A DNA stretch of 32,198 nt. It comes from Candidatus Kaiserbacteria bacterium (lineage in GTDB: Bacteria > Patescibacteriota > Minisyncoccia > Phycocordibacterales > UBA918). This document shows positions 1-32,198 of this stretch, one piece after another. Position numbers and translations under genes: made by a program. How positions within the stretch are numbered: position 1 is the stretch's first letter; each line of letters opens with the position of its first letter. A model generated the notes under the pieces. That model was not told the origin of the DNA. It saw only the letters and a program-made list of their open reading frames with translations, and ran no database searches. The stretch is taken from NCBI GenBank assembly GCA_020428795.1, contig JAGQME010000008.1, positions 1-32,198 of the forward strand. The letters are read 5' to 3'.

Positions 1-34
1 GGCCCTCTGCTTAAGCAGAGGGCCGGCTTTTTTA
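1..34 (+). terminator. Rho-independent terminator hairpin at window edge
   Basis: A perfect 10-bp stem (1-10 with 15-24) with a TTAA loop is followed by GGCTTTTTTA. The T-run lies to the right, so as seen it terminates plus-strand transcription arriving from outside the window. It may also end the minus-strand gene at 69-905, but the bases that would show this are outside the window. Confidence 0.8.
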
Positions 35-68
35 TGGAGTCTAAAGAGTTACTTAAATAATTTATTAC

Positions 69-905
69 TTATTCAAAATCTTTAAACCTAGCAAAGCTGT
101 AACCTTTATCAATTAGACCATCGAGCAAAGCCAAATAATGCGTCTTATATAACTCTTCATCAAAGTCTAATCCGTCAGCGTAGTTTTGCGGATGAAGCAT
201 TATGATACAAACCGACTCAGTTTTAAAAGTTTCCTCACAAGCAGAAATAGTATCAGCCGCTTCCACCAACACATCATCGGCGTAATTAAAAGTAGTAGCA
301 TCGTAATCCCACTCACCCTTACCTTCTTTAGAAGTTTTTTGTATCCCCTTCTCCTTTAGAGCTTCGTCAGTACCGCTTGATTGTATGTTTTGGGGTGGTA
401 TCCAAGTTACGATCGGTTCAGTAGAAATTTTATTTAAGATATCAAGACCTCGTTCAATTCGGTCTAAGGCTTCGTCTTTTTCTAATTCACCAAACTCTGG
501 TCCGCCGGCCTCAGTTACTCCATGATCAAAACCGTGCATCGCCAATTCATGGTTACAAATTCGAACCTTGATGAAATTGACCAGTTCGACGTCACTCAAA
601 ATATCTTTTGGTATCACTCCCAAAGTCAGAGGTATCTGTCGCCACTTAGCATCCTCAATCATTTTTATCGAGACATCCTTCCAAGTGTAAGCCTGTATAT
701 CGTCAACCCTTAAGATAACTGTCTTATCACCCACCGTTATTGGAAACGGCTTACAATCAGCTTCTGACACCTCACTATCATTAACGATAACTTGGTTATA
801 ATCTTCCGGTAAAACCAGATCACCCAAAAAATAATAAGCCAAGCCAAGGACGATGATAAAAATAACGATATAAATCGGAGTATGTCTGCTTTCTTGATTA
901 GCCAT
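69..905 (-). CDS. Membrane-anchored polysaccharide deacetylase-like protein (NodB/DUF2334 type)
   Basis: 278 residues. A hydrophobic segment at about residues 10-27 looks like an N-terminal anchor, so the catalytic part would lie outside the membrane. The rest resembles the NodB/DUF2334 carbohydrate-esterase fold: RVDDI (about 66-70) supplies the paired Asp, ELAMHGFDH (about 120-128) gives the H-x3-H metal ligands, and IIMLHPQNY near 234-242 matches the Leu-His-Pro motif near the C-terminus. Family members remove acetyl groups from polysaccharides or peptidoglycan; the substrate here is unknown. The ATG at 905 is preceded by TATAAT (911-916) only 5 nt upstream, so the mRNA is probably leaderless. 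It is a single gene downstream of tRNA-Thr on the same strand. Confidence 0.72.
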   Translation of the reverse strand: MANQESRHTPIYIVIFIIVLGLAYYFLGDLVLPEDYNQVIVNDSEVSEADCKPFPITVGDKTVILRVDDIQAYTWKDVSIKMIEDAKWRQIPLTLGVIPKDILSDVELVNFIKVRICNHELAMHGFDHGVTEAGGPEFGELEKDEALDRIERGLDILNKISTEPIVTWIPPQNIQSSGTDEALKEKGIQKTSKEGKGEWDYDATTFNYADDVLVEAADTISACEETFKTESVCIIMLHPQNYADGLDFDEELYKTHYLALLDGLIDKGYSFARFKDFE

Positions 906-1122
906 AATAAATTATATATATCTGAATTAAGGTTAAAAGTTTGTGCGTTATACTACATATAACAAAAATTGTCAATGTTATTGTACAAGCCCCTCCTTCG
1001 GACTGATGATTTCAGATTCCAGTGCAAACTATGACAAAATCTAGTTAAAATATCAAGAAAATTTATAGTTTAGAACGTAAAAACACAAATCACCCTAAAG
1101 AAAACTGAGTGGTCTATAATTA
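906..1122. other. Intergenic region with a promoter only
   Basis: About 217 bases without an open frame of note. The left end carries the TATAAT (911-916) of the deacetylase gene. I see no copy of the tRNA-Thr 3' end here, unlike the regions downstream of the Asp, fMet, Met and Ser tRNAs, and no convincing terminator hairpin. Confidence 0.5.
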
Positions 1123-1198
1123 TGGAGCCATCGTCCAGGATTGAACTGGAGACCTCCGCCTTACCATGGCGGCGCTCTACCAACTGAGCTACGATGGC
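1123..1198 (-). tRNA. tRNA-Thr (anticodon GGT), CCA encoded
   Basis: Complete cloverleaf on the minus strand. The acceptor stem GCCATCG pairs with CGATGGC, the anticodon stem CCGCC/GGCGG carries loop ATGGTAA with anticodon GGT, and the T-arm loop is TTCAATC. The discriminator is T, followed by an encoded CCA (1123-1125). It is the only tRNA in the window with a genomic CCA and the only one without duplicated tRNA fragments around it. Confidence 0.95.
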
Positions 1199-1267
1199 CT
1201 ATTAATATCGCTTAATATTAATTAAGCCCCTGTATCCTACCAAAATCTGTTTAAATTACAAAATCAT

Positions 1268-1654
1268 TCAATCTTTATTTGGGAACAAAGCTAGGACCCT
1301 GTCTCTTAGTAATTCGTAATCCCTAATAGTCTCATCTTCATTATCAGCTTCTGACATTTCACTAATCTTGTTACAGATTCTTACAAAAACGCTCTTAGCA
1401 AATTCATAGGATTGATTTAAAACTTCGGTTGCTTCGGCAGTCTCGGTCTCCCAGTTTGTTTCGGAAACCTCGCCTCTAGAGTCATTCTTGGCTTGCTTGA
1501 TTTCAGCCATTAGACTTTTCTGTTTTTTGACTATTTTTTCTAAATAATCAACTACGGCCAAAAAATTGTCCTCTTCTAATAATCTTTCCAGCTCTTCTGG
1601 ATTAGGTAGTGACTCTTCTTTATTACTAGGAAAATTAGTGATATTTTCAGGCAT
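1268..1654 (-). CDS. Small acidic hypothetical protein
   Basis: 128 residues, rich in Glu/Asp and Lys, with no membrane segment or signal peptide. The middle part (about residues 25-60) looks helical and possibly coiled-coil (repeated LE, EK and KQ patterns). I do not recognise the family. It starts 7 nt after the stop of the upstream YjdF-like membrane protein on the same strand, so the two probably share a transcript. The ATG at 1654 has no clear Shine-Dalgarno sequence. Confidence 0.6.
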   Translation of the reverse strand: MPENITNFPSNKEESLPNPEELERLLEEDNFLAVVDYLEKIVKKQKSLMAEIKQAKNDSRGEVSETNWETETAEATEVLNQSYEFAKSVFVRICNKISEMSEADNEDETIRDYELLRDRVLALFPNKD

Positions 1655-1661
1655 AAATAAT

Positions 1662-2264
1662 TTACTTAAACTTTCTAACTAGCAAGCAGCCAAGTACGGC
1701 GATACAAGCCCCACCAAGATTAAATATTAGATCGAGAACAGTGTTTTCATAACCACCGACTCCGGTTTCAGGTAAATTAACAGTCGCCAAAAATTCAATA
1801 ATCTCATTAACAATACTGAAACCGGCGGCTGCAAAAATAGCGGTAAAGGCGATGAACCAGCGGTGAGTTTTTATTCCCACCACTGCCTGCAATAAATGAT
1901 AAAACATTAGCCCAACCACCCCATAAAGAAAACCATGGACCACCTGATCAAACTTTAAAACATAAAAATCACCGCCGCCGTCAAAAAACGGAAATATTTT
2001 CCAAGCGTACAAGACTCCATCGGTGGTCTCTACGCTACCACCCATCATGTGAAGTAGACCCCAAGTGGTGATACCAAAAATAATGTAGGTTGGGAAAGCT
2101 GTATATTTGAGAGTACCGTACAAAAGACCGATTACCACCACTATTGAAATAGTATAGGCAATAAACTCGTAATTAAATGACCTTAAGTAATAAACACCAA
2201 AAGCAACTGTGTATAAGGCATTAAAGAATAATAGTCCCCACTGAGTTTTAGTTAGATTCCTCAT
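1662..2264 (-). CDS. YjdF/DUF2238-type inner membrane protein
   Basis: 200 residues from the ATG at 2264, with about six hydrophobic segments. Motifs of the DUF2238 (YjdF) family are visible: GLLHMMGG, FDQVVHGFLYG, NEIIEF and YENTVLDLIFNLGGA, which place conserved His, Asp and Glu residues near the membrane faces. The family's biochemical role is unsettled. An upstream in-frame ATG at 2330 exists, but it lies beyond the -10 box TATAAT (2271-2276). That box sits exactly 6 nt before the 2264 ATG and points to a leaderless mRNA starting at 2264. It is divergent from tRNA-Asp, with which it shares a short promoter region. Confidence 0.75.
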   Translation of the reverse strand: MRNLTKTQWGLLFFNALYTVAFGVYYLRSFNYEFIAYTISIVVVIGLLYGTLKYTAFPTYIIFGITTWGLLHMMGGSVETTDGVLYAWKIFPFFDGGGDFYVLKFDQVVHGFLYGVVGLMFYHLLQAVVGIKTHRWFIAFTAIFAAAGFSIVNEIIEFLATVNLPETGVGGYENTVLDLIFNLGGACIAVLGCLLVRKFK

Positions 2265-2270
2265 AACAGT

Positions 2271-2308
2271 ATTATACCATTGCAAAATGTCTGCAAAATA
2301 GCTATACT
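2271..2308. promoter_or_regulatory. Back-to-back promoters of tRNA-Asp (+) and DUF2238 gene (-)
   Basis: On the plus strand TTGCAA (2280-2285) and TATACT (2303-2308) are 17 bp apart and would start tRNA-Asp about 18 nt upstream of its 5' end. On the minus strand TATAAT (2271-2276) lies 6 nt before the ATG of the DUF2238 gene; its -35 is weak. The two promoters overlap, so their firing may interfere. Confidence 0.7.
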
Positions 2309-2332
2309 CTGGCCACTGTTCGCAGTACATTT

Positions 2333-2406
2333 GCGGTCGTAGCTCAGCTGGTTAGAGCGCTGCCCTGTCACGGCAGAGGCCGAGGGTTCGAGTCCCTTCG
2401 ACCGCG
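2333..2406 (+). tRNA. tRNA-Asp (anticodon GTC)
   Basis: Complete cloverleaf: acceptor GCGGTCG/CGACCGC, anticodon stem CTGCC/GGCAG with loop CTGTCAC (anticodon GTC), T-loop TTCGAGT, and discriminator G as expected for Asp. CCA is not encoded (the next bases are CAG). Its last 13 bases plus 7 downstream bases recur exactly at 2569-2588. Confidence 0.95.
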
Positions 2407-2730
2407 CAGTTAGTAAAATCGACTTTCATTTTTATGAAAGTCGATTTTACGTTACGAGCGGTCTAAAAACACGTTAGTGTTTTTAGGGACTCGAAAAGAT
2501 GGAGTATATCGCACGGAGCGAAGCGAGTACGATACGACATCTGTACCGTTCCTGTAAGGAAAGAGTACCCCTTCGACCGCGCAGTTAGATACATTAAGAA
2601 AACCCAGTCATGAATGACTGGGTTTTCTTAATGTAGAATGCAAAGAGTTTTGCATTCGTATCTAACTGCGAAGCGCAGACATGTTTTTCCTCATCCCTAG
2701 GGGAAAAACAGTCGAGCTGGGGTCGAAAGT
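2394..2730 (+). repeat. tRNA-Asp tail-repeat region (direct copy, inverted copies, long hairpins)
   Basis: Direct repeat 2394-2413 and 2569-2588 (20 nt, identical, offset 175) covers the acceptor 3' strand, discriminator and first downstream bases. The first copy is followed by a perfect 17-bp hairpin (2413-2429/2434-2450). An inverted copy of the T-arm/acceptor 3' half follows as two pieces (2458-2463 and 2486-2495), split by a 10-bp hairpin (2463-2472/2477-2486). The second direct copy is followed by a perfect 22-bp hairpin (2590-2611/2614-2635), a 9-bp hairpin (2636-2644/2649-2657), and an inverted copy (2658-2670, complementary to 2580-2592). A further 9-bp hairpin (2682-2690/2702-2710) then leads into a GGTCGAA remnant at 2721-2727. 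No plausible gene is present. Confidence 0.85.
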
Positions 2731-2875
2731 ACTTGCTAGAATCAAAGCGTAGCGAATGATTATAGTTAGTAACTTGTGACCAGTTAGAAATTAACAAGAA
2801 GGATTTGGTCACGAATAAATTTTTTACAAAATCTTTCTCAACCCCACCTTACTCATCTAACAACATCATTCCGTT

Positions 2876-2970
2876 TTCAATTCCTCAGAAAAACAGAGCA
2901 GTTTGCTTCCTCCCATCGACAGACGAAAACCACTCAAAAGGAGTGGCTTTCTTTGTGTCGATGGGAGGAA
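2876..2970 (-). repeat. tRNA-Met tail: terminator hairpin and inverted copy of the tRNA 3' end
   Basis: 15 bases at 2907-2921 are the exact reverse complement of the tRNA-Met 3' end (2956-2970). Between them lies a stem of 6 bp (2930-2935/2941-2946) followed on the minus strand by TTTTC, a likely intrinsic terminator for the tRNA. The inverted copy continues further out as TTCAATTCCTC (2876-2886), separated by about 26 inserted bases (2887-2912), so the copy is broken close to the T-stem/acceptor junction. No direct copy was found on this side. Confidence 0.75.
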
Positions 2971-3029
2971 TTGAACCTCCGACCTCAACTTTATGAGTGT
3001 TGCGCTCTAACCAACTGAGCTACATCGAC
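2956..3029 (-). tRNA. tRNA-Met (anticodon CAT), elongator type
   Basis: Cloverleaf on the minus strand: acceptor GTCGATG/CATCGAC, D-arm GCTC...GAGC, anticodon arm CAACA-CTCATAA-AGTTG with anticodon CAT and an A31-A39 mismatch, T-stem GGAGG/CCTCC, discriminator A. CCA is not encoded (CAA follows). The paired 1:72 position and D-stem GCTC/GAGC fit an elongator rather than an initiator. A tRNA-Ile2 read with lysidine at the wobble position cannot be excluded by eye. Confidence 0.9.
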
Positions 3030-3055
3030 AGTGGCCAAAGATTACTATATTTAAG

Positions 3056-3742
3056 CTATTCTTTCAATCTTTTTTCTAACCAACTGCTGGCTTTTTCAAT
3101 ATCTTCAGGATAGCCTATTGGCAACCAGAATTTCTCTTCAACCACCGCTATCGGATAGCTTTTAGCATATTCACGAATCATATCCGTATGATAAAACTCA
3201 CCATTGGTCTCAATCTTTGGTTCAAACTCAAAGATATGTTTATCAAATACAAACACGCCGGTCGAAGCCATGATAGATGGTGGGTCAGTTGGTTTTTCTA
3301 CAAATTCTGCCAAGGTTCCATCGGGATTACGTACCACGATTCCAAACCTTTCCGGATTCTTAGTGCTGTAAGCCAACATAGATCGGGTATACGAGGTAGC
3401 TCTTGAAAGGTCTTCTTGACCATGAATATCATCGGCAAACAAATACAAAAACCGATCCTTTATCAAATCCTTACACAACCACAAAGCATGTCCGGTTCCT
3501 TTTTGTTCGGCTTGGTGTACATAAGTTACCTTACGACCATAGTAATTATAGCCACAATGTTCTCTAATTTGCTCTTCCAAATAACCAGTCACAATAATCA
3601 ATTCATCAATAAATACCGGCAAGGCCTCAACTATATGATCAAGTAACGCTTTTCCACCCACCTTAATAAGAGGCTTGGGACAATCATCGGTCAGAGGTTT
3701 TAGTCTGGTTCCCTTTCCGGCTGCCAATATCACACATTGCAT
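3056..3742 (-). CDS. Sugar-phosphate nucleotidyltransferase (NTP_transferase family)
   Basis: 228 residues from the ATG at 3742. The N-terminus MQCVILAAGKGTRLKPLT is the nucleotide-binding signature of glucose-1-phosphate thymidylyl/uridylyl and mannose-1-phosphate guanylyl transferases, followed by CPKPLIKVGGKALLDH. LFADDIHG (about 101-108) is the metal-binding region, and the FGIVVRNPDG...FVEKP region (about 132-151) matches the sugar-binding part. It would make an NDP-sugar for cell-surface glycans; the sugar is not predictable. The single short domain lacks the left-handed beta-helix of GlmU. A longer start (TTG at 3778) is possible, but the ATG opens the conserved beta-strand directly. 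It sits 32 nt downstream of the HTH/LAGLIDADG-like gene. Confidence 0.82.
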   Translation of the reverse strand: MQCVILAAGKGTRLKPLTDDCPKPLIKVGGKALLDHIVEALPVFIDELIIVTGYLEEQIREHCGYNYYGRKVTYVHQAEQKGTGHALWLCKDLIKDRFLYLFADDIHGQEDLSRATSYTRSMLAYSTKNPERFGIVVRNPDGTLAEFVEKPTDPPSIMASTGVFVFDKHIFEFEPKIETNGEFYHTDMIREYAKSYPIAVVEEKFWLPIGYPEDIEKASSWLEKRLKE

Positions 3743-3774
3743 AATGGGAATATGATACCTTATTGAATTAAATT

Positions 3775-4449
3775 TCAAAACAAAATTGAATCAATAGCAC
3801 CCAACACCTGCCTTCTTAACCTCGTACCTTTTCTTACTTTTATTCTCAAGGTTCCATAGTGTGACTTTGAGTTTGAATAAAATTTTTTATTCCGAACTTT
3901 TATCAAACTGGGTTTAGTAAATTGTGACCTAGGAATTCCAGTTAGTACAGACCAATACTGCTCAATTTCACTGATTCTATTTTTGTGTAACTCGTTAACA
4001 CTCACTCTTAGGATCAATTTATCGGATGTAATATTAAAAATTTTATAGAGCCATTTACAGTAAAACAATATCATTTGGGGATCACTATTTGTAAAACCAA
4101 ATTCTTGATCACCCTTTTTATAACCTTCACCCCAGTACAATCCCAAACCAATACAATACAAATCTCGACTATTAATTACCCCGATCTTTTTTCTTCCCTC
4201 CTGTTTATCGTGCAGAATATCTAACTGTCTTTTGGCACGTAAAGTTTCTGCATAACGTAATAAAGACTCAGTGCTTTTTGATTTACTTTTTTCGGAAATT
4301 TTCTTAATCGCTAACTTAGACAACTTTATATCCCTACACCAATTACTGACCGTACTTTTGCTAACCCCTACCGTCTTTGCAATATCACCGATACTCATGC
4401 CCTTATTTCTCAATTTGATTGATTTTTCTCGTTCTTTAGCTTTTGTCAT
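3775..4449 (-). CDS. HTH protein with LAGLIDADG-like C-terminal region
   Basis: 224 residues from the ATG at 4449. Residues about 5-45 form a helix-turn-helix (IKLRNKGMSIGDIAKTVGVSKS...SNWCRDI), similar to HTH_23-type domains of resolvases and transposases. The C-terminal half has CIGLGLYWGEGYKKG, then FTNSDPQMILFYCKWLYKIF, a pattern reminiscent of a single LAGLIDADG homing-endonuclease fold with Glu in place of the usual acidic pair. The protein is very basic (Lys/Arg rich). Its promoter TATAAT lies 13 nt upstream of the ATG, and an alternative TTG at 4488 is upstream of that box. It starts 79 nt from the intron-bearing tRNA-fMet, on the opposite strand. A DNA-binding regulator is an alternative reading. 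Confidence 0.6.
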   Translation of the reverse strand: MTKAKEREKSIKLRNKGMSIGDIAKTVGVSKSTVSNWCRDIKLSKLAIKKISEKSKSKSTESLLRYAETLRAKRQLDILHDKQEGRKKIGVINSRDLYCIGLGLYWGEGYKKGDQEFGFTNSDPQMILFYCKWLYKIFNITSDKLILRVSVNELHKNRISEIEQYWSVLTGIPRSQFTKPSLIKVRNKKFYSNSKSHYGTLRIKVRKGTRLRRQVLGAIDSILF

Positions 4450-4527
4450 AAGTCTTAAGGTAATTATACTATATACATAGGTAGACAATTATATTTATTA
4501 GTGTATACTTTTCAAGTTCCTAGATAT

Positions 4528-4845
4528 AGCGGGGTAGAGGAGAGGTACCTCGGGAGGCTCAATAGGGCTCATAAGAAAGAAATTTTTTATGGAACACTTG
4601 CCAAATTCGGTGAAACCTTTGCTTTAAGCATGGCAATACCGAGCCAAGCCCAGCCCTACTTTATAAATTACAATTTATAAAGTAGGGCTGGGAAGGTGTA
4701 GAGACTAGATGGTAGGCATCTGACTTTAGGAAACTAAAAAGATGAAGGTATAGTCCAGACCCCAAATTCATGTTTTACATGAAGCAGTGAAAACTGTAGT
4801 GGTATGCATAACCTCCAGACCCCGGTTCGATTCCGGGCCCCGCAA
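4528..4845 (+). tRNA. Initiator tRNA-fMet (CAT) interrupted by a group I intron
   Basis: The exons 4528-4559 and 4807-4845 join to a full cloverleaf. The acceptor has G2-C71 to G7-C66 paired and A1/A72 unpaired, the D-stem has A11:T24, the anticodon stem is GGAGG/CCTCC with loop CTCATAA (anticodon CAT), and the T-stem is CCCGG/CCGGG. The unpaired 1:72 position and A11:U24 are hallmarks of bacterial initiator tRNAs. Position 1 is A rather than the usual C, and the anticodon stem has A29-U41 instead of three uninterrupted G-C pairs. CCA is not encoded (CAA follows). The 3' half looks at first like a tmRNA tail, but the 5' exon settles it as a tRNA. Confidence 0.9.
4560..4806 (+). ncRNA. Group I self-splicing intron in tRNA-fMet (between U33 and C34)
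   Basis: 247 nt, no ORF. The conserved core is clear: AAATTCGGTGAAACC (P region), GGCAATACCGAGCCAAGCC (Q), GTAGAGACTAGATGG (R) and GGTATAGTCC (S). GACTA in R and TAGTC in S form P7. The layout closely follows the cyanobacterial tRNA-Leu intron core (IC3 type). P8 has a TTTAG-GAAA-CTAAA hairpin. The P9 region has TTCATG-TTTTA-CATGAA and CAGT-GAAA-ACTG. The 5' exon ends in U (4559) and the intron ends in G (4806), as group I chemistry requires. GGGCTC near the intron start is a candidate guide for a short P1, but that pairing is weak by eye. A 21-bp perfect hairpin (4649-4669/4672-4692) fills the P6 position. Confidence 0.9.
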
Positions 4846-5111
4846 CAATAACAAAATCACATCCCTTCTGGGATGTGATTTTGTTATATGTTTGCGGAGG
4901 CCAGAGAGCAAACTGCTTTGCTCTCGTCGGAATCGAACGGACGGAGTCATGTTTTTATTTATTCCTAAAATAAAAACGGACGAGACGAGCCAACGAGTTC
5001 TTATGAGCGTAAGCGAATTTGAAACTCGATGTCGATTCCGGGCCCCGCAACAAGTAAATTTCAACACAAGATAAACGGCCAGCGATCGCTGGCCGTTTAT
5101 CTTGTGTTGAA
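4827..5111 (+). repeat. tRNA-fMet tail-repeat region (direct copy, interrupted inverted copy, long hairpins)
   Basis: The last 19 tRNA bases plus CAA (4827-4848) recur exactly at 5032-5053 (22 nt, offset 205). The first copy is followed at once by a perfect 17-bp hairpin (4849-4865/4870-4886). An inverted copy of the tRNA 3' half follows in two parts (4892-4902 and 4928-4938), interrupted by a 9-bp hairpin (4904-4912/4917-4925). Next is a 10-bp hairpin (4951-4960/4968-4977) and a spacer with GAGCGTAAGCGAA (5005-5017). The second direct copy is followed by a 52-base perfect palindrome (5060-5111) abutting the stop codon of the next gene, which may act as a bidirectional terminator. Confidence 0.88.
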
Positions 5112-5693
5112 TTACACCGCATCAAATTCTTGCAAGACTCTTTTATATTTGGTAATTACTTCCCTAGCCATTCTTTGGGTCAAAATAAAGTCAGCCCCCT
5201 CATGAGCAATCTGATTTCGAATCTTATGTGCATCCCAAGCCTCTTGAATACTGCTTAGATTACTTGGCGTAATACCTTTCAATTGTTCACCAATGGAGTC
5301 CCCCGCATAACCAGCCTCGGTCAAAGCCTGTCCTAATAAAATATCCGACTCAATAATAGCCAACTTCCAATCATTTGGATTATTAGAATCAATATGAGAC
5401 TGTACCTCCAACCACCGAGCATTCTTCACTCGGCCGCCATATAACTCTTGCCACAGTCTTTCGTCCGCATCGATCTTATCCACCAAACCAGCAACCAACT
5501 GATTAAAGCGCATGTAGGAGTAAATAATGCCAAAGATCAAAATACCCGATACCACAAAAGCCACTGTTGAATAAAAGGTCCAAATTGAATTCAGCCAGCC
5601 ACCGGAAGAATCAACGGAAAACAATCCGCCACTAAGAATTTCAATCAAAAACAGAAAATCAATATTAGCTCCTAAGGGATGTGAGACTGGCAT
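5112..5693 (-). CDS. One-TM protein with HEPN-like RNxxAH motif
   Basis: 193 residues. There is a hydrophobic stretch near residues 10-25 and a clear membrane segment at about 41-61, then a soluble C-terminal domain of about 130 residues. Near residues 157-165 the sequence KIRNQIAHEG fits the R-x4-6-H signature of HEPN domains, many of which are RNases or toxin parts; in others the motif is structural. I do not recognise a named family, though similar proteins seem common in Parcubacteria (from memory). It is the last gene of the ligA-gatC-gatA run, 38 nt after gatA. A TATATC box lies 8 nt before the ATG. The stop codon touches the 52-base palindrome behind tRNA-fMet. Confidence 0.65.
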   Translation of the reverse strand: MPVSHPLGANIDFLFLIEILSGGLFSVDSSGGWLNSIWTFYSTVAFVVSGILIFGIIYSYMRFNQLVAGLVDKIDADERLWQELYGGRVKNARWLEVQSHIDSNNPNDWKLAIIESDILLGQALTEAGYAGDSIGEQLKGITPSNLSSIQEAWDAHKIRNQIAHEGADFILTQRMAREVITKYKRVLQEFDAV

Positions 5694-5731
5694 AGATTAG
5701 TGATATACCGACCACTGAGGTAATAAATCGT

Positions 5732-7156
5732 TTAGATGGTGGAGTCGTATACTTTCTTACCGATATCAAACAAACGTAAATCACCAGCGTGTGGTGCTAT
5801 ATATTGTACCCCAACTGGTAAAGTTTTTCCGTCACATTGTACAGTACACGCCGGTATAGAAATGGCCGGTACGCCGGTTAAATTGACTGGTACTGTAAAA
5901 ATATCTTGTTTATAAACTGAAAGTGGATCAGCAAATTCTCCAAACCGAAAAGCCGGTGTCGGAGCCGAAGGAGTTAATACCAAATCCACCTTAGTAAAGA
6001 CTTGGTTGAGTTCCTCTCGCATCAAAACCCTAGCCGCTTCAGCCTTACCATAGTAAGCATCATAATATCCAGAAGACAAAACGTAAGTTCCAAGCAAAAT
6101 CCGTCGCTTCACTTCGTTACCAAATCCTTTGGCTCGCGAATTTTCATAAACCGCCAAAAGATCGTCACCCGATTCTGACAGACCATAACGCATTCCGTCA
6201 AAGCGAGCTAGGTTTGAGGAGACCTCAGCCGGCATAGATACGTAATAGGCGGCCAACCCCTTTGCAAACAAAGGTAATTCAATCTCAACAATTTTGTGAC
6301 CAGCTTTTTCTAAATCCGCCACGTGCGTCTCAAAAGCCTGAAGTACCCCCTCATCAATCCCTTCTTTTAGGAAATGACGTGGTATACCGATGGTGTAAGT
6401 TTCCTTTATATCAACTTTAGGATAAGTATTGTCATCAATAGTAGTAGCGTCTCTATCATCCAAACCTGACATAACGCTGTGTATCAATTCGGCGTCGGCC
6501 ACTGAATTGGCCAGAGGGCCAGCCTGATCCAAAGATGAACCCATGGCTATCAATCCGTATCGAGATACTGCTCCGTAGGTTGGTTTATACCCTACCAAAC
6601 CGCAATAACTAGCCGGTTGTCTGATAGAACCACCCGTATCGGTACCAATCGCCACTGGCACCGCCCCCATCGCTACCGCTGCCGCTGAACCACCGGAAGA
6701 ACCCCCTGGTACCCTTGCTGTATCTTGGGGATTTTTGGTTGGACCAAAAGCTGAGTTTTCAGTCGAAGAACCCATCGCAAACTCATCCATATTGGTTGCT
6801 CCCACCAATATAGCTCCGGCCTCTCTTAGACGTTCTATGATGGTAGCATCGTACGTAGCTACATAATTCTCTAGCATTCTAGAGGCCGCTGTCGCTTTCT
6901 TACCTTTGATTAAAATATTATTTTTAACAGCAATCGGAATCCCCAAAAGTGGTGGGGCTGATTCCCCTAATTCTTTAAATTTTAAAGTAGCTACTTTGGC
7001 TTCTTCACGGGCGTTTTCATAGACTTCAAGAAAAGCGTGGATTTCTCCATCTGATTCTTTCACAACCTTAAAAAACTCTTCAATTACATCAGTTGGTGTA
7101 ACAGAGCCCGCTAGGTATTTAGAACGAAGTTCAGCAATAGTGTGTTTAGTCGGCAT
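5732..7156 (-). CDS. gatA: Asp-tRNA(Asn)/Glu-tRNA(Gln) amidotransferase subunit A
   Basis: 474 residues, a normal length for GatA. It is an amidase-signature protein: the catalytic triad is Lys78 (LGIPIAVK), cis-Ser153 (GGSSGGS) and Ser177 (GTDTGGSIRQP). It releases ammonia from glutamine and passes it to GatB, which amidates the mischarged tRNA, so the organism probably makes Gln-tRNA and/or Asn-tRNA indirectly. It overlaps the end of gatC by 11 nt, indicating coupled translation. gatB is not in the window and must be elsewhere. Confidence 0.97.
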   Translation of the reverse strand: MPTKHTIAELRSKYLAGSVTPTDVIEEFFKVVKESDGEIHAFLEVYENAREEAKVATLKFKELGESAPPLLGIPIAVKNNILIKGKKATAASRMLENYVATYDATIIERLREAGAILVGATNMDEFAMGSSTENSAFGPTKNPQDTARVPGGSSGGSAAAVAMGAVPVAIGTDTGGSIRQPASYCGLVGYKPTYGAVSRYGLIAMGSSLDQAGPLANSVADAELIHSVMSGLDDRDATTIDDNTYPKVDIKETYTIGIPRHFLKEGIDEGVLQAFETHVADLEKAGHKIVEIELPLFAKGLAAYYVSMPAEVSSNLARFDGMRYGLSESGDDLLAVYENSRAKGFGNEVKRRILLGTYVLSSGYYDAYYGKAEAARVLMREELNQVFTKVDLVLTPSAPTPAFRFGEFADPLSVYKQDIFTVPVNLTGVPAISIPACTVQCDGKTLPVGVQYIAPHAGDLRLFDIGKKVYDSTI

Positions 7157-7436
7157 GCAGTATTTTATTAACTTCTAAGAAACGTCCTTTTCGTTTAGGA
7201 GCCGCCTCAAGTAGAGCCTCGGTGTATTGATCGGGAGTATTGGTGACAACGTCATCACGCATGACGTTATAACGGGGAGTGAGAGTCTTTTCGACCTGAC
7301 CAGTACCGGTAATATCCTGTACCACACTGACGTACTCCAACACAGCATCGATATCAGTCTTAAGGGATTCTGCCTCTTCGTCCGAAACAGCTATCCTAGC
7401 CAACTTAGCCAAAGCAATGATTTCCTCTTTTTTCAT
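7146..7436 (-). CDS. gatC: Asp-tRNA(Asn)/Glu-tRNA(Gln) amidotransferase subunit C
   Basis: 96 residues, typical for GatC, the small belt-like subunit that holds GatA and GatB together. The N-terminus (EIIALAKLARIAVSDEE) and the TLTPRYNVMRDDVV segment are family features. The ATG at 7436 is preceded by TATTAT (7443-7448) exactly 6 nt away, suggesting a leaderless mRNA. It follows ligA by 43 nt and overlaps gatA. Confidence 0.93.
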   Translation of the reverse strand: MKKEEIIALAKLARIAVSDEEAESLKTDIDAVLEYVSVVQDITGTGQVEKTLTPRYNVMRDDVVTNTPDQYTEALLEAAPKRKGRFLEVNKILHAD

Positions 7437-7479
7437 AGGGGCATAATAGCACAGCTTACTAAAAGCTTCGAGTCTGAGG

Positions 7480-9807
<2,328 letters not shown>

Positions 9808-10374
9808 CTAAAATTCGGCAGTCAGTTCACGTTGTACTGCAAATAGATCACTGTCTAAGCCGGCACACTCTCGGTTATGGCCTTGTGACACTACCACTGT
9901 ACAAACCGCTCCTTTTTCACAATCAGTTTCGATTCGGCCGACCGGATAATCAGTTAGATCATAACCTGACTCGTTTATTAGTACGTGCGTAAAGGTATGC
10001 AAACAACGATCTTCTCCATTAATATTAATATTAAATTCATACTCGGCATTGTTTATAGTTATGCCTGACACTGTATCTTGATCCACCGCAGGAACACGAT
10101 TTGCCACCCCTCCACAATCAATGGTTAAACTACCAGCCGTCGGCTCTGGTGTCACCTGTGTGAAATCATCTCGCAATTCATAACGCCAATAACGGGAGCA
10201 CTCCAAACCAATATTTGCTACCTGAAATGCCACCTCAGACTCTCTCGATACAGCAGAGAGATTAAGTTGCTTAAGAGCTACACTTAGTAAAGTCAGACCA
10301 ATCGCCAAAACCACGCTCGAGATAATAATCGATAGCAAGAGAGCAAAACCTGATTGTGATGATTTAGTCGGCAT
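9808..10374 (-). CDS. PilX-like minor prepilin
   Basis: 188 residues. It has a short basic leader (MPTKSSQSG) then FALLLSIIISSVVLAIGLTLLSVAL, a class III signal with a hydrophobic helix. The position-5 glutamate of major pilins is replaced by Leu, as is common for PilX/GspK-like minor pilins, which sit at the pilus tip. Five cysteines in the C-terminal half suggest disulfides. It overlaps the preceding prepilin gene by 11 nt and is the last gene of the pilus operon. Confidence 0.75.
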   Translation of the reverse strand: MPTKSSQSGFALLLSIIISSVVLAIGLTLLSVALKQLNLSAVSRESEVAFQVANIGLECSRYWRYELRDDFTQVTPEPTAGSLTIDCGGVANRVPAVDQDTVSGITINNAEYEFNININGEDRCLHTFTHVLINESGYDLTDYPVGRIETDCEKGAVCTVVVSQGHNRECAGLDSDLFAVQRELTAEF

Positions 10375-10957
10375 AAAGATTATAAAGATACGAAGTTAGA
10401 ACTACTGTTCTGGTACCACCAAAAATATTAGCATTCCATGATACTGAAGAGGTTACCTGCACCTCTCTGTCTGTACCACTGTCAGTAATCTTGATTACTC
10501 TAGTATATATTGACGGTGTGTTGCCTGAAGCACGTGAACTAGTGTACTGTGAACGATAATTCGAATCACTGGATTTATAAAGAATACAGGGGTTACTCGC
10601 GCCATTATTACAACTAGCAACATCGTAATTAGTAGTCTCCGCATCACTTGAATTATCCCACTCAATATTGCATCCGTTTACGTTTTGACAAGCACTCAAC
10701 ACACCACTAGGCTCAGCCCAATCCCAAGCCTTTTCATCACCAAATTCTTTCAAAGCTTCTTGATTTCTAACCGCCGCTACTGACTCGATACCCTCCTGAG
10801 CTAGATAGACCGCCGTCGCTTGTTGATTTACAAACCGACCAGTCTGGATTCCTTTAGCCGCAATTGTCATCGGGCCCACAATTGATAACATCAAAATAGA
10901 CACTGCTACCAAAGCTTCAACCAACGAATATCCCTTTGTGTGTTTAAGCTTATACAT
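10364..10957 (-). CDS. PilV/GspI-like minor prepilin
   Basis: 197 residues. The leader MYKLKHTKG precedes YSLVEALVAVSILMLSIVGPMTIAAKG, a class III prepilin signal with Glu5; the EALVA...LAQEGIE pattern matches the PilV/GspI group. The remainder is a pilin-like globular domain with four cysteines. It would be cut by PilD and join the tip complex of the type IV pilus. It starts 5 nt after the previous prepilin stop. Confidence 0.8.
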   Translation of the reverse strand: MYKLKHTKGYSLVEALVAVSILMLSIVGPMTIAAKGIQTGRFVNQQATAVYLAQEGIESVAAVRNQEALKEFGDEKAWDWAEPSGVLSACQNVNGCNIEWDNSSDAETTNYDVASCNNGASNPCILYKSSDSNYRSQYTSSRASGNTPSIYTRVIKITDSGTDREVQVTSSVSWNANIFGGTRTVVLTSYLYNLYAD

Positions 10958-10962
10958 AAAAT

Positions 10963-11580
10963 TTATATATCCAAAAGTAATTGAGCCACCGTGGTCTGAA
11001 TAACAAAATCAGCTCCCAAGTCACCAGCTCCACCGGATTGACCAGTGATATAGATGGTCAGAGTGGGAGCCACTACGTCAGAAGCGACCGAAAGCCTAGC
11101 ACTACCGGTTAGAGTAAAACGCAAGTCTGTAATATCAACGAGTGGTGCCGTCACCCGTGACCAACTACCGGTGCCGAGTCTTCTCTCGATGGCCCCCACC
11201 CCATCAATCTCTGACAATCTATAAGCAATTCGGGATGAACCCTTACCAGCTGTCAAACTATTACCACCTTCATTAAAAGCAAAGAAAGTGTCACCAGCGG
11301 CGCAATCCTTCACATCATCACTGTCTGGATTGGGATTTGAATCAGCATCGTCACAATAATAATCAGAGCCGGTCCGGATATCGCGCACCATACTATCAAG
11401 AGCAAAAGTAACGTTAGTCATGACATTTTGTTGTGACTGTGATTTGGTGTTAGCGTCAATCAAGACCAACAAAGTCCCGACACTAACAGTGACCACAATA
11501 GTAAAGATAGAAAGTGATACCAAAACCTCTATCAGAGAGAAGCCTTTTGTCGAATTTTTTGTATCAAGAGAAAAATTCAT
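10963..11580 (-). CDS. PilW/GspJ-like minor prepilin
   Basis: 205 residues. The leader ends at KG, followed by FSLIEVLVSLSIFTIVVTVSVG, with Glu5 at the expected place. The longer globular domain with FALDSMVRDIRTGSDYYCDD and the C-terminal VVAPTLTIYITGQS resembles PilW/GspJ proteins. The Asp-rich loop (about residues 78-90) could bind calcium, which is inference only. It is 7 nt downstream of the GspH-like prepilin. Confidence 0.8.
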   Translation of the reverse strand: MNFSLDTKNSTKGFSLIEVLVSLSIFTIVVTVSVGTLLVLIDANTKSQSQQNVMTNVTFALDSMVRDIRTGSDYYCDDADSNPNPDSDDVKDCAAGDTFFAFNEGGNSLTAGKGSSRIAYRLSEIDGVGAIERRLGTGSWSRVTAPLVDITDLRFTLTGSARLSVASDVVAPTLTIYITGQSGGAGDLGADFVIQTTVAQLLLDI

Positions 11581-11587
11581 ATTACCT

Positions 11588-12169
11588 TTATTCTACCGTC
11601 ACTTGGCCAGAACTATAAATAATTACCTTACGATTGGAGCTCGAGTTTCGTTTGGCCTGAACAGTAATTTCTACCGAATTAAGAGAGTTGTTGGAATCAT
11701 CTTCCATAATAGCGTCAAAGTTTGGCCGTTTAAAAATGATTGAGGCTTCATTTTCGGTAACACTACCGTTTGAGGTTATTGAACTTATAATAAATCTACC
11801 ATCGAGATGTAGAGTCTCAATCTCTTCCCCAAGATCATACTTTCCATTATTACTACCAGTGTCTTGAAAAAAGATATATTCAGTGGGTTCGTCTATATCA
11901 TAAAACAATCCGTAGTTACTGGTGAAAGCATCACCAGTCCCAGGGTCTCTAGCCTGAATACTTATCGCTCGCACCTGTGTCTCACGTATATCAAGAGCAA
12001 TTTCATAGGCTTGGTTATTCAACAAAACACTACTGTCAAAAGAAGAATAACGGATCATTACAATAGCTGTAATCAAGGTCACTATTGAGATAGTGACCAA
12101 CAACTCAACCAAAGAGAAACCAGCCGTCGCTGGTGATTTTTTGTCATTATAAGTAATTTTAAAAAACAT
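11588..12169 (-). CDS. GspH/FimT-like minor prepilin
   Basis: 193 residues from the ATG at 12169, which is 2 nt after the pilD stop; a TTG further upstream (12187) would overlap pilD. The leader ends in TAG, followed by FSLVELLVTISIVTLITAIVMIRY, a prepilin signal with Glu5. The globular part has the RETQVRAISIQ and IYSSGQVT elements seen in GspH/FimT pseudopilins. It would be part of the pilus tip complex. Confidence 0.78.
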   Translation of the reverse strand: MFFKITYNDKKSPATAGFSLVELLVTISIVTLITAIVMIRYSSFDSSVLLNNQAYEIALDIRETQVRAISIQARDPGTGDAFTSNYGLFYDIDEPTEYIFFQDTGSNNGKYDLGEEIETLHLDGRFIISSITSNGSVTENEASIIFKRPNFDAIMEDDSNNSLNSVEITVQAKRNSSSNRKVIIYSSGQVTVE

Positions 12170-12171
12170 GA

Positions 12172-13008
12172 TTACAACAAAAACCAATCCAGCGCCTCTA
12201 GTACATCAAATGAAAAAGCGTACACTATAATAAAACTTATGATGATAAAAGGCGCAAAGGGAACTTCACTTTTAATTGTAAAATGAATCTGTCTAATTGG
12301 TAAGTGTGGTTGTCCCCTCTTATATAGGTAGAGAGCCCCCATAATCCCCAGACTAATGATACTGCCAACCCAAAAAGATCCCACCACAAAAGTAAAAGCT
12401 CCACTAGGACCGAGTAAAGTAGCTAGCGGAAAAGCCAGTTTGGCATCACCAAGACCAATCCAACGTCCCTTAGACACCACCCATAAACCGCCAAAGAAGA
12501 CAAAGGCTCCGACCCCACTGAGTAGATGACTAAGCCAATCAGCTTCCCCATTTTGCCAAAAATTATACAAGAGTATTAAAACAACCAATACAGTTGTCAT
12601 AGTCACCATTAGATTGGGTATGATGAGGTGATAATAATCATAAAAAAAAGTTATCACCAAAACAGCCACCAAGACCAGAGACAAAACAACAATTATCGGA
12701 TCAGAAAAGGCTTGGTAAATAATGACAAATAAACTAGCGGTCAAAAGCTCACACCATAAGTACCGAATGGGTACATAAGAAGAACAAGAACGACAACGAC
12801 CGCTTTGCACCAAATAAGAGACCAAAGGAATCAACTCATACCAGTGGAGAATTTTACCGCAAGACATACAGTGCGACTGGCCATTTAGAGATCGGCCGGT
12901 GTGTAGCCGATAAATTACTACGTTGAGAAAACTACCAATGATAAGACCAAAGACAAACACCACTGAATATTGGTACCAAAGGGGCAGTAAAGATAAATCC
13001 AGTATCAT
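12172..13008 (-). CDS. pilD: Prepilin peptidase / N-methyltransferase
   Basis: 278 residues from the ATG at 13008. A multi-pass membrane aspartyl protease that removes the leader of the prepilins and methylates the new N-terminus. FGLIIGSFLNVVIYRL and the cytoplasmic zinc module CMSCGK...CRSCSS are typical. The two catalytic aspartates sit in FDYYHLIIPN and GLGDAKLAFPL. It lies between the major pilin and the minor prepilins, so enzyme and substrates are co-transcribed. Confidence 0.95.
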   Translation of the reverse strand: MILDLSLLPLWYQYSVVFVFGLIIGSFLNVVIYRLHTGRSLNGQSHCMSCGKILHWYELIPLVSYLVQSGRCRSCSSYVPIRYLWCELLTASLFVIIYQAFSDPIIVVLSLVLVAVLVITFFYDYYHLIIPNLMVTMTTVLVVLILLYNFWQNGEADWLSHLLSGVGAFVFFGGLWVVSKGRWIGLGDAKLAFPLATLLGPSGAFTFVVGSFWVGSIISLGIMGALYLYKRGQPHLPIRQIHFTIKSEVPFAPFIIISFIIVYAFSFDVLEALDWFLL

Positions 13009-13027
13009 TTTATTATTTATTCCCAAA

Positions 13028-13432
13028 CTAAGAAGCTGGACAGGTACTGGTAGTTGGTTCTGTTATCCTACCACCAGCAAAACCTTCATTATCAACACAA
13101 AAATAACTACCATCTGATAATACTGATGAAATACGAAATTCACTGCCATTTGAACTACAATCAAATGTACCACCAGCATTATTAATACTATTTTCTGCCG
13201 ATAAAAGTTCTGGCTGAATACACAAATTTGTATAACTTAAACTATTAGAATCATAATATAGTTCAGCTTGTGCTCTCATGTTATTTATATTAGAACGAAT
13301 ATTTGCATCCGCCCCTTTTTCGCGAGCCGTATTTAGAGAAGCAAGCACCACAGAGGCCAAAATACCAATAATGGCGATTACCACCAAGAGTTCGATCAAA
13401 GTGAAACCTCGATTTTGAATTTTTGTAAACAT
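13028..13432 (-). CDS. Major type IV pilin
   Basis: 134 residues. The leader MFTKIQNRG is followed by FTLIELLVVIAIIGILASVVLASLNTAREKG, the canonical N-methyl-helix with Glu5. The short globular domain has four cysteines, two of them near the end (YFCVDNEG...TSTCPAS), forming the D-region-like loop. It is the best candidate for the main fibre subunit: it has its own promoter region upstream and is separated from pilC by a terminator. Confidence 0.92.
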   Translation of the reverse strand: MFTKIQNRGFTLIELLVVIAIIGILASVVLASLNTAREKGADANIRSNINNMRAQAELYYDSNSLSYTNLCIQPELLSAENSINNAGGTFDCSSNGSEFRISSVLSDGSYFCVDNEGFAGGRITEPTTSTCPAS

Positions 13433-13753
13433 AATTTTGTTAATTTGTGTTAATTATTTTGTCCAGACATCAGCTGATGTGTCTCGACTACGTTGTACAC
13501 ATACTTGTCTGTGTATCTATACATTATACGGTCTTTATTTGGCTATATTCTGTCATCTGTGGACAATGTCCCAAATGAATGTTGTCTTCGACAGACTTTA
13601 ATTGGATCTGAAAAGAAACTTCGATATTTTATAAAGCCTAGAATTGAGTGAAGTTCGAGGGAGGTGAGAAACAAATACTCAAGTGGGTGAATACCCAGCG
13701 AGAGTATTTTTTCGATGGCTACCGAAGAAATTTACCAATTTTAAGCCATTCAT
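13433..13753 (-). promoter_or_regulatory. Pilin upstream region: pilC terminator, promoter and palindromic leader
   Basis: 321 bases with no gene. Near pilC a nested hairpin (AATACTC 13674-13680 with GAGTATT 13702-13708, inner TGGGT/ACCCA) is flanked by T-runs on both strands, so it can terminate in either direction. A minus-strand -10 TATAAT (13523-13528) would give a pilin mRNA with a leader of about 85 nt. The leader contains the 14-base palindrome ACATCAGCTGATGT (13467-13480). GGACAATGTCC near 13561 is another short palindrome. This layout allows the pilin to be made in excess over the machinery. Confidence 0.65.
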
Positions 13754-14962
13754 TTAGATGGCGGAGGTTAGATTATAAATCGGCATCAAAACCGAAGCCA
13801 ACAAAACCCCTACCCCCAGACCAAGTAACACGATCATCACTGGCTCAATCAAGCCGATCAAAGTATCGACAGCGTTATCTACCTCCCTTCGATAGAAGGT
13901 AGCTAGAGTATTTAAAATCTCCGGTAAATTACCCGTTTCTTCACCCACCTTAGCCATCTGTGATAATACTCCTGGCACCTCTGGGTATTCGGATATAGTA
14001 TCAGCGAACGAACGTCCACCCTTTACCTCAAGTAGCGTAAATTCCATAATTTCCTTATAAACTCGATTATCTACCACATCAGCCGTAACCTCCAAAGCCT
14101 GCACCATCGAAATACCGCTCCCCACCATGGTTGAGAGGTTGTCACAGATGCGGGTTAGGTATAGCTTACGATTTAAATCACCAAGATAAGGGATCGATAT
14201 CTTCATCTCATCGTAGGCTCTTCTCCCTACATCGGTTCGCAAAAAGCGCCATAAGAAAAATCCACCCACTGACAAAACCAAGAATATGGCGCCGATGTAA
14301 TTTACAAAGAAAGAAGACAGTCCAATAACAATCTTGGTGTAAATAGGAAGCTCCTGACCAGAGTCAGTCAAAATCTGAGCAATACGAGGAATCACCAAGG
14401 TCAACATCACTCCCATTACAATCAAGAAAGTACCGACCACAAAAGCCGGATAGACCATGGCGTTTTTGGCCTTAGACGTAATCTGATACGAACGATCAAG
14501 ATAGTCGGCCAAATAACCAAAAGATTTTTCTAGCGAACCGGTCTCTTCACCAGAACGCACCATGTTTACATAAAAAGATGAAAAGATATCTGGATGACTA
14601 GACAAAGCCCTTGAGATAGAGCTACCAGCCTGTAGTTCATCAGAGATTGAATTTAGAACCGTTCTTAATTGGGGATTTTCAGCTTCAGAGCCCAACAGAC
14701 GAAAAACTCGCAAAGCCGATACCTGAGCTTGAAATAAAGTAGATATTTGTCTCGATAAAATAACTATCTCTTTGTTTGAAACTGATTGAAACCAAGTTAT
14801 TTCAAAATTTAAAATGGAGGATTTTTGCTCCACCGCATCAATCGAAATGATGGTGTAGCCTCTTTTTTGGACAGTGATAATAGCCGCATCGACATTGGTA
14901 GCTTCAACCGTACCTTCACGGGAAGTGTTATGTTCGTCTATGGCTTTATATGTAAAGAGCAT
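13754..14962 (-). CDS. pilC: Type IV pilus inner-membrane platform protein
   Basis: 402 residues, the usual length for PilC/GspF. Two T2SSF domains (about 70-195 and 270-395), each followed by hydrophobic segments; motifs VRSGEETGSLEKSF and AKVGEETGNLPEIL are the two repeats of the family's GE-x-TG motif. It links the ATPases PilB and PilT to the growing pilus. It starts 21 nt after pilT and ends before a terminator. Confidence 0.96.
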   Translation of the reverse strand: MLFTYKAIDEHNTSREGTVEATNVDAAIITVQKRGYTIISIDAVEQKSSILNFEITWFQSVSNKEIVILSRQISTLFQAQVSALRVFRLLGSEAENPQLRTVLNSISDELQAGSSISRALSSHPDIFSSFYVNMVRSGEETGSLEKSFGYLADYLDRSYQITSKAKNAMVYPAFVVGTFLIVMGVMLTLVIPRIAQILTDSGQELPIYTKIVIGLSSFFVNYIGAIFLVLSVGGFFLWRFLRTDVGRRAYDEMKISIPYLGDLNRKLYLTRICDNLSTMVGSGISMVQALEVTADVVDNRVYKEIMEFTLLEVKGGRSFADTISEYPEVPGVLSQMAKVGEETGNLPEILNTLATFYRREVDNAVDTLIGLIEPVMIVLLGLGVGVLLASVLMPIYNLTSAI

Positions 14963-14983
14963 ACCTATATAGTACCATTCTTA

Positions 14984-16054
14984 TTACATTATTCTTTCCA
15001 GACCCTTTGGATTAAGTGAATAGGCAAAAGCATTTTCCACGGTTATTTCTCCTCGCTTGACCAACTCTGCCAAGGATCGGTTCATATCTATCATACCCTG
15101 TTCCAATCCGGTCTCAATAAGAGTTTGGATTTCGTGGGTTCTTCTTTCACGAATTAGGTTAGAAACGGCACTGTTGTTTATCAGAAGTTCGTAAGCTGGA
15201 ACCAAACCACCGGAGATACACGGAATCAATCTCTGGGAGAATATGCCAGCCAAAGAACCAGCCAACTGAACTCGAATCTGATCTTGCTGACCAGCTGGGA
15301 AGGAGTCGATGATACGGTCGATAGTCTGAGCAGCGTTGTTGGTGTGCAGGGTTGATAAGACTAAGTGACCAGTCTCCGCCGCTGTTACAGCGGTGGCGAT
15401 TGTTTCATTATTTCTCATCTCACCCACCAAAATCACGTCAACGTCCTGACGAAAGACAGAGTTGAGAGCTACCTGAAAACTAGCGGTATCAACTCCGATT
15501 TCTCTCTGTACAATCAGAGATTTTTTTGGTGTATACAAATACTCCACCGGATCTTCAATGGTTACAATGTGTTCAGCTCGATTTTGGTTAATGTATTCAA
15601 CCATAGAAGCCAAAGTAGTAGACTTACCTTGACCAACCGGACCCACACACAGAAAGAAACCTTGCGGACGTTGCACAAAACTTTCTAGAATCGGTGGCAA
15701 CTTCAATTCCTCCATCGAACGAATCTCGTTTGGAATCAAACGCAAAGCAATAGACATTGAACTACTTTCGTAAAAACCGTTACCACGAAAACGAATACCA
15801 TCAGCATGGGGGTAAGAAAAGTCTGCTTCGCGAGTGGTGACGAAACTCTTGTATTTTGATTCGCTCATTAAAACTTTGGCAAAACCCTGCATGTCGTCGT
15901 TGGTTAAGATTGGTTTCTTCATCAGTGGTATCAAAGAACCAGCCACTCTCACAATCGGGTGGGAACCAACTGACAAGTGAATATCTGAACCATTTTCAGA
16001 TACCACAATGTCTACCAAGTCACTTAATTCACGTTTATAGTCTACTGATGCCAT
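14984..16054 (-). CDS. pilT: Pilus retraction ATPase
   Basis: 356 residues. Walker A is GPVGQGKS (138-145), with Val and Gln in place of the common Thr and Ser, and Walker B is VDVILVGEMRN. The Asp box (IVTIEDPVEYLY) and His box (TGHLVLSTLHT) are intact, as is the AGIFSQRL segment. PilT powers retraction, needed for twitching and DNA uptake. TAAAAT (16061-16066) lies exactly 6 nt before the ATG, so besides read-through it may have its own leaderless transcript. Confidence 0.95.
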   Translation of the reverse strand: MASVDYKRELSDLVDIVVSENGSDIHLSVGSHPIVRVAGSLIPLMKKPILTNDDMQGFAKVLMSESKYKSFVTTREADFSYPHADGIRFRGNGFYESSSMSIALRLIPNEIRSMEELKLPPILESFVQRPQGFFLCVGPVGQGKSTTLASMVEYINQNRAEHIVTIEDPVEYLYTPKKSLIVQREIGVDTASFQVALNSVFRQDVDVILVGEMRNNETIATAVTAAETGHLVLSTLHTNNAAQTIDRIIDSFPAGQQDQIRVQLAGSLAGIFSQRLIPCISGGLVPAYELLINNSAVSNLIRERRTHEIQTLIETGLEQGMIDMNRSLAELVKRGEITVENAFAYSLNPKGLERIM

Positions 16055-16071
16055 AATAATATTTTAAAAAA

Positions 16072-16443
16072 TTAACTTACTGCTATGCCTTGTAAAATTG
16101 TATGTACCTTCTCTACCACTTCGCTTGGCACATACTCCGCTTTTACTATATAACCCACCGCCCCCGCTTTCTCCGCATCATCTTTATCAAAAGATTCGCC
16201 TTGATTTGATAAAACGATACAAGGTAACTTTGGGTGTTTTTCTTTAATCTTGCGCAAAAGGTCCAGACCCGACATTTGTGGCATCACCATATCAGTCACC
16301 ACCACATCAAAGGTTTCCTCTTCAAGAAGACTTAAAGCCTCCATTCCCGTAGAGACAGGAGTTGGCTTATCACCTCGTTCAGTAAACTTAATCGCATACA
16401 TGTCACGCAAAAACACGTCATCATCCAACAGCAGAATCTTCAT
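16072..16443 (-). CDS. Single-domain response regulator in the pilus operon
   Basis: 123 residues, a receiver (REC) domain only. The acidic pocket is LLDDDVF (about 4-10), the phospho-acceptor Asp is in VVVTDMVMPQMSG (about residue 51), the switch Ser is in CIVLSNQG, and the Lys is in GYIVKAEY. There is no output domain, as in CheY and PilG/PilH. It sits between pilB and pilT, so it probably tunes extension or retraction. No histidine kinase is in the window. TATAAT (16450-16455), inside the end of pilB, is exactly 6 nt before the ATG. Confidence 0.9.
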   Translation of the reverse strand: MKILLLDDDVFLRDMYAIKFTERGDKPTPVSTGMEALSLLEEETFDVVVTDMVMPQMSGLDLLRKIKEKHPKLPCIVLSNQGESFDKDDAEKAGAVGYIVKAEYVPSEVVEKVHTILQGIAVS

Positions 16444-16445
16444 GA

Positions 16446-18305
16446 CTACATTATAGCGCCATCGACACTTTGGTTGGCTCGGTTATCGACAGTTGAATCA
16501 TTTAAACTTCCTTCGGATCCCACCACTTCGGCCTCATCGTCCGCCTTATCAAGTTCAAAGCCCATATCCAAACCAACCTTGGTACCAAAGACATTCATTT
16601 CTTCGTACGGAATAGTATGATCCAGAGCTTTGATGATGGCATCTTGATGCATGGTCATGAAACCATGTTTTCTGGCTGCCACCTCCATCTCTTCCTCAGA
16701 CCCACCCCGCAAAATCAACTCTTGAATATCAGGAGTGATTTCAAATGTCTCCGTCACCGCCACTCTTCCCTTGGTTCCAGCTGAACAACCCGGAGTAGGA
16801 TCGGGGTGCAACATAGTATCTGAATCTGGAATTCTAGAACGATAGCGCTCTGGTAGATTAGAAAACGAATCATCAATCATATCTTTAACCACCCCTTTCA
16901 CTTCCATAACCTTTGTACTACCAGGACATAGTCGACGGGCCAGACGTTGAGCAATAGCTAATTTAAGAGTTGGCGCAATCAAATACGGATCAACTCCCAT
17001 GTCTATCAATCTCGGAATCACACCGATTGAATTGTTGGTGTGAATAGTAGAAAGTACCAAGTGACCGGTCAAAGCGGCTTGAATGGCCAGTTGAGCTGTC
17101 TCCTTATCACGAATCTCTCCAACCATAATAATGTCAGGGTCTTGTCTAAGAGCACTACGTAGACCAGCTGCAAAGGTATAACCAATCTCCGGCCTAACCT
17201 GTGACTGACTAACATTCTTGATGTTGTACTCAACCGGATCTTCAAGTGAAAGCACGTTCTTTGTCTCCTTATCGACTTCGTCCATCATCGAATACAAAGT
17301 GGTGGACTTACCAGAACCAGTTGGTCCAGAAATCAATATGATGCCGTAAGGTTCCTTAATCACTCTTCTAATTACTTCTAGGTTGTAACTTGAAATACCG
17401 GTGTCTTCTAAATTATTAACTCCTCGGATATTATCCAAAATACGCATTACCACCTTTTCACCATGACTGGTTGGTAAAACAGATACACGGAAATCAATTT
17501 TTCGACCGTCGAAAGTGGCCGAAAAACGTCCGTCTTGAGGCTTTCTTTTTTCGTCAAGACGGACCGAGGCTAAGATTTTTACCCTAGCCACCACTGCGTC
17601 GCGGACATTTTTCGGCAATTCCAAACTTTTTTGTAACTCACCATCAACTCGAAACCTAACCACCACCTTCTCTTCATTTGGCTCAATGTGAATATCAGAA
17701 GCTGCCCCATCAACGGCATAACGCAAAATTGTAGCCACAATTTTGGTTACCGGAGCATCTTCTTTTAGGTTATCGATATTCTCAGTCTGTGTTTTACTTT
17801 TGGATTCTTTGGCTTTGGCGGTAATCTCGTTTTCTAGCTCATCCTCAAGTGAACCAAGCGCTTCTCCGACTTCACCACTTAATGATTCGTAGAAATTAAG
17901 AGCTTTGACAATATCAGAAGCCAGCATATACACCAGCTTATAGGGAATATTGTGCTTGGTGGAGATAAAGTTTAAAACTTCACGGACCTGAAGGTTATCA
18001 GGATCATTTGAAGCTACTATCAAAACTCCATCCTCAATCTTGAAAGGAACAATTCTGTAATATCTAGCTGATTCTTCTGATACATAAGATAGAATCTCCT
18101 CAGATAATTCGGCATCCTTTTCCAGAGTCATCGCTGGTGTACCGTAATACTCAGAAAAAATTTCCCTTATTACATCTTCACTGATACCGGCTTGAATCAT
18201 CGCCTCCTCGTAAGACACACCTTCTGTCTGTACCAATTTAGAAATAGCACCAACTACATCATCAGTGACTACACCTTTGTTTTTAAGTAATGCTAGCACA
18301 TCCAT
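16446..18305 (-). CDS. pilB: Pilus extension ATPase
   Basis: 619 residues. The N-terminal MshEN-like region (about 1-150, with YYGTPAMTLEKD) in other bacteria often binds c-di-GMP. The charged linker is residues 155-185. The ATPase has Walker A GPTGSGKS (327-334), the Asp box SLEDPVEY, Walker B DIIMVGEIRD (391-400) and His box LSTIHT. The C-terminal metal-binding region is reduced, with isolated cysteines (RRLCPG, PGCSAG). It drives pilus assembly. It follows the PilP-like gene by 7 nt. Confidence 0.96.
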   Translation of the reverse strand: MDVLALLKNKGVVTDDVVGAISKLVQTEGVSYEEAMIQAGISEDVIREIFSEYYGTPAMTLEKDAELSEEILSYVSEESARYYRIVPFKIEDGVLIVASNDPDNLQVREVLNFISTKHNIPYKLVYMLASDIVKALNFYESLSGEVGEALGSLEDELENEITAKAKESKSKTQTENIDNLKEDAPVTKIVATILRYAVDGAASDIHIEPNEEKVVVRFRVDGELQKSLELPKNVRDAVVARVKILASVRLDEKRKPQDGRFSATFDGRKIDFRVSVLPTSHGEKVVMRILDNIRGVNNLEDTGISSYNLEVIRRVIKEPYGIILISGPTGSGKSTTLYSMMDEVDKETKNVLSLEDPVEYNIKNVSQSQVRPEIGYTFAAGLRSALRQDPDIIMVGEIRDKETAQLAIQAALTGHLVLSTIHTNNSIGVIPRLIDMGVDPYLIAPTLKLAIAQRLARRLCPGSTKVMEVKGVVKDMIDDSFSNLPERYRSRIPDSDTMLHPDPTPGCSAGTKGRVAVTETFEITPDIQELILRGGSEEEMEVAARKHGFMTMHQDAIIKALDHTIPYEEMNVFGTKVGLDMGFELDKADDEAEVVGSEGSLNDSTVDNRANQSVDGAIM

Positions 18306-18312
18306 AATTGTG

Positions 18313-18606
18313 CTAATTAGTTACATCAAATGGATTCTGTCGACCGATTGGAACCGGAACAATCTGCTTCCTAACTTCCTTTAGACTTCTAAAGCGAGCG
18401 TCATTAAATAATGAATCATCAAGTTCAATCGCCTTTAGCTCACCCAACCGACTAAGAAACTCCGCCGCTTCAATAGAGGCTTGACTGGTACCTGAGACAG
18501 AAGTACCAGTCAAAACTGAATCTTGTTGACTATAGAAATAGTAACCAATGGCACCTAATACTATGATACCAAGTAGAGCCACTAGATTTTGTAACGTTGA
18601 AGACAT
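18313..18606 (-). CDS. Small membrane-anchored protein, PilP-like
   Basis: 97 residues. It has one membrane segment (about 8-24), then a short soluble part ending in PIGRQNPFDVTN. The GRxNPF ending recalls the conserved GR-x-PF segment of PilP, which bridges the PilN/PilO ring and the secretin. Its place after the PilO-like gene and before pilB supports the reading. No beta-domain of full-length PilP is present, which fits an organism without an outer membrane. Confidence 0.6.
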   Translation of the reverse strand: MSSTLQNLVALLGIIVLGAIGYYFYSQQDSVLTGTSVSGTSQASIEAAEFLSRLGELKAIELDDSLFNDARFRSLKEVRKQIVPVPIGRQNPFDVTN

Positions 18607-18611
18607 AGTGA

Positions 18612-19220
18612 TTATTGATTACTTGATAAAGCGTAAGTTTTTAATATAAGTTCAAACTCAATCTCATCAGGGTTGGCACCAACATCAAATTGTTTGGCTT
18701 GCTCGGCGTCACTACCAAAACTCAGATTAGTGATCTCCAAAATATAGGAGGTGGACTCTAGATCCCTAAGGAAACCGATAAATCCTTGGTAGTCAGATAT
18801 CATTGACAATTCGAAAGTCTGAGAGACAAATTTGTTGGCAGTAACGGCTTGTTCATCATAATAGTCATCAAAATCAACATCAGGGTTTGGTAAAATCACC
18901 TCACCAGCTGTCATATCTACTACCTTACCGCCGTTTTTCTCGACCAAAATCTGGACATCATCCATCACTGCAAAAGGTTCAATCTTTGATGGTAAAAATG
19001 TCTCTAAGGCTTTGATGTCGGCGTTACTAAACTCACTCTCTCTTAACAATAGTTGCTGTAATCTAGTGTTGAATTGATTGGCTTTTTCGGTCGCATCGGC
19101 ATACTCATAAATCTCATCCTGCACTACTCGAATATTGGCGAAGGTCGGTCGAATATAGCTAACAATAATAACCACCGAAATGATGATGAGAGCGACTTGA
19201 GTTACAGCTGTATTTCTCAT
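18612..19220 (-). CDS. PilO-like pilus assembly protein
   Basis: 202 residues. One N-terminal membrane helix (about 8-25) is followed by a coiled-coil (VVQDEIYEYADATEKANQF) and a ferredoxin-like domain (FELSMISDYQGFIGFLRDLESTSYILEITNLSF), the pattern of PilO. It would pair with the PilN-like protein to form the inner-membrane alignment complex. It is 13 nt after the PilN-like gene and 5 nt before the PilP-like gene. Confidence 0.75.
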   Translation of the reverse strand: MRNTAVTQVALIIISVVIIVSYIRPTFANIRVVQDEIYEYADATEKANQFNTRLQQLLLRESEFSNADIKALETFLPSKIEPFAVMDDVQILVEKNGGKVVDMTAGEVILPNPDVDFDDYYDEQAVTANKFVSQTFELSMISDYQGFIGFLRDLESTSYILEITNLSFGSDAEQAKQFDVGANPDEIEFELILKTYALSSNQ

Positions 19221-19233
19221 AAAAAATTATTGA

Positions 19234-19986
19234 TTATATTTCTTCACCATTATTAACCTCTTCAGAAGAATTGACTGATGAAGTGGCGGCGTCCATCTCT
19301 AAATCATTTAGCTCATCGGTAGCTTCCATAGAAGTTTCTTCAGTAAGCTCTTCTTCGACCAAAACACCATCTGGCTGATATCTTAAATCAGCCACCTTAA
19401 ATCCTCCTGACAAAGCAAAAGCAATCGCCTGACCTTCACTTCTGGCGACATCGTCACCGATCTGACTATCTCTTGAGGTGTAGCTTTGATTGATAATTCC
19501 AGCTTGACGTAAGGTTTCGTTGGCAGCAAACACGTCCCTTTGGAACCTAGCGTCATTTAGGTTTCGGGCCAAAGCATTTACTACGACACTAATGGCTCCA
19601 AATTCGGTTCGGTCATATTCGATACCAGTTAGTTGTACGGTGTTTAAAGTCGATATTTCAAGCGCCTTAAAAATATCAGCCACTGAAACATGGGTATCTA
19701 ATACTATGTTGGCATTGTTTATTCTTAATTCGAGTTCTTTCAACCTTTCTAGGTCACTGGCATTAAAGGCATTTCGCTCATTAGCTAATTGTTCTTTTTG
19801 TGCATCTAACTGTGAATTGACCGTTACATCAAAAAAGAAAGTTCCAGCCGAAGCGATTAGAGTACCGAAGAACAAAACCAAACTAAGATATGTAAAAACA
19901 TAAATCTTTCGTACACCGCGAGGTCGGATGACACTCTTGGTAGGAGATTTTGGAATAAACGAAGAAGGACCTTGAGGACTTATCAT
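19234..19986 (-). CDS. PilN-like pilus assembly protein
   Basis: 250 residues. There is a basic cytoplasmic N-terminus of about 28 residues, one membrane helix (about 30-52), a coiled-coil (SQLDAQKEQLANERNAF region), then a PilN-like domain with STLNTVQLTGIEYDRTEF and VNALARNLNDARFQRDV. The C-terminal tail is strongly acidic. The N-terminus would bind PilM as in the PilM-PilN pair. TATAAT (19995-20000) is 8 nt before the ATG. Confidence 0.75.
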   Translation of the reverse strand: MISPQGPSSFIPKSPTKSVIRPRGVRKIYVFTYLSLVLFFGTLIASAGTFFFDVTVNSQLDAQKEQLANERNAFNASDLERLKELELRINNANIVLDTHVSVADIFKALEISTLNTVQLTGIEYDRTEFGAISVVVNALARNLNDARFQRDVFAANETLRQAGIINQSYTSRDSQIGDDVARSEGQAIAFALSGGFKVADLRYQPDGVLVEEELTEETSMEATDELNDLEMDAATSSVNSSEEVNNGEEI

Positions 19987-20043
19987 ACAAAGACATTATA
20001 CTTCTATTATTGGCTGGGGTACTGATTGTCCTGTGGACAGGTT

Positions 20044-21123
20044 TTAATTTTCAAAAGAGCGAAGAGCTCCACCAAGCGCCACTGTAAATGAAGGGGCTAT
20101 TTCTTGCAGTCTAGATTCCATAAAAGCTGGATAGGCTACCTTAGAAAAAGCGTTGGCTCTCTCAACAGTTCGATCTAACATATAACCAGAAAAAGGAACC
20201 ATCTCTCCAAAACTAGCTGAACCGCCAGTCAAAATTACTCGCTCAACTTTCTCCCCCACCTTCATTTCATTTTGAGTCAAAACTCTTTTGAATTCCTGCA
20301 AAGGACGTTCAAACGTACTAATGACAGCCTTCTTAATATCCAGACTATTCTCCATATCAGGAGAAAAATTTCGTTTAGCATTTTCTGCTGCTTCGTGAGA
20401 TAGACCGGTTAATTCCATTATTCTGTCTGTAGCCTGTGAACCACCAATTCTAACTCGGTGGATTTTTCTTAACATACCTTGATGAATAATGTACATCTTA
20501 GAGGTCTCAGCTCCCAAGTCCAGAATCGCCACAGCCCTATCTTTTGGTTTGGACAAGGCTCTCACAGCACTAAATAATTCACTTTCCGCTGGCTGCACAA
20601 ACTTCTGAACCGATTGCATTACTGAGGTCATTTCTGAATAGGGATCATTTTGGACAGCAACGACTAATATTTCTCGCACGTTATCTGGCACATTCCCCAA
20701 CGGTGGTAATTCCGTCCAGTCCAAAGTCACGTCAGCCAGCGGGATTGGGATATATTTTCTGGCCTCTACCCTAACCCTCGGTCCGATGTCTTCCTCCGGC
20801 TTGGCTGTCATCGACATAATGGTTACAAAACTAGAGGATAGAGGCATGGACAATAAGCCTGATTCGGCACTCACACCAGACTCATTGATAACGTCCGTCA
20901 AAGCTTGAGTCTTTTTCTTCTCATCTAATTTTACCGGCTTACCTAATTCAGAATCGGCGTATGGTCCTAACTGTATCTCACCATAGGTTTTTAGGACAAC
21001 CAAATCTTTCCTTTTCTCTAATTCCACCACCTTAATAGAAGAACTACCAAAATCAATACCAACGACATTGTTTGGAGTAACATTTTTTTTATGACCAGAC
21101 AGTAAACTGGTTAGGTTGAACAT
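20044..21123 (-). CDS. pilM: Type IV pilus assembly ATPase, actin-like
   Basis: 359 residues from the ATG at 21123. Actin/FtsA-like fold: phosphate-1 GIDFGSSSIKVVEL, phosphate-2 VAILDLGAETSKMYI, adenosine motif VILTGGSASFGEM. PilM is cytoplasmic and docks on the PilN N-terminus. An earlier in-frame ATG (21186) overlaps comF, and the TATTAT box (21131-21136) lies 7 nt before 21123, so the shorter, probably leaderless form is preferred. It is the first gene of the pilus cluster. Confidence 0.93.
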   Translation of the reverse strand: MFNLTSLLSGHKKNVTPNNVVGIDFGSSSIKVVELEKRKDLVVLKTYGEIQLGPYADSELGKPVKLDEKKKTQALTDVINESGVSAESGLLSMPLSSSFVTIMSMTAKPEEDIGPRVRVEARKYIPIPLADVTLDWTELPPLGNVPDNVREILVVAVQNDPYSEMTSVMQSVQKFVQPAESELFSAVRALSKPKDRAVAILDLGAETSKMYIIHQGMLRKIHRVRIGGSQATDRIMELTGLSHEAAENAKRNFSPDMENSLDIKKAVISTFERPLQEFKRVLTQNEMKVGEKVERVILTGGSASFGEMVPFSGYMLDRTVERANAFSKVAYPAFMESRLQEIAPSFTVALGGALRSFEN

Positions 21124-21129
21124 AACACC

Positions 21130-21170
21130 TATAATAGTATCATTACTTTTGAGCAAAGTAAGGTTTTGAT
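21130..21170. promoter_or_regulatory. Overlapping divergent promoter between pilM and comF
   Basis: Plus-strand TATAAT (21130-21135) and minus-strand TATTAT (21131-21136) occupy the same bases, a symmetric -10. The comF side has a leader of about 29 nt with AAGG 7 nt before its ATG. The pilM side is leaderless by spacing. Confidence 0.65.
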
Positions 21171-21776
21171 ATGAACTTTTCAACAATAATTAATTTTATT
21201 TTTCCCCCTTCTTACGATGAGAAAACTCTTAAGGCTTGTTCTGACAAAAAATTTTTAGATTATTATCAACCACAGACAATAAATAACGTCATTACTCTAT
21301 TACCTTTCACTGAACCAAGTGTAAAAGCAGCCATACATTTAACCAAATGGCACGCCAAGTCAAGAGCTATAAAATTACTTGGTATGATTCTGGCTAAAAA
21401 CTTAGCCGGTTATGAAAAAGAGACTGTTATCATTCCAATTCCACTGTCAAAAAAGCGCTTTCACGAACGTGGTTATAATCAGGTTGATTTGATTATCAAA
21501 AGCGCCCTCGAGCAAGGTTTGGAATTAGATTACCAAAAAAATATTTTAAGTAGGTGTAAAAATACCAAACCACAAACTTCATTAAAAAGATCAGACCGGA
21601 CCCAAAACATCATTGGAGCCTTTTCTTGCTCCAGCACAAAAGGACAATATCTAACTGGTCGGTCAGTAATTATCATTGATGATGTGATGACCACTGGTTC
21701 TACACTTAAGGAGGCAGAAGCTTCGCTTCTGCCTCACCACCCCTCCTCCATCACCACTCTAGCTTTGGCTCATTAA
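21171..21776 (+). CDS. comF: ComF-like phosphoribosyltransferase-fold protein
   Basis: 201 residues. ComF family: the PRTase domain with IPIPLSKKRFHERGYNQVD and the PRPP loop VIIIDDVMTTGSTLKE. ComF is needed for DNA uptake in naturally competent bacteria. The N-terminal zinc ribbon (paired CxxC) of full-length ComF is absent; only one Cys remains in the first 60 residues. An in-frame 10-bp hairpin (21711-21720/21726-21735) encodes EAEASLLPH just after the PRPP loop. Divergent from pilM, with a shared promoter, which supports a joint role in DNA uptake. Confidence 0.88.
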   Translation: MNFSTIINFIFPPSYDEKTLKACSDKKFLDYYQPQTINNVITLLPFTEPSVKAAIHLTKWHAKSRAIKLLGMILAKNLAGYEKETVIIPIPLSKKRFHERGYNQVDLIIKSALEQGLELDYQKNILSRCKNTKPQTSLKRSDRTQNIIGAFSCSSTKGQYLTGRSVIIIDDVMTTGSTLKEAEASLLPHHPSSITTLALAH

Positions 21777-21780
21777 GAAA

Positions 21781-21876
21781 ATGTCTCTAGCCTCACCACA
21801 AGCAATCGCAATCAAACTTGTTTCGGGCTATCACTGGCAAAAATATGGCTACAAAACTTTGGTTCGTTCTCATTGA
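21781..21876 (+). CDS. Possible 31-residue small protein after comF
   Basis: ATG 4 nt after the comF stop; 31 residues, mixed composition with a basic aromatic C-terminal half (SGYHWQKYGYKTLVRSH). No Shine-Dalgarno sequence is seen and I do not recognise it. Part of its frame lies in a 14-bp inverted repeat (21834-21847 with 21914-21927). It could be a real small protein translated after comF or chance. Confidence 0.25.
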   Translation: MSLASPQAIAIKLVSGYHWQKYGYKTLVRSH

Positions 21877-22099
21877 ACGATTGTTCAATTCAAACTCCAC
21901 CTAGTTTTTCGCACATATTTTTGCCAGCTTTTAACCTTGATGAGACTGGAGACAATTTCTTAGAAAATGTTTCCAGTTTCGCTAGTCCAGTAACCAAAAT
22001 CAACCCAAAAACTACACCTAAAAGTGATGCCTGAACAAAAAAAAGAATCACCGCTTTAATCACTGCTTTAAAGCAGTGATTAAAGCGGTGATTCTTTTT
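21834..22099. terminator. Inverted repeat and 60-base perfect palindrome (bidirectional terminator)
   Basis: CTGGCAAAAATATG (21834-21847) recurs inverted at 21914-21927. Further on, 22040-22099 is a perfect 60-base palindrome with an A-run on the left and a T-run on the right, so it can terminate transcription from comF and from the opposite strand. An open frame on the minus strand (21890-22132) begins by reading through the palindrome and is not counted as a gene. Confidence 0.75.
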
Positions 22100-22109
22100 A
22101 CCCCCCTCC

Positions 22110-22135
22110 AGTATGATATAATGTAATATCATACT
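22110..22135 (+). promoter_or_regulatory. Palindromic operator-like site over a -10 box
   Basis: AGTATGATAT (22110-22119) and ATATCATACT (22126-22135) form a perfect 10-bp inverted repeat that encloses TATAAT (22117-22122). A promoter here would read toward the cohesin/dockerin gene with a leader of about 87 nt. A second -10 (CATAAT, 22204-22209) lies 6 nt before that gene's ATG. Confidence 0.5.
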
Positions 22136-22215
22136 ATTGATTATTAGGTTGGGTTTATATGAGTTAGTTGATTAGCTGTAGGGTTCTGATAACAAATTTA
22201 TGTCATAATATAACT

Positions 22216-22962
22216 ATGCCCCAAATTCAAATCGGTAGATTACTAACCGCTGGTGTCATCCTGGCCTTCACCAGCCTGATAAGTGTATTCATGCTGACAG
22301 AATCAGATGATATTGTCGCCGACATGAAACTAAACCCCACCAGCGGTACTTATGAAATAAACGAGGAGTTTGAAGTTTTGGTTGAAGTTTCTTCTAAAGT
22401 ACCGGTTAATGTTTTTAGTGGTGATATTTGGTATGATCCCAAAATTCTAAACGTAAAAAGCATAAACTACAATACCAAGGTGGCTGACTTATGGGCGGTT
22501 GAACCATGGTTTGAAAATGGCGACGGTACCATCACCTTTGCCGGCGGCACCACCAAAAAGAATGGGTTTACCGGTAATGGCACTTTGCTCAACATTACCT
22601 TCGAAAGTATCGCCGAGGGTGAAGGATCGTTACAATTAGTAAACTCTGTGATACTCAAACATGATGGTCTGGGTTCCGAAACTAAACTAGCTTCCGATGC
22701 CATAGATGCCATCTTTACTATTGCTCCAGAGCAAATGGCCGAAGATATCGTAGCTAAACCAGCCGACAACAGTGGTCATATTAAAACCATCAAACAAAAA
22801 CCTAGTACCGATTTAAACAACGATGGCAAAACCACCGTGGTTGATGTCAGTATTTTTATGATTCATTTAAGTAGCCAAAATAAATTATCTGATTTCAACC
22901 AAGATAATAAAGTTAATACTAAAGACTTAAGTATCATTTTAAATGACATAAAAAAAGACTAA
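22216..22962 (+). CDS. Secreted protein with cohesin domain and dockerin repeats
   Basis: 248 residues from the ATG at 22216. An N-terminal membrane/signal segment (about 8-26) is followed by a cohesin-type beta-sandwich (about 35-175: MKLNPTSGTYEINEEFEVLVEVSS, VFSGDIWYDPKILNVKSI, GTLLNITF). Two dockerin-type calcium-binding repeats close it: DLNNDGKTTVVDVSIFM and DFNQDNKVNTKDLSIIL. Cohesin and dockerin normally bind each other in trans to build surface complexes; here both are in one chain, so it could self-associate or chain. An earlier ATG at 22168 is upstream of CATAAT and less likely. The second repeat has Asn for the usual Gly in the calcium loop. Confidence 0.85.
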   Translation: MPQIQIGRLLTAGVILAFTSLISVFMLTESDDIVADMKLNPTSGTYEINEEFEVLVEVSSKVPVNVFSGDIWYDPKILNVKSINYNTKVADLWAVEPWFENGDGTITFAGGTTKKNGFTGNGTLLNITFESIAEGEGSLQLVNSVILKHDGLGSETKLASDAIDAIFTIAPEQMAEDIVAKPADNSGHIKTIKQKPSTDLNNDGKTTVVDVSIFMIHLSSQNKLSDFNQDNKVNTKDLSIILNDIKKD

Positions 22963-22990
22963 CAGAAACTCCTGAGAAAATTGTCTGAAA

Positions 22991-23239
22991 TCATTTTGAT
23001 CGATGCGGACAACCTGGCCAACAACACGGTCGTCGCTTCCCTCCCACCAATTCCTTTTCAACTCTCTCAAGATGATTCTTTCTAGTTTCTTCTTTTTTAA
23101 CCGATGTAATCCAACAAATCCATTCGTTACGAGCCAGCGGTGTTATATCCTCCCAAGCTTCATGAAATTTAGGTGAAGCTGAGATGGCTTTTTTTAGATC
23201 AGCTGGTACTTTATGAACTACTCCGTTTGATATTTTCAT
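22991..23239 (-). CDS. YdeI/OmpD-associated family protein
   Basis: 82 residues. VPADLKKAISASPKFHEAWEDITPLARNEWICWITSVKKEETRKNHLERVEKEL is the C-terminal helical domain of YdeI/OmdA-type proteins (PF13376-like), in which the LARNEW...W-x-x...K-x-x-TR pattern is conserved. The role is poorly known; some members were linked to bacteriocin or peptide resistance. The chain consists of this domain only and ends in a Cys-rich tail (RPCCWPGCPHRSK). It runs parallel to the VOC gene 59 nt upstream. Confidence 0.75.
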   Translation of the reverse strand: MKISNGVVHKVPADLKKAISASPKFHEAWEDITPLARNEWICWITSVKKEETRKNHLERVEKELVGGKRRPCCWPGCPHRSK

Positions 23240-23298
23240 CTTAGTTATTAAGTTAAAGATTTTAATAGTATTAAAATGAGGTGTAAGGTGTGATTTTG

Positions 23299-23781
23299 TT
23301 ATCCTCTACGAGCGATTTCAATCTTGGCGACATCGATTTTTTGCATAGTCATCATAGCATCAAAGGCTCGTTTTGCTTCCTCACCACCCGCCGAAAATGC
23401 CTCCATGAGAGTACGTGGTATGATCTGCCACGATACGCCCCACTTATCCTTACACCAACCACAGGCACTTTCTTGTCCTTCATTTTGAACAATGGCATTC
23501 CAATACTGATCCGTTTCCGCTTGGTCATCGGTTATAATCTGAAACGAAAAAGCTTCACTTTGTTTAAAAGCCGAACCACCATTGAGTCCCACACAAGGAA
23601 TCCCGAACACCGTAAATTCCACCGTTAGTACATCACCCTTTCTACCATCCGGGAAACCGGACGGAGCGTGAAATATTACGCCGACTTGGCTGTCAGGAAA
23701 GATTGAAGCGTAAAACCGAGCGGCCGCTAGGGCATCTTTCTCGTACCAAAGACAAATTGTATTCTTAGCTTGTTTATTCAT
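23299..23781 (-). CDS. VOC-fold protein, PhnB/3-demethylubiquinone-methyltransferase-like
   Basis: 160 residues. PhnB-like glyoxalase/VOC fold: ICLWYEKDALAAARFYASIFPDSQVG at the start, VEFTVFGIPCVGLNGG in the middle, then CGWCKDKWGVSWQIIPRTL, the typical C-terminal strand. The annotation name demethylubiquinone methyltransferase is historical and no ubiquinone pathway is implied. Such genes often travel with SRPBCC/AHSA1 and ArsR genes; here those lie 5.6 kb away across the giant gene. Confidence 0.85.
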   Translation of the reverse strand: MNKQAKNTICLWYEKDALAAARFYASIFPDSQVGVIFHAPSGFPDGRKGDVLTVEFTVFGIPCVGLNGGSAFKQSEAFSFQIITDDQAETDQYWNAIVQNEGQESACGWCKDKWGVSWQIIPRTLMEAFSAGGEEAKRAFDAMMTMQKIDVAKIEIARRG

Positions 23782-23843
23782 ATTTATAATTTTATAGATT
23801 TATAGCAATTTAATTTTATGACAAATTTTTAGTCCAGACAAAC

Positions 23844-23880
23844 AAAAAGCGTCCTCATCAGGACGCTTTTTGCTTTATTT
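23844..23880. terminator. Bidirectional intrinsic terminator after the giant surface gene
   Basis: A 12-bp perfect stem (23844-23855/23860-23871) with a CATC loop; A-run and T-run flanks make it work in both directions. On the minus strand it follows the stop of the giant gene within 10 nt. Confidence 0.9.
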
Positions 23881-26800
23881 TTAGTTACCTCTTATTAACT
23901 TAAGTTTTTCTTGTAACACACTAATCTGTGCCAAGAGTTGTTGTATCTGGGACAAAATCTGGTTATGACGATCGCTAGAGACAGTGGTCTCTGGTCGGGT
24001 AAAGTTTTCAGCTACCCAGCCTGAGACACCATCAGCAAATTCAACTTTGATCCAAGTGTGGCCACCTTTTTGAATTGGTGTATCGGTAGACTTGATACCT
24101 AAGGTACCGTTTGGAATAACTCGGACAAGATTACCATTAGGAGTAAGGCGAACATTAAGATTATCGGTAGTTCGGATACGATTATGTGAACTAGTGTTCA
24201 CAGAAGTGTTGTTGGTTGTCGTATTTGATTTTGAACGATCAGAACCTCCACCACCACTACGACTACGTGCTTCAGCCTTGGCCTCTGCCTGTGCTTTTGA
24301 GGTAAGTTCTGGAGTATCGTCTGATTTATGAGTAAAGGTGATAGTAGTTGGATCTGAGTAAACGCCACCAGAAACAGTGTAAAGAGTGTATGTGTATTTT
24401 TTATTATCTTTAGCTGTCTCGTCAGTATAGGTGGTAACATCAGAGTCCAAGGTAGCTAGTGGTTTATCACTAGTCTTGGCGGTCGCATTACCGTTGCGAC
24501 GAATAACAACTATTTCGTCCACATTATCATCAGTCAGAGCATCCCACTCCAGAATAATCGAACCAGAACGGGCGGTTAGATTACTCACCTTCTGTGGTTT
24601 ACCAATAGTACGGAAGGAATCAACGCTGGTGGTGTCACTATTACCAGCCACATCGGTGGCGGTGAGTGCAAAGTAATACGTAGTCTTATTGGAGAGTCCC
24701 GTTAAGGTGAAGGTGTGAGTGGTAGTGAGGTCGGTGTTGGCAACACTATTGTTTAAGTTATTGCGGTTAGTACCGAAACGTAGAACTGAAGTAGCTGGTT
24801 CGTCGGTCTCAAAGGTGATGACCTGAGTAATTGGGTCGTTGCTAGTTGTTACATTATCGATGAAGGTAATCTCTGGTGCTGTTGTATCAACTGGTGGTGT
24901 AGTGACGTTAGAAACAGTGATAGTAATACTATCAGTATCAGTGTTGCCAGCACCATCAGTAGCCAACGCCGTAATAGTGTACACACCATTACTTAAGGTC
25001 GTAGTATCGAGACCGGTGTCATAAGGAGCGCTTGTGTCGGTACTAAGGGTGTTGCCATCAAGACTAAACCGCACTGAAGCCACTCCCGTGGTACTCTGAC
25101 CACTAGCACTTGGGTCATTAGCATCGGCAGTAATCGTAATTACTTCTTCAACTGTGGCGCCGTTACTTGGACTAGTAATAGTAACTGAAGGATCAGTAGT
25201 ATCTGGAGCAGTAAGCGTAGTGAAGGTCATATCCTGACTGGCCGCAGCGTTGCCAGAAGCGTCACGTGAACTAACTTGGAAGTGATAAGTGGTATCTGGA
25301 GCCAGGCCAGCAAGTGTTTCGCTGTGGCTGGTACTGACTGTACTTGTTTCACCGGTAGTATTGCCATAGGAATTAGTGGTACCGTACAAAACTTCACTGG
25401 TAGCTAGTTCATCTGTACTCCAACTTATAGTAGCACTACTCTGTCCAATGCCAGAGACTGTTATAGAACTCAAAGTCGGTGCAGTCACATCACCATTTGG
25501 GGTAGCGTCACAAGCATCACCCACCCCATCACCATCGGTATCTGTCTGATCCGGATTCACAGTATTTGGACAGTTGTCTGTAGAATCTGGAACATTGTCA
25601 CCATCGGTGTCTTGCGGCGGATAAGTACAAGAGCCATCGTCTTGAGTAGCGGACGGATTGTAATTTGAGGCGGCCGGATCGGTACAGCCGAGGACTGGTG
25701 TCGGAGTATTGTACAGTGTAAGGAATTGTTCAGCTACCCAACCATCGACACCACTATCGAAATCAACTGGAATCCAGATATACCCATCGGCGCTAGCCGG
25801 AGAGACATTAAGAACAGTACCGACTGCACCGGCTGGTTGCGTACCAAGGAGAGAACCGGAGAGTCCGTATGGATCACGAACGTTAAGTATGTCGGTAGTC
25901 TCCACTCTTGATCCTGCCGGAAAATTCGAAGTAGTACCACTACCCCCGTATTCGACAGCTCCGATATCGACGGCACTACCTTGTGGACGATTGGTGCCGT
26001 AATAATCTAGAGTTGGTGCCAGCGTGGCTGAACCAGCGTCTATAGCAGTTGAGTCACTTTGTAGACGGAAATTATGATTGGCGGCATCGATGAAGTGAGG
26101 ATCGGTTGTTAGGTTGTGGTCAACCACTGGATTCGGACCAACATAAGAAAGCGCAATATCCGGTGAACTAGCATTCGCATATGCGATATTGTTACGGATT
26201 GTGATATTTTCTGCTTCAGGATGGTAAATGATAATACCCTTGTGGCCATTGTTATACAGTGTGTTGTTTACAATCCGAACATCTTTAATGGTTCCAGTCA
26301 CATCAGGGTGATTGTATATTTCGATACCCTCAAGTTCCATACCAGTCACGATGTTGTTGTATATATCAATGTCACGAACATGTCCCCAACCTTCGGTCGA
26401 AATAGCAATACCACCCCGATTTGAATCATGTATGTAGTTATCGTGAATCTTTATATTTTGGACCACTGGTGCCTCATACTCACCATAACCATTGGCACCA
26501 CCACGACCACCATCAAGATAGATACCTGACCGGGCGACGTTAGTCAGTTCATTACCGACAATCTCACCGTTGTTGGCACCTTCTTTCACATCGATACCAA
26601 GACCGTTACCACCGATTGGTTCACCACCATTAATGACGAGATTGTTCTTAATGACGAAATCAACAACACCGTTACCGACGGTGATATCCTCGTTGTAGCC
26701 ACCATTAACTGCCATCTCAACTCGGTTACCTTCGACGAGCACGTTGCGAAGTCCTTCATAGTTGTAGACCGTTGGATCATCACCCCAAGCCACACCCCAG

Positions 26801-29184
26801 ATAGCGATACCTGATGAGTAGGTGTCGTAGGTGTGATTGTTAGTGACTACGATACCTTCGGCCGGACCAATAAAGCTAATACCACGACCGTGATCATAAC
26901 CGCCGGCTGGTACATTCTGAACTTTAAAGCCATTGATGGTAATGTAGCTCTTCTGCTCCACGAAGAACCCAGCGCCGTTTATGACAACTAGTCGTTCCTG
27001 ACCAGGGTAGGCACTGTAGGTAATTGGATTACCGGCCGTACCAGAACGAGCTGGTTGCACACTTCCGGTGTAGGTACCCTGCTTCACATACACAGTGTCA
27101 CCGGCGGTCAAAGTGGCGGCTGCCTTATGGATGGTCTTCCATGGTGAAGCTTCGGTTCCCGGATTACTATCGCTGGCACTCACATTATTAGTATCAACAT
27201 AATAAGTCGTACCACCGGTTGGAGTTGATTGCGTTGTCGCTTGGGCGCTAGCTGATTGACTGGAGGTGTTACCAGCGGCATCACGCGCTCGGACAGTGTA
27301 GCTATAGGTTGTATTTGCGGTCAGATTACTATTGGTGAATGAAGTACCAAGCGTGGCTGCTACAAACGTACCATCACGGAATACATCGTATCCAGAGACA
27401 CCAACGTTGTCACTTGAAGCATTCCATGCGAGGTTGATCTGACTTGATGACACAGCTGTTGCGCTGAGGTTGGTTGGAGTTGATGGTGCAGTAGTGTCTC
27501 CTGAAGAACCAGTCCCAACACAACTACCTGTTCCCATATCAGTAAACGATCCACCGGCTGCCGACATAAATTCCCAAGCGTAAGTATCATCACCAAGTTC
27601 CAGTTTGAGTAAACCAAAGTCAGTAGAATTCCGTGCTTCACTGTTGTCCATCAAAGGTCCGAATGAATAGAGTTCAGAACCACCGGCTCCGACTACGAAG
27701 CTTCTTATTCCTTGGCTTGGCTCGGCATTACCATTTGCATCTTGTGGAGCAAACCGTTCATATAGATGATCGTGACCACTCAAATATAGAGTGACGCCGT
27801 TGTCATAGAGTACCTCAAATAGATTAAGAGCAGTTGCGCTTTGTCCATGAGTTCCGGAACTATATGCCGGAGCATGAGCATAAGCGAGGACACAACTACT
27901 GTTGTTATTGGCGAGATCATCGATAAGCCACTGCACCTGAGCAGATGAATTAGAAGTTGAAATATTGGTATTAAGAGAAATTAAATGCCAATCACCCAGA
28001 TCAAAACTGTAGTATTCAGCTGGGGCACGGGAACCAAAGTAATCAAAGTATCCTTCGGCATCTGGAAGGTGGTATTCATGATTGCCAGGCGTTGGGTAGG
28101 TTATATCTTTGAAACTTCCCCAAGATGGATCATAGTAGCTATTAAATTCTGAGAGTGTACCATCGGGATATGCACCATCACCAAGCATCAAAACAGCATC
28201 GGGATCGACAGCCTCAATCAAATTAGCGGTGAGTTGCTGGCTACCACCTGATTCACCGATATCACCACCGGCCATAACGGTCACAGTCGCACCTTGTGGA
28301 AGCGTGGTAGCGCTAGCACTTTGTGAATTATTCGACACGTTACCGGAAGCATCACGGGCCCGTACTGTATATGTATACCCAGTGTTTGATGACAACCCAG
28401 TATTGGAAAATGATGTACCAGTAACTGTACCCACTAGTGATCCGTTACGATATACGTCATAACCTGAAACACCAATGTTATCACTTGAAGCGTTCCAGGT
28501 TAGATTGATCTGACGAGAAGAAACGGCGGTCGCATTAAGATTGGTTGGTGTTGAAGGTGCGGTCGTATCGGACACTGTACTGTACTCAATATGCAACAGT
28601 GGAGCACCAGCTGAATCACCATCGTAAGCCTCAGCCACTCTTGTGCCCGAACCAGTAATCACAAACGCAATCGCATTACCACTTGACCAACCGGAACGAC
28701 TCACTACCTCTTGGATAACAGAAGAAAGGTTTGGTGTTCGTTGACCGGTCTGCGCTTGACCAACGGTAGTCCAAGCTGGTGGTACCCAATTGACCGATGC
28801 CGAAGTAAGGGTGCGGGCACTGATATTGCCGTTGCCAGCAAAGGTTGAAGCGTTATTAGTATCCTCTGCTTTTATAGTCAAAACGGTGTTTTCTGAAGAA
28901 GCTTCGTCTACCTTAAACTGAATGTAAGCATTCGTAACCGTAGAACCAGGTGGAATAGTGATATTTCGAAAACGTAGACCGACCTTTTGCTCGGCATCAT
29001 CAGTGACTAGTTCCAAATCTGAACTATCAAGATAGATGTCTCCAGCTAAAAACTCTTCCGCATCATCTGAGCTCGCTGAAATTCGTACATCAATACTAGC
29101 AGCTAGGGTTGTGTTGACCCCGATACAAGCTATGATTAGTACAACAAAAACCCTTTTGGCTATCCTCCCAAAAATTTGTGACAT
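23881..29184 (-). CDS. Giant mosaic secreted protein: metallophosphatase, beta-helix, FN3, TSP3, SH3 domains
   Basis: 1767 residues with a signal peptide (about 1-29, ending LAAS). Approximate order: DNRLRE/CBM96-like jelly roll (30-205); FN3 (210-300); calcineurin-type metallophosphatase of the purple-acid-phosphatase kind (303-560) with GDIGES, GDGAYPDG, GNHEYHL, YAHAPAYS and GHDHLYER metal ligands all intact; FN3 (570-660); pectate-lyase-like right-handed beta-helix (665-1085, opening YYVDTNN...GTEASPWKTI); SH3-like (1100-1165); thrombospondin type 3 calcium repeats (1175-1235, DTDGDNVPDSTDNCP); FN3 and Ig-like domains (1240-1610); a Ser/Asn/Lys-rich linker; a second SH3-like domain (1660-1720); and a C-terminal coiled coil (ILSQIQQLLAQISVLQEKL). 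The last element is common on Parcubacterial secreted proteins (from memory). It probably acts at the cell surface on phosphate esters and/or polysaccharides. No LPXTG or other sorting signal is seen. Confidence 0.88.
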   Translation of the reverse strand: MSQIFGRIAKRVFVVLIIACIGVNTTLAASIDVRISASSDDAEEFLAGDIYLDSSDLELVTDDAEQKVGLRFRNITIPPGSTVTNAYIQFKVDEASSENTVLTIKAEDTNNASTFAGNGNISARTLTSASVNWVPPAWTTVGQAQTGQRTPNLSSVIQEVVSRSGWSSGNAIAFVITGSGTRVAEAYDGDSAGAPLLHIEYSTVSDTTAPSTPTNLNATAVSSRQINLTWNASSDNIGVSGYDVYRNGSLVGTVTGTSFSNTGLSSNTGYTYTVRARDASGNVSNNSQSASATTLPQGATVTVMAGGDIGESGGSQQLTANLIEAVDPDAVLMLGDGAYPDGTLSEFNSYYDPSWGSFKDITYPTPGNHEYHLPDAEGYFDYFGSRAPAEYYSFDLGDWHLISLNTNISTSNSSAQVQWLIDDLANNNSSCVLAYAHAPAYSSGTHGQSATALNLFEVLYDNGVTLYLSGHDHLYERFAPQDANGNAEPSQGIRSFVVGAGGSELYSFGPLMDNSEARNSTDFGLLKLELGDDTYAWEFMSAAGGSFTDMGTGSCVGTGSSGDTTAPSTPTNLSATAVSSSQINLAWNASSDNVGVSGYDVFRDGTFVAATLGTSFTNSNLTANTTYSYTVRARDAAGNTSSQSASAQATTQSTPTGGTTYYVDTNNVSASDSNPGTEASPWKTIHKAAATLTAGDTVYVKQGTYTGSVQPARSGTAGNPITYSAYPGQERLVVINGAGFFVEQKSYITINGFKVQNVPAGGYDHGRGISFIGPAEGIVVTNNHTYDTYSSGIAIWGVAWGDDPTVYNYEGLRNVLVEGNRVEMAVNGGYNEDITVGNGVVDFVIKNNLVINGGEPIGGNGLGIDVKEGANNGEIVGNELTNVARSGIYLDGGRGGANGYGEYEAPVVQNIKIHDNYIHDSNRGGIAISTEGWGHVRDIDIYNNIVTGMELEGIEIYNHPDVTGTIKDVRIVNNTLYNNGHKGIIIYHPEAENITIRNNIAYANASSPDIALSYVGPNPVVDHNLTTDPHFIDAANHNFRLQSDSTAIDAGSATLAPTLDYYGTNRPQGSAVDIGAVEYGGSGTTSNFPAGSRVETTDILNVRDPYGLSGSLLGTQPAGAVGTVLNVSPASADGYIWIPVDFDSGVDGWVAEQFLTLYNTPTPVLGCTDPAASNYNPSATQDDGSCTYPPQDTDGDNVPDSTDNCPNTVNPDQTDTDGDGVGDACDATPNGDVTAPTLSSITVSGIGQSSATISWSTDELATSEVLYGTTNSYGNTTGETSTVSTSHSETLAGLAPDTTYHFQVSSRDASGNAAASQDMTFTTLTAPDTTDPSVTITSPSNGATVEEVITITADANDPSASGQSTTGVASVRFSLDGNTLSTDTSAPYDTGLDTTTLSNGVYTITALATDGAGNTDTDSITITVSNVTTPPVDTTAPEITFIDNVTTSNDPITQVITFETDEPATSVLRFGTNRNNLNNSVANTDLTTTHTFTLTGLSNKTTYYFALTATDVAGNSDTTSVDSFRTIGKPQKVSNLTARSGSIILEWDALTDDNVDEIVVIRRNGNATAKTSDKPLATLDSDVTTYTDETAKDNKKYTYTLYTVSGGVYSDPTTITFTHKSDDTPELTSKAQAEAKAEARSRSGGGGSDRSKSNTTTNNTSVNTSSHNRIRTTDNLNVRLTPNGNLVRVIPNGTLGIKSTDTPIQKGGHTWIKVEFADGVSGWVAENFTRPETTVSSDRHNQILSQIQQLLAQISVLQEKLKLIRGN

Positions 29185-29362
29185 ACTTATTTATCTCTTA
29201 ATTTAATTGTATTCAACTAATAAATACTTCTAATATATACACTTCTTAACACATAAATCGGCCAAATAGAGACAATTATCAACACCCAACACTAAAAACA
29301 ACAACCAAACCATCCTGTATTGACACAAGACTGTAGAAAGTCAAGTCTGGTTTAAATTAAAT
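29185..29362. other. Intergenic region upstream of the giant gene
   Basis: 178 AT-rich bases. A minus-strand TACAAT lies about 27 nt before the giant gene's ATG, with AAGAGA about 9 nt before it as a possible ribosome-binding site; this gene is therefore not of the leaderless type. No hairpin terminator was seen for the SRPBCC gene. Confidence 0.4.
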
Positions 29363-29878
29363 CTAATTCAAATCTAAACAAACAAACCCTTCAAGCTTAT
29401 CGAGTGTCTGATCGTAACCAGTCTCCATACCCATTTCAAGAACTTGTTTTAAAGCTTCCTCTGTCTCGTATTCTGTGGTGACCATAAGTGTGGTTGAACC
29501 GTCTTCGTTTTCTTGCAGTACCAGTTTTGAGTGAGAAACTGGCATAGATTCATTTACGTTGCCATCCTCGTCAGTAAAATAATCAGTGTACTCAAACGAA
29601 TTTTCGGGATTGATATTTGAATAAACAGCTTTGCCGGCAGATGTCATACCAAACCATTCACCTTGGTTTTTATCAACACACTTCATAATATAACGCCACT
29701 CACCACCATCTTTAAAATCTAAATAAGGTACTTCAGTTTCCCAACCGGCTGGGCCAAACCAGGCAGCAATCGCTTCGGCGGTCGTGTACGCCTCCCAAAG
29801 CCTAGACTTTGCAGTACCGAAAATACGTTTGATACTAAGTGTTTTCTTATCATCGTGAATTGTAAATATTGTTTTCAT
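29363..29878 (-). CDS. SRPBCC/AHSA1 domain protein
   Basis: 171 residues. START-like (SRPBCC) fold of the AHSA1 type: IKRIFGTAKSRLWEAYTTAEAIAAWFGPAGWETEVPYLDFKDGGEWRYIM is the classic opening, and the chain ends with the long helix MGMETGYDQTLDKLEGF. Small hydrophobic-ligand binding is typical of the fold; the ligand is unknown. It starts 9 nt after the ArsR-type gene, the usual pairing for this family. TAAAAT (29885-29890) lies 6 nt before the ATG, overlapping the stop codon of the regulator. Confidence 0.88.
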   Translation of the reverse strand: MKTIFTIHDDKKTLSIKRIFGTAKSRLWEAYTTAEAIAAWFGPAGWETEVPYLDFKDGGEWRYIMKCVDKNQGEWFGMTSAGKAVYSNINPENSFEYTDYFTDEDGNVNESMPVSHSKLVLQENEDGSTTLMVTTEYETEEALKQVLEMGMETGYDQTLDKLEGFVCLDLN

Positions 29879-29887
29879 GGTGTGATT

Positions 29888-30208
29888 TTATTTTTTTAAT
29901 AAAGCTTCTAAATTATCAAACCGATCACCCCACATCTTGGCGTATCGTTCAATATATTCCTCAGCGATCTGTAGTGTACTTGGTACAACGATCACTATCT
30001 GTTCTTTACCCTGTCTCTTTTTAACTATTAATTGTGCTCGCTCCAAGACCGACACATGCTTGGCAACGGCAGCAAATGACATTTTGTACGGCTCGGCAAG
30101 CTCACTAATTGATAGGGGTGTCTTAACAACCCGACTCATGATATCCCGCCTAGTCTGGTCAGCTAGGGCCCTAAAGATATTATCTAGAGCAATACTTGAT
30201 TCAACCAT
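29888..30208 (-). CDS. ArsR-family winged-helix regulator
   Basis: 106 residues from the ATG at 30208. LDNIFRALADQTRRDIMSRV is the ArsR signature, followed by the recognition region ISELAEPYKMSFAAVAKHVSVLERAQLI. No metal-binding cysteines are present, so it is of the kind paired with SRPBCC proteins rather than a metal sensor. Longer starts (ATG 30232, TTG 30238) exist, but homology begins just after 30208. The start codon lies inside a 7-bp inverted repeat (30199-30205/30212-30218), so autorepression is likely. Confidence 0.88.
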   Translation of the reverse strand: MVESSIALDNIFRALADQTRRDIMSRVVKTPLSISELAEPYKMSFAAVAKHVSVLERAQLIVKKRQGKEQIVIVVPSTLQIAEEYIERYAKMWGDRFDNLEALLKK

Positions 30209-30218
30209 ATAGTTGAAT
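30199..30218. promoter_or_regulatory. Operator-like palindrome over the ArsR start codon
   Basis: ATTCAAC and GTTGAAT flank CATATA as a perfect 7-bp inverted repeat. The spacer holds the ArsR start codon (minus strand), and the right arm overlaps the ATG of the divergent ORF at 30217. The size fits a winged-helix dimer site. Confidence 0.5.
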
Positions 30219-30528
30219 GATATTACTATCATTACCAAAAGTCAAATTTAAGGTGTTAAATATAAAACTTTTATTTAAAACGAATTCTAGTTGGCTAGAG
30301 ACACTTAAAGTTAATCAAGCAGTTACAAAGTTTGTAGACAAAGTTGATTTGAGAGAAAATACGGTGCTGAAGAAAATGAAAGCTGAGGTGTCGAGGTTCA
30401 AGAAATTCCAACTGGCTCTACTGGGTGAGAGTACCAATATTGATGTGACTGACAAAGACGTTAAGAACTACGAAAAATTTATTCTCAAAGAGGGGAAACC
30501 GTCTCGAGTTAGAACCGTGGTCGATTAA
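30217..30528 (+). CDS. Hypothetical small basic protein, divergent from the ArsR gene
   Basis: 103 residues. The second half (KKMKAEVSRFKKFQLALLGESTNIDVTDKDVKNYEKFILKEGKPSRVRTVVD) has the look of real coding sequence: charged, helical, no low complexity. The first 30 residues are less convincing, and the true start may be downstream, near 30337 (ATG at residue about 54 gives a 50-residue protein). I do not recognise the family. It could be the tail of a larger degraded gene. Confidence 0.4.
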   Translation: MILLSLPKVKFKVLNIKLLFKTNSSWLETLKVNQAVTKFVDKVDLRENTVLKKMKAEVSRFKKFQLALLGESTNIDVTDKDVKNYEKFILKEGKPSRVRTVVD

Positions 30529-30590
30529 GACCTATTTAACCGATTTAGTTAGTTTCAGATTCGGATTTGATAGTATCTCGTGCACTTAGA

Positions 30591-30989
30591 TTATTGGGAT
30601 AAATCTAATGAATCAATAACGCCAACTAACCAGTTTCCAGAGAGTTTATCTTGTATCTCAATAATTTGTTCTCTTGTGAACCATTTGAGATTAAGAATTT
30701 CTTCCGCTGAGTAAGCCAATTCTCCACCAATGATTTTACCAAGGTAAACGTGAGTTTCTTTTGTTCCAGGAAAAGGATTATTTATTATGGTCAGTTTCTT
30801 TACTATTTCAATATCAAACCCAGTCTCTTCCTTTACTTCTCTCATTGCAGCAGCTTCCAAATCTTCACCATCCTCGACTTTTCCTTGTTGCCAATTCCAA
30901 AGACCATAGATAATTTTCGTTGCCTCCTGCCCGAGTAAAAACTTTCCATCTTTTTCTATCAAAACTGCAACTCTGATATCAGTATTCAT
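30591..30989 (-). CDS. Nudix hydrolase
   Basis: 132 residues. The Nudix box is complete: GKVEDGEDLEAAAMREVKEETGF (about 36-58), matching G-x5-E-x7-REVxEExGF, which binds the divalent metal and the diphosphate. The family cleaves nucleoside diphosphates linked to other groups; the WNWQQGKVEDGED opening is compatible with a MutT or NUDT-like house-cleaning role, but the substrate is not predictable. TATACT (30996-31001) is exactly 6 nt before the ATG. It lies downstream of the tRNA-Ser fragment region, on the same strand. Confidence 0.93.
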   Translation of the reverse strand: MNTDIRVAVLIEKDGKFLLGQEATKIIYGLWNWQQGKVEDGEDLEAAAMREVKEETGFDIEIVKKLTIINNPFPGTKETHVYLGKIIGGELAYSAEEILNLKWFTREQIIEIQDKLSGNWLVGVIDSLDLSQ

Positions 30990-31038
30990 TCCTAAAGTAT
31001 ATCAAAGTAAGTTATGTGTCTCGTGCTAGCTCTAAACG

Positions 31039-31234
31039 GCGGAGAGTAAGGGATTCGGTCACAAGTCCAAATCGAAGATTTGGCTCGCGACCCCGCCTCG
31101 ACTCTCTCTTTCTCCGCTTCGCTTCGAAATTCACATGAGTCTCCGGCTTTCGAATCCCTTACTCTCTCGCTCGCACAAACAAAAACAATGCTACTCGCAT
31201 TGTTTTTGGTGCTCGCGGAGAGTAAGGGATTCGA
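31039..31234 (-). repeat. tRNA-Ser tail-repeat region (direct and inverted copies of the 3' end)
   Basis: The 3' end of tRNA-Ser (31215-31233) recurs exactly at 31039-31057 (19 nt, same orientation, offset 176). An inverted copy of 16 bases lies at 31151-31166. Immediately after the tRNA a 12-bp hairpin (31180-31191/31197-31208), followed on the minus strand by TTTTTGTTTG, looks like an intrinsic terminator. The spacer has GAAGCGAAGCGG (minus strand, 31114-31125) and a 7-bp hairpin around 31070-31083. No gene is seen. Confidence 0.85.
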
Positions 31235-31302
31235 ACCCTTGAAGGCTTTTACACCTTACCTCGTTAGCAGTGAGGCGCTTTCGACCACTCAGCCAACTCT
31301 CC
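31216..31302 (-). tRNA. tRNA-Ser (anticodon GCT)
   Basis: 87-nt class II tRNA on the minus strand. Acceptor GGAGAGT/ACTCTCC, anticodon loop CTGCTAA with anticodon GCT and an A31/C39 mismatch in the stem, a long variable arm (AAGGTGTAAAAGCCTT), T-stem AAGGG/CCCTT with loop TTCGAAT, discriminator G. CCA is not encoded (CGA follows). Confidence 0.93.
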
Positions 31303-31563
31303 ATATTCACTCCGAGCTGGCTGAGTGCTCTCAAGGTTCGTCCACCTCGCAAGCTCGGATTCAAAGTGCCCCCAGCACTTTTCATCCACTCAGCCAACTC
31401 TCCAGTTTTGCTCTATTGTTATAACGTTTATAGTTCAATAAGCGTTAGGTTTCGTTTCCTCCTTTGGTCTGTTCGTACCTCACAACGACCAATCTGCTCA
31501 CTTTGTTCGCAGACCAGATGAAAAGCAAATAAATTTGCTTTTCATCCACTCAGCCAACTCTCC
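31286..31563 (-). repeat. tRNA-Ser 5'-end copies upstream of the gene
   Basis: The first 18 bases of tRNA-Ser (31285-31302) recur at 31386-31403 and 31546-31563. The two extra copies share 26 identical bases (31378-31403 and 31538-31563, offset 160). Each is followed in tRNA orientation by a hairpin: 13 bp for the outer copy, AAAGTGC/GCACTTT for the inner one. An inverted copy with one mismatch lies at 31314-31327. The bases between hold no convincing gene. Confidence 0.8.
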
Positions 31564-31633
31564 TTAAGTACATTATTTAACATAATTTATAAAATAATGT
31601 GTCGGTAGAATAACATATTAGACATAGATTCAA

Positions 31634-31660
31634 CAACACCGACCGTAATGGTCGGTGTTG
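31634..31660. terminator. Hairpin downstream of the 31699-31941 gene
   Basis: An 11-bp perfect stem (31634-31644/31650-31660) with a 5-nt loop lies 39 nt beyond the stop of the minus-strand gene. The T-run is poor (TTGTTGAATC), so terminator function is likely but not certain. Confidence 0.6.
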
Positions 31661-31698
31661 TCAGATCATGTGACTATTTAAACTATTTTAGAAATAGC

Positions 31699-31941
31699 TT
31701 ATGAAATGACAAACTCGTATAGATCTCCAAATGTACGGTCAGGATCATCAAACCATTCATGAGTGACATCTTTACCGTATTGATAGTATAGAAAATGCTT
31801 TAGCCTCTCTATTACAAATACGTGTACAACTAATAATTCGCTTAATTTTGTCAGAGAGGTAGACCCTAATATGATTTTCTGACAATCTGCTCCGGCGAAC
31901 ACCATCATAGTCGTCTTGAAGCTATCAAAAGAGATATTCAT
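31699..31941 (-). CDS. Hypothetical 80-residue protein
   Basis: 80 residues from the ATG at 31941, chosen because GGGAGGT stands 4 nt before it, one of the few strong Shine-Dalgarno sites in the window; the longer TTG start (32010) lacks this. The sequence is mixed and ends acidic/aromatic (HEWFDDPDRTFGDLYEFVIS). No membrane segment or known motif is recognised. It follows the partial gene at the window edge on the same strand, so the two are probably co-transcribed. Confidence 0.55.
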   Translation of the reverse strand: MNISFDSFKTTMMVFAGADCQKIILGSTSLTKLSELLVVHVFVIERLKHFLYYQYGKDVTHEWFDDPDRTFGDLYEFVIS

Positions 31942-32010
31942 CACTACCTCCCATGTCTTCACATAGCCTTCATAAAGTTTAACAAAACCGAATGAGAAAA
32001 CTAGAGACAA

Positions 32011-32196
32011 TTAATTATAATCGAGTGATTCTATTAGTGCCCCCTTGCTCTCCAAATCCGTACGGACAATGTTGTATAGACCGGCTTCGTTTCTAAAAAC
32101 CGTCACTGAACCGGGTGAAGTTGCTATATCATTTTCAAGCGCCCACAGTTCATATTTCTTATCAATTTCCTCATCTCTAGTCTCAAGAGACTCCTG
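32011..32196 (-). CDS. C-terminal part of an unrecognised protein, cut by the window edge
   Basis: Open frame from the right edge to a TAA at 32011-32013, 61 codons seen. The visible sequence includes EEIDKKYELWALENDI and VFRNEAGLYNIVRTDL and is charged like a normal soluble protein. The 5' part is outside the window, so no function is proposed. A TATAAT on the same strand overlaps its last codons and might serve the next gene. Confidence 0.6.
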   Translation of the reverse strand, partial: QESLETRDEEIDKKYELWALENDIATSPGSVTVFRNEAGLYNIVRTDLESKGALIESLDYN

Positions 32197-32198
32197 GT

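Follow-up and report, generated by a model that had tools for sequence, protein, structure and literature searches.

The 3′ ends of tRNA genes are the commonest docking sites for bacterial mobile DNA and, to our knowledge, each element that targets them is bound by its att sequence to one or a few tRNAs. The 178-bp repeats of E. coli tyrT (rtT) lie behind a tRNA gene and contain a copy of its 3′ end, at a single locus, and we know of no inverted copy or core there; rtT gave no match in an Rfam scan of the window, i.e., the whole stretch of 32,198 nt analyzed here from a Candidatus Kaiserbacteria contig (JAGQME010000008.1). Islands at tRNA genes are reported to show a regenerated gene plus a displaced fragment (Islander, PMC4383910), and integration of phage Ms6 is reported at the tRNA T-loop (PMC1762012). 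Such islands and prophages share with the units reported here a direct copy from the T-loop to the 3′ end, an intact tRNA and a displaced fragment on the far side, whereas the units are only 100–200 bp long, contain no gene, and have a hairpin core, an inverted copy and one core for many tRNAs. Descriptions of such units were not found in the open-access literature searched.

Each unit starts with a tRNA gene, behind which stands a perfect terminator hairpin. An inverted copy of the 3′ end of that tRNA comes next, in many cases interrupted by a small hairpin, and then the core, which is structured and conserved; the direct copy closes the unit. The first one in the window has as host tRNA-Asp(GUC) (2333–2407, plus strand; ARAGORN, RF00005). 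It continues on the plus strand with the perfect, intrinsic-terminator-like hairpin H1 (2414–2449, arms TAAAATCGACTTTCAT and ATGAAAGTCGATTTTA), seen in the sequence and the fold as part of an inverted repeat at 2397–2466. The inverted copy of the tRNA end (GAGCGGTC ... GGGACTCGAA; 2456–2495, minus strand; sequence, copy scan and fold) is interrupted at the acceptor/T-stem boundary by a hairpin at 2464–2485. The core, designated type A (2488–2568, plus strand; covariance model R1, 28.5 bits, E 3.8e-5), comprises a P1/P2 hairpin, TGTACCG and a hairpin with a TGTAA loop. A repeat search located the direct copy (CCCTTCGACCGCGCAGTTAG; 2569–2588, plus strand), identical over 20 nt to positions 2394–2413, and a further perfect hairpin with 22-nt arms (2590–2635, plus strand). 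Beyond it, sequence and fold reveal a degenerate second unit (about 2650–2790, plus strand), not recognized in the earlier note, with TAACTGCG, a hairpin, GGGGTCGAA and a core-like loop AAAGCGTAGCGAA, whose terminal direct copy is gone.

The elongator tRNA-Met(CAU) (2955–3029, minus strand; ARAGORN) is followed by a decayed fourth unit (2800–2954, minus strand) with a 15-nt inverted copy of the 3′ end (2907–2921, plus strand; copy scan), a type B core (2800–2885, minus strand; model R2, 53.6 bits) and a decayed direct copy. The next gene, tRNA-fMet (4528–4846, plus strand; exons by sequence reading), is split by a group I intron (4550–4778; RF00028, 76 bits, 8e-18 in the Rfam scan); both this intron and the tRNA-Met unit had escaped the earlier note. 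Repeat searches found, on the plus strand, the perfect hairpin H1 of the fMet unit (4848–4887), the direct copy (TCGATTCCGGGCCCCGCAACAA; 5032–5053), identical over 22 nt to 4827–4848, and a perfect hairpin with 26-nt arms (5060–5111). The inverted copy, read from the sequence, is imperfect and split by a hairpin with GCAAACTGCTTTGC (4890–4937, minus strand). We assigned by eye a type-B-like core (4938–5031, plus strand), with the loop GAGCGTAAGCGAA at 5005–5017, which had no R2 match at E 0.01.

The unit of tRNA-Ser(GCU) (31215–31302, minus strand; ARAGORN) has an 18-nt inverted copy (31149–31166, plus strand), a type B core (31050–31158, minus strand; model R2, 38.7 bits) and a 19-nt direct copy (31039–31057, minus strand) identical to 31215–31233, both copies being found by repeat search. 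The same search revealed, upstream of this gene, two copies of tRNA positions 1–18 (31386–31403 and 31546–31563, minus strand), which had gone unnoticed before, as well as an imperfect inverted copy (82%) of the tRNA 5′ end between the 5′-end copy and the gene (31314–31335, plus strand). No curated Rfam family other than tRNA and the group I intron attains its gathering score in the window. The exact direct copies of 19–22 nt claimed by the earlier note after tRNA-Asp, tRNA-fMet and tRNA-Ser were thus recovered, with spacings of 175, 205 and 176 nt. Its AGCG..AGCG motif forms the loop of one of the core hairpins.

For a single exact 19-mer, the probability of a chance occurrence within 200 nt is around 1e-9. 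We scanned 300 nt of both flanks of 198 distinct tRNA genes, allowing at most one mismatch: the last 18 nt of the tRNA recurred downstream in 58 of them, a count that is not a prevalence since many loci were picked through core matches, and upstream in none (0/198). Conversely, the first 18 nt recurred upstream in nine genes and downstream in none (0/198); this 5′ class of copies follows GTGG of the D-loop. Ends of other tRNAs were present in only 13 of 3866 tests and random flank 18-mers in 0/198, which bears out the claim that each copy stems from its own neighbor. An unbiased prevalence comes from the source genome (0.86 Mb, Paceibacteria), examined through searches and sequence stretches, where about 10 of 30 tRNA genes have a copy of their own 3′ end: Gly-tcc, Thr-tgt (whose copy spans an N gap), Asp, Trp, Gly-gcc, Glu, Pro, Ser-gct, Ser-gga and fMet. 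The inverted copies described earlier are uninterrupted, over 15–20 nt, in Met, Arg, Ser, Trp and Gln units, and hairpin-split in those of Asp and fMet. These results confirm that the copying of tRNA ends is real and more extensive than had been claimed.

The direct copy spans from tRNA position 54–57 through the end of the gene, starting at R57 or, where the core terminates in TTC, at T54. Among 87 tRNA-linked units it is exact over 18 nt in 39 and at least 90% identical in 47, and is decayed in about half; in 17 of the 39 exact copies there is no rightward extension past the tRNA 3′ end. An encoded CCA is found in 3/76 occupied tRNAs versus 25/147 unoccupied ones (p = 0.005) and after 12/85 displaced copies (p = 0.03), a modest test with loci that are not fully independent. 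Judged by this encoded CCA, the direct copy appears ancestral-like. We rejected copying from mature tRNA with CCA, which follows just those 12 copies, as in unoccupied genes.

The type A model matched 49 of 59 related genomes and 0 of 223 outside the order, and the type B model 29 of 36 related genomes. In the 66 type A matches, 95% of cells were paired, with 371 double-change cells, and covariation was 0.67, versus 0.16 when shuffled (0/500) and at most 0.11 when slid; type B behaved likewise (0.48 vs. 0.17). GTAC and TGTAA are conserved unpaired elements of the core. Stems P1–P3, leaving out one column, contain about 24 G-T and 20 A-C cells, whereas the acceptor and T stems of tRNAs from the same genomes contain 139 and 13, respectively; therefore, the core stems do not show RNA-type wobble. 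A core-pattern scan of viral contigs gave 11 matches, all of which, on inspection, were chance occurrences within other sequence. The units occur in one order of ultra-small Parcubacteria/Paceibacteria, where they lie just behind many different tRNA genes.

Several observations point to mobility. The cores at a tRNA-Leu and a tRNA-Tyr gene of the same genome (L193/L194, G029) are identical from GAAG to GTTC, yet their flanks, GAGTC..GACTC and GATTT..AAATC, each fit their own tRNA; near-identical cores beside different tRNAs also occur for Glu/Trp in the source genome and for Gln in genome G002. Cores showed no clustering according to tRNA species (0.538 vs. 0.547). The idea of lineages specialized to one isoacceptor was discarded, as same-tRNA core pairs were no more similar than others. 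Comparison of loci for empty sites showed tRNA-Asp and tRNA-Trp genes with a terminator and no unit in several relatives, and synteny between a locus with a unit (L110) and one without it and with the tRNA inverted (L115); exact empty junctions were not seen because these comparisons cross species, at about 75% identity. Relatives of the core are also dispersed away from tRNAs, with GTGAG preceding the hairpin. Tandem arrays occur as well, and one insertion lies at the start of a protein gene, where 36 bp are duplicated (L185). Patchy occupancy, shared core, arrays, dispersed copies and this insertion favor the earlier reading of miniature integrative elements.

Other small repeats offer partial parallels. 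REP/REPIN/BIME sequences with RAYT (PMC2817692, PMC3116915) and GTAG-tagged repeats (PMC3733652) are likewise small, palindromic, non-coding, dispersed and arrayed. Next to the hairpin, where REP sequences have a conserved GTRG-type tetranucleotide, dispersed forms of the core show GTGAG and the 5′ class follows GTGG; the 3′ class has neither. Unlike REP sequences, the units are strongly tied to tRNA 3′ ends and have target-derived arms, and the core is absent from the flanks of the order's RAYT genes. MITEs are also non-coding, with inverted arms and target duplication (here, 36 bp in L185 and the 18-nt tRNA copies), but the unit arms copy the host tRNA, there is no fixed terminal inverted repeat and no parent transposon was found. 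Integron attC and other folded single-stranded att sites would be comparable in their imperfect inverted arms, extrahelical insert and stem conserved in structure, not in sequence; in contrast, the units lack cassette genes and no attC consensus was noted. As in integrative elements, the target tRNA is regenerated and the displaced 3′ fragment remains as a direct repeat.

We regard the units as probable mobile DNA: miniature elements of a single Paceibacteria order, non-autonomous and non-coding. The mobile part would be a core of 60–110 nt that folds into conserved hairpins and enters tRNA genes in the T-loop common to all of them, between positions 56 and 57 (GTTC^RA). Once the core is integrated, its host would carry a regenerated 3′ end (57–74), the terminator, an inverted copy of its own end and the core, with the displaced original 3′ end on the far side; the right-hand copy would thus be the ancestral one. 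Movement may occur at the DNA level via a folded (hairpin or single-stranded) form, with a recombinase, host Xer or another enzyme, acting in trans on the T-loop-like junction. Matching of the arms to the new host might most simply come from copying of the target during insertion. Of this scheme, we observed the unit anatomy, the covarying stems, the boundaries, the spread across the order, the empty sites and the same core with re-matched arms at different tRNAs. More tentatively, and we would sooner bet against it than for it, a core without fixed ends might gain direct and inverted copies of the tRNA 3′ end at each insertion, any tRNA being invadable by the same core via the universal T-loop and left whole. 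No enzyme tracked the units, whether tyrosine recombinase, Y1 transposase or reverse transcriptase. Xer is present at about one per genome in carriers and non-carriers alike, with no excess of integrases in carriers, and was not detected in G006, which has units. As regards retroelements, reverse transcriptase (RVT_1) is absent from the source genome (G000) and most carriers; Y1_Tnp is absent from G000 and several carriers, and the flanks of 20 Y1_Tnp loci had no core match above 19.4 bits. Within 450 nt we found no larger cargo-bearing element, and no integrase lies in or is linked to the units, which at about 150–200 bp contain no gene. Of the enzymes looked for, host Xer is the only one left after the reverse transcriptase and RAYT searches.

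Function as RNA seems unlikely to us. In this reading the unit would be a small RNA or a 3′ trailer with a defined structure that regulates how the tRNA matures, the inverted copy acting as antisense and the second direct copy serving as a decoy. The same strand and order behind many tRNAs, the strong covariation with unpaired GTAC and TGTAA, and the predicted pairing of the inverted copy with either direct copy would suit it, but a perfect terminator-like hairpin separates the tRNA from the inverted copy, core stems have no excess of G-U over A-C, the same tRNA lacks a unit in relatives, about half of the units have decayed direct copies and related cores exist away from tRNAs. The processing switch with antisense and decoy copies put forward by the earlier note finds no support in these points, and direct copies reach the tRNA 3′ end even where that part is unpaired. 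Also hard to favor is an origin without dedicated mobility, in which replication switches templates at hairpins and at GTTC microhomology, copying tRNA ends and spreading segments of the core, and palindrome correction keeps stems perfect. We consider it improbable because the order as a whole keeps two particular core folds and their conserved loops, and boundaries are precise at 54–57 and the gene end, despite the perfect arms without G-U bias, the forward-inverted-forward order, the orthologous loci (L075/L076) with swapped terminator and core modules and a nearly identical inverted arm, and the long tandem duplications in L068, L043 and L062.

There is little to recommend, finally, the view that the copies are plain att duplications, displaced tRNA fragments left by islands or phages that had a conventional tyrosine integrase and have since been reduced. 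The copy from the T-loop to the gene end and the CCA polarity do fit the regenerated gene and displaced fragment reported for tRNA islands (PMC4383910) and the T-loop integration reported for phage Ms6 (PMC1762012). Against it stand one conserved core across many tRNA species, units without an integrase gene, inverted copies, re-matched arms and carriers with no excess of integrases. As the earlier note held for the inverted copies, att duplication alone does not account for them; the classical model yields neither these nor re-matched arms, and only the direct copies fit.

In these units, one structured core serves many tRNA species, with host-matched arms, in very small genomes that usually have one tyrosine recombinase. 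Should the arms be copies of the target, the units would represent an unknown integration route; if they are selected, they would represent an unknown layer of tRNA-gene architecture. The conserved, covarying cores, captured in two covariance models, make this question directly testable.

The earlier note described exact, same-orientation copies of tRNA 3′ ends behind tRNA genes of the window, and these were confirmed at the positions it reported. The order that it proposed for the units (perfect hairpin, inverted 3′-end copy, spacer with a core motif and direct 3′-end copy) also held, with two corrections: in the tRNA-Asp and tRNA-fMet units a separate hairpin splits the inverted copy where acceptor and T stem meet, and the AGCG..AGCG motif, previously assigned to a spacer, is the loop of a core hairpin. 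It had overlooked a further unit behind tRNA-Met, a degenerate second unit behind tRNA-Asp, and two copies of the 5′ end of tRNA-Ser located upstream of this gene. A group I intron of 229 nt (RF00028) splits the tRNA-fMet gene (4528–4846), which is, for this reason, missing from the ARAGORN list; ARAGORN also flagged other tRNAs in relatives as possibly intron-bearing, among them tRNA-Asn in loci L041 and L141. Between tRNA-Met and the intron-bearing tRNA-fMet, the minus strand (3775–4488) codes for a 237-aa protein that combines an N-terminal HTH with a GLYWGEG motif, the latter reminiscent of LAGLIDADG/WhiA-type endonucleases.

The genome of origin (855,644 bp, 99% complete), of which the window is one contig, contains copies of own 3′ ends of at least 16 nt at approximately 10 of 30 tRNA genes. 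Loci coding for relatives of a neighbouring protein were found in records of Parcubacteria/Paceibacterota, Taylor- and Zambryskibacteria; in L032 (MHVX01000023.1) and L035 (JAGLOS010000016.1), units lie behind tRNA-fMet and tRNA-Asp and carry their own tRNA sequences. Prevalence figures, except those from the own-genome and tRNA-Asp/Trp surveys, are biased because many loci came from R1, the covariance model for type A cores, which favours units with helix P0. R1, built from four units of the own genome, matched in 49 of 59 relatives, with up to 50 matches per genome; R2, the model for type B cores built from three tRNA-Asp units, matched in 29 of 36. Of 19 R2 loci read, 15 lie behind a same-strand tRNA, of many species. 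Using strict filters on 240 genomes drawn across the phylum, R1 matched in three, all from the same order and including the own genome, and yielded no match outside this order. Although the assemblies of the own genome and of the relatives are drafts, many independent assemblies have units in the interior of contigs, which makes an assembly artefact an unlikely source.

Alignment of 66 type A matches defined three helices, P0 (the tRNA-derived arms), P1/P2 and P3, with 95% of cells paired and 371 double changes, values that shuffled and slid controls fell far short of; GTAC(T/A/C)G, between the helices, and a TGTAA loop are also conserved. P0 necessarily follows the tRNA, and the independent evidence of covariation is therefore that from P1–P3. 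There, leaving one column out, G-T and A-C cells were about equally rare (24 vs. 20), whereas the acceptor and T stems of tRNAs from the same loci contained 139 and 13, respectively. This balance suggests that selection or correction of the hairpins acts on DNA rather than on RNA.

The direct copy is exact over 18 nt (tRNA positions 57–74) in 39 of the 87 tRNA-linked type A units and at least 90% identical in 47, many others being truncated or decayed. It starts at R57, or at T54 where TTC ends the core, and mostly finishes at the exact 3′ end of the tRNA gene. The acceptor part is copied even without a pairing partner, and its inverted copy was present in only 47 of 90 spacers, versus 10 in the reversed control. 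CCA is encoded by 3 of 76 occupied tRNA genes versus 25 of 147 unoccupied ones, and follows the displaced copy in 12 of 85 cases; these counts fit a left end that was regenerated and a right end that is ancestral, as described for tRNA islands (PMC4383910). A mirror class exists at tRNA 5′ ends, with its stop at GTGG of the D-loop. Breaks elsewhere inside tRNA genes were seen in L014 and L046, where copies of positions 1–52 and 1–46, upstream of tRNA-Glu and tRNA-Arg, respectively, are followed by unit-like hairpins.

In several relatives, the same tRNA is followed by nothing but a terminator. At a syntenic tRNA-Trp locus of two species, genome G018 (L110) has a unit and G019 (L115) has none, with the tRNA in opposite orientation, possibly due to inversion through the inverted arms; at their orthologous tRNA-Asp loci the inverted arm is kept and terminator and core differ. 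The clearest case in favour of mobility is in G029, where the cores of the tRNA-Leu and tRNA-Tyr units do not differ between GAAG and GTTC, these included, and the arms (GAGTC/GACTC and GATTT/AAATC, respectively) each match their own host. The Glu and second Trp units of the own genome are a further case of this kind, and core comparison showed no greater likeness among units of the same tRNA species. Genomes G009 and G029 also contain a dispersed family, away from tRNAs, with a generic GTGAG hairpin; one such unit (L185, 701–766) sits inside the beginning of a glycosidase-like protein gene, and a stretch of about 36 bp from that beginning is present in duplicate, on either side of the unit. 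Another unit of this type (L182, 701–776) adjoins the 3′ end of an apparent 5S rRNA gene of the opposite strand, and has on its far side a 10-bp repeat of that end.

No partner enzyme was found among Xer recombinases, Y1 transposases and reverse transcriptases: Xer occurs about once per genome, with or without units, and does not track them; Y1 transposases are patchy among genomes and had no cores in their flanks; and reverse transcriptases are mostly absent from the genomes checked. Nor was the core found in the viral contigs scanned. Among relatives, the single Xer-type recombinase falls into two sequence classes within one genus (E about 1e-45 and 1e-33). The simplest account consistent with the results is a non-autonomous mobile DNA core that would join the tRNA gene at GTTC^RA of the T-loop. 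Host-matching of both arms goes beyond what known integrases account for; we favour the idea that the arms would be matched by copying from the target.

Follow-up and report, generated by a model that had tools for sequence, protein, structure and literature searches.

Folded units carrying copies of the adjacent tRNA 3' end: an apparently undescribed multi-copy family in one order of Patescibacteria

Behind about one third of the tRNA genes in four closely examined genomes we found short units in which inverted and direct copies of the 3' end of the neighbouring tRNA enclose a folded core; own-tail copies of some kind stood behind about one half. These units are apparently an undescribed multi-copy family of tRNA-anchored folded elements, specific in the samples searched to one order of very small bacteria, most of them uncultured. 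The explanation we favour, at about even chances, is that the units are copies of a non-coding, lineage-specific insertion element which settles at tRNA 3' ends, duplicates the tail and exchanges its core with other units. The window, i.e. the whole stretch of 32,198 nucleotides that was analysed, is contig C43 of a Candidatus Kaiserbacteria genome (G000; 0.86 Mb, 99% complete).

The order of parts in a unit is tRNA, spacer hairpin, first inverted segment (Inv1), hairpin H, second inverted segment (Inv2), core, direct copy (Dir) and trailer. Inv1, which is optional, is the complement of the acceptor strand, and Inv2 is complementary to T-stem and T-loop as far as T54. Inv and Dir sequences match the resident tRNA. 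Two types of core were distinguished: type A consists of a stem P2, the sequence GUAC and a hairpin P3 with a UGUAA loop, type B of a GGAG...GAG stem and a GGUCGCGA...UUGUGACC stem.

In the window, the type A unit behind tRNA-Asp (GTC; 2333-2407, plus strand, host of unit 1, detected by ARAGORN and Rfam) shows all these parts on the plus strand. A spacer hairpin with a terminator-like stem (2416-2450, inverted repeat I2) is followed by Inv1, GCGGTC (2458-2463), by the perfect hairpin H, TAAAAACACGTTAGTGTTTTTA (2464-2485), at the junction of T-stem and acceptor with the break at tRNA position 64, and by Inv2, GGGACTCGAA (2486-2495), complementary to the T-loop and the 3' strand of the T-stem. 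The core (2496-2562) has homologues in relatives and was matched by covariance model R1 at 78.2 bits (2485-2573), a score that is not independent because the unit belongs to the training set of R1. Stem P2 is formed by AGATG (2497-2501) and CATCT (2538-2542), GTAC lies at 2543-2546 and P3 with its UGUAA loop at 2549-2561. Dir (2563-2588, direct repeat D5) copies the 3' end of tRNA-Asp, exactly so over 2569-2588. A perfect 22-bp palindrome (2590-2635, I4, plus strand) lies 3' of Dir. Two recurrent details were also seen here: two extra bases, AC, inserted in the T-loop portion of Dir (2563-2570), shared with loci L163, L182 and L154 from different genomes and tRNAs, and GCGAAGC-type mini-hairpins flanked by GA steps, present in the cores or spacers of many units (e.g. 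2512-2524). The GCGAAGC mini-hairpin motif is very stable in single-stranded DNA.

A second unit, of type B, stands behind the Asp unit (2658-2787, plus strand; I20, D1) and was matched in relatives. Its closing helix copies the trailer (CTAACTG ... CAGTTAG) and not the T-arm, so such helices need not derive from a tRNA. Unit 2 of the window belongs to tRNA-fMet, the gene of which is split by a group I intron (RF00028, 76 bits in Rfam; 4550-4778) in the anticodon region and is for this reason missed by ARAGORN. From the tRNA 3' end (4827-4848, D2) onwards, all on the plus strand, this unit comprises a spacer hairpin (4848-4887, I8), Inv1 TTGCGGAGGCC (4892-4902), H (4903-4925), Inv2 CGGAATCGAAC (4928-4938), a type B core (4939-5031; D1, with a relative in L045) and a Dir which is an exact 22-nt copy (5032-5053, D2); H and Inv2 were delimited by break scoring. 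On the minus strand, tRNA-Met (2955-3029, ARAGORN) hosts unit 3, with Inv1 CCATCGACA (2913-2921), a 26-nt interruption holding a weak H (2887-2912), Inv2 TTCAATTCCTC (2876-2886, like the interruption placed by break scoring) and a type B core with a degenerate Dir, AAATCCTTC (2802-2875), recognised by eye from the type B pattern. The fourth unit, also on the minus strand, is that of tRNA-Ser (31168-31040). Its Inv is uninterrupted and without H by break scoring (31149-31168), the core is of type B (31058-31148), and beyond Dir (31040-31057) follows a flank that lies directly 3' of the tRNA in unit-free congeners. The sequence CCGTTTAGAGCTAGCACGAGACAC is common 3' of several tRNA-Ser genes (window, about 31016-31039; L202, L209, L222) and is possibly the end of another integrative element. 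The remainder of the window includes a long run of type IV pilus or pseudopilus and secretion-type ATPase genes (9808-21186, by inspection of open reading frames), which is ordinary for the group.

These copies are not a product of chance, as followed from a scan of the 260 nt 3' of each tRNA in four genomes (136 tRNA genes, 130 scored) with the tails of other tRNAs as the null. A direct copy of the own tail at score 13 was present for 60 of the 130 tRNAs, compared to 1.2% for the tails of other tRNAs, and an inverted copy at score 11 for 39, compared to 1.9%. Complete units by a stringent count numbered 51 in the four genomes (9 to 15 per genome), which is a lower bound, the Asp unit itself falling below the cut-off. 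Over 108 units, the identity between Dir and tRNA was 0.84-1.00 at positions 56-73 and dropped across 74-76, down to 0.56 at 75.

With the Asp unit as query, matches at the DNA level were obtained in 18 of 40 related genomes, at most 10 per genome and mostly covering 70-80 nt of the core, with core identities of 75-91% across the order. Using the type A covariance model, units were detected in 50 of 98 genomes of the order, patchily and in up to 33 copies, and in a sample of 116 genomes from the phylum, under strict filters, solely in the window's own genome. The type A signature occurred in 75 stretches among 84,980 species genomes. Their titles name Zambryski-, Taylor-, Nomura-, Kaiser-, Lloyd- and Vogelbacteria, other Patescibacteria, unnamed bacteria and one Woesebacteria bin; the named relatives are Patescibacteria of the Parcubacteria kind. 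Of 81 signature matches, 66 had a same-strand tRNA no more than 450 nt to their 5' side, and the rest were mostly at contig edges. None was found in IMG/VR contigs, so the units are not obviously phage-borne. In Rfam 15, loose E-values included, the unit had no match, the tRNA and the group I intron being the only families found. Literature accessible to us, which took in few subscription papers and no preprints, yielded nothing relevant on such units; one patescibacterial paper (PMC13059738) is about phage tRNAs.

The preliminary description of the window had claimed that the inverted copies of the Asp, fMet and Met units are split close to the boundary between acceptor strand and T-stem. This was confirmed base for base, and with uniform scoring the pairing stops at position 64 in all three. 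The suggestion that three independent interruptions reveal a structural site was right about a recurrent site and understated its extent, as dozens of units and genomes share the hairpin position. When inverted copies at other tRNA loci were aligned (54 units, i.e. 51 from the four genomes plus Asp, fMet and Met), the breaks clustered around the T-stem/acceptor border at 65/66 instead of being scattered: the last contiguous pair between Inv and tRNA tail fell at 62-66 in 35 units, or in 32 of 51 when the three window units were excluded. A hairpin ended within four bases of the break in 44 of the 54, and in several units with a break scored at 67-71 the pairing runs on into H by chance. A break in every unit did not hold, however; in the tRNA-Ser unit of the window Inv is unbroken to position 71, and a few other units are likewise unbroken, so hairpin H is usual and not obligatory.

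The nature of H becomes clearer from its two neighbours. Inv1 continues the spacer or terminator hairpin of the acceptor strand, as inspection made clear in L211, L216 and the Gln unit of G000, and Inv2 is the closing arm of the core. H therefore looks less like a bulge within a single arm than like a seam where two palindromes meet. The earlier view that either the tRNA tail or the direct copy could serve as pairing partner of the inverted copy was supported, and the hairpin placed by it at a three-way junction is right in outline, with the seam taking the place of the bulge.

Next to the break, the fold as a whole was considered. The stretch from Inv2 to Dir is more stable in the tRNA-sense strand than in the complement in 40 of 46 units, and in 16 of 16 outside type A (Wilcoxon p 1e-7, which is optimistic as the units are related). 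For 29 type A units RNAalifold gave 13 pairs, 12 of which have double-sided changes; the stems covary. Conserved residues of the core are the GAA after Inv2, the AC of GUAC and the UGUA of the loop. Judged from folding predictions and covariation, this shows that the sense strand is folded, as RNA or as single-stranded DNA.

The preliminary interpretation is sustained in part, by the recurrent break position, the stability of the sense strand and the covarying stems, but not by the arms; an RNA fold is a putative cause of the break position. Departures of Inv2 from the tRNA comprise 20 G-U and 21 A-C pairs; an excess of G-U, considered as a proof of RNA pairing, was thus rejected, and the arm appears without RNA-specific wobble constraint. 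Furthermore, at positions where tRNA and Dir differ, Inv2 agrees with the tRNA at 35 and with Dir at 3, several of these positions deriving from multi-unit loci or an indel. The same preference was seen in single units adjoining their tRNA (L125 (Leu-taa), L141, L164, L168 and L177). Pairing with Dir is therefore not what is kept in Inv2. The G-U and A-C counts make copying or correction a likelier origin of the Inv2 arm than maintenance by RNA pairing. Against a copied arm counts a tandem GA variant in six units, in which TC of Inv2 is replaced by GA opposite GA, a change not expected from simple copying. Inv1 is at chance level in about one third of units. In units lacking it the acceptor part of Dir is intact in 25 of 30, compared to 14 of 27 in units with a perfect Inv1; the preservation of Dir is therefore not due to pairing with Inv1 either.

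Several observations concern the movement of cores. Among 29 type A cores the nearest core was in the same genome for 22 (8.1 expected); for 2 the host tRNAs of both cores specify the same amino acid. In G002, the units of tRNA-Lys and tRNA-Leu, about 700 bp apart, have cores that are 99% identical together with different arms and H. At orthologous tRNA-Ser(GCT) genes of two congeners (L211 and L216), spacer and Inv1 are common and H and core are replaced, type B in one and type A in the other. Units also occur in tandem and nested, and in L187 tRNA-Phe is followed by a unit with a Dir of tRNA-Lys type. The strongest indication is an empty site: in G020 and G235, tRNA-Ser(GCT) has no unit and is directly joined to the flank CCGTYTAGAGCTAGCACGAGA, which equals the post-Dir flank of the window. 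This evidence comes from one locus, and the flank is common to several tRNA-Ser genes and could be part of another integrated element.

Some loci depart from this pattern. L014 (1117-1480) has two truncated tRNA-Glu copies 5' of the intact gene, one of them passing at G53 without a gap into a 13-bp stem (CTGGTTGATGTAC/GTACATCAGCCAG), to which a type B core is attached. In L065 (about 770-920, minus strand) a tRNA-Arg copy is cut at G53 and followed by a hairpin and a type A core; the 3' parts of these tRNA-Glu and tRNA-Arg copies are decayed. In L169 and L122 another insert (ACAATAAAATAAGGAA...) divides the Dir of tRNA-Ser at about 64/65, and the acceptor part resumes on its far side; a similar insert is present in L112. 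L170 may be a deletion or an assembly error. In L186 (contig C2 of G002, near 108556) tRNA-Asn is interrupted by an N run after the anticodon stem, and no other tRNA-Asn was found in G002. For an obligate intron in the T-loop, a search for missing isoacceptors gave no clean case, the tRNA-Asn of G002 being cut by the N run.

Candidate machinery was searched by profile. Reverse transcriptase (RVT_1) was found in none of G000, G002, G026, G037, G160 and G177; G026, G037 and G160 are among the unit-rich genomes, and an origin by reverse transcription was dropped because several of the richest genomes have no RVT_1. Y1 transposase was found in none of the unit-holding G000, G002, G026, G206 and G033. 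An IS200/IS605 origin, hinted at by AAAG beside P2 and GTAC beside P3, was dismissed because presence of Y1 does not track the units. Tyrosine recombinases occur in every genome tested, with a single PF00589 gene in G000, G002, G037, G160 and G177; most genomes, unit-free ones included, hold one, which is probably the chromosomal Xer. A dedicated mobility enzyme was thus not found among the three families profiled.

Altogether, the insertion element would operate as follows. Insertion would double the tail, from about tRNA position 54-57 to 73/74. One copy would stay attached to the tRNA body and keep the tRNA functional, and the other, Dir, would end up on the far side of the element, next to the native trailer. 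On the tRNA-sense strand the insert would fold into a three-way junction of closing helix, P2 and P3, the 5' arm of the closing helix being Inv2, complementary to the resident T-arm, with H directly 5' of it. The acceptor strand, the spacer hairpin and Inv1 would form a separate extended palindrome 5' of H, so that H would be the seam of the two palindromes and fall at the T-stem/acceptor border. Cores would be swapped among units of one genome, and arms remade from, or corrected to, the resident tRNA. We infer that the change ran towards insertion; the arms would be remade by copying on a fold-back or by correction of the palindrome, and the element would be selfish or neutral. Arguments for an insertion element are the own-tail copies, an identity of Dir and tRNA like that of a target-site duplication, the empty site, nearest cores in the same genome, tandem and nested units, the Dir of L187, the patchy distribution, the core replacement between L211 and L216, the sense-strand fold and the covarying pairs. 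Against it speak the missing dedicated enzyme in the families searched, the position of units almost always beside a tRNA, which would suit a local function too, and the sharing of the empty-site flank by several tRNA-Ser genes. Also, the intact acceptor part of Dir in units that offer it no pairing partner could mean selection.

A cis-acting RNA switch or alternative 3' end we consider unlikely, if the most serious competitor. Here read-through transcripts would have two interchangeable tails, of which Inv would sequester the first and Dir replace it. The unit would in effect be a T-loop insertion after G53, either spliced out or tolerated, with a role in regulating or safeguarding the maturation of the tRNA. 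Conservation of Dir exactly to the mature 3' end even without Inv1, as if it paired with the 5' strands of the tRNA, would suit such a role, as would an Inv2 tracking the tRNA's own tail and not Dir, the folded sense strand, the tandem GA variant, and the copies of tRNA-Glu and tRNA-Arg that pass directly into a hairpin-core insert at G53. However, units differ between genomes for the same isoacceptor, Inv2 has no G-U excess, Dir is in a worse state where Inv1 is perfect, and no tRNA was found with Dir as its only intact tail. Moreover, terminator-like hairpins precede units in G000 and G002, and with such a hairpin between tRNA and unit in the window genome, transcription of the unit is only putative.

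Tail copies, tandem arrays and sense-strand asymmetry could also be read as a folded single-stranded DNA recombination site, integron-like or CTX-phage-like, in which the sense-strand hairpin would be cut and joined by Xer or another host recombinase with the tRNA tail as attachment site. The tyrosine recombinase in every genome tested and the recurring GCGAAGC mini-hairpins would agree with it. We hold this for improbable, as most genomes have one tyrosine recombinase whether or not they hold units, and the sites are not constant in sequence, unlike expected attachment sites. Least probable is a mutational by-product without any element, arising by tandem duplication of the tail, template switching at terminator hairpins and gene conversion: Inv1 extending the terminator palindrome into the tRNA (L211, L028) and equal G-U and A-C counts would follow from it, but it is already disfavoured by a core shared across the order at 75-91% identity, with conserved AC, GAA and UGUA and covarying stems, and not found outside the order in the 116-genome phylum sample.

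A comparison with known systems places the units apart from each. Like genomic islands and other integrative elements at tRNA 3' ends, which use attachment sites of tyrosine recombinases, they land at the tRNA 3' end, leave the tRNA intact with a tail copy downstream, and form tandem arrays; a flanking direct repeat is present, and an empty site at one locus. They differ in being about 100-200 nt long and gene-free, without an integrase of their own or a dedicated one in the genomes tested, and in holding an internal inverted copy, with one core serving many tRNA species with matching arms. With MITEs, REP/REPIN and other short non-autonomous repeats they share small size, structure, multiple copies, patchiness and strand-specific hairpins. 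In contrast to these, their terminal repeats are those of the resident tRNA and change with it, whereas MITEs have constant inverted repeats of their own, and their location is limited to tRNA tails. tRNA-derived SINEs and LTR primer-binding sites also carry tRNA 3'-end sequence or its complement; here, several unit-rich genomes have no reverse transcriptase, and the tRNA part varies with the neighbouring tRNA. The tRNA 3' external transcribed spacer 3'ETS-leuZ acts as a sponge. Such sponges and tmRNA-type tRNA-like structures resemble the units in being encoded directly 3' of a tRNA or in having a helix like that of acceptor and T-stem, but the T-loop sequence of the units is in a helix and not in a loop, a closed acceptor helix with Inv1 is not found in all members, and transcription or charging of a unit would be hypothetical. 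A pseudo-tRNA in which H replaces the D and anticodon arms, although topologically apt, was rejected, as the T-loop copy pairs with Inv2 and Inv1 is often missing. Integron attC sites, finally, are folded one-strand palindromes after genes as well. By eye, however, the units generally do not follow the RYYYAAC/GTTRRRY rule, and their arms vary by site in genomes with mostly one tyrosine recombinase.

In conclusion, the units may represent a new class of element that remakes its own ends from the resident tRNA, or else an RNA that gives each tRNA a swappable second 3' end; that one of these holds we rate somewhat below even. If there is such an element class, one core could occupy any tRNA harmlessly, its ends being made in both orientations. 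If mobile, it would have a new and safe mode of entering essential genes, through adaptation to every target. If functional, the units would offer tRNA-specific control through the tRNA's own tail. Their host bacteria, in which they are abundant at tRNA genes, are noted for genome reduction. Where units are frequent at tRNA loci, assemblies of Patescibacteria may moreover break, and the annotation of tRNAs and the calling of integration sites may be misled.

Follow-up and report, generated by a model that had tools for sequence, protein, structure and literature searches.

The only initiator tRNA gene found in a Candidatus Kaiserbacteria genome has a group I intron in its anticodon loop

How does a cell start its proteins if its initiator tRNA gene is split by an intron directly before the anticodon? 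The question is raised by a locus in contig JAGQME010000008.1 of a Candidatus Kaiserbacteria genome (contig C43 of the 44 in our numbering), analysed here as a window of 32,198 nucleotides. The initial annotation, which was made from the sequence alone, interpreted 4528-4845 as an initiator tRNA gene with a group I intron and pointed out that initiation would depend on splicing if no second copy existed. We consider it highly probable (about 0.93) that a mobile group I intron, now without an ORF, interrupts the anticodon loop of a single initiator tRNA gene and that splicing yields a normal initiator tRNA.

The interrupted gene

Positions 4528-4845 of the forward strand hold an initiator tRNA gene in two exons, with a group I intron between them:

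4528-4559, forward strand: 5' exon, initiator tRNA positions 1-33, identical to the intact gene of congeners through U33
4560-4806, forward strand: group I intron, 247 nt, no ORF (76 bits in Rfam, full P1-P9, covariation)
4807-4845, forward strand: 3' exon, initiator tRNA C34-A73 (fold of the spliced exons, pattern search in the family, comparison with congeners)
4849-4888, forward strand: hairpin and T-run right after the tRNA (AACAAAATCACATCCC TTCT GGGATGTGATTTTGTT), a probable terminator (sequence; not flagged by the scan)

By counting, position 1 of the tRNA is at 4528 and the discriminator base A73 at 4845; CCA is absent from the encoded 3' end. The joined exons fold into a cloverleaf of -33.1 kcal/mol and are identical to intact initiator genes of congeners (for example, L043, L044 and L046), which places the intron between U33 and C34, directly before the anticodon, as initially proposed. 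Most of the initiator features claimed for the exons are present, namely the 1:72 mismatch (A1/A72), the A11:U24 pair and the CAU anticodon; of the signature of three G:C pairs at 29-31:39-41, two pairs are present and the third is replaced by A29:U41. The latter pair is found in the intact initiator genes of the genus too and is, on this comparison, a trait of the lineage. ARAGORN in default mode misses the gene, because 247 nt are inserted in the anticodon loop.

A promoter-like site and the probable terminator hairpin flank the interrupted gene, and a hairpin with a T-run also follows the intronless initiator genes of relatives. The genes upstream and downstream are the usual neighbours of initiator genes in the genus.

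Several other features of the window may be recorded here. After the probable terminator, positions 4885-5055 form a highly structured element of about 170 nt (RNA fold z -5.3). Part of the tRNA T-arm recurs in it in inverted orientation (GGAATCGAAC), and the tRNA 3' end is repeated where the element ends (CGATTCCGGGCCCCGCAACA). Comparable elements are located after the intronless initiator genes at L033, L047, L050, L052 and L058; this is possibly a small mobile element targeted to tRNA ends, or else an RNA. Downstream 24-nt matches at two contig ends do not represent a dispersed repeat, since contigs C7 and C44 overlap there. Farther away are a type IV pilus / type II secretion cluster at 9808-21186 (pilM, T2SSE, T2SSF, prepilin peptidase and pseudopilins) and, at 23881-29184, a surface-type protein of 1767 aa in which fibronectin III, metallophosphatase, beta-helix and SH3 domains are combined.

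Structure and conservation of the ribozyme

Group I introns of bacterial tRNA genes usually belong to subgroup IC3. The limits of the intron were set by the group I rule, U before the intron and G at its end; the exon ends fit, as the initial annotation had stated, with U4559 as the last base of the 5' exon and G4806 as the last base of the intron, and the empty sites of congeners agree. The Rfam model RF00028 matches positions 4550-4778 over its full length (model positions 1-253) with 76 bits and an E-value of 8e-18, the gathering score being 50. The structural elements are as follows:

4556-4569, forward strand: P1, 5' exon GGCU plus C1 with the IGS GGGCU; splice-site pair U4559-G4566 (structure, 22-sequence alignment)
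4597-4603, forward strand: P3, 5' strand, partner 4710-4716 (four of six counted pairs change on both sides)
4607-4642, forward strand: P4-P5 (P4 4607-4611/4638-4642), elements P and Q (structure, covariation)
4643-4697, forward strand: P6 (4643-4645/4695-4697) and P6a (4649-4667/4674-4692, 19 bp) (structure, covariation)
4703-4707, forward strand: P7, 5' strand (element R), the guanosine-binding helix, partner 4751-4755 (element S) (five pairs invariant in 22/22)
4717-4744, forward strand: P8 with a GAAA-capped extension (five of five counted pairs covary)
4760-4806, forward strand: P9 region (P9a, P9b) and terminal omega-G at 4806 (structure, covariation)

The P, Q, R and S elements, together with the P3-P8 and P4-P6 parts of the core, all form in the window intron, and a P1-P9 structure drawn by hand, P3/P7 pseudoknot included, contains zero mismatched pairs; the core was thus rightly called clear. 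The precursor fold is more stable than shuffles by 6.2 standard deviations. To assess covariation, 22 homologous introns of CPR bacteria and of other phyla were aligned by sequence only and compared with 500 shuffles. Of the cells, 95.2% are paired compared with 84.6% in shuffles, and 133 cells are changed on both sides compared with 43, with no shuffle as high by either count; sliding the partners by one column lowers pairing to 44-46%. The splice-site U-G pair is invariant in all 22 introns, as is P7, and P3 and P8 covary. Pairing is less well conserved in outer P1 (82.7% of cells), the exceptions coming mostly from one CPR subgroup. The full-length Rfam match and covariation above every one of the 500 shuffles bear out the assignment to group I, and the ribozyme core is, as far as the alignment can tell, under structural constraint.

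By analogy with the family, we infer that the intron self-splices in the cell. The precursor would be transcribed and the intron would fold into P1-P9; an exogenous G bound at P7 would attack after U33, which is held in the U-G pair of P1. U33 would then attack after the terminal G4806, and its joining to C34 would yield a normal initiator tRNA. Splicing was reportedly shown for the tRNA-fMet intron of cyanobacteria, going by the title of the 1994 work on it.

Two insertion sites in one genus

A pattern search of the 49 genomes of the family found a single copy of the initiator 3' half in 39; of these, 36 have an intact gene, whereas three, namely the genome of the window (G000), G032 and G042, have one that is interrupted at the same position. 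Exact empty sites are seen in congeners with intronless initiator genes. The three introns are homologous: the core is conserved, P2, P5, P6, P8 and P9 are altered, and the peripheral helices contain compensatory changes. Further interrupted initiator genes, in G018, G027 and G044, came from a second search, with the 5' exon, and from searching the genus with Rfam. The intron in these genomes is different; it is inserted three nucleotides downstream, between U36 and A37, and likewise ends in G. In all, 38 genomes of the genus comprise 26 with an intact gene, six with a gene interrupted at one of the two sites and six that are not scorable, so that the window-type intron is patchy, with three occurrences in 32 scorable genomes. 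The intron would be near-neutral phenotypically, and gained and lost within the genus.

The second group I intron, after U36 (CAU|AA), is about 260-300 nt long and is represented by loci L264, L265 and L266. The genus also has group I introns in tRNA-Asp, tRNA-Asn and 16S/23S rRNA genes (L267, L268, L272, L273, L276, L278, L279, L274 and L275).

The same site across bacteria

A group I intron in an initiator tRNA is a known arrangement, reported in 1994 for the tRNA-fMet of cyanobacteria (Synechocystis PCC 6803 and Gloeobacter; Biniszkiewicz et al. 1994, as described in PMC3610870 and PMC8450103). The tRNAscan-SE 2.0 paper names group I introns as the reason why fMet or Ile2 was not predicted for 36 bacterial genomes (PMC8450103); the window is a similar case, in which the intron hides the initiator gene from tRNA finders. 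CPR are not named where that paper deals with fMet and Ile2 introns, and the statement on CPR tRNA introns in PMC8172020 does not name the tRNAs; in the literature on CPR tRNA introns we found passing mention only.

We scanned 84,980 species genomes with a pattern and obtained at least 113 stretches. A locus was taken as verified if its 5' exon was that of an initiator, with stems that are complementary, and if its intron resembled that of the window (nhmmer E <1e-5). At least 89 further loci were verified, with introns of 193-695 nt exactly at U33|C34. The insertion point, which the initial annotation implied to be unusual, is therefore a recurrent site. To go by record titles, the matches listed include Cyanobacteria, Nitrospirota, Omnitrophota, Bacteroidota, Chloroflexota, Acidobacteriota, Planctomycetota, Elusimicrobiota and many CPR groups. 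The presence of initiator introns in some cyanobacteria, mentioned in the initial annotation, is reflected in the cyanobacterial loci found here, which have the intron at U33|C34 and a core and 3' end homologous to those of the window; it is on these loci that the shared site rests.

The usual form is a small ORF-less intron. Fourteen introns are longer than 500 nt, and most of these contain a reading frame of about 150 aa, all of one family; both of those tested gave a match to PF11645, and one from CPR gave a match to I-Ssp6803I (PDB 2OST, E 1e-51). Gene and enzyme family agree with those described for the cyanobacterial intron (PMC1995217 and PMC3610870). The Synechocystis intron is 655 nt long and contains the I-Ssp6803I gene (PMC1995217), whereas the window intron has 247 nt and no ORF. 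Introns with I-Ssp6803I-type enzymes (PD-(D/E)XK, PF11645, PDDEXK_5) have the insertion site and the 3' part of the ribozyme in common with the window intron and occur in other CPR genomes as well (L077 and L227), but the window copy lacks the endonuclease gene. There is no ORF of 80 aa or more within 4560-4806, and a gene of about 150 aa cannot fit, because the intron is only 247 nt long. Past mobility may have relied on an I-Ssp6803I-type enzyme, lost from the window copy or supplied elsewhere, or alternatively on a protein encoded in the flank (see below).

The three introns from the genus group together (100/92) in a tree built from 76 introns, separate from the lineage of the cyanobacterial tRNA-fMet intron; little is resolved above this level. 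CPR introns are scattered over several places, which fits repeated lateral gain. The closest intron outside the genus among the matches listed is L177 (nhmmer E 2e-28), which interrupts a Met(CAU) tRNA. The contig, of 3.7 kb, was binned as Nanoarchaeota (record title, Nanoarchaeota archaeon); either it is misbinned or the intron has been transferred into an archaeon. Viral contigs L184-L215, with 32 pattern matches to an interrupted site, were rejected as carriers of the intron: most have no initiator 5' exon, and they have one 3' half in common. In many of them the tRNA 3' half, from CATAACC, directly follows unrelated sequence, which suggests that a Met tRNA gene is used for prophage attachment, at sites within its anticodon loop.

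Is there another initiator tRNA gene?

The genome of the window has 855,644 bases in 44 contigs and is rated 99.2% complete; its gene content and its relatives point to the CPR/Patescibacteria, bacteria of ultra-small size. A genome-wide census with the Rfam tRNA model and ARAGORN found about 30 tRNAs, and no intact initiator gene in the assembly, so that the "only copy" proviso of the initial annotation stands at the level of the assembly. The other Met(CAU) gene, at 2955-3029, is of the elongator type. tRNA-Ile2(CAU) was not seen among these tRNAs, as is reported for a few other bacteria, and AUA is read by tRNA-Ile(UAU), located at G000:C2:19241-19313 (L006). The same census did not find tRNAs for Asn, Cys and Lys-UUU; the assembly therefore has gaps.

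We also searched 381 CPR genomes, drawn evenly from the phylum, for interrupted and intact genes. Ten have an intron at U33|C34 of the initiator tRNA, most of them confirmed by Rfam, in line with the initial remark that tRNA introns occur in CPR; the pattern search found no intact initiator in any of the ten. Splicing must work in such genomes, unless all ten hide a second gene. Splicing is thus almost certainly needed in the cell of the window, where the start of every protein probably depends on it. In nine other CPR genomes, a matching intron is found in an elongator-type tRNA-Met (most confirmed by Rfam); at the CPR loci L228-L234 and L240, elongator tRNA-Met has a group I intron whose insertion point is homologous to U33|C34.

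Neither methionyl-tRNA formyltransferase nor peptide deformylase was found in the genome of the window. The two genes are neighbours in nearly all congeners and are both missing also in G012 and G026; a single assembly gap per genome could explain this. If the loss were real, the name "fMet" would be wrong.

Could the gene instead be dead, its intron no longer spliced and its work done by an intact initiator copy hidden in a gap of the assembly or by the elongator tRNA-Met? The 44 contigs and the several tRNAs that were not found leave room for such a gap. The exons, however, are perfect and identical to those of intact genes, the ribozyme core appears constrained, the gene lies between a promoter-like site and a terminator hairpin, and ten of ten interrupted CPR genomes lack an intact initiator; we regard a dead gene as very improbable. 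The patchiness of the intron within the genus might also be taken as a sign of contamination or of a chimera, with the intron assembled in from another organism. This is hardly credible and is already refuted by two other genomes of the genus with the same intron, in diverged form, at the same position; the three form a supported clade, and the surrounding genes are those normally found next to the initiator gene. A splicing intron in the resident initiator gene remains the preferred reading.

A LAGLIDADG-like ORF in the 5' flank

A divergently oriented reading frame adjoins the interrupted gene:

3775-4449, reverse strand: HTH and LAGLIDADG-like ORF, a candidate free-standing homing endonuclease (HTH_38, I-DmoI profile match, model, neighbours)

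The ORF was listed from TTG 4488; homologues begin at M14, which corresponds to 4449, and this start is about 80 bp from the tRNA. Pfam and NCBIfam recognize only the N-terminal HTH (HTH_38). A profile built from 11 relatives matches the LAGLIDADG enzyme I-DmoI with an E-value of 2.1e-4. The AlphaFold model (pLDDT 83.7) aligns with I-DmoI at a middling Z of 6.1 (2.6 A over 83 residues) and with I-CvuI at Z 5.2; a Foldseek search with the model gave no match under 0.001. The protein may be a free-standing homing endonuclease, as predicted from the profile and the model. LAGLIDADG enzymes are also found with group I introns in CPR hosts in the insertion sequences of 16S/23S rRNA genes (PMC11270868), but there the ORF is inside the intron of an rRNA gene, whereas in the window it is outside the intron of a tRNA gene.

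The two closest relatives in the genus (61%) adjoin the interrupted initiator genes of G018 and G027, at 92-100 bp from the intron. Such an ORF lies within 500 bp of three of six interrupted initiator loci and of none of the 26 intact ones, and there are four ORF-intron pairs within 500 bp in the genus versus 0.15 expected from random placement. These counts and the resemblance to I-DmoI and I-CvuI would agree with a two-part system, in which the flanking protein cuts intronless initiator genes and repair copies the intron together with its flank (collaborative homing), so that ORF and tRNA intron travel together; this would add to the splicing reading rather than replace it. We hold such homing to be a tentative proposal and on balance an unlikely one. 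The adjoining introns differ, at U33|C34 in the window and at U36|A37 in G018 and G027; the introns of G032, G042 and G044 have no such ORF; the co-occurrences are three only; a Z of 6 is middling and Foldseek returned nothing under its threshold. The ORF family is multi-copy, is also found beside elongator tRNA-Met (L267 and L280) and may simply live near tRNAs; if both the family and the introns tend to lie close to tRNA genes, part of their co-occurrence would be accounted for. Somewhat more doubtful again is the broader idea that the putative endonuclease in the 5' flank spreads ORF-less introns at both U33|C34 and U36|A37, with all initiation resting on a passenger ribozyme.

Implications

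What might be less expected than the arrangement itself is the breadth of the U33|C34 site, the use of two sites in one genus and the flanking LAGLIDADG-like ORF, which offers a testable route for the spread of ORF-less tRNA introns. A "missing initiator tRNA" in a CPR genome is a reason to check for introns, as tRNA finders miss them. In the cell of the window, initiation of every protein very probably waits on one ribozyme. The situation is known for some cyanobacteria, and it is met again at no fewer than 89 further sampled loci, from Cyanobacteria to Nitrospirota, Omnitrophota, Bacteroidota, Chloroflexota and CPR.

Follow-up and report, generated by a model that had tools for sequence, protein, structure and literature searches.

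Two families of short hairpin-forming elements probably account for the copies of both tRNA ends around a tRNA-Ser gene of Candidatus Kaiserbacteria

Introduction

What process surrounds a tRNA gene with copies of both of its own ends? The question is raised by the tRNA-Ser(GCT) gene within a 32,198-nucleotide stretch of the genome of a Candidatus Kaiserbacteria bacterium (assembly GCA_020428795.1, contig JAGQME010000008.1, positions 1 to 32,198; the window hereafter). A first-pass annotation, noting that integrase att duplication usually touches one end only, had called for another process such as repeated template switching or a tRNA-primed event. The observation behind this proposal is correct but too narrow in scope, and is not peculiar to tRNA-Ser(GCT). 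We consider it probable that tRNA-gene loops in this Paceibacteria order (Candidatus Kaiserbacteria and relatives) are insertion sites for two independent families of mobile elements, each short, non-coding and hairpin-forming, and the tRNA-Ser copies are best read as the outcome of these two families rather than of a single process at work on the two ends.

Anatomy of the tRNA-Ser(GCT) locus

The features are listed in minus-strand order, the 5' part running from the promoter-like stretch to the inverted 5' copy and the 3' part from the intact tRNA-Ser to the flank. E5 and E3 denote the 5' and 3' element families, and R1, R2 and R3 are covariance models of long E5, short E5 and the 3' type 1 core, respectively.

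31599..31617, minus: putative promoter-like ATGTTATTCTACCG, upstream of the distal 5' copy (by-eye comparison)
31546..31563, minus: distal copy of tRNA-Ser nt 1-19 (18 nt, exact; sequence match)
31458..31545, minus: E5, long type, with three hairpins (31518-31545, 31493-31513, 31464-31492) and right end AAAGGAGG (R1, 108 bits, as one of the six seeds of that model)
31404..31457, minus: AT-rich spacer from the long E5 to the second 5' copy (sequence)
31386..31403, minus: second exact copy of tRNA-Ser nt 1-19 (sequence match)
31342..31385, minus: short-type E5, first hairpin plus GAGGTGG right end (R2, 98 bits, as a seed member of that model; R1, 20.9 bits)
31337..31341, minus: ACGAA, the D-loop continued after the short E5 (tRNA nt 20-24, TCGAA; one change; sequence)
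31314..31327, minus: inverted (fold-back) copy of the tRNA-Ser 5' end (13/14 match)
31215..31302, minus: intact tRNA-Ser(GCT) (ARAGORN; Rfam RF00005, 57.7 bits)
31180..31208, minus: putative terminator-like hairpin and T-run directly 3' of tRNA-Ser (read from the sequence)
31149..31166, minus: inverted copy of the tRNA-Ser 3' end (18/18 match)
31058..31147, minus: 3' element, type 2 core, right end ...GGGGTCGCGAG..GACTTGTGAC against T-loop C56 (alignment with 11 other tRNA loci)
31039..31057, minus: distal copy of tRNA-Ser nt 56-74 (last 19 nt, exact; sequence match)
31016..31038, minus: flank CGTTTAGAGCTAGCACGAGACAC, found directly 3' of the tRNA in relative G020 (empty site)

The first 18 nucleotides of tRNA-Ser(GCT), GGAGAGTTGGCTGAGTGG, recur exactly at 31386-31403 and 31546-31563, as had been reported; about 3e-8 exact 18-mer matches are expected by chance (1.2 kb, both strands), which is negligible. 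The direct and inverted 3' copies, the inverted 5' copy and the hairpin adjoining each upstream 5' copy (31518-31545, and within 31342-31385) could all be confirmed, while tRNA nt ~25 to ~55 left no trace in any copy at this locus. The two upstream 5' copies share 26 nucleotides (31378-31403 and 31538-31563), from which the first-pass annotation had concluded that they were copied from each other. The identity is real, but its eight extra bases, ATGAAAAG, represent the left end that is conserved in E5 and also follow GAGTGG at tRNA-Tyr and at other tRNA-Ser genes in other species. Because these bases belong to a conserved element end, the 26-nucleotide identity is no proof of mutual copying. 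The promoter-like motif matches, by eye, the leaders of tRNA-Ser(GCT) in relatives. As a separate observation, the 23-nucleotide flank at 31016-31038 is conserved 3' of tRNA-Ser genes in several genomes of the genus.

Copies of tRNA ends recur and are specific to their host gene

A search with the window locus revealed the same architecture at other tRNAs in relatives. Counting all tRNAs found, the window's genome (G000) has its own 3' end copied downstream at 9 of 29 tRNAs, the tRNA-Thr(TGT) case being less secure because it includes a stretch of N and a lengthy tandem match, and its own 5' end copied upstream at 4 of 29, while wrong-side controls (5' end downstream, 3' end upstream) gave 0 and 0. 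The corresponding counts in G002 are 17 and 7 of 35, with 1 and 1 in the controls. The first-pass annotation had suggested looking for 5'-end copies at other tRNA genes, and these counts answer it. The 3' copies span T-loop nt 56 to nt 74 at Ala, Gln, Glu, Gly, His, Leu, Lys, Met, Pro, Ser, Thr, Trp, Tyr and other tRNAs, and the 5' copies span nt 1 to the D-loop GG, with a longer left extension at a few loci.

The copies follow their hosts. The 5' copy preceding E5 is that of the following tRNA, being GCGTCGGTGGTGGAGTGG at tRNA-Tyr of G018, GGAGACGTGGCTGAGTGG at tRNA-Ser(GCT) of G016 and GGAGAGATGGCTGAGTGG at tRNA-Ser(TGA) of G015, and E5 is preceded by GGAGACGTGG... at one tRNA-Ser and by GGAGAGATGG... 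at another. For 20 of 57 distinct E5 matches, the copy is within 3 mismatches of the next tRNA downstream; 42 of 92 E3 matches have a copy upstream within 3 of 22 mismatches (reversed-copy controls, 0). The duplicated length varies, from 18 nucleotides at most tRNAs to ~28 at locus L003 and 38 and 49 at two glycosyltransferase genes. Because lengths range from 18 to 49 nucleotides, this is not a simple target-site duplication of fixed length.

Two structured families of different reach

E5 is ~90 bp long, folds into three hairpins and sits after the D-loop ...GTGG, whereas E3 abuts T-loop nt 56. R1 matches occur in 27 and R2 matches in 10 of 38 genus genomes. The R3 core is found in 37 of the 38, at up to 69 copies (57-69 in two genomes), and in 81 of 148 genomes of the order. 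It is present in 4 of a phylum sample of 192 genomes, all 4 belonging to the same order, and nowhere else in that sample. Matching contigs carry the names Candidatus Kaiserbacteria, Vogelbacteria, Lloydbacteria and Paceibacterota in public records. In alignments fitted to the models, covariation lies far above shuffled and slid controls for both families: 96.4% of cells are paired in E3 (score 0.769 vs 0.194 shuffled) and 97.6% in the 57 distinct E5 matches (0.626 vs 0.163 shuffled). G-U pairs make up ~2.7% in E3 stems by our own tally, vs 3.3% in tRNA acceptor stems and 6.0% in tRNA T stems; on these values G-U scarcity, considered as a mark of DNA rather than RNA hairpins, was dropped as a criterion. 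The 3' element of the window's tRNA-Ser is of a second type, with right end ...TGTGAC/CGA in a loose alignment with 11 other loci; type 2 elements show 46% mean column identity among themselves and are related to type 1 only loosely. No Rfam family covers E5 or E3 in the window (the locus 31000-31620 being scanned up to E 5), the exact E3 motif had no occurrence in viral contigs, and no account of such elements in Patescibacteria was found in the literature covered, which largely leaves out subscription journals. In three loci (L205, L206, L207), 3'-family elements are nested in other palindromic repeats (TTGCGAGTGAGAAATGTCTGGGAGACATTTCGCAAGA...) and within other elements.

Identical cores and a filled target site

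Identical 53-55 nucleotide R3 cores lie at tRNA-Glu and tRNA-Trp in the window's genome, at tRNA-Lys and tRNA-Leu in G002 and at tRNA-Leu and tRNA-Tyr in G041, each accompanied by copies from its own host tRNA. The rpsI gene provides a filled and an empty site, the latter, like all empty sites here, coming from a species-level relative and not from a sister strain. With E5 (G021) the sequence reads CAGTGG/AGTAAACGATAG...GGAGG/ACTAAGCGTTAATATCTAAC, and the empty site (G001) reads CAGTGG/TCAAAACGTTAATATCTCAC, or CAGTGGTCAAAACGTTAATATCTCAC, without the element. The first codons of E5, AGT AAA CGA TAG, restore Ser-Lys-Arg-stop in G021, and the D-loops of tRNA-Ser and tRNA-Tyr contain this target, AGTGG/TC, letter for letter. 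The comparison of filled and empty rpsI therefore shows that E5 inserts there as a unit, without a long duplication. Because no 18-bp duplication accompanied this insertion, the tRNA-end copies need a further step. An empty site for the 3' element is seen in G020, in which the flank that lies 3' of the window's distal 3' copy directly follows tRNA-Ser. Away from tRNAs, E5 occurs at the ends of protein genes, its left arm often supplying the stop codon, and at the starts of a pth-like gene and two glycosyltransferase genes (names that rest on reading of the translations), again with a duplicated upstream fragment. As a side observation, rpsI encodes the Ser close to its stop by AGT where E5 is present and in three genomes without it, and by TCN elsewhere (L299, L048, L303, L321, L328); the AGT forms lacking E5 may be scars of lost insertions.

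Insertion at tRNA loops and competing explanations

In the model that we favor, E5 would insert after (A)GTGG, which in tRNA-Ser, -Tyr and -Glu corresponds to D-loop G18-G19, and some protein genes would receive it at their ends or starts. E3 would enter the T-loop next to nt 55/56. After an insertion at a tRNA, the gene would be intact but accompanied by an orphan duplicate of whichever end was invaded (nt 1-19 or nt 56-74), and in most cases the element would also adjoin an inverted, fold-back duplicate of the same end. Since either gene end would collect elements independently, this tRNA-Ser would have come to carry two E5 upstream and one 3' element downstream. Judged by sequence, the orphan ends are the outer parts of tRNA sequences hit by insertion, because the D-loop resumes for ~15 nucleotides after E5 at tRNA-Tyr locus L041 (ACAATCACAACAGACT), as insertion predicts, and at tRNA-Glu loci the whole anticodon arm follows E5, with a second insert splitting the T-loop. 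We infer that insertion caused the end duplication, and likewise the order of events and a tolerance of insertions because the tRNA leader is trimmed off and the region past the terminator is not needed. The intact tRNA would have been restored in one of two ways. Either the insertion itself duplicated the end that it invaded, in keeping with the recurring exact boundaries at 18-19 nucleotides, or it hit one of two tandem duplicates and the damaged one later eroded, in keeping with the Glu loci. Against insertion as the whole account, inverted copies are not given by simple target-site duplication. While a single att duplication of the integrase type indeed cannot give both ends, as the first-pass annotation held, what is called for is two families, one on the D-loop side and one on the T-loop side.

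More tentatively, and with less confidence than in the two families themselves, the hairpin elements might be inserted by machinery for which the tRNA-gene elbow (D-loop and T-loop) is the recognition site and which, in the same act, rebuilds the invaded end by copying it both directly and as a fold-back; essential single-copy tRNA genes would thereby survive the insertion. Such genes would be expected to be closed to transposition, yet in these small genomes own-end copies linked to elements are present at a third to half of them. If end duplication is part of the insertion act, it would provide a harmless route into essential genes and a testable origin for repeats of tRNA ends like the ones that follow E. 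coli tyrT.

Decay of tandem tRNA duplications, in which the copies are remnants of whole genes that received an element in the D- or T-loop and then eroded, is in our view unlikely. It gains from tRNA-Glu copies with complete anticodon arms and D- and T-loop inserts (L051, L053, L085, L086, L118), from a copy of nt 1-41 of tRNA-Tyr in L043 and from a second 3' half in L151; the decayed tandem array named earlier as a refuting explanation thus has longer tRNA fragments on its side at tRNA-Glu and tRNA-Tyr of relatives, but not at the window locus. There, and at most Ser and Tyr loci, copies end at the element boundary (right extension 0) with no anticodon arm, and neither the regular spacing nor the fold-back copies recurring at nt 24-25 fit erosion.

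A regulatory leader or trailer RNA, with direct and inverted copies competing for the tRNA end and E5 and E3 kept by selection as a structured switch, would explain why, in short-type E5 loci, the host end varies together with both its direct and its inverted copy, and why pair covariation is strong in both families. We regard it as improbable, given that a terminator-like hairpin separates tRNA-Ser from its 3' element, the same isoacceptor occurs in related genomes with, without or with another type of element, identical cores move between tRNAs, and many E5 lie far from tRNAs at unrelated gene ends.

Conventional tRNA-targeting integrative elements, whose att sites would be the copies left by deleted islands, are very hard to reconcile with units that measure ~100-190 bp everywhere and hold no gene, that move between tRNAs but in every case stand with a copy taken from the host itself, and that affect the 5' end as well. 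The T-loop is a known type of integrase crossover region; the 3' copies start there, exact nt 56-74 copies flank the element as an integrase would leave them, and there is one tyrosine recombinase per genome. However, the inserts encode no integrase (usually one PF00589 gene exists per genome), and a non-exhaustive search saw no longer element that shares these ends and carries an integrase.

Template switching was among the processes named by the first-pass annotation. Acting alone, at tRNA palindromes during replication and with no mobile element, it accords with the direct-inverted-direct order on the 3' side and the fold-back hairpins at junctions, but conserved covarying cores in dozens of genomes and at unrelated target genes are out of reach of local switching, making it highly improbable as the sole cause. 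The recurrence of fold-back copies nevertheless suggests switching at hairpins as a contributing step that may assist the main mechanism of element insertion. The tRNA-primed event is not supported: the RVT_1 (PF00078) reverse transcriptase is absent from the window's genome and confined to 9 of 38 genomes of the genus, and the distal 3' copies stop at position 74 without CCA.

Comparison with known systems and candidate enzymes

The E. coli tyrT 178-bp repeats (rtT RNA, RF00391) carry 19-nucleotide tRNA 3'-end copies ~176-178 bp apart downstream of the gene. E3 loci resemble them in these downstream copies, but tyrT is one locus, whereas here many tRNA types and two element families are involved across an order, and RF00391 is not among the cmscan matches up to E 5 over 31000-31620. 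Tyrosine-integrase elements with a T-loop crossover likewise duplicate the tRNA 3' end at the far side of the insert, whereas the present elements have no integrase, measure ~150 bp, carry host-specific copies at many tRNAs and include a separate 5' family.

REP/BIME and REPIN sequences with RAYT (TnpA-REP) are, like E5 and E3, short hairpin repeats with many copies per genome, nested, and perhaps with a comparable G-rich tag at the hairpin foot, here GTGG (PMC2817692, PMC3733652, PMC3116915), and one GTAG-type family is reported to have mutated to GTGG (PMC3733652). Where REP palindromes carry a GTAG/GTRG-like tag at the foot, the first hairpin of E5 follows (G)TGG in most matches, with variation among the tags and with three hairpins in a body of ~90 bp. 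E5 and E3 differ in their 80-110 bp multi-hairpin bodies, D- and T-loop targeting and copies of host gene ends, and in that the window's genome has no RAYT and RAYT-like loci are not flanked by elements. Enterobacterial RU/ERIC-type mini-elements are also non-coding mobile repeats, of 100-170 bp, and the part of their description considered here makes no mention of tRNA-end copies (PMC2759123). The E5 and E3 elements explain spurious tRNA fragments around Patescibacteria tRNA genes and define two unannotated repeat families.

Candidate partner enzymes were counted in the 38 genus genomes. Y1 transposase (PF01797) is present in 23 and absent from the window's genome and 14 others, and among 30 Y1 loci E3 was found at one and E5 at none, so RAYT/Y1 was rejected as partner. 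Reverse transcriptase (9 of 38) and Cas1 (1 of 38, absent from the window's genome) are too rare, which also speaks against tRNA-primed retroelements and casposons; a group I intron at the tRNA-Ser locus was dismissed for want of an RF00028 match there, and an integron attC because its AAC/GTT core is absent by eye. The sole near-universal recombinase is a PF00589 tyrosine recombinase, in 36 of 38 genomes and usually as one gene, which is probably the housekeeping Xer. G043 has neither R3 elements nor this recombinase, and because G006 has elements without it, no association is claimed. No partner of E5 or E3 thus emerged from the Y1, RVT_1, Cas1 and PF00589 counts.

Other elements in the window

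Two further tRNA genes of the window, tRNA-Asp and tRNA-Met on the plus strand, each have a 3' element and are followed by copies of their own 3' ends.

2333..2407, plus: tRNA-Asp(GTC), with its own 3' element downstream (ARAGORN)
2488..2564, plus: 3' element, type 1 core (R3, 36.6 bits)
2569..2582, plus: partial copy of the tRNA-Asp 3' end (CCCTTCGACCGCGC; offset 156, 4 mismatches of 19)
4529..4844, plus: tRNA-Met (CAT) split by a group I intron at 4550-4778 (Rfam RF00028, 76 bits; exons by eye)
5033..5051, plus: exact distal copy of the 3' end of this tRNA-Met (CGATTCCGGGCCCCGCAAC; sequence match)

An inverted copy of the tRNA-Met 3' end lies in two parts, at 4892-4897 and 4929-4937. ARAGORN missed this intron-bearing gene (4529-4844), and two loci of relatives (L168, L172) have seemingly intron-bearing tRNAs followed by a 3' element. 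Beside the intron, on the opposite strand, is a gene for a 237-residue HTH-containing protein (3775-4488, minus), possibly a homing endonuclease or a regulator. Elsewhere in the window, 23881-29184 (minus) encodes a predicted secreted, repeat-rich protein of 1767 residues with stretches that appear, by eye, fibronectin-like, calcium-binding-like and SH3-like.
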